Part shown: in pieces, positions 1 to 37,626 of the stretch | Numbering within the stretch: position 1 is the first letter of the stretch | Layout: each line of letters starts with the position of its first letter | Source: a virus | Reading direction: 5' to 3' (one strand) | Virus record (IMG/VR): IMGVR_UViG_3300048509_000011 | Span: 1-37,626 of that record | Length of the DNA: 37,626 nt | The notes under the pieces: model-generated | Seen by the model: the letters and a program-made list of their open reading frames with translations, nothing else | Database searches by the model: none | What the model was told of the DNA's origin: nothing | Translations under genes and position numbers: made by a program

Positions 1-33
1 ATTGAAACGACCTTCGAAAATACGTGTCTGCAT
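1..33 (-). CDS. 5' end of a leftward gene (partial)
   Basis: Eleven codons are visible on the minus strand, starting MQTRIFEGRFN and running off the left edge. The start is supported by an AAGGAG Shine-Dalgarno (complement of 40-45) six bases before the ATG. The gene is divergent from the terminase gene at 369 and is probably the first gene of the leftward early unit whose far end lies at 34609-37626. Too little protein is visible to name a function. Confidence 0.6.
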   Translation of the reverse strand, partial: MQTRIFEGRFN

Positions 34-123
34 GACACACTCCTTATACACCTACGATTTCAAACAGCGTGGCGGTGTAGGCTTCCCCGCCCGCCGTCGT
101 TGCCGTTCATCAGCAACAACTAC

Positions 124-152
124 ATACGAGCATAACCTGACATAGATGTCAA
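124..152 (-). promoter_or_regulatory. Candidate sigma70 promoter for the leftward unit
   Basis: On the minus strand there is a perfect TTGACA -35 (complement of 147-152), a 17-base spacer and TCGTAT as -10 (complement of 124-129). A TGC triplet (complement of 130-132) precedes it, giving an extended -10. The -10 itself matches consensus only 3/6. Transcription would start near 116 and leave a leader of about 80 bases before the ATG at 33. The -35 lies inside copy 1 of the 15-bp repeat. Confidence 0.4.
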
Positions 153-158
153 GTTAGC
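144..158 (+). repeat. 15-bp direct repeat, copy 1
   Basis: AGATGTCAAGTTAGC matches copy 2 at 311-325 in 14 of 15 positions and in the same orientation. It overlaps the -35 of the proposed leftward promoter, so it could be an operator. It is followed by a small hairpin, GCCTA-GTTT-TAGGC, at 157-170. Confidence 0.55.
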
Positions 159-188
159 CTAGTTTTAGGCAGTTTTGCTAGGGCTTGC

Positions 189-212
189 GCGTCGCCTATC
201 GCGTCGCCTATC
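189..212 (+). repeat. 12-bp tandem repeat x2
   Basis: GCGTCGCCTATC occurs twice back to back (189-200 and 201-212), and a third partial unit begins with GCGC. It is non-coding and lies between the two promoter-like regions. It could be a protein-binding iteron or a slippage product; no function is assigned. Confidence 0.6.
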
Positions 213-230
213 GCGCACTCACACGCAGGC

Positions 231-270
231 AGGAGGGGGGCACATGGATTATTTTTTGCAACCCCCCGCC
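231..270 (+). promoter_or_regulatory. G/C-rich hairpin that would sequester an SD
   Basis: GGAGGGGGG at 232-240 can pair with CCCCCCGCC at 262-270 (8 of 9 positions), enclosing a 21-base loop with a run of six T. The 5' arm contains a perfect AGGAGG Shine-Dalgarno at 231-236, seven bases before an ATG at 244. In RNA the hairpin would block ribosome access to that start. As DNA it could equally be a cruciform or binding site. Confidence 0.4.
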
Positions 271-318
271 CATATAAGTAAACCTCACATAACAAGACCC
301 CAAAAAATAAAGATGTAA
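244..318 (+). CDS. Possible 24-residue leader peptide ORF
   Basis: An ATG at 244 opens a 24-codon frame ending in TAA at 316-318. It is preceded by a consensus AGGAGG at ideal spacing (7 bases). The peptide begins MDYFLQPPAHISKPH and resembles nothing I know. The SD lies within a strong hairpin, so translation, if any, would be conditional. It is included because the SD is one of the strongest in the window; it may be fortuitous. Confidence 0.2.
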   Translation: MDYFLQPPAHISKPHITRPQKIKM

Positions 319-325
319 AGTTAGC
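311..325 (+). repeat. 15-bp direct repeat, copy 2
   Basis: AGATGTAAAGTTAGC differs from copy 1 (144-158) at one base. It ends where CATAAT (325-330) begins and lies just upstream of a TTGACA at 333-338, so it sits at the proposed start of rightward transcription. It may be an operator shared with the leftward promoter. Confidence 0.55.
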
Positions 326-362
326 ATAATGCTTGACAGCTCCGTAACTTACAGACTAGGAT
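325..362 (+). promoter_or_regulatory. Weak candidate promoter for the rightward late unit
   Basis: Two readings are possible. CATAAT at 325-330 is a 5/6 -10 without a convincing -35. TTGACA at 333-338 is a perfect -35, with TAGGAT at 357-362 as a 4/6 -10 at 18-base spacing. The second would overlap the TAGGA ribosome site of the 369 gene and give an almost leaderless message. Neither is strong, and a phage-specific factor acting through the nearby repeat is possible. Confidence 0.3.
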
Positions 363-368
363 TGCCTC

Positions 369-875
369 ATGGATACGTTACCGCTTAAACATACCAAGTG
401 GTCTGATCGCTTAGCGATGGACATGGCACTGATGCTAGAAGGAAGCGGCGAGACTTTGGATGAAGTCAAAGATCGCCACAGCCTGAAGGTAGAAGAGCTG
501 CTTGTATTTAATAAAGACCCTGTGTTTTTGAAAAAGGTCGAGTCTTACCGCGACGAAGTTCGTGAAAAAGGTATGACGTTTAAACTTAAAGCCAGAGCAC
601 AGGCGGAAGAACTCTTAACAACAAGTTGGACTTTGATCCACAGCCCAGATGTTTCTGCGGCTGTAAAAGCTGATCTTATTAAGTCTACTGTTAAGTGGGG
701 CGGCTTAGAGCCTAAGAACGAAGTAAACGCGGAGGGTGCAAGTGGCGGAGTTAAAATTACAATTAACCTCGGGGGTCAAGACTTCCCAGCGACTGTCGTT
801 GATCACGAACCTATTGACGAAGTTTACACAGAAGGAGAAGGGGCAGAAGATGGCAACCTTCTCAACACTGGATGA
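369..875 (+). CDS. terS: Terminase small subunit (putative)
   Basis: This 168-residue acidic protein would recognise the packaging site and recruit the large subunit. Support is size, position directly before terL at the start of the late unit, and layout. The N-terminal half is helical and HTH-like (about residues 20-60, with an ETLDEVKDRHSL segment). A central helical stretch follows, then a Gly/Glu-rich tail with a beta-like KITINLGG segment. The start has TAGGA seven bases upstream. I see no catalytic motif, as expected. Sequence recognition alone is modest, so the name rests mainly on context. Confidence 0.7.
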   Translation: MDTLPLKHTKWSDRLAMDMALMLEGSGETLDEVKDRHSLKVEELLVFNKDPVFLKKVESYRDEVREKGMTFKLKARAQAEELLTTSWTLIHSPDVSAAVKADLIKSTVKWGGLEPKNEVNAEGASGGVKITINLGGQDFPATVVDHEPIDEVYTEGEGAEDGNLLNTG

Positions 876-1137
876 GTGCGAGCGCTGTGCGGCAATTTTG
901 CTGCAGCTGAACGTACGTTATAAGCAGAAGATCCGAAGAAAGAAGAATGTGGAAAAACCTTATGCAGTAATACTTCTTGATAATGTTGATCTTCTGCTTG
1001 CTCAAACTGAAGTGTCTGAGCAGTGTCCGCATTGCGGGGAGAACACTATAGAGTATCAGTGGTGTAAGTATTGTGGGGATATAACACATTTAGATGAGTA
1101 TGAGTCATATGCTAATAAGATGGGATGGCACGGGTAA
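850..1137 (+). CDS. Small zinc-ribbon protein
   Basis: This 95-residue protein overlaps the end of terS by 26 bases. The ATG at 850 was chosen over upstream in-frame codons because AAGGAGAAGGGG (about 832-843) lies just before it. Near the C-terminus there are two CxxC knuckles, CPHCG and CKYCG, eleven residues apart, a typical zinc ribbon. An earlier CERC pair lies near the N-terminus. The middle is basic (RYKQKIRRKK). It may bind DNA and help packaging or late regulation, but no specific function is recognised. Confidence 0.7.
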   Translation: MATFSTLDECERCAAILLQLNVRYKQKIRRKKNVEKPYAVILLDNVDLLLAQTEVSEQCPHCGENTIEYQWCKYCGDITHLDEYESYANKMGWHG

Positions 1138-1297
1138 GAACGCGGCCAACATGACAGTAGAAGAATTTGCGTTGGAGCTGCAGCGTATAAAGCACAGGAC
1201 GTTGTATATTGATACGACTGCTGCTGGGCGAGACGCGGCTAAACGTACGCGCAGTTATAGGAATGCTAGGCGGGGAGCGTTTGGCAAATGGCATTAG
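1094..1297 (+). CDS. Small basic protein of unknown function
   Basis: The frame encodes up to 67 residues, overlaps the zinc-ribbon gene by 44 bases and overlaps the start of terL by 10 bases. The start is uncertain: ATGs at 1094, 1100, 1109 and 1151 are all in frame and none has a strong ribosome site. The part from 1151 (MTVEEFALELQRIK) looks most protein-like. The C-terminus is strongly basic (RDAAKRTRSYRNARRGAFGKWH), suggesting nucleic-acid or virion contact. It is not recognised beyond similarity to small ORFs that sit before terL in other phages. Confidence 0.55.
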   Translation: MSMSHMLIRWDGTGKNAANMTVEEFALELQRIKHRTLYIDTTAAGRDAAKRTRSYRNARRGAFGKWH

Positions 1298-2673
1298 ATA
1301 TTAACTTTACACCATCACGAACTGCAGCGAAGTTTATGCAGTCAGACTCTAAGATGCGTGTACTGATGGGGCCGGTTGGGTCTGGTAAATCTGTTGCAAG
1401 TTGTTTTGAGATTGTGCGTCGGGCGAGTGCGCAGGAGCCGAACGAACAAGGTATACGTAAATCGCGGTGCGCTGTTGTGCGTGAGACTGTACGCCAGCTA
1501 ACAGATACTACAATTAAAACGTTTCTTGATTGGTTCCCACCTGGGGTGTGCGGCCAGTTCATGCGGACGACCAAGACATACTTCTTTAAGGTTGGCGATG
1601 TTGAGTGCGAGATTATGTTTCGTGCGCTCGATGATGCTGACGATGTTGCAAACTTGAACTCTCTTGAGCTTACCTTCGCGTGGTTTAACGAGTGTAGGGA
1701 TATCAACGCCGAAATCGTAGACGCGATGTCTAAACGTATCGGGCGTTTTCCATCTAAGAAAGATGGCGGGCCTTCTTGGTTTGGTATGTGGGGTGACACT
1801 AACCCCCCGACTATGGACACATGGTGGTATTATCAGATGGAGCACTTAGACGCTAAGGATGGCGTCAGTTATAATGACAACGGGTGGGATGTGTTTAAGC
1901 AACCGTCCGGACGTAGCACTTTTGCAGAGAATGTGGAGAACTTACCAGATGGATATTATGACACCCAAGGGCGCAGCGAAGAATATATACGGGTCTTCAT
2001 TGACGGAGAGTACGGACTTAGCTCCGCAGGTCAGCCAGTCTATAAGTATTTCAGACCGGACTATCACATGGCTGGGGAGACTTTGCGTCCTATTCTCAAT
2101 GGGGTGCGTCCTATCGTTATCGGTATGGATTTGGGGTTGACTCCAGCAGCAGTAATCGGGCAACAAGATCCTCGCGGGCGAGTCCTAATTCTCGATGAGG
2201 CAGTGTCTTTTGACATGGGGGTTCAGAGATTCGTCCGCACGATTCTCAAACCTATGGTATACGAACGATTTAGCGGTGCGCCGATCCTTGTGGTTGTTGA
2301 CCCAGCTGGTATTCAGCGTGCCCAGACAGATGAACGATCAGCGGTTGACATCATTAAAGCCGAAGGGTTTAGGGTCATACCGGCAAAAACAAACAATGTG
2401 TCAGCAAGATTGTCTTCAGTAGATGATTATCTTATGCGTCATGTGGACGGCGATAGCGCGTTCCTACTTGACCCTAAGTGCTCACAACTTAAAGCAGCTA
2501 TGATGGGTGGGTATAGGTTCCACCATAAGAATGGCAACATTGACAAAAATAATCATTCCCACGTAGCTGAAGCTTTACAATACTTTATGTTACATGTAGC
2601 GACAGCTGGCGAGGGTTCTTTCATGCCTATGCGGCGGGAAGTTAAAAGGGTTGCAGCATCAGGTTGGACTTGA
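1288..2673 (+). CDS. terL: Terminase large subunit
   Basis: This 461-residue packaging motor pumps DNA into the prohead and cuts the concatemer. The ATPase domain has Walker A GPVGSGKS (residues 28-35) and a Walker B-type strand ending in WFNE, with Asn134 before the presumed catalytic Glu135. The C-terminal RNase H-like nuclease shows acidic residues at Asp281 (GMDLG), Asp338 (VVVDPAG) and Glu428 (HVAEALQYF). The length is normal for short-tailed phage terminases. It overlaps the preceding ORF by 10 bases and is followed by a terminator at 2720-2757. Confidence 0.95.
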   Translation: MALDINFTPSRTAAKFMQSDSKMRVLMGPVGSGKSVASCFEIVRRASAQEPNEQGIRKSRCAVVRETVRQLTDTTIKTFLDWFPPGVCGQFMRTTKTYFFKVGDVECEIMFRALDDADDVANLNSLELTFAWFNECRDINAEIVDAMSKRIGRFPSKKDGGPSWFGMWGDTNPPTMDTWWYYQMEHLDAKDGVSYNDNGWDVFKQPSGRSTFAENVENLPDGYYDTQGRSEEYIRVFIDGEYGLSSAGQPVYKYFRPDYHMAGETLRPILNGVRPIVIGMDLGLTPAAVIGQQDPRGRVLILDEAVSFDMGVQRFVRTILKPMVYERFSGAPILVVVDPAGIQRAQTDERSAVDIIKAEGFRVIPAKTNNVSARLSSVDDYLMRHVDGDSAFLLDPKCSQLKAAMMGGYRFHHKNGNIDKNNHSHVAEALQYFMLHVATAGEGSFMPMRREVKRVAASGWT

Positions 2674-2719
2674 TATATTGTTGGTGTCATTGAGACATCC
2701 TTCATAGTTACCTAAACTT

Positions 2720-2757
2720 ACCCTCTACGGATTGTCCCCGTAGGGGGTATTTTCTTT
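2720..2757 (+). terminator. Intrinsic terminator after terL
   Basis: ACCCTCTACGG (2720-2730) pairs with CCGTAGGGGGT (2738-2748) over 11 positions with one G-U wobble around a 7-base loop. A T-rich tract, ATTTTCTTT, follows. It lies 47 bases after the terL stop and ends the packaging module. Confidence 0.85.
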
Positions 2758-2759
2758 AC

Positions 2760-2788
2760 TTGCGTAAGAACTTATTGCCATGTATAAA
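2760..2788 (+). promoter_or_regulatory. sigma70-like promoter for the head module
   Basis: TTGCGT (2760-2765) and TATAAA (2783-2788) are separated by exactly 17 bases, directly downstream of the terL terminator. The predicted start is near 2795, about 26 bases before the ATG at 2821. The terminator-promoter order suggests that structural genes are transcribed separately from, and probably more strongly than, the packaging genes. Confidence 0.6.
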
Positions 2789-2820
2789 TAAAAGTGTACA
2801 CTTACTGCAGGAGTGTGAGT

Positions 2821-3024
2821 ATGAATAAAAACGGAATGCCATGTGGTTGTGGCTGTGGAAGTAAACCTTACGTAGTCTATTCGGACAATCCGAAGATGGA
2901 TACTAGCGGTATGGCCCAACGTAAAGTACGCCAGTACAAATCTGGCGGGTATGTCTACTCAGATAAAAACGACCCCGACACCAGAGTTGACATGGACGAT
3001 ATTGATGATGAGGAGCGTATGTAA
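2821..3024 (+). CDS. Small Cys/Gly-rich conserved phage protein
   Basis: This 67-residue protein is the first gene after the promoter. The ATG at 2821 is preceded by AGGAGTGTGAG at good spacing; an upstream in-frame GTG at 2794 has no ribosome site. The N-terminus has an unusual alternating CGCGCG run. A YKSGGYVYSD segment follows, then an acidic tail (DMDDIDDEERM). Similar short proteins with a YxSGG segment occur next to portal genes in marine phages. Function is unknown; metal binding by the clustered cysteines is possible. Confidence 0.7.
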   Translation: MNKNGMPCGCGCGSKPYVVYSDNPKMDTSGMAQRKVRQYKSGGYVYSDKNDPDTRVDMDDIDDEERM

Positions 3025-3578
3025 TGGCAAAGATTATTGACACGCGTAAAGACGGGCGCGGCCTTAAGTACACAGCATATGATTCAAAGCTGGTAGACTA
3101 CGCTAAAGCTCCTGGCACTGGGTTAGACCCAGATAAAAAATTTAAGATTGGTAAGCCTAAAGTTCTAGAGCGCCCTGGGGATGTTGAGTATTTTGGCTCT
3201 GAGTTCAAAGATGCAGCGCAGAAGCTTGCTACTGAGCGTGAAGAAGCTTACAGACGACGCCAAACAAACGAATATATCCGAGCTGGCGCTAAAGCTCCTG
3301 GGGATAGAGTAAGTAAATCTGTATCGAATGTGCGAATCGGTCAGCTACGCGGCGAAGGTTTTACTGCTGCGAACAGGGCTGCTAAGCAGGCTGAGCGTAT
3401 GCAGCAAGTGGGTGCACAGCGTGCGGCATTGGTCGAAAGAGGCCAGCAGAGTATGACAAATATGAACCCAACAGCTAATCTCAGAACGGCGACTAAAGGT
3501 TTTGCCAAACTAGCAGGTAATGCTTCTGAAGGGCTAACTACTTTCCGTGATAAGAAAGATGATGAGGGGCTTGCTTAA
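3024..3578 (+). CDS. Hypothetical protein upstream of portal
   Basis: This 184-residue protein is coupled to its neighbours by overlapping stop/start bases at both ends. The N-terminus (MAKIIDTRKDGRGLKYTAYD) is followed by a Lys/Pro-rich segment. Residues 70-150 are Arg/Gln/Ala-rich and probably helical (EAYRRRQTNEYIRAGAK). No enzyme motif is seen. Its place between the promoter and portal suggests a head-assembly or minor virion role, which is inference from context. Confidence 0.65.
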   Translation: MAKIIDTRKDGRGLKYTAYDSKLVDYAKAPGTGLDPDKKFKIGKPKVLERPGDVEYFGSEFKDAAQKLATEREEAYRRRQTNEYIRAGAKAPGDRVSKSVSNVRIGQLRGEGFTAANRAAKQAERMQQVGAQRAALVERGQQSMTNMNPTANLRTATKGFAKLAGNASEGLTTFRDKKDDEGLA

Positions 3579-5626
3579 TGCTACAGGTGATAGGAAATGC
3601 TGAGTTACGTAAGCGTGAGCAAGAAGTTGTAGATAAAGAACTTGCTGCTCGCCAGAATGATTCTGTAGTTCTAGGCCTTACAGGGCATCTACGCCATTGC
3701 TGGGACGCAGCACGACAAGCTAAAAAACCTATCGAAAATATTATGCTTCGCGGATTACGGCAGCGTAACGGCGAATACGAAGCAGATAAACTACGCGATA
3801 TCCACGAGCAGGGCGGTTCTGACATCTATATGGGTGTCACAGAAGTTAAATGCCGTGCGGCGGAGAGCTGGCTTCGTGACATACTGCTTGATACTGGAAC
3901 ACCTCCTTGGGGGCTAAATCCTACACCTATTCCAGATTTATCTCCTGATCAGACTATGGAACTACAAAACGCTTTTGCAGCGGTAGTTACACGTATTGTT
4001 GAGAATGAAGGTAGAGCGCCAAACGCCGACGAAATGGTCGAGCTAAAAGAAATGGTAGGCCAAGAGTATAGGTTTAAGCTGCTTGAAGCTGCAGATAATC
4101 GCGCCCAGAAGATGACTATTAAGATCGCAGACCAGTTTGCACAAGGCGGTTGGGCTGATTCGTTTAATGAATTTATTACTGATTTAGTAACTTACCCGTG
4201 TGCTTTTGTTAAAGGGCCAGTTGTTCGCAGGCAGCGTAAGCTAGGCTGGACTAAAGGTGCTGACGGAAAGACTATTGTTGAAGCAACTGAAATTATTGCC
4301 CCTGAGTTTGAACGGGTTGACCCCTTTAGGATTTACCCAGAGCCAGGAATTTCTACAGTAAACGAGGGGTATATTTTTGAGCATCACCCCCTAAGCCGTA
4401 CGGAGCTAGCTGATCTTGTTGGCGTACCTGGGTACGATGACGATGCTATACGCAAGGTACTGGACATTGGCAACGGCTCAAGCTGGATCAATGAAGATGT
4501 TGAGTTAACTAAAGACGAAGAAGAACGTAAGTTCCATACGTTCAATAAACCTACCGAGACATTTGATGCCCTAGAGTTTTGGGGTAAAGTAACCGGCAAG
4601 ATGCTTCTTGAGTGGGGTCTCGACGAAGAAGAAATTGAAGATAAGCACCGTGAATACGACGCAAATGTTTGGATTGTAGGTAATTATGTTATCAAGGCCA
4701 TCCTTAACTATGACCCACTAGGAGAGAAGCCTTATGCTAAAACATCGTTTATTAAACGCCCTGGAGCATTTTGGGGCAGCGGCATACCAGAAATTATCGA
4801 AGATATACAAAACGTCTGTAACGCGGCTGCGCGTGCTTTGGTTAACAATATGGGTATCTCTAGTGGGCCTCAAGTTGAGGTTAATCTTGAGCGTATCCCG
4901 CCGAATGAAGACATCACTCAACTTCATCCGTGGAAAATCTGGCAAGTAATGAATGACCCGCTGGGGTCAAGCGCTCCTGCAGTTAGGTTTACACAGCCTG
5001 ATGACAACGCAAACACACTACTAGGCGTATACGATAAGTTTAGTAAGTTAGCCGACGATCATTCAGGAATACCTTCCTACGTGTATGGCGACCTTAACGT
5101 CCAGGGGGCGGGACGTACTTCGTCTGGCTTATCTATGCTTATGGGTGCAGCCGGTAAAGGTATCCGACAAGTTGTTATGCACATCGACAGTGATGTGATC
5201 AAACCAATCGTTCACCGCCAGTTTGTTTATAATATGCGGTATGACGAAGACGAAACTATTAAAGGCGATGTTGAGATCATGCCAAAAGGCTCGATCAACC
5301 TTGCAGTTAAAGAGACTGTTAACATCCGCCGTCTTGAATTTCTTAATGCAACCGCCAACGAAATCGACATGGAAATCGTTGGTAAAGAAGGCCGCTCAGC
5401 GATTCTTCGTGAAGTGGCTAAAGGGTTGCAAATGCCTGTGGACGACATCATTCCGTCTAGGGAGAAGGAAGGCTATATGACTCGTATGTCAGCTAAAATG
5501 CAGTTGGAGGCCGCTAAGGCCGAACAGCCTGCTGGCGGCGGCACACCGACATTGCCTGACGGAACCCCTAAAGGTGGGCAGGATGCGAACACAGTTAGTA
5601 ACCGCGACACAGGAGCAGCAGGATGA
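3578..5626 (+). CDS. Portal protein
   Basis: This 682-residue protein would form the dodecameric DNA entry ring at the unique capsid vertex. It has the length and overall character of P22-like podovirus portals. An N-terminal helical part (residues 1-60) leads to the YMGVTEVKCRAAESW segment common in marine podovirus portals. A long mixed core contains a GRTSSGLSMLMG stretch that I associate with the portal stem/crown region. The C-terminal 40 residues are Gly/Pro-rich and probably disordered. It lies two genes before the scaffold, in the usual portal-scaffold-capsid order. Confidence 0.9.
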   Translation: MLQVIGNAELRKREQEVVDKELAARQNDSVVLGLTGHLRHCWDAARQAKKPIENIMLRGLRQRNGEYEADKLRDIHEQGGSDIYMGVTEVKCRAAESWLRDILLDTGTPPWGLNPTPIPDLSPDQTMELQNAFAAVVTRIVENEGRAPNADEMVELKEMVGQEYRFKLLEAADNRAQKMTIKIADQFAQGGWADSFNEFITDLVTYPCAFVKGPVVRRQRKLGWTKGADGKTIVEATEIIAPEFERVDPFRIYPEPGISTVNEGYIFEHHPLSRTELADLVGVPGYDDDAIRKVLDIGNGSSWINEDVELTKDEEERKFHTFNKPTETFDALEFWGKVTGKMLLEWGLDEEEIEDKHREYDANVWIVGNYVIKAILNYDPLGEKPYAKTSFIKRPGAFWGSGIPEIIEDIQNVCNAAARALVNNMGISSGPQVEVNLERIPPNEDITQLHPWKIWQVMNDPLGSSAPAVRFTQPDDNANTLLGVYDKFSKLADDHSGIPSYVYGDLNVQGAGRTSSGLSMLMGAAGKGIRQVVMHIDSDVIKPIVHRQFVYNMRYDEDETIKGDVEIMPKGSINLAVKETVNIRRLEFLNATANEIDMEIVGKEGRSAILREVAKGLQMPVDDIIPSREKEGYMTRMSAKMQLEAAKAEQPAGGGTPTLPDGTPKGGQDANTVSNRDTGAAG

Positions 5627-5841
5627 TCCGGCCTACTCCTGAAGTTACTAAGGCACTAGCCGCATGTGTGAACCAATATCCGGCACTAGCTGACTGGCTA
5701 GCGGAATGGCGTCAACATGAGCTAGAGCAGCTACCTAGCGTCGCATCACAGAGCGTGGCACTCGCACAGGGGCGGTGTCAGGTTCTTACAGAGCTTTCTA
5801 AGTTCGTGAATGAGTCCCCTGAAATAGCGGCAAAGTCATAA
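5623..5841 (+). CDS. Small hypothetical protein between portal and scaffold
   Basis: This 72-residue, mostly helical protein begins in an ATGA overlap with the portal stop and has AGCAGG just upstream. It contains a W-rich ADWLAEWRQHELEQL helix. I recognise no motif. Small genes in this position are common in podovirus head modules and may be assembly or minor virion factors. Confidence 0.65.
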   Translation: MIRPTPEVTKALAACVNQYPALADWLAEWRQHELEQLPSVASQSVALAQGRCQVLTELSKFVNESPEIAAKS

Positions 5842-5881
5842 TGACAGCTGATAATTACGCACACCGATAGGAGCGTCCAAC

Positions 5882-6889
5882 ATGGCAATACCAAAGCAAG
5901 TTCAAATGCAATCTGAGGCAGTACAAGAACTATACAAGGAACTTAACGGAGAGGTTGAGGCACAGGGTGATGCACCCGAGGCCGCAGCTAACGACGGTGG
6001 GCAGCCTGTACAGGAAGTTGTAGCCGACAGTGTAGAAGAACAAGCACCTCAGTCTGTAGCCAAAGAGCACGGTGAATCAGACAACCAAACCAAGGATTCT
6101 TGGGAACAAAAGTACAAAACACTGCAGGGTATGTATAATGCAGAAGTTCCTCGTATGAAAGCGGAGAACCGAGAGTTATCATCCCGTGTTACTCAAATGG
6201 AGCAGCTACTTAGCTCATTGAATAACCAACCTGCTGCACAGCCCGAGTCTAGTGATCCGTTGATTACAGATAAAGATGTTCAGGAGTACGGCGATTCTAT
6301 TGATGTTATGCGGCGTGCAGCACGAGAAGAAGTGGCGCAAGCCAATAATCGTGTGTCTCAGTTAGAGCAACAGGTAATGCAGATGCAGACCAGCGTGGTA
6401 CCGCAGATGAATCAAATCTCGCACGCACAGGCCGAATCAGCAACTCAGACGTTTTGGGCTAGGCTTTCCACTATCATACCTGAATGGCAGGACATCAATA
6501 ACAACGGAGATTTTCAATCTTGGCTGTTAGATGTTGACCCACTTACAGGTATTTCTCGCCAGACATATCTAGAAGATGCTCAGCAGAATCTAGATTCTAA
6601 TCGTGTGGCGCAGTTCTTTAGGTCATGGCAGGAGGCCAACGGTACCCCAGTTGCTCAAACCAATCGGAAGGTTCCTTCTGACCAATTAGAGAAGCAAGTA
6701 TCCCCAGGGCGAGGTCGTTCAGGGACTAATACTATGCCATCTGAAGGCCAAACATACTCACCAGCAGATATCGAAGGTTTCTTTGATGCTGTACGTAAAG
6801 GTAAGTACAAAGGTCGGGAAGAAGAACGTGGCCGAATAGAACGCGACATTTTCTCAGCACAGAGAGAAGGTCGAATTGTCACTGCATAA
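5882..6889 (+). CDS. Capsid scaffolding protein
   Basis: This 335-residue protein would shape the procapsid and leave before or during DNA packaging. It is acidic and Gln-rich, with a coiled coil around residues 75-115 (WEQKYKTLQGMYNAEVPRMK) and another around 145-175. The C-terminus is compact and basic-acidic (SPADIEGFFDAVRKGKYKG), typical of the coat-binding end of scaffolds. TAGGAG lies eight bases before the ATG, and the gene directly precedes the capsid gene. No protease domain is visible. Confidence 0.85.
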   Translation: MAIPKQVQMQSEAVQELYKELNGEVEAQGDAPEAAANDGGQPVQEVVADSVEEQAPQSVAKEHGESDNQTKDSWEQKYKTLQGMYNAEVPRMKAENRELSSRVTQMEQLLSSLNNQPAAQPESSDPLITDKDVQEYGDSIDVMRRAAREEVAQANNRVSQLEQQVMQMQTSVVPQMNQISHAQAESATQTFWARLSTIIPEWQDINNNGDFQSWLLDVDPLTGISRQTYLEDAQQNLDSNRVAQFFRSWQEANGTPVAQTNRKVPSDQLEKQVSPGRGRSGTNTMPSEGQTYSPADIEGFFDAVRKGKYKGREEERGRIERDIFSAQREGRIVTA

Positions 6890-6905
6890 CTTATAGGAGG
6901 CTAAC

Positions 6906-7814
6906 ATGGCTTTTGCAGTATCTTCAGGTCGTCCGGACTACACGGGCAACTTTATCCCCGAGATTTGGTCGGGCAAGCTCATCGAGAACTTCTACGATGC
7001 GACTGTCCTATCCGCAATCTCTAACACTGACTACGAAGGTGAAATCCGTAACATGGGTGACACGGTTAATATCCGTACAACTCCAGAGATCACCATCAAA
7101 ACCTACGTTAAGGGCCAGACTCTTGCAGTCGAAAACCCTGACAAAGCGAAGCTGCAGCTCGTAATTGACAAAGGCGAATACTTCGCTTGTGTTGAAGACG
7201 ATGTTGATCAGGTTCAGTCTGACATCGCATTGATGGATCAGTGGTCTAAAGACGCTTCTGAGCGTATGAAGATCAAGATCGACGAGCGTGTTCTGACAGA
7301 CCTGTTGCCTGACGTTGGCGCAAACAACAAAGGCTCATCAGCTGGCCGCATCTCTGGCGACATCAACTTGGGTGTAGCAGGTACTCCTGTTGCTATCACA
7401 AGCTCTAACGTCATTGATACCATCATCAACATGGGTACCGTACTTGACGAAGCTAATGCTCCTGAGCAGGATCGCTTCATGGTTATCCCTGCCAAGATGG
7501 CTGGCTATATCAAGCAGTCTGACCTTAAAGACGCATCTATCACTGGCGATGGATCATCCCCTCTACGGAATGGTCGCCTCGGCATGATTGATCGTTTCAC
7601 CCTTTACGTGTCTCACAATCTGAAGAAAACTTCAGGCGGTGAGTTTAGCGTACTTGGTGGTCATAAGATGGGCTTTACGTTTGCATCACAGATGACAAAC
7701 ATGGAAACCATCCGGTCTGAGACAACTTTTGGTAACATCATTCGTGGCCTGCAAGTATATGGTTACAAAGTGGTGAAGCCTGAAGCGCTCTCAACTGCTA
7801 TCGTAACGCTTTAA
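6906..7814 (+). CDS. Major capsid protein
   Basis: This 302-residue protein sits just after the scaffold behind the strong site AGGAGG (6895-6900). It begins MAFAVSSGRPDYTGNFIPEIW and contains an MGDTVNIRTTPEITI strand pair like the coat proteins of many marine podoviruses. An HK97-like fold is expected but is inferred from family resemblance and position. The length is on the short side for P22-like coats, so a large insertion domain is unlikely. The codons are the most GC-ending in the window, consistent with high expression. Confidence 0.9.
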   Translation: MAFAVSSGRPDYTGNFIPEIWSGKLIENFYDATVLSAISNTDYEGEIRNMGDTVNIRTTPEITIKTYVKGQTLAVENPDKAKLQLVIDKGEYFACVEDDVDQVQSDIALMDQWSKDASERMKIKIDERVLTDLLPDVGANNKGSSAGRISGDINLGVAGTPVAITSSNVIDTIINMGTVLDEANAPEQDRFMVIPAKMAGYIKQSDLKDASITGDGSSPLRNGRLGMIDRFTLYVSHNLKKTSGGEFSVLGGHKMGFTFASQMTNMETIRSETTFGNIIRGLQVYGYKVVKPEALSTAIVTL

Positions 7815-7829
7815 TAGGAGGGCTTGATA

Positions 7830-8285
7830 ATGGCTACTTATAACGATGGTAAAGGATATAACTTAGGTACTGGTGCCGCGCACGTAGCTGCAGGTATTAA
7901 CCGAGTTTCATCCATAACTGTAGATCTGGACTTTGCAGCAATCACTACGGCTCGCGCCGCAGCTGGTTTGACTGCATTGGGTGCAGCTGACATCTTGGAA
8001 GTTATTAAAGTTCCAGCAAAAACCTTGGTTACACATGTGGCGCTTGAGGTTACTACTGCTGAGGGCGGAACACTTACACTTGATGTTGGTGATGGCGATA
8101 ACCCAGATGGCTACCTTGACGGCGTAAATGGTAATGCTACTGCAGCATATATCTCTGTCGCCGGAACTGACGCCTTTGAGCAGGGTAAGTATTACACTGC
8201 TGCTGATACAATCGACGTTGTTACAGTCAACGCCGCTGATACAGCAGTTATGAAACTTACAGCTGTTATGGTTGATTGTTCATAA
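7830..8285 (+). CDS. Capsid decoration / head accessory protein (putative)
   Basis: This 151-residue protein directly follows the capsid gene. ATG 7830 was chosen because AGGAGG (7817-7822) is seven bases upstream; an in-frame TTG at 7824 is too close. The protein is Ala/Thr/Gly/Asp-rich and beta-like (LTLDVGDGDNPDGYLDG) with almost no basic residues, typical of surface decoration or head-fibre proteins. Similar genes follow the capsid gene in marine podoviruses. Function is inferred from position. Confidence 0.65.
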   Translation: MATYNDGKGYNLGTGAAHVAAGINRVSSITVDLDFAAITTARAAAGLTALGAADILEVIKVPAKTLVTHVALEVTTAEGGTLTLDVGDGDNPDGYLDGVNGNATAAYISVAGTDAFEQGKYYTAADTIDVVTVNAADTAVMKLTAVMVDCS

Positions 8286-8298
8286 ACTAAAGTGAGTT

Positions 8299-8314
8299 GG
8301 GGGCTTCGGCCCCC
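8299..8314 (+). terminator. UUCG-tetraloop hairpin after the head module
   Basis: GGGGGC-TTCG-GCCCCC forms a six-pair G/C stem closed by the very stable UUCG loop, 14 bases after the decoration gene. No long T tract follows (TCCTCT), so it may act as a partial terminator or an mRNA 3'-end stabiliser. Either would give more capsid message than downstream message. Confidence 0.6.
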
Positions 8315-8335
8315 TCCTCTACCTAGGAGGTACAT

Positions 8336-8506
8336 GTGGCTAAAAATATGAAACACTATTTTCGTGATGGGACTGAGTATAAAGGCGATTCACATAAGAT
8401 GCCTAATGGCCAGCTACATTCTGGGAAAACACATGGCAAAAACAGTAAACGTTTATTTCATCTAAAAGAATTAAGCGCTACGGCACAGAAAAAGGCTAAA
8501 GCATAA
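8336..8506 (+). CDS. Very small basic protein 1 of the Lys/Cys cassette
   Basis: This 56-residue protein starts at GTG 8336, five bases after TAGGAGG (8324-8330). ATG 8346 is the alternative. It is rich in Lys and His (KHYFRDGTEYKGDSHKMPNG, then HSGKTHGKNSKRLFHLKEL). Its stop overlaps the next start in TAATG. It resembles short marine phage proteins with the same YKGxxHKMPNGxxHxGxxH pattern. A nucleic-acid-binding or virion role is plausible but unproven. Confidence 0.7.
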   Translation: MAKNMKHYFRDGTEYKGDSHKMPNGQLHSGKTHGKNSKRLFHLKELSATAQKKAKA

Positions 8507-8751
8507 TGGCAAAAATTGATAAGTCCAAGATGGCCTGCAACAAACCGAAACGTCAAGTTTCTGGCGGTAAAAAGTTTGTGGTTAAAGCGTGCCAAAACGG
8601 TAAAGAAAAAATTATTCGCTTCGGCGATGCTAATATGACTATTAAAAAAGATCAGCCAGGACGGCGTAAGAATTTTCGTGCGAGGCATGGGTGTGATAGC
8701 AGACCCCCCTCGAAAATGACCGCTCGTTACTGGTCTTGTAAGAAGTGGTGA
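8506..8751 (+). CDS. Small Lys/Cys protein 2 (RFG...RHGCD...YWSCKKW type)
   Basis: This 81-residue protein is very basic. It has a conserved-looking order of motifs: KACQNGKEKIIRFGD near residue 30, RRKNFRARHGCD near 55, and a C-terminal TARYWSCKKW. Four cysteines (two N-terminal, two C-terminal) could bind a metal. I recognise this family from marine phages and believe relatives occur in large algal viruses. No function is established to my knowledge. Confidence 0.75.
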   Translation: MAKIDKSKMACNKPKRQVSGGKKFVVKACQNGKEKIIRFGDANMTIKKDQPGRRKNFRARHGCDSRPPSKMTARYWSCKKW

Positions 8752-8755
8752 TAAA

Positions 8756-8917
8756 ATGGCAGCTCCAAAAGCAAAAGCTAAAAAAGACGCTTGTTATTAT
8801 AAAGTAAAGGCCCGCTATTCAGTTTGGCCCAGCGCGTACGCATCGGGCGCTTTGGCTAAATGTAGGAAAGTAGGTGCCGCAAACTGGGGTAATAAAAGTG
8901 GCAGTAAGAAAAAGTAA
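8756..8917 (+). CDS. Small Lys/Cys protein 3 (CYYKVKARYSVWPSAYASG type)
   Basis: This 53-residue protein begins at ATG 8756, four bases after the previous stop. A basic start (APKAKAKKDA) is followed by CYYKVKARYSVWPSAYASG and a CRKVGAANWGNKS segment, then a Lys tail. The central sequence is a recurring viral motif that I know from marine phages and, I believe, algal viruses. Function is unknown. Its close coupling to its neighbours suggests they work together. Confidence 0.75.
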   Translation: MAAPKAKAKKDACYYKVKARYSVWPSAYASGALAKCRKVGAANWGNKSGSKKK

Positions 8918-9134
8918 GAAGGGTGCATCCCTACGAAAATGGTTTGGCCAGAACAACGGCAAAGGCTGGGTTGACTGCAAGACAGGTAAACCTTGTGGAC
9001 GAAGTGGGTCAAAAAGTGATAGTAAGAGGGGATACCCTGCGTGCCGCCCGACTATGGCGCAGTGTAAAACTGCAGCAGCGAAGGCCGCAATGAAGAAAAA
9101 AGGCTCGTCTAAACGAGTTAACTGGAAAGCGTAA
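8898..9134 (+). CDS. Small Lys/Cys protein 4 (GKGWVDCKTGKPCGR type)
   Basis: This 78-residue protein is read from GTG 8898, overlapping the previous gene by 20 bases; an upstream in-frame GTG at 8874 lies deeper in the neighbour. The core is LRKWFGQNNGKGWVDCKTG, a KPCGR motif, then KRGYPACRPTMAQC, with four cysteines in a C-x5-C...C-x7-C layout. The tail is Ala/Lys-rich. The motif set is conserved in marine phages and, I believe, in some large eukaryotic viruses. The start remains uncertain because no clear SD is present. Confidence 0.72.
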   Translation: MAVRKSKKGASLRKWFGQNNGKGWVDCKTGKPCGRSGSKSDSKRGYPACRPTMAQCKTAAAKAAMKKKGSSKRVNWKA

Positions 9135-9144
9135 GGAGACTATT

Positions 9145-9456
9145 ATGAGTGGACGATGGCTTAAAAATATAACTGACGGTGAAATTTACGAGTGGGATGA
9201 AATCTTAGCTGATAACCCTAAGACTGTTGAAGTCACTGAGGAACAGGCGTTCCCAGAGAAATTTATCCCAAAGAAACAAAAAGGGCGCAAGTCTAAAGTA
9301 TCTTTGGAAACTGAAGTGCCTGAGGAGCCAGATACTACTCCGCCAGAGCTTGCAGATGAAGCGACTAGAGGATTGGTTCGTGCGCGTGATGATAACGGGC
9401 ATTTTATGTCTGATGATCCAGACACACCAGAAAACGAAGCGTGGGCTAAAGAATGA
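9145..9456 (+). CDS. Hypothetical acidic protein
   Basis: This 103-residue protein has AAGGAG six bases before its ATG. The N-terminus (MSGRWLKNITDGEIYEWDE) resembles short domains in phage neck genes. A Lys-rich hinge (PKKQKGRKSK) is followed by a disordered Glu/Pro/Asp tail. The stop overlaps the next gene in an ATGA. No function is recognised; position suggests a head-completion or connector accessory role. Confidence 0.6.
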   Translation: MSGRWLKNITDGEIYEWDEILADNPKTVEVTEEQAFPEKFIPKKQKGRKSKVSLETEVPEEPDTTPPELADEATRGLVRARDDNGHFMSDDPDTPENEAWAKE

Positions 9457-10097
9457 TCTTAGATGATGTAATCACAGAGGTTAGGCGCATCATACAGGAT
9501 ACGAATATACCGTATCGTTATAGTGATGATGTATTGTTGGGCTTCGCTAACCAAGCCCTAAAACGTATAGCTGTATTGCGCCCTGATCTTTTTGCTTCCA
9601 TCGAAGAAATACCCTGTACGTTTAATTCTGTTGTGCAATCAGCCCCAGCTGATTCTATACGTTTGATCGAAATCTACTCTGTAAAAGACGGGGCTGGGAT
9701 TATTGAAACAAACCGTGAAGCTCTGGATCAAGCATACCCAACATGGATGAATGACCCAGCAGGAGCTACTGTAAACTTTATGCGGCATGTCCGTAACCCA
9801 AATAAATTTTTTATATACCCTAAAGCCCCCGATAATCAGATATTAATCGGGGAGTATTCTAAGACCCCTGCTGTATATACAGGCACTCAAACTGTTGCTT
9901 TACTACCGGATGCCTATTTCCCTGTGGTGATTGATGCTACAGTGTTTATAGCAGAGTCTGTTGATAACGAGCATGTAAACTCTCAACGTGCACAGTTGTT
10001 CCAGCAATCCTTTACTCAGGCCTTAGGTGTTGCCGCACAGTCTCGTGCGATTACTGATCCTGAGAGTGGCGGACTTGAGAGGGAGGATGTTGTATAA
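9453..10097 (+). CDS. Head-tail adaptor protein (DUF6682-like)
   Basis: This 214-residue protein would sit under the portal and link it to the tail. The N-terminal helices (EVRRIIQDTNIPYRYSDDVL, then GFANQALKRIAVLRPDLF) are the familiar start of this phage adaptor group. The middle is beta-rich with MNDPAGATVNFMRH. The C-terminal helix runs through a VNSQRAQLFQQSF segment. Overlap-coupled to both neighbours. The DUF assignment is from memory and needs a profile search; the adaptor role is likely from order and size. Confidence 0.75.
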   Translation: MILDDVITEVRRIIQDTNIPYRYSDDVLLGFANQALKRIAVLRPDLFASIEEIPCTFNSVVQSAPADSIRLIEIYSVKDGAGIIETNREALDQAYPTWMNDPAGATVNFMRHVRNPNKFFIYPKAPDNQILIGEYSKTPAVYTGTQTVALLPDAYFPVVIDATVFIAESVDNEHVNSQRAQLFQQSFTQALGVAAQSRAITDPESGGLEREDVV

Positions 10098-10750
10098 TGC
10101 CAAACCGTGCTTTTAGAGAAATCGTCACTAGGCTCGCTCCAAGCGTCCCTGGTGCCCCTAACGTAGTTGTAGAGCAGTATGTACGAGATGCAGCCATAGA
10201 GGCGTGTGAGCGCACCCTAGCGTGGCGCTATGAGCAACCTCAGATACGACTTAACCCAGGCGGGCATGATTATGCGTATGACCCACCAGATTTTTCTGAG
10301 GTGCATGCTATCTTAACTGCTACAGTAAATGGGGAAAAATTAACCCCAATTTCTTTAGAGCAGCTGCACGATATATACCCCAAGTGGCCGTATGTGTCGT
10401 CAGATGAGCACTCTACTCCTAGATATATAACATCTATAGACCCAGATCATTTTGCTGTAGCACCAATACCGGACGCTAATGTTGTTTATGATGTACGTAT
10501 GATTGTAGCTCTTAAGCCCCTACGCACAGCCTACGAGATGGATCAGACACCATTAGATGATTTAGAAAATGTAATTATGCACGGGGCGTTGCAGCATCTT
10601 TTGGTGTTACCAGATCGCACATGGAGTGATAGAGAGCTAGCGTCATACCACGCAAAACAGTTTGCTTACAAACTATCAGAGCGCAGGGCTAGAGCTAACT
10701 TAGGTACAGGCAGAGGCTCTATGCGTGTACAGAACCAAAGATTTGCGTGA
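10097..10750 (+). CDS. Connector / neck protein (putative)
   Basis: This 217-residue protein starts in the TAATG stop overlap of the adaptor gene. It has an N-terminal FREIVTRLAPSVPGAP segment, an aromatic YAYDPPDFSEV strand, and a C-terminal helix ending RARANLGTGRGS. I recognise similar proteins paired with adaptor genes in marine podoviruses, where they are thought to be neck or tail-tube parts. The exact structural role is inference. Confidence 0.65.
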   Translation: MPNRAFREIVTRLAPSVPGAPNVVVEQYVRDAAIEACERTLAWRYEQPQIRLNPGGHDYAYDPPDFSEVHAILTATVNGEKLTPISLEQLHDIYPKWPYVSSDEHSTPRYITSIDPDHFAVAPIPDANVVYDVRMIVALKPLRTAYEMDQTPLDDLENVIMHGALQHLLVLPDRTWSDRELASYHAKQFAYKLSERRARANLGTGRGSMRVQNQRFA

Positions 10751-10758
10751 GGTGAAAT

Positions 10759-11100
10759 ATGGCAGATACAATTAGACTTGTTAAAGGTGACTCTAAACCA
10801 GTAATTATCCTCACGCTTACTGATGAGTCTACTGATAGCCCGTATGACTTATCACCGTCGTCTGTGAGTGTATCTGTTCGTTTCCGCAAAGCTAACACTA
10901 GCACTTTACTTAGCACGATTAACTGTAGCCTAGTTAACACAGGTACAGACGGCAAAGTACAATTTGATTTTTCCGGCGGCGTTCTTACTAACTTAGATGC
11001 CGGTCAGTATGAGGGCGAGGTTGTTGTATCAACATCGGGCGCTGGCACACAGACTGTTTATGAAACACTGAGTTTCAGGGTTAGAGATAATCTCATATGA
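10759..11100 (+). CDS. Ig-like virion protein (BppU N-terminal-like)
   Basis: This 113-residue all-beta protein reads RLVKGDSKPVIILTLTD, then a SVSVRFRKANTSTLLSTI strand and a DAGQYEGEVVVST hairpin. This matches the pattern of the small N-terminal domain of siphophage baseplate upper proteins. Such domains anchor fibres or receptor-binding proteins. GAGGTG lies four bases before the ATG, and the end overlaps the next gene by four bases. A stand-alone attachment adaptor for the next gene's fibre is plausible. Confidence 0.6.
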   Translation: MADTIRLVKGDSKPVIILTLTDESTDSPYDLSPSSVSVSVRFRKANTSTLLSTINCSLVNTGTDGKVQFDFSGGVLTNLDAGQYEGEVVVSTSGAGTQTVYETLSFRVRDNLI

Positions 11101-12524
11101 AGATAGGGCTTAGTGTAACTGTATTATCTATTGGCGCTGCCGCTGTTGTAAGCGATATTAGCGTTGCAGTAGCACGCCCTAGTTATATAGAAGCTAAAGT
11201 TAATCCCGCCACTATAATATTTAGCCCAGCAGCACGCCCATTAGTATTAGAGCAAACTAATCTTGTCTCTGAGTCTGTGTCTATGGGAGATGGCGAAGAC
11301 GCAACGGGAGGGTTTGCTGCTCAGCTAACAAAAGCGCTAGATGTACTCAAAGAAGAACCCGATGATGTTGCGCTACCTACTGACGCAGACCCTGTGTTTG
11401 ATGCGCAGCCAGTGTTTGCAGAAACGGTTACTGTTACCGACGCACAGATTGTCATAAGTTTTGATGATATAGTTGATTTTGATCCGTCTACCCCTGCGGT
11501 AGATTTTGAACCTGTAAGTATTACTGAGGCTGACGCTAAAGAAGTAACAGTTGCAGAACTGGCTGATAACGACGATGTATCTATTACTGAGGCTATCTCT
11601 AACCAACCTAATATACCCAAGACTGATGCAGTAACTGCGACAGAAGTTTCGACTAGGCAAATACAGCCAGCTAAATCAGATACAGTGGCTGTTACTGAGG
11701 CTGTTGATGATTTTGAAGTAGGTAAAGTATTGGCCGACGCTGTGTCGGTAACAGAAGCTATAGCAAATGAAGTTACATTTCCTACTTCAGATGCTGTCAA
11801 CGCGGTGCAGTCGAACATAAAAACTTTTACATCTAGCGTAGACTTTGACTTATCTGATGCTGACGTAGACCCAGACCCAGTTACAGCTACGGACGTTATT
11901 GACGACTTTGATTTTAATAAAGGGCTTGCAGACGCCACTACGGCCACTGAGACGGACGTTAAGGAAATTGCGGTAGGGGAGCTAGCTGATAACGATGCGA
12001 CCTCTGTAGTAGAAGCTATAGCTTTAGAGCCTAATAGTGTACTAACTGATTCTTTTACTGCTGTGGAGGGTATTAAACTTGGGCCTAGCATACCTAAGAC
12101 GGACGCAGTAACTGCAGCTGAGGCTATAGTACATGACATACGCCCACCACAATCAGACGCTGTTACAGCTACAGAAAGCGTGGCCACAATATTAACACTC
12201 GGCGATTCTGAATACATGTACCCAGATTTTGTATCTGTATCTGATGGATATAGAGGATTTCTTGAGGAGCCTTATTCATATACAATATCAGGTGTTGCTT
12301 ACTACGTACCTAATACGGGCGTTATAGGGGCAGCTGAACCTTTTAACACTGCTATGCTTGCTTCAGACCGTATAACTTTACCCGATGCAAGTTCAGCTGG
12401 ACTTCTTGTCAACTTTCATTATACTGATGTTGATGAAGATGACCGAGCTTTGGGCGGATACTACTTCAACCAAACGCCTATCAATGCTGGCAACAGTACG
12501 GTAGGTGCTAGAACAATCTTGTAA
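11097..12524 (+). CDS. Tail-fibre-like protein with 18-residue repeats
   Basis: This 475-residue protein is extremely acidic. About eleven units of roughly 18 residues run from about residue 159 to 361, each near D-A-V-T-A-T-E-A-[IV] followed by about nine variable residues; an earlier imperfect unit lies near 139. Some units are 19-28 residues. A non-repeat C-terminal domain (about 370-475) starts with DSEYMYPDFVSVSDGY and may be the distal head. The N-terminus has a hydrophobic stretch (MKIGLSVTVLSIGAAAVV) but no clear signal cleavage logic for a virion protein. Likely a rod-like fibre or spike. Confidence 0.65.
   Translation: MKIGLSVTVLSIGAAAVVSDISVAVARPSYIEAKVNPATIIFSPAARPLVLEQTNLVSESVSMGDGEDATGGFAAQLTKALDVLKEEPDDVALPTDADPVFDAQPVFAETVTVTDAQIVISFDDIVDFDPSTPAVDFEPVSITEADAKEVTVAELADNDDVSITEAISNQPNIPKTDAVTATEVSTRQIQPAKSDTVAVTEAVDDFEVGKVLADAVSVTEAIANEVTFPTSDAVNAVQSNIKTFTSSVDFDLSDADVDPDPVTATDVIDDFDFNKGLADATTATETDVKEIAVGELADNDATSVVEAIALEPNSVLTDSFTAVEGIKLGPSIPKTDAVTAAEAIVHDIRPPQSDAVTATESVATILTLGDSEYMYPDFVSVSDGYRGFLEEPYSYTISGVAYYVPNTGVIGAAEPFNTAMLASDRITLPDASSAGLLVNFHYTDVDEDDRALGGYYFNQTPINAGNSTVGARTIL
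11505..12185 (+). repeat. 54-nt coding repeat array
   Basis: DNA-level repeats encode the 18-residue units, with fragments such as GTAACTGC and ACTGAGGCT recurring. A longer duplicated block is visible: the translation around 11528-11650 (KEVTVAELADND...) recurs diverged around 11960-12070 (KEIAVGELADND...). This implies block duplication as well as unit duplication. Confidence 0.6.
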
Positions 12525-12537
12525 ATAGGAGCTGACC

Positions 12538-12978
12538 ATGATTCAAGATTCTATCAAAGTGACCGGTGAGTTGAAGATCACGGTCACAAATCCTAACGGA
12601 AATGTAACTCAAGAAACCATTATACCTAATTTAGTTGTTACCGCCGGTAAAAATCTTATCGCCTCGCGGCTTAAAGATACTACTGATGCTGCTTTGTCTC
12701 ATATGGCTATTGGCACAGGTAGCACTGCAGCGGCAGCTAATAATACTGCACTGGGTACTGAGGCAGGACGCGTAGCACTTACGTCTACGACAGTCACAGC
12801 TAACGCAGTAGCATATGTTGCTACGTTTGGGGCTGGTACGGGTACCGGCGCTATCACAGAGGCAGGCTTGTTTAACGCCAGCTCAAGTGGCGATATGTTG
12901 TGCCGCACAGTGTTTTCTGTTATCAACAAAGGAGCAGCTGACACTCTAGGTATTACTTGGACTGTTACTGTAAACTAA
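12538..12978 (+). CDS. Phage structural protein of the HMAIGTG family
   Basis: This 146-residue beta-rich protein has TAGGAG six bases before the ATG. Its conserved segments, GKNLIASRL, HMAIGTGSTAA, GRVALTS and GAITEAGLFNA with a final LGITWTVTVN, belong to a family common in phage tail-fibre regions. The protein probably forms part of the distal tail or fibre base. No catalytic residues are apparent. It is clustered with the two adhesin-like genes downstream. Confidence 0.75.
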   Translation: MIQDSIKVTGELKITVTNPNGNVTQETIIPNLVVTAGKNLIASRLKDTTDAALSHMAIGTGSTAAAANNTALGTEAGRVALTSTTVTANAVAYVATFGAGTGTGAITEAGLFNASSSGDMLCRTVFSVINKGAADTLGITWTVTVN

Positions 12979-12989
12979 GGGGCTAACAA

Positions 12990-14558
12990 ATGAGCGTCAA
13001 ATTTGCAAACAATGCCTTTGGTACACTGAACGCAGGTATAAATAACTCTGCTACTAGCATTACCTTGTCTAGTGGGCAAGGCGCTCGTTTCCCTACTCTT
13101 GCTAGTGGTGAATATTTTTACGCCACACTTATCGACACAAGCAACAATCTTGAAGTTGTAAAGTGTACTGCTAGATCAACAGACGTACTAACGATTACTC
13201 GGGCGCAAGAGAGCACGGCAGCTCGGGCGTTTGCGATTGGAGACAGGGTTGAGCTTCGTGTTACAGCTCAAGGGCTAGATGACGCGGCTAATCCATACGA
13301 TAAAGGTTCTTCGTCCACTGGGTCTTTTGGGCTACCAAAAGGTACTACAGCACAACAACCTACAGCAAGTGCTACTGAGGGTCATATTAGATATGACACT
13401 GACGATGACGTTGTGTATTATTCTAATGGTACATCTTGGTTAAAAATTTCTTCTATAATTGCTATATTAAATAGTGTTTCAGGTAACTTATATGCTGGGG
13501 CTGCTACTACACTAACTCTAACTGGCAAAGGTTTTCAGACGGCTAACTTAGTCGTTAATTTTACTCAGTCGTCAGACTCTATCGACGAAAACGTAACAGT
13601 CACGCCTACTTCAGATACAGCAGCTACAGTAACAGTGCCTTCTTCGGTGTTTAGTAATGTTACAGCTGGTAATGTTGTATCCATTAGTGCTACTAACTCA
13701 GACGGTACTTCATCTGGATCTGTGTCTAAAACTGCTTTAGCTCAACCTACAGGCGGTACAATAACAACATATGGTTCTTACCGAGTACATAGCTTTACTT
13801 CTTCTGGCTCTTTTGTTGTAGATTCTAACAGTTCGGCACTTAGCTCTGACATTTTGATTGTCGCTGGAGGCGGTGGCGGCGGTAGAGCCGGTAGCACAGG
13901 TAGAGGGGGAAACGGGGATGATAGTAGTTTTGGGTCGAACACCTCGATTGGCGGCGGCGGTGGCGGCGGGTCTAACGACAGTGACACAGCTCAATCAGGA
14001 AATAACGGCGGCTCAGGCGGAGGCGGCGGCGGTGATGACCAAAATGGTGACTCACCTGGCGGCTCAGGGACATCAGGACAAGGAAACAATGGCGGCGGCG
14101 GTTCAGGGCACACAGCTGGAGACCTCGGCGGCGGCGGCGGCGGTGCTGGAGCAGTTGGACAAACACAGATTTCAGGTAGCAAAGCAGGTAACGGCGGAAA
14201 CGGTCTAGCTAACGATTTTAGAACAGGTTCAAATGTTACTTACGCAGGCGGTGGCGGTGGTGGCACAAACAGCGGCGATGGCCAAGGCGGCACTGGAGGC
14301 GGCGGCAATGGCGGCGATGGTAGTTCTAATGCCCAAAACGGCGACACCAATAAAGGTTCTGGCGGCGGCGGAGGAGCTGGATCTGGATCAGGCGGCGGCG
14401 GAGGAGCTGGCGGTATGCGAGCTTTAACTAGCGTTTCTGTTTCACCTGGCTCTACTACTGTTACAGTTGGCGGCGGCGGCAGTGGCCCTGGAAGCGGAAC
14501 TTTTAAAGGCGGCAATGGCGGCTCAGGTATTGTAGTCATACGGTATCAGTTAGCATAG
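12990..14558 (+). CDS. Glycine-rich receptor-binding adhesin with IPT/TIG domain
   Basis: This 522-residue protein has three parts. Residues 1-95 are a virion-attachment-like domain also present in the 14922 gene. Residues about 153-250 look like an IPT/TIG Ig-like domain (GAATTLTLTGKGFQ). Residues about 255-522 start with HSFTSSGSFVV and then become a glycine-rich domain of GGGGGG runs alternating with polar loops, ending GGSGIVVIRYQLA. This is the classic phage glycine-rich adhesin pattern; structures of the T-even-type S16 adhesin show polyglycine-II helices in such regions. A host receptor-binding role is likely. Confidence 0.8.
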   Translation: MSVKFANNAFGTLNAGINNSATSITLSSGQGARFPTLASGEYFYATLIDTSNNLEVVKCTARSTDVLTITRAQESTAARAFAIGDRVELRVTAQGLDDAANPYDKGSSSTGSFGLPKGTTAQQPTASATEGHIRYDTDDDVVYYSNGTSWLKISSIIAILNSVSGNLYAGAATTLTLTGKGFQTANLVVNFTQSSDSIDENVTVTPTSDTAATVTVPSSVFSNVTAGNVVSISATNSDGTSSGSVSKTALAQPTGGTITTYGSYRVHSFTSSGSFVVDSNSSALSSDILIVAGGGGGGRAGSTGRGGNGDDSSFGSNTSIGGGGGGGSNDSDTAQSGNNGGSGGGGGGDDQNGDSPGGSGTSGQGNNGGGGSGHTAGDLGGGGGGAGAVGQTQISGSKAGNGGNGLANDFRTGSNVTYAGGGGGGTNSGDGQGGTGGGGNGGDGSSNAQNGDTNKGSGGGGGAGSGSGGGGGAGGMRALTSVSVSPGSTTVTVGGGGSGPGSGTFKGGNGGSGIVVIRYQLA

Positions 14559-14568
14559 GGAGGGCAAC

Positions 14569-14922
14569 ATGGCACATTACGCAAAAGTAGTTAACGGAAT
14601 TGTAACTAAAGTTATTGTTGCGGAAGAAGAATTTTTTGACACCTTTGTAGATAGTTCTGCCGGAGAGTGGATCCAGACATCATATAATACCGTCGGTGGG
14701 CAGCATCCAGAGGATCGCCCGATACGCAAAAATTTTGCTGGCGTTGGTTTTACATACGACGCTGTTGCAGATGCTTTTTACGCGCCACAACCTTTTCCTA
14801 GTTGGGTGCTAAATAGTTCAACTTACTTATGGGAAGCACCTACTGCAAGACCAGATGGCGATGGTGATTATTACTGGGACGAAAACTCGGTGGGTTGGGT
14901 ACTTATTGAGGGGGATCACTAA
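14569..14922 (+). CDS. Conserved marine-phage fibre-region protein
   Basis: This 117-residue protein begins MAHYAKVVNGIVTKVIVAEE and ends with PSWVLNSSTYLWEAPTARP followed by a GDGDYYWDENSVGWV motif. This is a recognisable small protein of marine myo- and podoviruses, found next to structural genes. GGGAGGG precedes the ATG, and the stop overlaps the next start in TAATG. The Trp-rich C-terminal half looks like a compact beta domain. The function is not known; position suggests tail or fibre assembly. Confidence 0.75.
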   Translation: MAHYAKVVNGIVTKVIVAEEEFFDTFVDSSAGEWIQTSYNTVGGQHPEDRPIRKNFAGVGFTYDAVADAFYAPQPFPSWVLNSSTYLWEAPTARPDGDGDYYWDENSVGWVLIEGDH

Positions 14923-15956
14923 TGGGTGTAAAAGTTTCAAATAATGCTTTCGGTACACTTGCAGCTGGTATTAATACTACTGACACTACTATTACCGTTG
15001 ATTCGGGGCAGGGTACCCGATTTCCTACTCTTGGTTCTGGCGAGTATTTTTTTGCTACTCTCGTGGATACTTCTAATAATCTAGAGATCGTAAAGGTAAC
15101 TGCGCGTTCCACGGATTCTATGACTGCTGTTCGTGCGCAAGACAGCACTACAGCGGTAGCATTTTCTATCGGTGATCGAATTGAGCTTCGCCCTGTAGCC
15201 GCTCTGTTTGAAGCTATACAGTCTGAGTCAGCTGTTGCAGATGCAGACTACGGTGATATTACTGTTAGCAATTCTGGGGCTACTTATACTATTGATAATA
15301 CTGTAGTAACCGATGCAAAACTAGCAAATACTTTAGATTTATCAAGTAAGACTGTAACACTTCCTGCGGATGTAGACGGATCGTCAGGGCTTATTGTAAG
15401 TTCCACATCGTATAATTCAGGGTACGGTAGCGGTGCTAGAACGTCACAAGCAACAACAGCTTGGGAAACTATTCTGATTGGCGGCACGAACAAAGATGCT
15501 TTTGCTCCGGCCACCAATGCTAACATCCGTGCATATAACAAAAAGCGTAATGATACACATCTTCGTATACGTTGTAACATTCCTTTTTATATCAATCCTG
15601 GTACCGGCGGTCTTGGTTTCAGAGTACAAATGTGTTTGTCTAACACACCCTCTGTATTTAATGCTGGCGCTAATTATTTTGTTGTTGGTCTACTTGCAAA
15701 CGGTCAGGCTCATGGTTGGGGCGCTGGCGGTTATGGCGGGCAAACTTCTGCAGTAGGATCTTATTATTATGATACTGCTCACGGTGGCGGCACAGCCCAA
15801 ACTAACACTGAAACTGCAAACGTATTGGCATACACAGGCAACCTCCACTTCTATTTCGAAGGGTATAGATGGGGATCTGATACAATAACTTGGATCGGCC
15901 ACTCCTCCAGCTATGATAAGTTTGCTACTTGGACTGTAGAGGAGTATATAGCATGA
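14922..15956 (+). CDS. Second tail-fibre / receptor-binding protein
   Basis: This 344-residue protein shares its first 95 or so residues with the glycine-rich adhesin at 12990: NNAFGTL, SGQG.RFPTL and LVDTSNNLEIVK align without gaps. A linker with TITVSNSGATYTIDN-like strands follows. The unrelated C-terminal domain (about 190-344) is Gly/Tyr-rich (HGWGAGGYGGQ) with a DTITWIGHSSSYDKF end. The shared N-terminus suggests both proteins dock at the same virion site with different tips. Confidence 0.7.
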   Translation: MGVKVSNNAFGTLAAGINTTDTTITVDSGQGTRFPTLGSGEYFFATLVDTSNNLEIVKVTARSTDSMTAVRAQDSTTAVAFSIGDRIELRPVAALFEAIQSESAVADADYGDITVSNSGATYTIDNTVVTDAKLANTLDLSSKTVTLPADVDGSSGLIVSSTSYNSGYGSGARTSQATTAWETILIGGTNKDAFAPATNANIRAYNKKRNDTHLRIRCNIPFYINPGTGGLGFRVQMCLSNTPSVFNAGANYFVVGLLANGQAHGWGAGGYGGQTSAVGSYYYDTAHGGGTAQTNTETANVLAYTGNLHFYFEGYRWGSDTITWIGHSSSYDKFATWTVEEYIA

Positions 15957-16144
15957 ACAATCCAATTATTACAGAACCTATTGGAGTTTTAGTAGCTCGT
16001 GCGCTTAGCCCTAACGGCGGCGGGTGGGTGCTAGCTGGGGGAGACGGATACGAAAACCTAAAAGTGTGGGACGTAGCAGAAGCTGGTGGGCCTAAACCTA
16101 CCGAAGCTGAGTGGGACGCAAAACTTGCGGAGTTGCAGGACTGA
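15953..16144 (+). CDS. Small fibre-region protein
   Basis: This 63-residue protein starts at ATG 15953 in an ATGA overlap, with GAGGAG (15939-15944) eight bases upstream. The N-terminal half is beta-like and Gly-rich (LSPNGGGWVLAGGDGYENL). The C-terminal end is a short acidic helix (PTEAEWDAKLAELQD) like those of fibre-assembly chaperones. A chaperone or fibre-base role is only suggested. Confidence 0.6.
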   Translation: MNNPIITEPIGVLVARALSPNGGGWVLAGGDGYENLKVWDVAEAGGPKPTEAEWDAKLAELQD

Positions 16145-16323
16145 TGAAACCTACTCCTCTATATATGTTCCCTAATGGTACATTTGCTAGAACAGCAGAT
16201 AAGGTGCCTGAAGGGTGTGTGCTTGTAGAGGAACCGGATTTGCCGGAAGAAGTAGAGGTAAAGATAGACGATCAGAGTAAAGCAGTACGGGAGGCTATGA
16301 GTGGCCAAGATGACGGTAGCTGA
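16144..16323 (+). CDS. Small hypothetical protein
   Basis: This 59-residue acidic protein uses ATG 16144 in a TGATG overlap with the previous stop. It reads MKPTPLYMFPNGTFARTADK and then a VLVEEPDLPEEVEVKIDD stretch. No motif is recognised. It overlaps the start of the next gene by 23 bases and closes the fibre module. Confidence 0.55.
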   Translation: MKPTPLYMFPNGTFARTADKVPEGCVLVEEPDLPEEVEVKIDDQSKAVREAMSGQDDGS

Positions 16324-16489
16324 ACTACAGCAAGAAATACTAACCCACGAAGCGGTCTGTGCCGAAAGGTATCAGACCTTTATAACTAGGGTTGACCGTC
16401 TTGAGCGGATTTTAATTGTTGCAGCAGGTGCAATAATAGTTGGCATGGGGTCTATCCTCAGCGCAATTTTAATAGGAGGTTCAGCATGA
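16301..16489 (+). CDS. XhlA-like small membrane protein
   Basis: This 62-residue protein starts at GTG 16301, chosen because GGAGG (16290-16294) is six bases upstream; ATG 16310 would be 15 bases away. A soluble helix with VDRLERIL leads to one C-terminal transmembrane helix (about residues 37-59, ILIVAAGAIIVGMGSIL). This layout is like the haemolysin XhlA family of holin-associated proteins. It opens the lysis region. The family is inferred from architecture. Confidence 0.6.
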   Translation: MAKMTVAELQQEILTHEAVCAERYQTFITRVDRLERILIVAAGAIIVGMGSILSAILIGGSA

Positions 16490-16671
16490 TGAACAAAAAG
16501 AAAACTGATAAGAAAAAACCTATGGCTTCTTATGGTAGTGGCGGCAAAATAAAAAAGTATGGCTCAGGCGGCAAGACCCCCGTTACTCCTCAAATGTCTG
16601 CTGCTGCCCTAAAAAAGTTAGCTACGCAGATGGGGTATAACATAATGAAGAAACCCAGTGGTACAAAGTAG
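16486..16671 (+). CDS. Small basic YGSGGK-repeat protein
   Basis: This 61-residue protein overlaps the previous stop by four bases. It is very Lys-rich and contains a tandem YGSGGKIKKYGSGGK motif and a C-terminal helix (SAAALKKLATQMGYNIM). ATG 16486 is followed at once by ATG 16489, so the start could be either. Similar short proteins occur in marine phages. The function is unknown; the YxSGG element recurs in the 2821 protein. Confidence 0.6.
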   Translation: MMNKKKTDKKKPMASYGSGGKIKKYGSGGKTPVTPQMSAAALKKLATQMGYNIMKKPSGTK

Positions 16672-16677
16672 TGGCTG

Positions 16678-17127
16678 ATGTTAGCAGAACTTGCTGCCGC
16701 TAACGCAGCGTTTGCAGTCATAAAAAATGCTGTCTCCAATGGGAGAGAGCTAAGCCAATACGCAGGTAAAATAGGTGAAATTGTAGGGGCAAAAGAAGCC
16801 CTACAGAAAAAAGTAAATAAGAAAAAGGCCGCTCATCAGTCAACAGACTTCGAAGAGTTTATGGCCTTAGAGCGCGTTAAAGAGCAAGAAGACGAGCTGA
16901 AGCAGATAATGATATACTGTGGTAGGCCCGGACTTTGGCAAGATTGGGTGCGGTTCCAAGTAGAAGCGCGTAAAGCCCGCAGAGAAGCAGAAGAGGCGAA
17001 CAAGAAAAAGATACAGTGGTGGATAGAAGTTTCTGTTTTAGTTGTGTGTTTTATTATCGGAATAGCAGCTCTTGGGATTTTTGTCTGGTGGCTGTACCAG
17101 CGGAATCGCGCAGCAGGAGGAGCGTAG
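16678..17127 (+). CDS. Coiled-coil protein with C-terminal membrane helix
   Basis: This 149-residue protein begins MLAELAAANAAFAVIKNAV, a start I know from many marine phages. The middle is charged and helical (VKEQEDELKQIMIYCGRPG, then ARKARREAEEANKKK). A single strong transmembrane helix follows (about 115-139) with Trp at both ends. No clear SD precedes the ATG. Membership of the lysis cassette is inferred from topology and position. Confidence 0.65.
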   Translation: MLAELAAANAAFAVIKNAVSNGRELSQYAGKIGEIVGAKEALQKKVNKKKAAHQSTDFEEFMALERVKEQEDELKQIMIYCGRPGLWQDWVRFQVEARKARREAEEANKKKIQWWIEVSVLVVCFIIGIAALGIFVWWLYQRNRAAGGA

Positions 17128-17128
17128 T

Positions 17129-17443
17129 ATGGCAGCTAAGAAACTAGAAGATCAAAGCAAATACGACGCATATGATATGAATGACGACGGCGTTGTTTCT
17201 GATGAAGAAATGGCACGAGCTAAAGAGATTCGTGAAACAGAAGATAACCTCCGCAAACATTTAGCCCAACTACGTATGGCTCGCTATACGCTAATCTCAA
17301 TGGGTGCTTTTACACTGTCTATGTTTTTTATACCGTTAGACAGAGTTACAGCTTTATCCGACATAAGTAATTTATTCTATATCTCAGGCGCAGGTATCGT
17401 CGGTGCATACATGGGTACAACCGCGTGGATGAGCAGGAAGTGA
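17129..17443 (+). CDS. EF-hand membrane protein of the lysis cassette
   Basis: This 104-residue protein starts at ATG 17129, six bases after AGGAGGAG; an upstream in-frame ATG at 17072 lies inside the neighbour and lacks an SD. Residues 16-27 form a canonical EF-hand loop, DMNDDGVVSDEE, with Asp16, Asn18, Asp20, Gly21, Ser24 and Glu27 in the standard positions. A charged helix leads to two transmembrane helices (about 53-69 and 82-100). The two-helix topology resembles a class II holin. Calcium binding is predicted from the loop; function is inference. Confidence 0.7.
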   Translation: MAAKKLEDQSKYDAYDMNDDGVVSDEEMARAKEIRETEDNLRKHLAQLRMARYTLISMGAFTLSMFFIPLDRVTALSDISNLFYISGAGIVGAYMGTTAWMSRK

Positions 17444-17450
17444 TTGGAGT

Positions 17451-17849
17451 ATGGCAGCTAAAATAAGCGAGAACACAGAAGTAGCTCTACCACTTCGAAA
17501 TATTCTTTCGATGGTTGTTGCTGCGTCTGTTGCTACTTGGGCTTATTTTGGGATCATAGAGCGGCTAAACCAAATTGAAACAAACATCACTATGATGAAG
17601 TCTGATCTGGAACATAACACAGAGTTCCGGATTAAGTGGCCTCGCGGAGAGATGGGTAGTCTACCAGCTGATTCTGAACAGTTTATGTTGATAGAACATA
17701 TAGCTTCGGAGCTAGAAAAACTAACTACCGAAATAGAAGAAGGCCGCGCTCCATATGACCAACAGCAAAAATTAACACTGGAGTTCTACGAAAAGCGCAT
17801 TAGTAATCTAGAAGAGAACCTAGAAAAACTAAGGAACGGCGGTGAATGA
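17451..17849 (+). CDS. Membrane-anchored coiled-coil protein (spanin-like?)
   Basis: This 132-residue protein has one N-terminal transmembrane helix (about 18-36) followed by a soluble, mostly helical part with EFRIKWPRGEMGSLPADSEQ and a C-terminal coiled coil. That segment is a recognisable marine-phage motif. The topology resembles an inner-membrane spanin (Rz), but no outer-membrane lipoprotein partner with a lipobox is seen. TGGAG lies just before the ATG. Confidence 0.6.
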   Translation: MAAKISENTEVALPLRNILSMVVAASVATWAYFGIIERLNQIETNITMMKSDLEHNTEFRIKWPRGEMGSLPADSEQFMLIEHIASELEKLTTEIEEGRAPYDQQQKLTLEFYEKRISNLEENLEKLRNGGE

Positions 17850-18067
17850 TGGGTGTTTTAACTATAGTTCTTATTCTGTACATGGGCGGCGAAGCAGTAG
17901 AATATACTCACAGAGATGGTATTTCTGAGTGTTTAAGTGTAAAGCGTAAGATTGAACGGCTAGGATGGAAGGACTCTAAAGGTACTAGGTACTCATGCGA
18001 AAAACGCGAAGTAGAGTTTGAAACCGGCCCAGATGGTAAGCCGCAAGTGGCGAAGCTGTTAGACTAA
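17846..18067 (+). CDS. Small exported or membrane protein with two cysteines
   Basis: This 73-residue protein overlaps the previous stop by four bases. A short hydrophobic N-terminus (MMGVLTIVLILYMGG) precedes a soluble domain with Cys29 and Cys51, which could form a disulphide in the periplasm. ATG 17849 is an alternative start. Similar small proteins sit beside holins in marine phages. A periplasmic lysis role is inference. Confidence 0.6.
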   Translation: MMGVLTIVLILYMGGEAVEYTHRDGISECLSVKRKIERLGWKDSKGTRYSCEKREVEFETGPDGKPQVAKLLD

Positions 18068-18086
18068 TGATAGGAGAGGTATACTA

Positions 18087-18482
18087 ATGTTACAAGCACT
18101 AATCGGCCCAGCTACTGATTTAATCGGCAAATTTGTCGAGGACAAAGACCAGAAGAACAAGCTGGCTCACGAAATAGCTACAATGGCTGAACGTCACGCT
18201 CAAGAGCTTGCCAAGGGTCAGTTGGCTATCAATGCAGAAGAGGCAAAGTCACGGAATATATTTGTGGCGGGCTGGCGACCAAGTGTTGGCTGGTGCTGTA
18301 GCTTGGCTCTATTCGCTCACTTTTTAGTCTTTCCGACTATGGATGTAGTAACTGCCTATATGGGAGTTGAGCCAGTAGCCTACCCTCAGTTTGATATGGA
18401 CAGCTTAATGACTGTATTATTAGGATTATTAGGACTAGGCGGGATGCGTAGCTATGAAAAGGCAAAGGGCTTAACAAAATGA
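18087..18482 (+). CDS. Holin of the GTA three-transmembrane type
   Basis: This 131-residue protein has an N-terminal amphipathic helix and the VAGWRPSVGWCCSLALF motif, a membrane segment with conserved Pro/Tyr, and a final hydrophobic segment running through LLGLLGLGGMRSYEKAKGL. This order is characteristic of the holin family first linked to release of gene transfer agents in alphaproteobacteria (GTA_holin_3TM). It would permeabilise the inner membrane to release the endolysin. The endolysin gene starts inside its last codon (ATGA). Confidence 0.85.
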   Translation: MLQALIGPATDLIGKFVEDKDQKNKLAHEIATMAERHAQELAKGQLAINAEEAKSRNIFVAGWRPSVGWCCSLALFAHFLVFPTMDVVTAYMGVEPVAYPQFDMDSLMTVLLGLLGLGGMRSYEKAKGLTK

Positions 18483-18994
18483 GTAAAGATAACTTTCAGC
18501 ACTGCTTAGAGCTTATATTGCACCACGAAGGCGGCTGGGTAAACCACCCCCGAGATCCAGGTGGCGAAACAAACCTTGGTGTAACTAAACGTGTCTACGA
18601 AGAGTGGGGCGGCACTAAGGATATGAAGGAGCTTACACCAGAAGATGTTGCTCCAATATACGAGCAGAACTACTGGGGGAAAGCTAAGTGTGATCAACTA
18701 CCTGCAGGACTTGACCTCGCTGTTTTTGACTGGAGTGTAAACTCTGGGCCTGGGAGAGCGGCTAAGAAACTACAAGAAATGATTGGCACAGAGGTAGATG
18801 GCGGCATTGGCCCCAATACTTTACGCGCTCTTAATGAATATGTCGAACATCACGGGATTGAGAATACACTTGAAAATTACAAGAATATCAGGCAAAGTTT
18901 CTATGAGTCCCTCTCTACATTTGATAGCTTCGGTAAAGGCTGGACTCGCAGAAATAATGAGACGCTTGAAGCTGCGTTAAAAATGGTGAACTAA
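18479..18994 (+). CDS. Endolysin, GH108 N-acetylmuramidase with PG-binding domain
   Basis: This 171-residue enzyme would cut the MurNAc-GlcNAc bonds of host peptidoglycan. The N-terminal GH108 domain shows the HHEGGWVNHPRDPGGETNLG motif with catalytic Glu17. The C-terminal domain carries a TEVDGGIGPNTLRAL stretch typical of the small peptidoglycan-binding part of this family. No signal peptide is present, so export depends on the holin encoded just upstream. The length is normal for the family. Confidence 0.93.
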   Translation: MSKDNFQHCLELILHHEGGWVNHPRDPGGETNLGVTKRVYEEWGGTKDMKELTPEDVAPIYEQNYWGKAKCDQLPAGLDLAVFDWSVNSGPGRAAKKLQEMIGTEVDGGIGPNTLRALNEYVEHHGIENTLENYKNIRQSFYESLSTFDSFGKGWTRRNNETLEAALKMVN

Positions 18995-21369
18995 TGGCGT
19001 CAGTAAAGCTTACAAAGTTTCTAGGCGAAGCACCGAAGATATCTTCGGAGTTGCTACCTGACGGCGTGGCCCAAGAAGCCTTTAACGTAAAGCTTTACTC
19101 TGGCGACTTGCTACCTTACCACACGCCTAAAGAAGTGGATAATACAGAACGTAACGTTGAGGCTAAAACCCTTCATGCGTTGCGTGACCCCACCTCCAAT
19201 GCACTTGTGTGGCTGTCTTGGACTACTGATGTTGACATTGCTGTTGCGTCAGATAGCGCAGACAACGCGCAGAGGTTCTACTACACAGGTGACGGAAAGC
19301 CTAAAGTATCTGACTATGCGTTAGCCACAGCTGGCAGCGAACCATACCCAGTTACTAACGGATATTACGATTTAGGGATACCGCTCCCTACCACTACACC
19401 TAGCGTGACAGCAGCATCTTTTACTGTTGTTAACTCTACTCACTACGAGCGCGACTCAGGCAATACAGCCACTTTTTTCTGTAATACCGCCCACAACTTA
19501 CGTACAGGCAACATTGTAACTATACGTGACTTTGGTACTTCTGATGAGGCTAAAGGGTTTAACGCCAAGAACGTAGAGATTACTGTAACAAGCGCTACAG
19601 AGTTTCAGTATTTTAGCTCCGGCGATCAAGTCAGTAAGACATCTAATAACACAGGTAGAGCAGACCTTGCAGGCAACACACAAATTAGAACTTATATTTT
19701 TACGTTTGTCACTCCGTGGGATGAAGAATCCATACCGTCCAATGTATCTAACGAACTATACATCAAAGAAGGCCAAACAGTAACTGTCTCCTCCCTGCCC
19801 TCGGCTAAACCGTCGGGGGATAACTTTGTCCGTGGTATTAGGTTGTACCGAAGCGTAGCTTCTGCAGCTGCCACGGACTTCTTTTTATTAGCAACGTTAT
19901 GGTTCCCTATCAGTATTGCCACTGTGGCGAGAGCTAGTAACGTATCTACAATAGCAACAAATTTTCCACACAACTTTATTGTTGGCGACAGGTTTAAGAT
20001 TAAAGATTGTTCCACTGCGTCGTTTAACATTACAGACGGTGTAGTTACTGCGATTGCTGATGACTACACATTTAGTTACGCACAGACTGCTACTGATGTT
20101 GGAACGACCAATGCTTCTGCGGGTGCTGTGTACCATGATGTATCTGAAAGCCTTGATGATGCTGCTAGGTACTGGGGTGACGCTAACTATAACTTTACAG
20201 ATGATTTTAATGTATCCAGCTTAGAAACTATTATTCCATCAGAAGAGTATGACCCACCACCTGATAATATGCAGGGGCTTATAACTTCGCATAACAACAT
20301 CTTGGTTGGGTTTTTTGGTAATCAGCTGTGTTTCTCATTCCCTGATACGCCGCATGCGTGGCCAGAAAAATACAGAATAACATTTGATTCCGACATTGTA
20401 GCGATTGCGTCTGTTGCAGGTTACGTGCTTGTACTCACAGAAGACTTCCCACATCAAGTATCTGGTAACGACCCAGCAACAATGGTGTCAGCACGTATTG
20501 ACACGCCATACCCATGCTTATCCAAACAGTCTGTTGTTAATATGGGGTACGGTGTTGTTTGGTCTACACATGGAGGCCTTGCTACATGGAGTCCTAGTGG
20601 GGGCGGTGTCCAACTTATAACTCAGTTTGTCCACGACTGGGATACTTGGAACGCATCACTAGACCCGTCTACCATTGTTGGGCATTTTTATAACGGGAAA
20701 TACTTTGGGTCTCACAGCACCAAGTCATTTATATTTGAGCGCGATGATAAAGTCGGTGGGTTTTTTGTACAGATTCAATACCGGTTTAGCGCAGCCTTTA
20801 CAGACCCTGAATCCGGCATCATGTACTACACTCATGGTAATGACGGTGAGATATATGAGTGGGATAATACTGGGGAAGTCCTCTCACCTATGGAGTGGAA
20901 GTCCAAAACCATTGTCACCAAAGACTACCTTAACCTAGGTGCGTTTAGGGTAATTGCTGACTATGATACATCTGCGCAGGAGGCTGCTAATATTATTGCC
21001 TACAACTTAGGGCTAGCAAACTTTAACCAAACTATCTGGAATAGAAGTCAGCAGTTAGGCACACTTAACGGGCCTACTAACTACCAGAGTGGCGGCGTTA
21101 CTTTTACTATTGGCGGTTCAATTAACACATACGTCATAAACGGCGACCCACAAACACAGTACCAGAAAGCTAACACGGGGACTCAGCCTGTAACGTTTAG
21201 ACTTTGGGTAGATAAACAGCTTGTCTTCCAAGGGTCTATACAAACTTCTGACATATTCAGATTGCCAACTGGCTACAGATCGGATACATTTGAAGTGGGC
21301 GTGTCAGGTTCCGCTCGTGTAAGAGCTATACACTTTGGAGAGACACCCTACGGATTGAGGACATCATAA
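18994..21369 (+). CDS. Tail nozzle / stabilisation protein (putative)
   Basis: This 791-residue, beta-rich protein overlaps the endolysin stop by one base. The N-terminal pattern KFLGEAPKISSELLPDGVAQ, then AFNVKLYSGDLLPY, is common at the start of marine podovirus tail proteins. Later segments such as ITSHNNILVGFFGNQLCFS and YTHGNDGEIYEWD look like beta-propeller blades, as in the nozzle proteins of T7 and P22. It would form the tube tip through which DNA exits. The assignment rests on size, fold impression and context. Confidence 0.7.
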   Translation: MASVKLTKFLGEAPKISSELLPDGVAQEAFNVKLYSGDLLPYHTPKEVDNTERNVEAKTLHALRDPTSNALVWLSWTTDVDIAVASDSADNAQRFYYTGDGKPKVSDYALATAGSEPYPVTNGYYDLGIPLPTTTPSVTAASFTVVNSTHYERDSGNTATFFCNTAHNLRTGNIVTIRDFGTSDEAKGFNAKNVEITVTSATEFQYFSSGDQVSKTSNNTGRADLAGNTQIRTYIFTFVTPWDEESIPSNVSNELYIKEGQTVTVSSLPSAKPSGDNFVRGIRLYRSVASAAATDFFLLATLWFPISIATVARASNVSTIATNFPHNFIVGDRFKIKDCSTASFNITDGVVTAIADDYTFSYAQTATDVGTTNASAGAVYHDVSESLDDAARYWGDANYNFTDDFNVSSLETIIPSEEYDPPPDNMQGLITSHNNILVGFFGNQLCFSFPDTPHAWPEKYRITFDSDIVAIASVAGYVLVLTEDFPHQVSGNDPATMVSARIDTPYPCLSKQSVVNMGYGVVWSTHGGLATWSPSGGGVQLITQFVHDWDTWNASLDPSTIVGHFYNGKYFGSHSTKSFIFERDDKVGGFFVQIQYRFSAAFTDPESGIMYYTHGNDGEIYEWDNTGEVLSPMEWKSKTIVTKDYLNLGAFRVIADYDTSAQEAANIIAYNLGLANFNQTIWNRSQQLGTLNGPTNYQSGGVTFTIGGSINTYVINGDPQTQYQKANTGTQPVTFRLWVDKQLVFQGSIQTSDIFRLPTGYRSDTFEVGVSGSARVRAIHFGETPYGLRTS

Positions 21370-21716
21370 TGGCAAGGTTTACAGCAATACCCGCAGTTCC
21401 CCAAGGGGGAATCACAGACTGGCAGAGTGTACTTATCACCACTGTAAAGGAAAACGTGGAGTTACTTACTGGCCTGCGCGGTGAAGCTGACCTAGCTAGT
21501 AAAGCAGTTACTAGAGGCCAGATAACTTTACTTGAACAACCCGATCAGAATATGAGGCAGGTATCCGCAAAGGGTACAGGCTTTACAATCAGCGGCCAAG
21601 AGGTTGCTGGACTTACGGACTATGGTTTGCTATTAACAGATGTGCAAACTTTAGCAAATGATGTAGCGTTTAACAGGACAGTGTTAAATGCTTTAATAAG
21701 ACAGCTTAAAGGATGA
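21369..21716 (+). CDS. Small tail-region protein
   Basis: This 115-residue protein is coupled to the nozzle gene by a TAATG overlap. The N-terminus (FTAIPAVPQGGITDWQSVLI) and the helical C-terminus (TLANDVAFNRTVLNALIRQL) resemble short proteins placed after nozzle genes in marine podoviruses. No motif gives a function. A minor tail or chaperone role is likely from position. Confidence 0.6.
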   Translation: MARFTAIPAVPQGGITDWQSVLITTVKENVELLTGLRGEADLASKAVTRGQITLLEQPDQNMRQVSAKGTGFTISGQEVAGLTDYGLLLTDVQTLANDVAFNRTVLNALIRQLKG

Positions 21717-21722
21717 TGTGAC

Positions 21723-22613
21723 ATGGCTATGACCCCAAATACAACACCCGCAGCGATGGCACCTACTCCTGTCGCTGGCGGAGCAACACCAGCAGCAATT
21801 CCAACAACTGTATCTATGGACTTACCGCCAAGTATACAGCAACTAATTCAAGCGCCTACCCCTGGGGTTAACCAAGCGGCAGTAGGAAATATCCCTACAG
21901 GTGTCCAAGGTGGTAATCCTCAGTACCCCGTATTAGATTTTCGTATGCAACCATCTACATTCGAGCAAGGCGGTATGGTTCCACCAAACGCAGGTATGCA
22001 GGGTATGGCTCCACAACAAGCAGGTCTACAGCCTCAGCAGCCACAAGGCGGTATGCCTAATCCTCAAATGGCTGACATGCAAGTTAATGACATGCTTAGT
22101 AAGAACCCTGAGGTAGTAGCGCGTATTCGTGCGGCTATTGAAGCTGGTATCCAGTCAGGTGAAATTTCGCAGCAAGAGATTCAGATGGCAACACAGCTAG
22201 CTCAAGTGGCTATGCAAAACCCAGCTATGTACCCGCAGCTTAGACAGTTTGCTATTGATCGTGGGTTAGCAGGGCCAAATGATCTGCCAATGGAATACGA
22301 TCAAGGGCTAGTTATCGCGCTTGTTACAGCAGCCAAGGCTATGGCGGCAGACGTACAGATTGAATCTACAGGGCAACAGATGCCAGCGCAGCAGATGCCA
22401 ATGCAACAACCTCCGATGCAAGAGATGGAGTTTGGCGGTATGGTTAACGGCCCATCCCACGACAATGGCGGAGTACGAGTAAAGATGAAGAATGGCGGCG
22501 AAATTGAAGTGGAAGGCGGCGAGTACGTTATTCCTAAAGATATCGTAGCTAAAAAAGGCACTGAATTTTTCGACAAACTAATTGGTAAAGATGGGAAGAC
22601 GGACGTAGCATGA
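21723..22613 (+). CDS. Pro/Gln/Met-rich virion protein with GPSHDNGG C-terminal domain
   Basis: This 296-residue protein has a low-complexity N-terminal half of Ala/Pro/Gln/Met repeats (QGMAPQQAGLQPQQPQGG). A helical middle follows (EVVARIRAAIEAGIQSGEIS), then another Gln/Met linker (QQMPAQQMPMQQPPMQEM). The compact C-terminal domain reads GPSHDNGGVRVKMKNGG and then EGGEYVIPKDIV, a sequence element I know from many phage virion proteins. The function is unknown. The last bases overlap the acetyltransferase-like gene. Confidence 0.65.
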   Translation: MAMTPNTTPAAMAPTPVAGGATPAAIPTTVSMDLPPSIQQLIQAPTPGVNQAAVGNIPTGVQGGNPQYPVLDFRMQPSTFEQGGMVPPNAGMQGMAPQQAGLQPQQPQGGMPNPQMADMQVNDMLSKNPEVVARIRAAIEAGIQSGEISQQEIQMATQLAQVAMQNPAMYPQLRQFAIDRGLAGPNDLPMEYDQGLVIALVTAAKAMAADVQIESTGQQMPAQQMPMQQPPMQEMEFGGMVNGPSHDNGGVRVKMKNGGEIEVEGGEYVIPKDIVAKKGTEFFDKLIGKDGKTDVA

Positions 22614-23098
22614 CCTTACAAGTAGTAGAACAGCCAGAATCAGAGAACCTCGTGCCTAAAAAGTATGAGGCTATTTTGCTTTCTACTCAAGAGTTAGTGG
22701 ATAAATATTGGGCACAATGTGTGCCGCATTTAGATCGTTGCCTAGAAGGTATGCACGGTGAGTGCACTATAGACGATCTTTATACAAGCGTCATGCAAGG
22801 CCAGATGTATGCCATAGCAGTAAAAAATGACGACACTGAATTACCAGACGTAAAATTAATTTTGGTTCTACAGTTAGTATATTACCCACAGTACACAGCT
22901 ATGAATGTTGTGGCTATGGGAGGTAAAGACCTTCGGCACCTTATTAAGAAGTTCTGGGCTGATGTCTGTGGATGGGCGCGTATCTGTGGTGTTACACAGA
23001 TTGAGTGCTCGGTAGCCCCTGGAATGGAGCGTATTCTTTCAACTGTTGGCTTTGAGCGTAAATATGTCCAACTAAAACAAGATTTAATGGAGGTCTAA
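22610..23098 (+). CDS. GNAT-like acetyltransferase-fold protein
   Basis: This 162-residue protein looks like the GNAT-like proteins often encoded beside internal virion genes in marine phages. It has a DLYTSVMQGQMYAIAV segment, a central strand KLILVLQLVYYPQ, a WADVCGWARICGVTQIEC helix-strand pair and a final GFERKYVQLKQDL. I do not see a clean acetyl-CoA loop (Q/RxxGxG/A), so catalysis is uncertain. It is coupled to the upstream gene by an ATGA overlap. Confidence 0.65.
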   Translation: MTLQVVEQPESENLVPKKYEAILLSTQELVDKYWAQCVPHLDRCLEGMHGECTIDDLYTSVMQGQMYAIAVKNDDTELPDVKLILVLQLVYYPQYTAMNVVAMGGKDLRHLIKKFWADVCGWARICGVTQIECSVAPGMERILSTVGFERKYVQLKQDLMEV

Positions 23099-23099
23099 A

Positions 23100-24551
23100 A
23101 TGACAGCTATCACAATAAACCCGATGGTGGTTGCACTTAGGCCCACTAACGGAACTATCATAAGACGTATTCAACCAACTGAGCACGGCGGCGGGGTTAA
23201 GAAAGTCCTAGCTGTCGTTGTTGCAGTTGCTATCCCAATCGCAGCACCTGCTATTGCAAGCTCGCTTGTAGCCTCAGCAGGTATTTCTGCTATATCGGCT
23301 TTTGCTGCCACTACTGTGGGAGCGGCGGTGACTTCGGCTGTTGTCGGTGCAGGACTCGGAGCTATCTCAGCTAAAGTTATGGGCGGCGATGTTAAGTCAG
23401 GCGCGATTATGGGCGCAATCGGCGGCGGTATCGGTGGTTACGGTGTTGCACAAAGTACCGGAGCGGGTCTTGGTAACGTGGCAGACACAGGCATTCAAGC
23501 GACAGCTAATAACACTTTCGGCACCACCTTTGGTCAGACCGGAACAGAAACAGCTGGACTAAATACTACAGATGCAGGCAATACGCTAACCAGTGACGCA
23601 ACCGGTGGTACACTAGCAGACGCTACAACAGGCGAAGCCACACTGCAGAATGCTAGCTTTAGAAATCCTGAAGGTGTAAGCGACGCAGCCGCTAAACTAT
23701 CTAATAATACAACAACTGGAACTGCAAAAACAGCGATGGAACAACTTGGCCCTGACGCTACGTTTGCGGCTAAGTCAGGTGCATACATGAAAGACGCAGG
23801 CTCAGCGCTTGTCAGTAAGGTCACAGACCCTGCTTCCTTGGCTAGTTTGACAATGCAGGCCGGTGCTCAACTACTTGGTGCGGCAATGGCACCTGATCCA
23901 GAGATGCCACCAGAACAGCGTGAGCTACTTGAGATGCGTAAAACTGAACTCGCAGAGCTTAAAGAACGCGATGAGGCTGCGTTTAACGCCCAGATGGATG
24001 CGGCTAAGGGTTTCTTACAGCAAGCAGAGCAGTACGATCCTACATACATGGCGTTCCAAGCGGCTAACAAAGAAGCCATTGACCAACAACGTAAGCTGCG
24101 TGAGCAGTACCGTAAAGCTTCATTGCAGAGCGGTGGCCGTGACATCAGCGAAGCAGAAAAGCGCCGTATGAGCCTAGACTCAGCGCGTAATGTTAGCTCT
24201 CGCTACGACGAAGGATTCCAGAAGGGTCTAACTGCTCAGAACCAAGTGACACAAGCTGGGCTATCAGCGATTCCTAACTCTGCAAACTTTGCTACGTACA
24301 CTAACGCACTTCAGAGTTTGTCTCAGGATACTCAGAAAGCTGAAGACGCAGCTATCCAAGCTTCACAAGGTGCGGGTAAAAATATCTCTGACTTGTTTGC
24401 TGGGTTCAATACCACATCGGGCACTGGCTACGGCGCAGATAGCTATTGGAACAGCAACAAAGCAAAAAAGAAAAAGAAGGCTGGGGTTAATACAAACACT
24501 TTCCAAGGTATCAACGGCCCAGTTGAGCTTAAAGCTGATAATTACGCATAA
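23100..24551 (+). CDS. Internal virion protein A (hydrophobic, glycine zipper)
   Basis: This 483-residue protein is behind a strong GGAGGT site. Residues 30-130 are hydrophobic and Gly/Ala-rich (VLAVVVAVAIPIAAPAIASS; then GAIMGAIGGGIGGYGVAQ), a glycine-zipper-like pattern of membrane insertion. The rest is Ala/Thr-rich and then strongly helical (ELLEMRKTELAELKERDEAA), ending in a Lys-rich tail. It would be stored in the capsid and ejected to form part of a channel across the host envelope, as T7 gp14-gp16 do. Function is inferred from composition and order. Confidence 0.65.
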   Translation: MTAITINPMVVALRPTNGTIIRRIQPTEHGGGVKKVLAVVVAVAIPIAAPAIASSLVASAGISAISAFAATTVGAAVTSAVVGAGLGAISAKVMGGDVKSGAIMGAIGGGIGGYGVAQSTGAGLGNVADTGIQATANNTFGTTFGQTGTETAGLNTTDAGNTLTSDATGGTLADATTGEATLQNASFRNPEGVSDAAAKLSNNTTTGTAKTAMEQLGPDATFAAKSGAYMKDAGSALVSKVTDPASLASLTMQAGAQLLGAAMAPDPEMPPEQRELLEMRKTELAELKERDEAAFNAQMDAAKGFLQQAEQYDPTYMAFQAANKEAIDQQRKLREQYRKASLQSGGRDISEAEKRRMSLDSARNVSSRYDEGFQKGLTAQNQVTQAGLSAIPNSANFATYTNALQSLSQDTQKAEDAAIQASQGAGKNISDLFAGFNTTSGTGYGADSYWNSNKAKKKKKAGVNTNTFQGINGPVELKADNYA

Positions 24552-24563
24552 GGAGTAAACCGA

Positions 24564-27080
24564 ATGGCATTGCTCGGAAATTTTATAGGTGGCGCACTGG
24601 GGATGCAGTCGGCGGAGGACTACGAAGGAGCGGTAACGTCTGCTAGTAGACTACAAGCACTGCAGCGTAAGAACCAGTTTACCAAAGACATGATGAACTC
24701 TGCTAAGCCTGCAGACCCTGCGGCTGTGCGGCAAGTTGCCCCCTTTAACCCCAATGATGCGTTTGCGTTTGACAACCTACAACAACCTGGCCTGCGTAAT
24801 ATTCCTGTACCACCTGTCGATCCTGTCGATCAAGAAGGTGGTGTGGCGCAAGGTATAGATGAAGCGGATAAAGTAACAGACCAAGAGGGGAAGCCGCCCC
24901 TAGAAGATCCATATATAGAGCCGAAAGCACCTGTTGTCCCTGAGTTTGACAGCGGCAAAACTGTTATTAACCCTAACGATAACGAAAATATTCCTAATAA
25001 CCAGATTCCTAAGCCTGAGTTCCAAGACCCTGACCTGTCTAATTTGTTTCCAGACGGCGTGGTTTCTGAGAATGATATCTCAGATGAAGATAAAACTGAT
25101 CTGCATGTGCAGGGATTCCCGTGGAAAGTTCTAGATAAGAACGGCGGCAAGGTAGTTATCCACAACGGTGTTGAGTACGACATCAAGAAGATAGGTGACA
25201 GCTACGTTCTTACTAACCGAATGGGTATGCCGAATTACCCACTAACTGACGCGTTTACTAAAGGCCGTAGTCGAGGTATTACAAACACTGAGATTGTTCC
25301 CCGAACTAATAGTGCTGCGGACGATCTAGCTGCTGCTACAGTAGATAACAAGTATATCGCTAATGCACTAAAGTCTATTAAGAACAACAAATTTCAGAAT
25401 GGTATTACTAACTCTACTACTGCGTTAGCTCGCCAGTTTGGTATTGACCAAGGTGAAGCTTTAGCACTGCTAGCTATTGAATCCAACTTCGGCAACGTAA
25501 AATTCGACAGCCGCTCATCTACTCGTGGGCCTCTGCAGATACAAAACTTAGCCTTTAAGGATGTTAAGGCGTACTTCAAAGGCGCTAACCCTGCAAACTC
25601 AGGGGTGAGTGATGAGCAGTGGTCACGCATGACTTCAGCTGCTGCAAACCTACCTAAAAACCACGCTAACCTAACCGATACTAACGACCAAATTGCTGCT
25701 GGCCTGCTGTATTTTAAGATGATTGGCCTAAAGGGCGTAGATAAAAAGTTTCAAGCTGCTGCATATTTTGATGGTTATGGGAAATACATCGGCGTCAACG
25801 ATATCTCAGACGTTAAAAAGTTTTCAGGCCCAAACACCTTAGCTACAGTTACTCAATATAACTCTGCGTTCTTAGGTATGCGGGGCTACATGGGGCAAGT
25901 GGCTGATTATTACTACCCGCAAGGCGGTGCACTTGCTGGGGCTTCTACTACGACACAGGGTAATACTGTAGGCCAACCCAACATGCCAACAGACGATCAG
26001 ATTGTAGCTGAAGCTGATGCAGCATTAACTGGCACTAGCACTACGACACAGGGTAATACGGTTGGTATGCCTAGTGTGCAGACACAAACACAAATACAAA
26101 CACAAACAGTAACCGATACAGATGGTACTGAAAAAGAATCTATCGCCACTACTGAGGTAAAAGAGCCTGAGCAGGAGATTGTTAAGTTCCTGCAGAATCC
26201 GCCTAACATCGGGATCGAAATGCAGAACCTGCTTAATGGTAGGAAGCTAGGAGTCGATAACCTTAATCGCCAGCTGCAAACTCTGAACGAACAGATCAAT
26301 GCTAACAATGCAAAAGCAGCTGAGTACGACAGGTTTGCAGATATTGCACTGGCCAACGGCCAGATTGCTACGTTTGAGAGGTATAGCGGTCTAGCTGACG
26401 GACTTATTAAACAGTCTAACGACCTACGCAACAGCGGCCTAGACGCTCAGAACCAAGCCCGAGTGGCTATGCAAGAGTTCGATAACAAGATGCTTCTAGT
26501 ACAGGGTGCGCAAGCCCTACAGGATTTATCCTTTGGCTCCACCGCTCGTGCAGGCGCAGTTCTGTCAGCGTTCTCTGGCTTGGATATTCAGATCGTGCCA
26601 CGTTCAGACGGCAAGTTTGATCTTATGGTTAATGGAAATCGTCAGCAGACATACACTATGGCTGAGCTATCTGATAAACTACAGCGTACCTACAGCCAAG
26701 CATATCGTGAAAGCCAGACTAAGCTACAGACAGAACGTCAGACATACTTGTTTGAAAAAGGCGTCGATCTTGAGTCTAAGCTTGCTGAACAACGTGACAA
26801 ACTACTGGGTGATCTTAAGATAGAGAACCTTAAAAACGCTTACGGTATTTATCTTGAAGAGCTTAAACAACGTAAGGGTGAGTTCAAAGCCCTTGGCGAT
26901 GGCTTCGCTTTAATCTATGATAATGGACAATACTTCTTACTTCAGCCAGAAGCTGTAGAAGAAACAATAAACGGCGAAAAAGTACGGAGGCCAAAGCTGA
27001 CCCCTCTTAGCCCTGGGCAAGCTCAGGCGTTAAACACACCAGAGGCAACAGCGGATGACTTCAAAGCCGCAGCAAAGTGA
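24564..27080 (+). CDS. Internal virion protein B with lytic transglycosylase-like domain
   Basis: This 838-residue protein has AAGGAG eight bases before the ATG. An acidic, Pro/Asn-rich part (about 50-175) precedes an SLT-like domain at about 285-420: LALLAIESNFGNVKFDSRSS with the presumed catalytic Glu306, followed by TRGPLQIQNLAF and a later AAYFDGYGKY segment. A Thr/Gln-rich linker (about 455-525) with a DNA-level repeat leads to long coiled coils (about 560-760). It probably opens peptidoglycan during DNA entry, as T7 gp16 does. The domain call is from motif order and needs a profile search. Confidence 0.75.
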   Translation: MALLGNFIGGALGMQSAEDYEGAVTSASRLQALQRKNQFTKDMMNSAKPADPAAVRQVAPFNPNDAFAFDNLQQPGLRNIPVPPVDPVDQEGGVAQGIDEADKVTDQEGKPPLEDPYIEPKAPVVPEFDSGKTVINPNDNENIPNNQIPKPEFQDPDLSNLFPDGVVSENDISDEDKTDLHVQGFPWKVLDKNGGKVVIHNGVEYDIKKIGDSYVLTNRMGMPNYPLTDAFTKGRSRGITNTEIVPRTNSAADDLAAATVDNKYIANALKSIKNNKFQNGITNSTTALARQFGIDQGEALALLAIESNFGNVKFDSRSSTRGPLQIQNLAFKDVKAYFKGANPANSGVSDEQWSRMTSAAANLPKNHANLTDTNDQIAAGLLYFKMIGLKGVDKKFQAAAYFDGYGKYIGVNDISDVKKFSGPNTLATVTQYNSAFLGMRGYMGQVADYYYPQGGALAGASTTTQGNTVGQPNMPTDDQIVAEADAALTGTSTTTQGNTVGMPSVQTQTQIQTQTVTDTDGTEKESIATTEVKEPEQEIVKFLQNPPNIGIEMQNLLNGRKLGVDNLNRQLQTLNEQINANNAKAAEYDRFADIALANGQIATFERYSGLADGLIKQSNDLRNSGLDAQNQARVAMQEFDNKMLLVQGAQALQDLSFGSTARAGAVLSAFSGLDIQIVPRSDGKFDLMVNGNRQQTYTMAELSDKLQRTYSQAYRESQTKLQTERQTYLFEKGVDLESKLAEQRDKLLGDLKIENLKNAYGIYLEELKQRKGEFKALGDGFALIYDNGQYFLLQPEAVEETINGEKVRRPKLTPLSPGQAQALNTPEATADDFKAAAK
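25947..26059 (+). repeat. 20-bp direct repeat in the linker of internal protein B
   Basis: ACTACGACACAGGGTAATAC occurs at 25947-25966 and 26040-26059, 93 bases (31 codons) apart and in frame. It encodes a TTTQGNTV element twice. A Thr/Gln microsatellite-like stretch (about 26085-26110) follows the second copy. The pair flanks a flexible hinge and could mediate deletion or expansion of it. Confidence 0.7.
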
Positions 27081-27088
27081 GGTAGGTA

Positions 27089-30000
27089 ATGGCTAAGGCG
27101 GGACTTAAAGCATTTGGTAGCCCTACCCTTGCAGCTATGGACATAGAGCCGCTAGGCAATCCATATGATCCTGCTCCTAATATAGGGATGGGTAATCTTC
27201 TAGGTCAAAAAGAAGCTATCGGCAGAGAGATTGATGCTGAGTACGCTAAAGGTATGTCTCAGTTCTCTATGCCTGAGGTAAAACGCCCTGCTCCTACTGG
27301 CCCTAATGTTCTGTTTGACCCACAGCAGAACAAGATGTTTGTGAATGGCTCGCTGTTTGACTTAGACGACGCTGACAATGCTCTTAAGTCTGAGCAATTC
27401 CTAGATGGCCCACGCCAAGCTCCCCCTACTGGTAGCTGGCAGCAAGTTACACCGCAGGAATACGGCAAGTATATCAAATCTATTAAAGACCCTACGCTTT
27501 CCCGCAGATTCGCTGAGAACTTTGACACTGGTATGGCACAGCTACGCTCCCTATTTGGCGCTGGCTCTGTACTTGTTGGCGCAGAAGAGTATGGCCTTGG
27601 GGTCATGGAGCGTGCGGAAGAAGACATACGCAAGAACTCACCATTCTACACAGAGTTTACCGATATTGGTATGGGTGACGCAGACATCGGCCCAGTTGAC
27701 TGGTTTGTTGGTGTCCTTGGCGCACAAGGCCCGATGCTTCTTGAGACTATCGCTGCAGGTGCTATCGGTTTCGTTGCAGGTTCCGCCACAGCAGGGCCAG
27801 GATTAGGCTCAGTCGGCGGTACTATTGCTGGTATTACAGGTAAGTCAGCATTTAAGCAAGCTGTCAAGGAAGCAGCTGAAGCCTACGCTAAAGAAAAAGT
27901 TAAAGGTAAAGCAGCAGCTAAAGCCTTTATGAAGACTGACCAAGGTAAAGTTCTTAAGCGTGCATCAGGCATTGCGGGAGCAGTTACGTTAGGTTACGCA
28001 AACAACTTTGGCATCGCTTCATCAGATGTTTACTCAGAGCTTCTCGAAAGCGGTGTAGACCCTAGCGACTTTGGAGCCAAGATGACTGCGCTTAGCGCAG
28101 CTGTTCCGTATGCACTACTAGATACAATCCCTGAGTTTATCGTAGGTGCTAAGATATTTGGCAACATAGCCAGAGGCTCTAAAGGTAGCCGCTTACGTCG
28201 CGGTGCAACAGGTGCTGGTGTGGGCGGCACACTAGAGGGGGCCACTGAAGCAACCCAAGAATCTATTATTATGGGTGCTACGAGCGCCTACACTGGTCGT
28301 GAGTACGAATCAGATGAAACTCTATCACGCCTAATCAATTCATTTGCCGCAGGCTTTGCTATTGGTGCGCCTATCGGTGGTATCGCTAACCTTAAGTCTA
28401 ATAAAGAAGCTGACATCCTACAGGGTGCGCCTACTGAGCAGGAGCAAGGAACACAGCAGGGTGAAGGCCCAGTACAACAGGAGCTATTTGAAGAAGGCAC
28501 TGGACTTGGTACTGCGCCTGAGCTTGACCCAAATATTGCGGCATTGCGGGCACAGGATGAAGCCCTAAGACAGGAAGTTATTACTGACCTTGGTCAAGCC
28601 CAACAAGACGAGGCTATTAGGCAAGAGGTAGCGGGTGTTGCTAACCAGCCCCCTACACCAGTAAACCCTGCAGAACAAGAACAAGCAGTACAAAACGAAA
28701 TTAGGCAGCGTGAGATAGCTGAAGCTAACCGCTTAGACAGAGCTATGGAGGCAGGACAGCCCCTGTCTGATCGTACGGGCGGAGTGCAACCAGACCAAGG
28801 TGATTTGTTTGCTCTTGATGGGCCTGCATATACCCCACCTACACCCCCAGTGCCGCCAGCACCTCCAGTTCCCGTAGAGAACGTAAGTGAGGCTATTCAA
28901 CAAGCTGCAACACAGCAGCCGCAGGCACAACCAAACCTATTACAGCAGCGTATGCAAGAAGCAGTTGCACGCCAGCAAGAACAAGAACAGCAAGCACAAC
29001 AGCAAGCACAGCAAGCCCAGCAAGAGGCTGAGATGCGAGCAATGGAAGACGCACGGATTGAACAGAATAACCGCGAAGTCGAGAACGCGCTTGCCTTACA
29101 GCAGTCGCAGAACGAAATCGCGGCTTATGAGGCGGAGCAATTAGGCAGGCAGCAGGCGGAAGTTTCTCCACCGCCTGCTCCGGTTGCGGGTCTCCCTACC
29201 GTACCAGTTCCAGTTACTCCGCCTCGCCAGTTAGACTTGTTCCGTGGCCAAGTTAAGCTGCCAAAGATAACTAAGGCGGAACAAAAAGAAATCACCAAAC
29301 AGAATCGTCTACTCCGCAAGCAGGAGCGTGAGGCTCAGAAGGCAGCTGAAGAAGCAGCAAGCCCAATGACCCCAGCGGAAGCGCGTGCAGCAGGGCAAGG
29401 TATTCTATTTACACAACGTGGCGAGCCGTCAGTTGCTGCCCTCAAGGGTGCCGGTACTACAGTGCCAGCCACACCAGAACTTATTCAGACAACCCCTGCT
29501 GAAGAGACCGTCGTTGCGCAACAGCAAGAGATCAACAGGCTTCAACAGCAGGTGCAGGAGCAACAAGAGATTAATAAGCTCCAGCAGCAAGTACAGGAGC
29601 AGCAGAATGTACAGGAGCAAAGCCCAGAAAGAGTGGATGGAAGCCAACCTACCGAAAGTAGCGAAGAAGTTCCAGTCAGCAACGCCAGAGAACGCGCAGC
29701 TGCCGCAACAAATCGCTCTCAAGAGCGTCTCAGAGAAGCGGAGAATCGCAAGGCAGCAAGCAGCCCTGCGGAAACAGAAGCAGCCGTTCGGGGATCTGGG
29801 GCCGAACAAAGTGTACAGGAAGATAGCGTACAAAGGCAACCTGTCGTAGACCCAGACAGCGAAGCAGCACTTGTACAAGAGTTGGTATCTGAGTTTGAAT
29901 CAGAGCAAGACTCCGGTGAACTACGCGGGCTTGCTGTGTCTCTACTGGATTACGCATATTGGTCTGCCGCTCCTAGTGGTACAAACGCAGAGGCCACGGA

Positions 30001-33000
30001 CTACAGAGCCGCAAGGACAGCGGCTAAAGCTTTTGTGGATAAAACATTTACAGCCCCTGAGACTTTCTCCGAAGGCCAAAAGAAAATACTAGACGAGACC
30101 TTTGTTAAGTTCGCCACATACGAAACAGAAACGCGTTCTTCCACACAACCGTGGTTTGAGTACGCTACACGCCGTGGCCTAGTAGATAAAATTGCTGACC
30201 CAAAGAACGGCATAACAATTACAGGTGCTCCATATAAAGCTATGGCTAACCCAGCACCAGCAGCTAACGTGTCACAGTCTAGGTCTGAAGACTCCTCTAC
30301 TATGGCTGACGCAGCCAAGGCAGCAGACGATAAACGAGGTAGCTTCTACAGAGCGGACAACAGCCAGCCTATCACTGACCCTCTTCCAAAGTTGCGCGTG
30401 CAGGCTATCGCTAAGAAAGCTATCTCTAGTCTAAAGATTAAGCCAAAGGTATTTGTCTATAAAGATCAAGCAGAGCTTAAAGCTGCTAACCCAGAACTGT
30501 TTGAGCGTGCAAATAACTCACGCCCTGATGGTGACTTTGAGTTTACCCCTGCAGCAGGATTCTCTGTGGGCGATGAAATCATTTTGTTTAGTGACAACAT
30601 TAAAACAGAACAGCAGGCACAGTTTGTTATAGCGCACGAGACTATGGGCCACTTTGGCTTCCGTGCTTTCATGGCTGAACCACAACTTAATACAGTCCTA
30701 GAAGAAATCTACCGAGGTGATTCTTCCGTCCGCGCAATGGTTGACCGCCGCGTTGAGATGGGTATGAACAAGCTAGAAGCCATCGAAGAAACAATGGCTG
30801 ACAAAGCAGCCGACCTAGATTCTAGCCTTATCAAACGAATGTGGTACGCAATCAAGGATGCCCTAGAAGCTATGGGTGCAACCTTTGAAGATGACCTGGC
30901 CAGGTACATGATTAGACAATCACGCAGAAACTTGTTGCAGGGTGGTAGCGGTCTAGTAAGCATGCAGGAGCTAGGGAATAACCTTAAGAGCTTACAGTCT
31001 GACAACACGTTGGGACGCTACTCACTTGTAGAAGATACTGCAGACGCAGCCTCACGAGCTATGGCATCGCACGCTTACGTACAACGTGGCGGTCAGTACG
31101 GCGGCATGAACGCTCTGAAGAACATGCTTAAGAACGCAAAGGATATAGAGAACATCCGTGATGTCGGTGTGTTCCTTGGTAAGCTAGCTGAAAACGTACA
31201 GTCTCTGGACAACATGGCTACCAGAAGCGATGGCCTCCAGCAGGTGTTTAATATATTCCAATCTCGTTCAAGTAGAGCAAGACGCTTCCTGTCTAACTAC
31301 GAAGGTATGACTGCGTTCTCCCACTCTGCGTTCTCGTACACAGCAGACGGCGGCGGAAAAGAAGGTGGGCCAACAGAAGCTGAGCTACTACAAGCAGGTC
31401 AGCTGCTAGCATATGGCGCATTGCACAAGCAGAATACTGTTACTGACGGAGAGATCCGTGATGTGGGTGATCTTGTTATTGACGACAACGGAACCATAGG
31501 CATCAACAGCGTTAACTTCACAGCCGCACAAGAAGCAGGAAAGCTAACACGCGAGGACTTCCAAAATGGATTACGCGTAACACTTGGCGACCAAGAACAA
31601 AAAGTATTTACAGAAGATACGTGGACACCTGACTTCACAATCACAGACCGCGTATGGAAAATCTACACTGAACAAAGAACAGCAGTAGACCAGTCTGCTC
31701 TTGATGTGGTTCGCTCTACTATCGAAGGGGCTATAGCCCAACGTGACGCTACTATTAACCAATTCAAAAAATCTTACGGTATGTCAGATATAGACTCTAT
31801 GGTCATGCGTAAGGTCATGGAGCAGTACGTTCGTCTGTATCAAGAAGGTGCGAGACAGGAAGGCGGTAGCTTCCAATACAAGAGCGAGTCAGTAACCAAT
31901 GCCCGTACGTTCCTAAGAGAATTTAACCGCGCACTGTTTCAGAAAGGTAAGGTGCAGGACTTTAAGCAGGGTAGAGAGGACGCTGCTAAGTTCCAAGGCC
32001 CAGAGTTCCAAGATATTATTGATGGATTGGACTCACTGTCTGCTAAGAACTACTCAAAGAGCCAAGCTAACCGCGTAACATCTGCGATTGGTAACTTGTA
32101 TCTTCTCGATGTACAGGCACAGAACGCACAGTTTAATGCTAAGCGTACGATAATGACATCGTATGTACCGTTCACACGCCGTGGCAACCAGCAGATTAGG
32201 GTTGTGGCGTTTGACGCTAACGGCGAAGTAGTCAAGTTGGATGATGTGTGGCGCACAGTCATGCCGTACTACCAAGCTGGTAGCCGTAAGGATGCCCGCG
32301 AGATAGCTGACAATCTAAATACAGAGTTTGGCGACACCGAGTTTACTCTTACAGATGAGTCAGGTGCAGAGCGAGCCGTAACCTTCCGAGCAGTGACCGA
32401 GACAACCCGTAAAGGTTCAGTCTTAGGTCAGCAGTTTAGTCTGACTGACTTCACGAATACACTTGCTCGTTTAGATGTAAACATAAACCCAGAAGAACGT
32501 GAACGTATTGTGGAGGCTTTGACTGCCCAGACTCAACGTGCTCGTAGGAGCATCCAGAGAGCGGGTGTTAAAGGTTGGGATCAAGACGTTGTACGTAGCA
32601 CATCAGAATATCTTGAGACGCAGGGGCACATTGCAGGGCAGGCTTTCTACCGCCACCGTCTAAACAACATCATGTTGGACGACAGCTTATGGCGTGGTAA
32701 CTCAAAGCAAATGCAAGACTTGTACGCTCAGACAGAGCGCACTGACCTAACACCAGAGCAGATGCGTAAAGCCCAAAATGATTATGACCGCTATGCCTAT
32801 ATGTATCAGTATATGGCAGGTGATGGTATGCCACAGGCTACTAACCGTGTGTCTGGCAAGGCTATGAAGAACCTAGGTAGAGGTGAAGACTACAGAGGCA
32901 CAGCACTCGGACTACAGCAATGGTATGCTGACAGTGCGAACATCAACGACTCGACTGAGGACTTACTGTCAGGTGAAACTGGCTCTCGTTTGAAGATGTG

Positions 33001-34612
33001 GACTGTTGTTGCTCAGCTTGGTGGCTCAATCGCCACTGCTGGTATCAACCTTGTCTCTATGGCTACACACTCTATTCCTTACCTCGGCACTTACAACGAG
33101 GCTAGAGGGTTTGGAGGCGGGTTCGGAATCAGTAACGCCACTATGGAAATGCAGATTGCCGCTCGTAACATGGGTGATCGTAAACTAGCAGACGCTGTAT
33201 ATGTCAATAGACTAGCGAGTAATGAAGCTCTGCGGAAGAAACATAAGATAACTGAGGATGAGGCATTGTTCCTAGCAGACGCCACATCAGAAGGTGTTCT
33301 ACAAGCGGCACAAGCTAACGCTCTAGTTGGTACAGCAAGGGGTGGAATCAATAGCAACAAGCTACAAGGCGCAATCAAACTGTGGATGGGTATGTTCTCA
33401 TACACAGAGCAACTCAACCGTAGAGCCACGGCTTTGGCGGGCTATCGTCTGCATATGAAGCGGGCTATTGCTGGCACACCTAACTTCGACAGTCTAACAA
33501 CTGAGCAGAAGAATGAACTACTAACAGAGTTTAGGGCAGAGGCCACTGCGTTTGCTCGTACTGCTGTGAATACTTCGCAGGGTGAATACGGCATGTTTAA
33601 CCGCCCAGAGATGGCGCGTGGCAACGTGGGTCAGTATCTGTTTATCTATAAGCAGTTCTCTATCATCACAATTCAGATGCTAAAAGGTCTGAGTCCTCAA
33701 GGTAGACTGTACTTTATCGGTATGCTTGTGCTTATGTCCGGACTTAAAGGTCTACCATTCGCAGATGACCTAGCTGATTTGATTGACACACTCATGCAGA
33801 AGTTTGGCATCACATCGGCGGGCGTAGAGGAATCTCTTATCACGCTGTTTGAAGACCTAGCCCCAGGCTCTGCAAAGTTCATCATGCGAGGCGGGCTAGA
33901 CCAGATTGCGGCAGGTACATTCTCAACCCGACTAGGCTTTGGGGATATGCTTCCGTTGACTGGTGCGGGTAGGGCTGGCGCTGATACAGGTCGAGAGCTT
34001 GAGAACTTCTTCGGGCCTATTTGGTCTGGTGTTGAAGGTGCGTTTGTTACAGCAGGAAACCTAACTAAGTATGGTGCAGGTGCAGTCGGTCTTAGAGACC
34101 AGACACTGACGCTAACTGAAGCATTCCGCGAATCACCAATAGCCGCCATGCGCGGCATAGTAGACGCATCTACTTATTATGATTCTGGCGTAGTGACAAA
34201 CTCGCAAGGCAAAGTCATAGACCCTTCCGCTAGTTGGGGGCAGATACTCTTTAGGGCGGCAGGTTTCTATCCTGCTGTAGCCACAAGAGAGAACGACATC
34301 GTAAGATTGGGTAAGTACAAGGCTGACTATATCAAGGCACTTCGGGCTGACTACACTGCGGCCTATGTAAAAGCGTCTGTTGAGGATGATCTAGACCGTA
34401 TGCTAGACATTGAGATGATGGTCATGGACTGGAATGATATCCACGCTAACACTGCGTTTGAGTTCAAAGACTTTAGGTCTAGAGCAAAGCGGTCTGCTAA
34501 GTCTGCCAAGATGCCTACAGGCCAGAGGTACTTGAAGACTGCGCCTACCAATATACGTTCTGACCTGCAAATACTTATGGAAATATACGGACTAAATGAT
34601 GAAGGCTTTTAG
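27089..34612 (+). CDS. Giant internal virion (polyvalent-like) protein with zincin motif
   Basis: This 2507-residue protein is the last late gene. Residues about 200-440 are hydrophobic Gly/Ala-rich segments with GGTLEGATEATQES, a pattern of phage polyvalent proteins. A Gln/Pro/Glu-rich disordered region spans about 480-850. At 1183-1188 HETMGH, and at 1233-1238 EETMAD, form a gluzincin-like pair (two His, downstream Glu) like the HExxGH...EExxAE of M49 peptidases. Residues 1300-1960 are helical and unrecognised. The C-terminal part has hydrophobic helices near 1970 and 2181-2235 (QYLFIYKQF, GLPFADDLADL). It is likely ejected into the host. Peptidase activity is inferred. Confidence 0.75.
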   Translation: MAKAGLKAFGSPTLAAMDIEPLGNPYDPAPNIGMGNLLGQKEAIGREIDAEYAKGMSQFSMPEVKRPAPTGPNVLFDPQQNKMFVNGSLFDLDDADNALKSEQFLDGPRQAPPTGSWQQVTPQEYGKYIKSIKDPTLSRRFAENFDTGMAQLRSLFGAGSVLVGAEEYGLGVMERAEEDIRKNSPFYTEFTDIGMGDADIGPVDWFVGVLGAQGPMLLETIAAGAIGFVAGSATAGPGLGSVGGTIAGITGKSAFKQAVKEAAEAYAKEKVKGKAAAKAFMKTDQGKVLKRASGIAGAVTLGYANNFGIASSDVYSELLESGVDPSDFGAKMTALSAAVPYALLDTIPEFIVGAKIFGNIARGSKGSRLRRGATGAGVGGTLEGATEATQESIIMGATSAYTGREYESDETLSRLINSFAAGFAIGAPIGGIANLKSNKEADILQGAPTEQEQGTQQGEGPVQQELFEEGTGLGTAPELDPNIAALRAQDEALRQEVITDLGQAQQDEAIRQEVAGVANQPPTPVNPAEQEQAVQNEIRQREIAEANRLDRAMEAGQPLSDRTGGVQPDQGDLFALDGPAYTPPTPPVPPAPPVPVENVSEAIQQAATQQPQAQPNLLQQRMQEAVARQQEQEQQAQQQAQQAQQEAEMRAMEDARIEQNNREVENALALQQSQNEIAAYEAEQLGRQQAEVSPPPAPVAGLPTVPVPVTPPRQLDLFRGQVKLPKITKAEQKEITKQNRLLRKQEREAQKAAEEAASPMTPAEARAAGQGILFTQRGEPSVAALKGAGTTVPATPELIQTTPAEETVVAQQQEINRLQQQVQEQQEINKLQQQVQEQQNVQEQSPERVDGSQPTESSEEVPVSNARERAAAATNRSQERLREAENRKAASSPAETEAAVRGSGAEQSVQEDSVQRQPVVDPDSEAALVQELVSEFESEQDSGELRGLAVSLLDYAYWSAAPSGTNAEATDYRAARTAAKAFVDKTFTAPETFSEGQKKILDETFVKFATYETETRSSTQPWFEYATRRGLVDKIADPKNGITITGAPYKAMANPAPAANVSQSRSEDSSTMADAAKAADDKRGSFYRADNSQPITDPLPKLRVQAIAKKAISSLKIKPKVFVYKDQAELKAANPELFERANNSRPDGDFEFTPAAGFSVGDEIILFSDNIKTEQQAQFVIAHETMGHFGFRAFMAEPQLNTVLEEIYRGDSSVRAMVDRRVEMGMNKLEAIEETMADKAADLDSSLIKRMWYAIKDALEAMGATFEDDLARYMIRQSRRNLLQGGSGLVSMQELGNNLKSLQSDNTLGRYSLVEDTADAASRAMASHAYVQRGGQYGGMNALKNMLKNAKDIENIRDVGVFLGKLAENVQSLDNMATRSDGLQQVFNIFQSRSSRARRFLSNYEGMTAFSHSAFSYTADGGGKEGGPTEAELLQAGQLLAYGALHKQNTVTDGEIRDVGDLVIDDNGTIGINSVNFTAAQEAGKLTREDFQNGLRVTLGDQEQKVFTEDTWTPDFTITDRVWKIYTEQRTAVDQSALDVVRSTIEGAIAQRDATINQFKKSYGMSDIDSMVMRKVMEQYVRLYQEGARQEGGSFQYKSESVTNARTFLREFNRALFQKGKVQDFKQGREDAAKFQGPEFQDIIDGLDSLSAKNYSKSQANRVTSAIGNLYLLDVQAQNAQFNAKRTIMTSYVPFTRRGNQQIRVVAFDANGEVVKLDDVWRTVMPYYQAGSRKDAREIADNLNTEFGDTEFTLTDESGAERAVTFRAVTETTRKGSVLGQQFSLTDFTNTLARLDVNINPEERERIVEALTAQTQRARRSIQRAGVKGWDQDVVRSTSEYLETQGHIAGQAFYRHRLNNIMLDDSLWRGNSKQMQDLYAQTERTDLTPEQMRKAQNDYDRYAYMYQYMAGDGMPQATNRVSGKAMKNLGRGEDYRGTALGLQQWYADSANINDSTEDLLSGETGSRLKMWTVVAQLGGSIATAGINLVSMATHSIPYLGTYNEARGFGGGFGISNATMEMQIAARNMGDRKLADAVYVNRLASNEALRKKHKITEDEALFLADATSEGVLQAAQANALVGTARGGINSNKLQGAIKLWMGMFSYTEQLNRRATALAGYRLHMKRAIAGTPNFDSLTTEQKNELLTEFRAEATAFARTAVNTSQGEYGMFNRPEMARGNVGQYLFIYKQFSIITIQMLKGLSPQGRLYFIGMLVLMSGLKGLPFADDLADLIDTLMQKFGITSAGVEESLITLFEDLAPGSAKFIMRGGLDQIAAGTFSTRLGFGDMLPLTGAGRAGADTGRELENFFGPIWSGVEGAFVTAGNLTKYGAGAVGLRDQTLTLTEAFRESPIAAMRGIVDASTYYDSGVVTNSQGKVIDPSASWGQILFRAAGFYPAVATRENDIVRLGKYKADYIKALRADYTAAYVKASVEDDLDRMLDIEMMVMDWNDIHANTAFEFKDFRSRAKRSAKSAKMPTGQRYLKTAPTNIRSDLQILMEIYGLNDEGF

Positions 34613-37467
34613 TCTTTGATAACTTGAAGCTGACCGTAAGCTAAGTCATCTGCCGCTACATCTGCACTTTCTAACAAACTCTGGAAACGTGGATGTGTCA
34701 GATTAAATCCAATCACATAAGACTGCGCCAGTTTAATTGGCGTGTCCTTACCAAGGGATGCTTTCTCTGACTTGGGTGTGGCTACTACGTTCTCCTCAGC
34801 AAGTTCCTGTTTGAATGACTTGTAGTCAGCTCCTCGCACTGACAACCATTTGCGGAAGTGAGTGCGGTCAACCATCATAGTACCCTTGTCAAACGGATCA
34901 GCCGCAGACTTACGGAATACATCAAGGCGAACTCTTACATCGCCCCTTGGTATACGGCTATAATCTGGCTGTGGTTTCTGACCTGAGGTGTGCATTACAG
35001 TAACCTGTGCGTCTGCACTATCAGCCATGTACTCTGCGATAAGATCGAATGAGTCCACTTGGTTTTCCTGTACAGTCCTACGGATAGCACCAATCTGTGC
35101 CAGTACCCACTCGGTTGCTTGGCGGTAGTCGAACTTTATCAAGCCCCAGTCATTTGCCAGTTTCAAACCTAGGTCTGCTAAGATGATAGACTGTTCCCAA
35201 TACCGTTCTTCACCGCTGAATCTAGCTTTGTATTTACTGTGGAATGTATTGGTAGCCTCTGCTATCGCCGCATTGATACCGTCCTCGCCCATCTCTACTA
35301 GGTTCTTTATATACAGCCTACCTGCGTGACCATAGTTAGCGTGGATTGCTTCGTATATCTTACGCCCTGCTTCTGAGTTCCTTGTGAAGATAGCACTCTG
35401 CGGTACTGTCACCTCTAACATACGAGCCATCTGAGCGTCTGTGTCTAGTCCTGATGCAATCAGTTTACTCTGTAGAGATTTGTTAGTGGACACCATGACA
35501 GGTGTAGCCCAAGTCTTAGAGTCACGCTCTTCTGCGTTACGGTTGAGCCTAGCCTTATCCCTGCCTTGAGATACCCAATAGCAGAAGTCACCGACTTCTT
35601 TGTCTTGCATCATGGTAACTTCGTCGATGGTTAACGGAAGGTTAGCGTATGTACCAAGTCGTGAGAACAGGCTGTTCTGTGTGTACTTAGCCGCAAAGTG
35701 TAGCTTGTCGGGGTCGCCATATATAGACTGCGCCCAATACTGCGCCAGTGTTTTACCTCCACCTGTTGCACCATACAGGGATATAGTCAGACCTTTGAGG
35801 CCAGTGAAATTATATAGTGGTGCTGAGAAGCCTACGCCTAACGCAAACATGTGCGCCTTGAGGTCAGCCTTCTCCATTATAGATGTAAGGGTAGCCCAAG
35901 ATTCTAGCGTTCCCTTTACTGGGTACAACTCGTTGCCTTGACGCTGTACTCCTGCTGATAGATTAATGTTTTCTTCTTCGACTGCACCATTAGCGTCTCG
36001 CTTAATTAGTGTGTCGCCTATAACAAATGCCGTGTTCTTTTCTTTCCATCCCATAGTTGAGTAGAGGTTGGTCATGGCACGGATTTGTCTAAGCTCTTCC
36101 ATATATGACCGCATCATAAGTTGAAAATACTCCGTTTGCCTTTTGTTATATAGGACAATACCTTGGTCTGCTATCGCTGTAGCGAACTCACGACTGCCCT
36201 CTGCTAGATACGCCTGTCTTAGCGAAATCTCTTGCCACCCCATGTGTGGTCTATTCCAATGAAACCTCACAGTCTCATAGCCTAGCGAGTGGTCTAGTCC
36301 ATACCCAACTGGGTATATGTCGAACTTGCATACATCTATATCGGTATCGTCTATAGTAACTTTGATGCCATCCACTGTACGCTTGAATGGTTTAGGCATA
36401 GGGATAGCATTAGCAACACTATCTAACGCCTTCTGTGGAACAGCCACCTCTTGATACTGCACCCCAAGTCTGGCAGGCGAACCGATTTTGCCTTTGAACT
36501 TACAGCCTCTGCACCCATTAGGGCGGTCTGCTTCAAACTTCGCACATGTTGTTGGCCCTGTTGTGGACTGCCTCCAGTGAGCAAGTTTGTGTAAGGTAGT
36601 CTTCTCATCATACGACGGATGCTGATTGCTCCACTCCTTTGCTGTAGATTCTGGGTCGATACAATGTGCCGCTACACCAATGATGTCATACCATAGTGGC
36701 TCATCTACATCCCCTTGGTTAGCTATAGCCCATTCAATCTGCTTACACTTACTTGCTACTACAGAGCCGACAGCAGGTGGGAAATCTTGCTTGACTGCTA
36801 GATTATCCAGCAACGTGCTCTCACGAGTGCGATCTATACTGGCTGCAGCTGAGGGCTTGAAGTAATAACTTAGACAATCCCGCAATGTCTGAACGCTTAC
36901 TGGCTCAGCATCTACAAGCATCTTAACTTCGTTACCACCCTTGGTGTTTATAGTACCAACAGGACGCAAGACTCTTGCGCTGTCAGCAGGTACAGCAGGG
37001 TCAACCTCAAAGCCTTTTGCTACACAGGCTTCCTTCAATGCTTCGGCTAGAGGCTTCCATTCCTCTGGCTCTAACTCTGCATCAAGAACCCAATAGGCGT
37101 GTAGGCCATTGCCCGAATGAATGATTAGTGGTTTAGGTAAGCGCATCTCAGCGACAAACTTACCTAGTGCAGTTAGTCCTTCCTTCCATGTGGGGAACGG
37201 TTTGCCCTCTCCGCAATCCACATCGACAGCAACTAGCTTAGTTGCACGAACATTATCTTGCTTTCTATTACCCTTGGTATTGAAAGCCGACACAGCGAAA
37301 TAGACATTCTTGTCTGGCTGTGACGATGATAGCCTTATACAGGCTTTAGCGAGTTCTTCTACCGTATCAAAAAAGCCCTGTTGTACTTTGTTATCTGGGC
37401 TTATCAGTGTCGTTACATAGTATCCTTCAGACGGTAGAACCCGCTGTAAAAAACTCAGCGTGTCCAT
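34609..37467 (-). CDS. AEP primase fused to DUF927-type helicase
   Basis: This 952-residue replication protein would prime and unwind phage DNA. ATG 37467 is preferred (AAGG eight bases upstream) over GTG 37482. Residues about 1-195 are an archaeo-eukaryotic-type primase: VAVDVDCG with Asp82/Asp84, SGNGLHAYW with His123, and a RVLRPVGTINTK segment. Cys308, Cys319 and Cys322, perhaps with Cys241, suggest a zinc module. The ATPase part has Walker A GATGGGKT (566-573) and Walker B LTIDEV (Asp615, Glu616), like DUF927. The C-terminus is a small unrecognised domain. Its stop end overlaps the convergent giant gene by four bases. Confidence 0.85.
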   Translation of the reverse strand: MDTLSFLQRVLPSEGYYVTTLISPDNKVQQGFFDTVEELAKACIRLSSSQPDKNVYFAVSAFNTKGNRKQDNVRATKLVAVDVDCGEGKPFPTWKEGLTALGKFVAEMRLPKPLIIHSGNGLHAYWVLDAELEPEEWKPLAEALKEACVAKGFEVDPAVPADSARVLRPVGTINTKGGNEVKMLVDAEPVSVQTLRDCLSYYFKPSAAASIDRTRESTLLDNLAVKQDFPPAVGSVVASKCKQIEWAIANQGDVDEPLWYDIIGVAAHCIDPESTAKEWSNQHPSYDEKTTLHKLAHWRQSTTGPTTCAKFEADRPNGCRGCKFKGKIGSPARLGVQYQEVAVPQKALDSVANAIPMPKPFKRTVDGIKVTIDDTDIDVCKFDIYPVGYGLDHSLGYETVRFHWNRPHMGWQEISLRQAYLAEGSREFATAIADQGIVLYNKRQTEYFQLMMRSYMEELRQIRAMTNLYSTMGWKEKNTAFVIGDTLIKRDANGAVEEENINLSAGVQRQGNELYPVKGTLESWATLTSIMEKADLKAHMFALGVGFSAPLYNFTGLKGLTISLYGATGGGKTLAQYWAQSIYGDPDKLHFAAKYTQNSLFSRLGTYANLPLTIDEVTMMQDKEVGDFCYWVSQGRDKARLNRNAEERDSKTWATPVMVSTNKSLQSKLIASGLDTDAQMARMLEVTVPQSAIFTRNSEAGRKIYEAIHANYGHAGRLYIKNLVEMGEDGINAAIAEATNTFHSKYKARFSGEERYWEQSIILADLGLKLANDWGLIKFDYRQATEWVLAQIGAIRRTVQENQVDSFDLIAEYMADSADAQVTVMHTSGQKPQPDYSRIPRGDVRVRLDVFRKSAADPFDKGTMMVDRTHFRKWLSVRGADYKSFKQELAEENVVATPKSEKASLGKDTPIKLAQSYVIGFNLTHPRFQSLLESADVAADDLAYGQLQVIKD

Positions 37468-37491
37468 TGTTGTTACCTTCACAGTTACGGA

Positions 37492-37508
37492 AGGGGGCTT
37501 AGCCCCCT
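37492..37508. other. Perfect G/C hairpin between two leftward genes
   Basis: AGGGGGC-TTA-GCCCCCT is a perfect inverted repeat in the gap between the stop of the 37519 gene and the primase start. It has no T tract on the minus strand, so it may be a processing or attenuation hairpin, not a full terminator. It resembles the hairpin at 8299-8314, including the adjacent TCC...TCTACCT bases. Confidence 0.5.
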
Positions 37509-37518
37509 CCCTTCTACC

Positions 37519-37626
37519 TTAGTCTTGTTTACCTAAAATCTCAAGAAGCCTTTGGAAACGTTGTTTCTGCTCTATGGCAATAACCTCTGGTTGAGGCCAC
37601 CCATCAGACATGACTGTAAGTAATTC
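37519..37626 (-). CDS. 3' end of a leftward gene (partial)
   Basis: The minus-strand frame is open to the right edge and ends in TAA at 37521-37519. The visible part ends VIAIEQKQRFQRLLEILGKQD. An in-frame ATG exists at 37611, but no ribosome site precedes it, so it is more likely an internal Met and the true start lies outside. The segment is helical and charged; no function can be given. It precedes the primase-helicase in the same unit. Confidence 0.5.
   Translation of the reverse strand, partial: ELLTVMSDGWPQPEVIAIEQKQRFQRLLEILGKQD

What the first reader, a model, noticed from the sequence alone, without database searches (positions are those of the whole stretch)
30600..30810. Zincin-like signature inside a 2507-residue ejected protein
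Residues 1183-1188 read HETMGH, and 45 residues after its last His there is EETMAD. The pair HExxGH...EExxA[DE] is the zinc site of M49 (DPP III-type) peptidases and is also reminiscent of metallopeptidase domains described in phage polyvalent proteins. Flanking sequence (IAHETMGHFGFR) fits a helix bearing the ligands. A peptidase delivered into the host with the DNA could cleave envelope or defence proteins or process other internal virion proteins. This is my best candidate for an undescribed activity in the window.
Basis: partly seen in the sequence, partly recalled or inferred. Interest (0 to 1): 0.75.

Follow-up and report, generated by a model that had tools for sequence, protein, structure and literature searches.

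The report
Zinc-peptidase domain in giant phage protein
A giant phage protein, probably injected into the host with the DNA, carries a well-conserved zinc-peptidase-like domain of a type already described in phages, most likely used to cut large injected proteins into working pieces; a sound finding but not a new kind of one.

Summary
The motif is real: HETMGH at residues 1183-1188 (30635-30652) and EETMAD at 1233-1238 (30785-30802) of the 2507-residue ORF 27089-34612. Shuffling the protein gave HExxGH in 1 of 20,000 trials and the pair in 0. It marks a conserved domain, about residues 1099-1290. H1183, E1184, H1188, G1190 and E1234 are invariant in 61 aligned sequences. In a search that did not use the motif, 14 of the 18 loci hold the region and all 14 keep it, four of them new. 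AlphaFold2 predicts a three-stranded sheet, the HExxGH helix and a later helix with E1234; solved neighbours are mainly zincin peptidases, at modest Z. Profile comparison links it to the HExxH domain of phage N4's virion RNA polymerase (probability 94-95%). The M49 model does not match. Iyer et al. 2017 describe an HEXXXH set of polyvalent-protein metallopeptidases; this fits that set, though no Pfam model recognises it. Most likely role: processing its own giant protein or neighbours. Activity is untested.

The parts
27089..34612 (+). Giant ORF, 2507 aa, carrying the domain
   Evidence: relatives in IMG/VR
27089..28420 (+). N-terminal module, aa 1-444, shared by about 16-25 of the dereplicated relatives
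   Evidence: blastp coverage
28421..30337 (+). aa 445-1083: poorly conserved stretch, rich in Q/E/A/P over much of its length
   Evidence: covered by 1-16 relatives (with low-complexity masking on, which lowers the count); composition
30383..30958 (+). Zincin-like metallopeptidase domain, aa 1099-1290
   Evidence: alignment A4, AlphaFold2, profile match to the N4 vRNAP HExxH domain
30635..30652 (+). HETMGH, aa 1183-1188: predicted zinc ligands H1183 and H1188, general base E1184
30785..30802 (+). EETMAD, aa 1233-1238: predicted third zinc ligand E1234 (30788-30790)
   Evidence: Glu in 66 of 67 domains, one gapped; invariant in A4; aligned to the Glu of NEFMAW in N4
30986..32974 (+). aa 1300-1962, mostly helical region, no clear match to a solved fold
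   Evidence: AlphaFold2 mean pLDDT 75; no Foldseek match at E <= 0.001 and best Z 5.5
32981..34504 (+). PLxRFG domain, aa 1965-2472
   Evidence: NCBIfam NF032893, E 1.2e-37, 129.8 bits against a cut-off of 100; tblastn to Pseudomonas F116 and other phages
18994..21369 (+). Neighbouring gene, 791 aa, PHROG 511 'internal virion protein'
   Evidence: E 4.8e-122
23100..27080 (+). Two ORFs (483 and 838 aa) just upstream, candidate co-ejected proteins
   Evidence: position only; no PHROG family at E <= 0.01 and no Pfam family beyond one at E 0.41

Best explanation
Residues about 1099-1290 form a single-zinc gluzincin-type peptidase domain of the HEXXXH set of phage polyvalent-protein metallopeptidases. 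H1183, H1188 and E1234 hold the metal, and E1184 activates water; the extra residue in HExxGH is absorbed by a bend of the helix near the Gly/Ala before the second His. It most likely acts as a processing protease that cuts the giant protein itself, or the proteins packed with it, in the maturing virion or on entry, separating the conserved N-terminal module (1-444) from the C-terminal part across the variable linker (445-1083). Shown: the residues, their conservation, a confident predicted fold, and profile homology to the N4 vRNAP domain. Inferred: zinc binding, catalysis, substrate, timing and ejection. By step: domain identity about 0.93, catalytic competence about 0.7, processing role about 0.45.
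For: H1183, E1184, H1188, G1190, E1234 invariant in 61 sequences (the first four partly forced by the scan pattern). E1234 is Glu in 66 of 67 domains, one gapped. Recruitment by the C-terminal domain only: of 18 loci, 4 are cut off before the region and 14 hold it; 14 of 14 keep HExxGH and EE..A. These 14 are 11 distinct domain sequences in 8 groups at 90% identity; four (L108, L112, L113, L116) have HE[TA]LGH, which the earlier pattern could not match. Spacing from first His to E1234 is 50-69 residues in 65 of 67; the Glu is kept beyond a long insert in L010-L014. AlphaFold2: residues 11-150 of the model in ten-residue means of 89-98, order helix-strand-helices-strand-strand-HExxGH helix-helices-E1234 helix, matching the zincin core described in PMC5512222. 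VIA-align rows include lethal factor, PPEP-1/2/3, IrrE/PprI and MATCAP. hhalign to the vRNAP HExxH domains of N4 and ten relatives: prob 94.4/94.9, E 8.9e-8/4.3e-8, 173/174 columns; control 0.3. Of 9 segment pairs only peptidase-peptidase matched (prob 40, P 3e-4; others P >= 0.18). HExxxH is catalytically proven elsewhere: TMCP1/MATCAP (PMC10499314, passages).
Against: No biochemical evidence here. N4 vRNAP, with the homologous domain, is packaged unprocessed (PMC5512222 passages), and its structure paper saw no evidence of degradation of its particles (PMC12633501 passages). In phage P1 the cleavage of the injected protein DarA is credited to the prohead protease Pro (PMC12810830 passages). 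Structural matches are modest (best Z 7.2; Foldseek best E 0.46), in the range that the tool warns may be only a common arrangement; the two top rows (Certhrax, residues 18/19-239/266), an edema factor row and two lethal factor rows (1pwp_B, 6zxj_I) match N-terminal regions that are not the peptidase domain (recalled). The window's own domain matches no Pfam model. With long shallow profiles the N4 link was weak (prob 3.3, in another region, and 8.0). No cleavage site was identified.
Confidence: 0.55

Rival explanations
1. Host-directed effector peptidase: the domain is delivered with the DNA and cleaves host envelope or defence proteins rather than phage proteins.
For: Relatives of this domain sit in giant proteins with ADP-ribosyltransferase, PBECR5 nuclease and pyrophosphatase (L015) or pyrophosphatase and SNF2 domains (L056). 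Iyer et al. list this option. The nearest solved folds include toxin peptidases.
Against: In the loci recruited by the C-terminal part alone, all 14 that hold the region have the domain, and it lies between shared N and C modules, which suits a virion-maturation role better than a swapped effector; no host target is suggested by any search.
Confidence: 0.22
2. Structural or pseudo-enzyme domain: a zincin fold kept for packaging or assembly of the injected protein, not for catalysis, perhaps binding zinc structurally.
For: The N4 vRNAP region with the homologous domain is needed for encapsidation and the protein is packaged uncut (PMC5512222 passages).
Against: The general-base Glu is kept as well as the ligands, also where the scan did not force it (14 of 14); a purely structural zinc site would not need E1184.
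Confidence: 0.17
3. M49 (dipeptidyl peptidase III) family exopeptidase.
For: Same HExxxH pattern; a Glu-Glu motif about 50 residues later.
Against: PF03571 finds nothing in the record while it rings in one of 14 control genomes, Bacteroides ihuae; no M49 hit at E <= 10, nor among the 25 families shown of 87 for the 61 members. The domain is about 190 residues, against a 548-position M49 model.
Confidence: 0.02
4. A non-peptidase HExxH-type metal enzyme, for example of the kind that the N4 structure paper cites beside zincins.
For: [quoted passage not shown]
Against: The third ligand is a conserved Glu on a later helix, and four of the 25 shown weak families among relatives are metallopeptidases (M48, M76, DUF6782, Zincin_1), though mixed with unrelated weak hits.
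Confidence: 0.04

Closest known systems
HEXXXH set of polyvalent-protein zincin-like metallopeptidases (Iyer et al. 2017, PMC5512222)
   Same: HExxxH on a helix after a three-stranded sheet, Glu on a later helix, variable insert between, in giant phage proteins
C1 (HExxH) domain of phage N4 virion RNA polymerase, residues 2124-2375
   Same: Profile homology over 173-174 columns, Glu of NEFMAW aligned to E1234; also part of a giant virion protein with a low-complexity linker
   Different: HELVH instead of HExxGH; fused to an RNA polymerase; C-terminal part not detectably related
Giant proteins of Bacteroides phages BF1-TP2 and BS-TP4
   Same: Same domain: HEVVGH...EEYIA and HEAVAH...EEYLA
   Different: BF1-TP2 also carries InPase, ART-PolyVal, PBECR5 and LPD38
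MATCAP/TMCP1 tubulin carboxypeptidase
   Same: HExxxH plus a later Glu in a gluzincin fold (PMC10499314 passages); weak structural match, Z 5.8 over 121 residues at 3.9 A
   Different: Eukaryotic carboxypeptidase; no sequence match
Peptidase family M49 (DPP III)
   Same: HExxGH-type motif
   Different: Model does not match; size differs

Membership tests
Polyvalent-protein zincin MPTase, HEXXXH set | HEXXXH motif with two conserved His and Glu | tested here: met
   without circularity 14 of 14 loci holding the region
Polyvalent-protein zincin MPTase, HEXXXH set | Conserved Glu on a later helix, variable insert between | tested here: met
   Glu in 66 of 67, one gapped; spacing 50-69 in 65 of 67, 242 in L014, 29 in the broken L094
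[quoted passage not shown]
   AlphaFold2 secondary structure order; a prediction, coordinates not seen
Polyvalent-protein zincin MPTase, HEXXXH set | Homology to other polyvalent MPTases (N4 vRNAP as example) | tested here: met
   hhalign prob 94-95%, control 0.3; weaker with shallower profiles
Polyvalent-protein zincin MPTase, HEXXXH set | Placement in one of the 12 published clades | not testable with these tools
   the published alignment and tree files were not at hand
Polyvalent-protein zincin MPTase, HEXXXH set | Proteolytic activity | not testable with these tools
   no assay
Pfam PF18818 MPTase-PolyVal | Match to the curated model | tested here: not met
   0 of 1 record at E <= 10; none for P0001. 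The control rang in 3 of 14 genomes, none above the cut-off, so this is a weak test
Peptidase M49 | Match to PF03571 | tested here: not met
   (control rings in 1 of 14, above cut-off)
Peptidase M49 | Two-lobed DPP III fold | tested here: inconclusive
   searches list at most 50 rows and exclude no family
M34-like peptidases (PPEP-1, lethal factor catalytic domain) | Fold similarity | tested here: inconclusive
   PPEP and lethal factor rows Z 5.4-7.1, 138-162 residues, rmsd 4.1-5.4 (one further row, 6zxj, Z 5.6, 184 residues, 7.7 A); Foldseek E not below 0.46
Phage polyvalent protein | Several distinct enzymatic or binding domains in one polypeptide | tested here: inconclusive
   peptidase-like domain plus PLxRFG domain only; relatives with the same domain have several

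The most novel reading that the evidence does not exclude
A large clade of HExxGH zincins, not recognised by Pfam, is a core maturation protease of giant phage injection proteins that have no recognised RNA polymerase: it releases an N-terminal module across a disposable linker. In the listings and passages I saw no phage HExxxH peptidase has been shown to work in cis, so this would be the first.
Probability: 0.27. Interest if true: 0.6.

Novelty: new member of a known kind. Interest (0 to 1): 0.32.

Why it matters
If active, it supports the 2017 prediction that phages process giant injected proteins with built-in zinc peptidases. In the listings and passages that I saw I found no test of that prediction for this motif. 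The invariant residues give clear mutants, and the alignment (A4) extends the recognisable family beyond current Pfam models.

Tried and rejected
M49 membership: rejected at sequence level. Pfam on the window protein: 0 families. Pfam on the 61 members gave 87 families, 25 of them shown; four of the 25 are metallopeptidase models (M48 in 12 members, M76 in 4, DUF6782 in 3, Zincin_1 in 2; best E 0.0043) and the rest are other weak hits, so this is support by theme only. PDB sequence searches: 0 hits for the protein; for A3 only unrelated chains from E 0.096; for A4 a designed helical repeat at E 1.1e-5, other helical or ribosomal chains, and N4 vRNAP at E 0.079 (11fw) and 4.1-4.2 (longer chains), where the matched residues 1679-1741 of the 3500-residue chains lie outside its HExxH domain, so I treat it as chance. 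HExxH at 31053 is not in the frame of the ORF. A scan of genome contigs matched 109 stretches, none a relative. tblastn in the phage collection: the whole protein hit 48 records, in the 40 listed rows by its C-terminal part; the peptidase region hit 9 records at E <= 10, two of them below 0.01. A scan with the region downstream of the motif gave 12 loci, all on contigs already found.

C-terminal homology to N4 vRNAP domain C2 was tested because the layouts look alike; 8 of 9 segment pairs gave P >= 0.18, and only peptidase-peptidase gave P 3e-4. A stretch at the start of the PLxRFG region aligned to N4 at P 0.013 in long profiles and vanished in the focused test. Residues 1300-1962: no Foldseek match at E <= 0.001, best Z 5.5 over 99 residues. 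Membrane segments in the giant protein: none at mean hydropathy >= 1.6 over 19 residues. No DPP III row is among the 50 listed or. Conserved cleavage sites were not searched for.

Circularity: the scan demanded HE[TAV][MV][GA]H[FHY]G, so HE and GH conservation among its loci is forced; only E1234 there, count as independent. That scan found 128 relatives and kept 80. A7 holds the window plus 30 of 34 candidate loci (L036, L050, L054 and L099 left out). For the N4 alignment I took N4 and 10 of the 219 matching records.

Full report
What was claimed and what is there. The window holds a 2507-residue ORF, 27089-34612 on the + strand. HETMGH lies at residues 1183-1188 (30635-30652) and EETMAD at 1233-1238 (30785-30802). 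Shuffling the protein 20,000 times gave HE..GH once and the pair never.

Conservation. A first viral scan gave six relatives, 65-100% identical over the domain; a profile of these gave thirteen loci in all, among them a 41%-identical group (L010-L014) with an insert between the two motifs but the Glu motif kept. A profile including two Bacteroides phages and an Achromobacter phage found 128 relatives, of which 80 were kept. Together with the loci already held this gave 98 domains, 67 after dereplication: E1234 is Glu in 66 and gapped in one (L094, a broken ORF); A1237 is Ala in 57 and Ser in 9 of 66; E1233 is Glu in 56, Asp in 7 and Arg in 3. That scan required HE[TAV][MV][GA]H[FHY]G, so it cannot be used to claim conservation of those residues. 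I therefore recruited relatives through the C-terminal domain only: 18 loci, of which 4 (L101, L111, L114, L115) are cut off before the domain; the other 14 all keep HExxGH and EE..A. They amount to 11 distinct domain sequences in 8 groups at 90% identity, one group being the window's own. Four of them (L108, L112, L113, L116) have Leu at the fourth motif position and could not have been found by the earlier pattern.

Fold. AlphaFold2 on a 61-row alignment gave mean pLDDT 79.6, with residues 11-150 of the model in ten-residue means of 89-98 and a poorly predicted C-terminal part. The order of elements is helix, strand, two helices, two strands, helix with HExxGH, further helices, helix with E1234. 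[quoted passage not shown] Comparison with solved chains gave Certhrax (Z 7.2), lethal factor (5.6-7.1), PPEP-1/2/3 (5.4-6.1), IrrE/PprI (5.3-5.8) and MATCAP (5.7-5.8) among the 50 rows shown. Not all of these rows are peptidase domains: Certhrax, the edema factor row and two lethal factor rows match N-terminal regions (domain roles recalled). The Z values are modest, and Foldseek alone had no significant match (best E 0.46). Against predicted viral proteins, 11 matches reached E <= 0.001, three of them named large polyvalent protein.

Homology to a known virion protein. The N4 virion RNA polymerase has an HExxH domain at 2124-2375, in a recent structure, and a low-complexity linker elsewhere in the chain (PMC12633501, passages). 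I aligned that region from N4 and ten relatives, nine of which their records class as Schitoviridae, and compared profiles: probability 94.4% and 94.9%, E 8.9e-8 and 4.3e-8, over 173 and 174 columns, with A-x-E-E-x-x-A of the window family on A-x-N-E-F-M-A of the N4 family. An unrelated control gave 0.3%. With a smaller alignment, only the peptidase-peptidase pair of nine segment pairs matched (40%, P 3e-4). Profiles over the whole C-terminal half gave weak scores (3.3%, in another region, and 8.0%, over the peptidase domain). So the domain is shared with N4; the large helical C-terminal part is not detectably so.

Setting. The gene follows terminase, portal, capsid, endolysin and an internal virion protein gene. 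Relatives show a shared N module (1-444; covered by 16-25 dereplicated relatives), a poorly covered linker (445-1083; 1-16), the peptidase domain (up to 68) and a C part (26-40) (low-complexity masking on), ending in a PLxRFG domain. Most of these relatives were recruited by the peptidase domain, so its high coverage is partly forced. The domain also occurs in giant proteins with pyrophosphatase, ADP-ribosyltransferase, PBECR5, SNF2 and LPD38 domains.

Mechanism. Homology and invariant residues make a zinc peptidase site likely; HExxxH enzymes are proven peptidases elsewhere (TMCP1/MATCAP, PMC10499314 passages). Cutting of the giant protein itself or its partners is the best guess: the domain lies next to a variable linker between two shared modules, and Iyer et al. 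argue for self-processing from phage P1 DdrB. Against this, N4 vRNAP is packaged uncut, and P1 DarA is cut by the prohead protease rather than by such a domain (PMC12810830 passages). A host-directed role and a structural role remain open.

Novelty. The kind is known; the member is new, and Pfam, including its MPTase-PolyVal model, does not see it. PHROG 14770, of unknown function, matches 48 of 61 members at E <= 0.1, though not the window's own domain. Literature searches: (listings seen). Passages were seen in PMC5512222, PMC12633501, PMC10499314, PMC5708649 and PMC12810830; no paper was read whole.

Recalled, not from any call: the exact M49 ligand spacing and two-lobed helical fold, the EExxA[DE] wording for M49, the roles of the N-terminal domains of the toxin rows, and the helix-bend argument at the Gly before the second His beyond what PMC5512222 says.

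Noticed in passing
L010:9394-9450 (same stretch in L011-L014): The insert between HEAIGH and EEYMA holds a Tat-signal-like stretch (SRRGFLKGAG...; PF10518 E 0.0028, below the Pfam cut-off), odd inside a giant virion-type protein; the only such sequence found by a simple pattern among 127 ORFs of 900 aa or more.
   Followed up: partly
L108, ORF 798-9527, aa 980 and aa 1582: One protein has both an HExxH motif (HELGH) and the HExxGH domain, suggesting two zincin-like domains in one chain.
   Followed up: no
L083, ORF 1-12528, aa 2057 and 3018: Two HExxGH-type domains in one giant protein.
   Followed up: no
window 24564-27080: The 838-aa neighbour reads like a lytic transglycosylase around IESNFGN...GPLQIQ (by eye, motif recalled), but no Pfam family matched at E <= 10.
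   Followed up: partly
window 34609-37482 (-): A 957-aa DUF927/primase-helicase-like gene runs on the opposite strand, its end overlapping the giant gene's end by 4 bases.
   Followed up: no
L036 (ORFs 5220-8792 and 8671-11772), L094 (8830-9255 and 9105-9986): In these relatives the giant gene is split into overlapping ORFs in different frames near or inside the peptidase domain; sequencing frameshifts or true splits.
   Followed up: no
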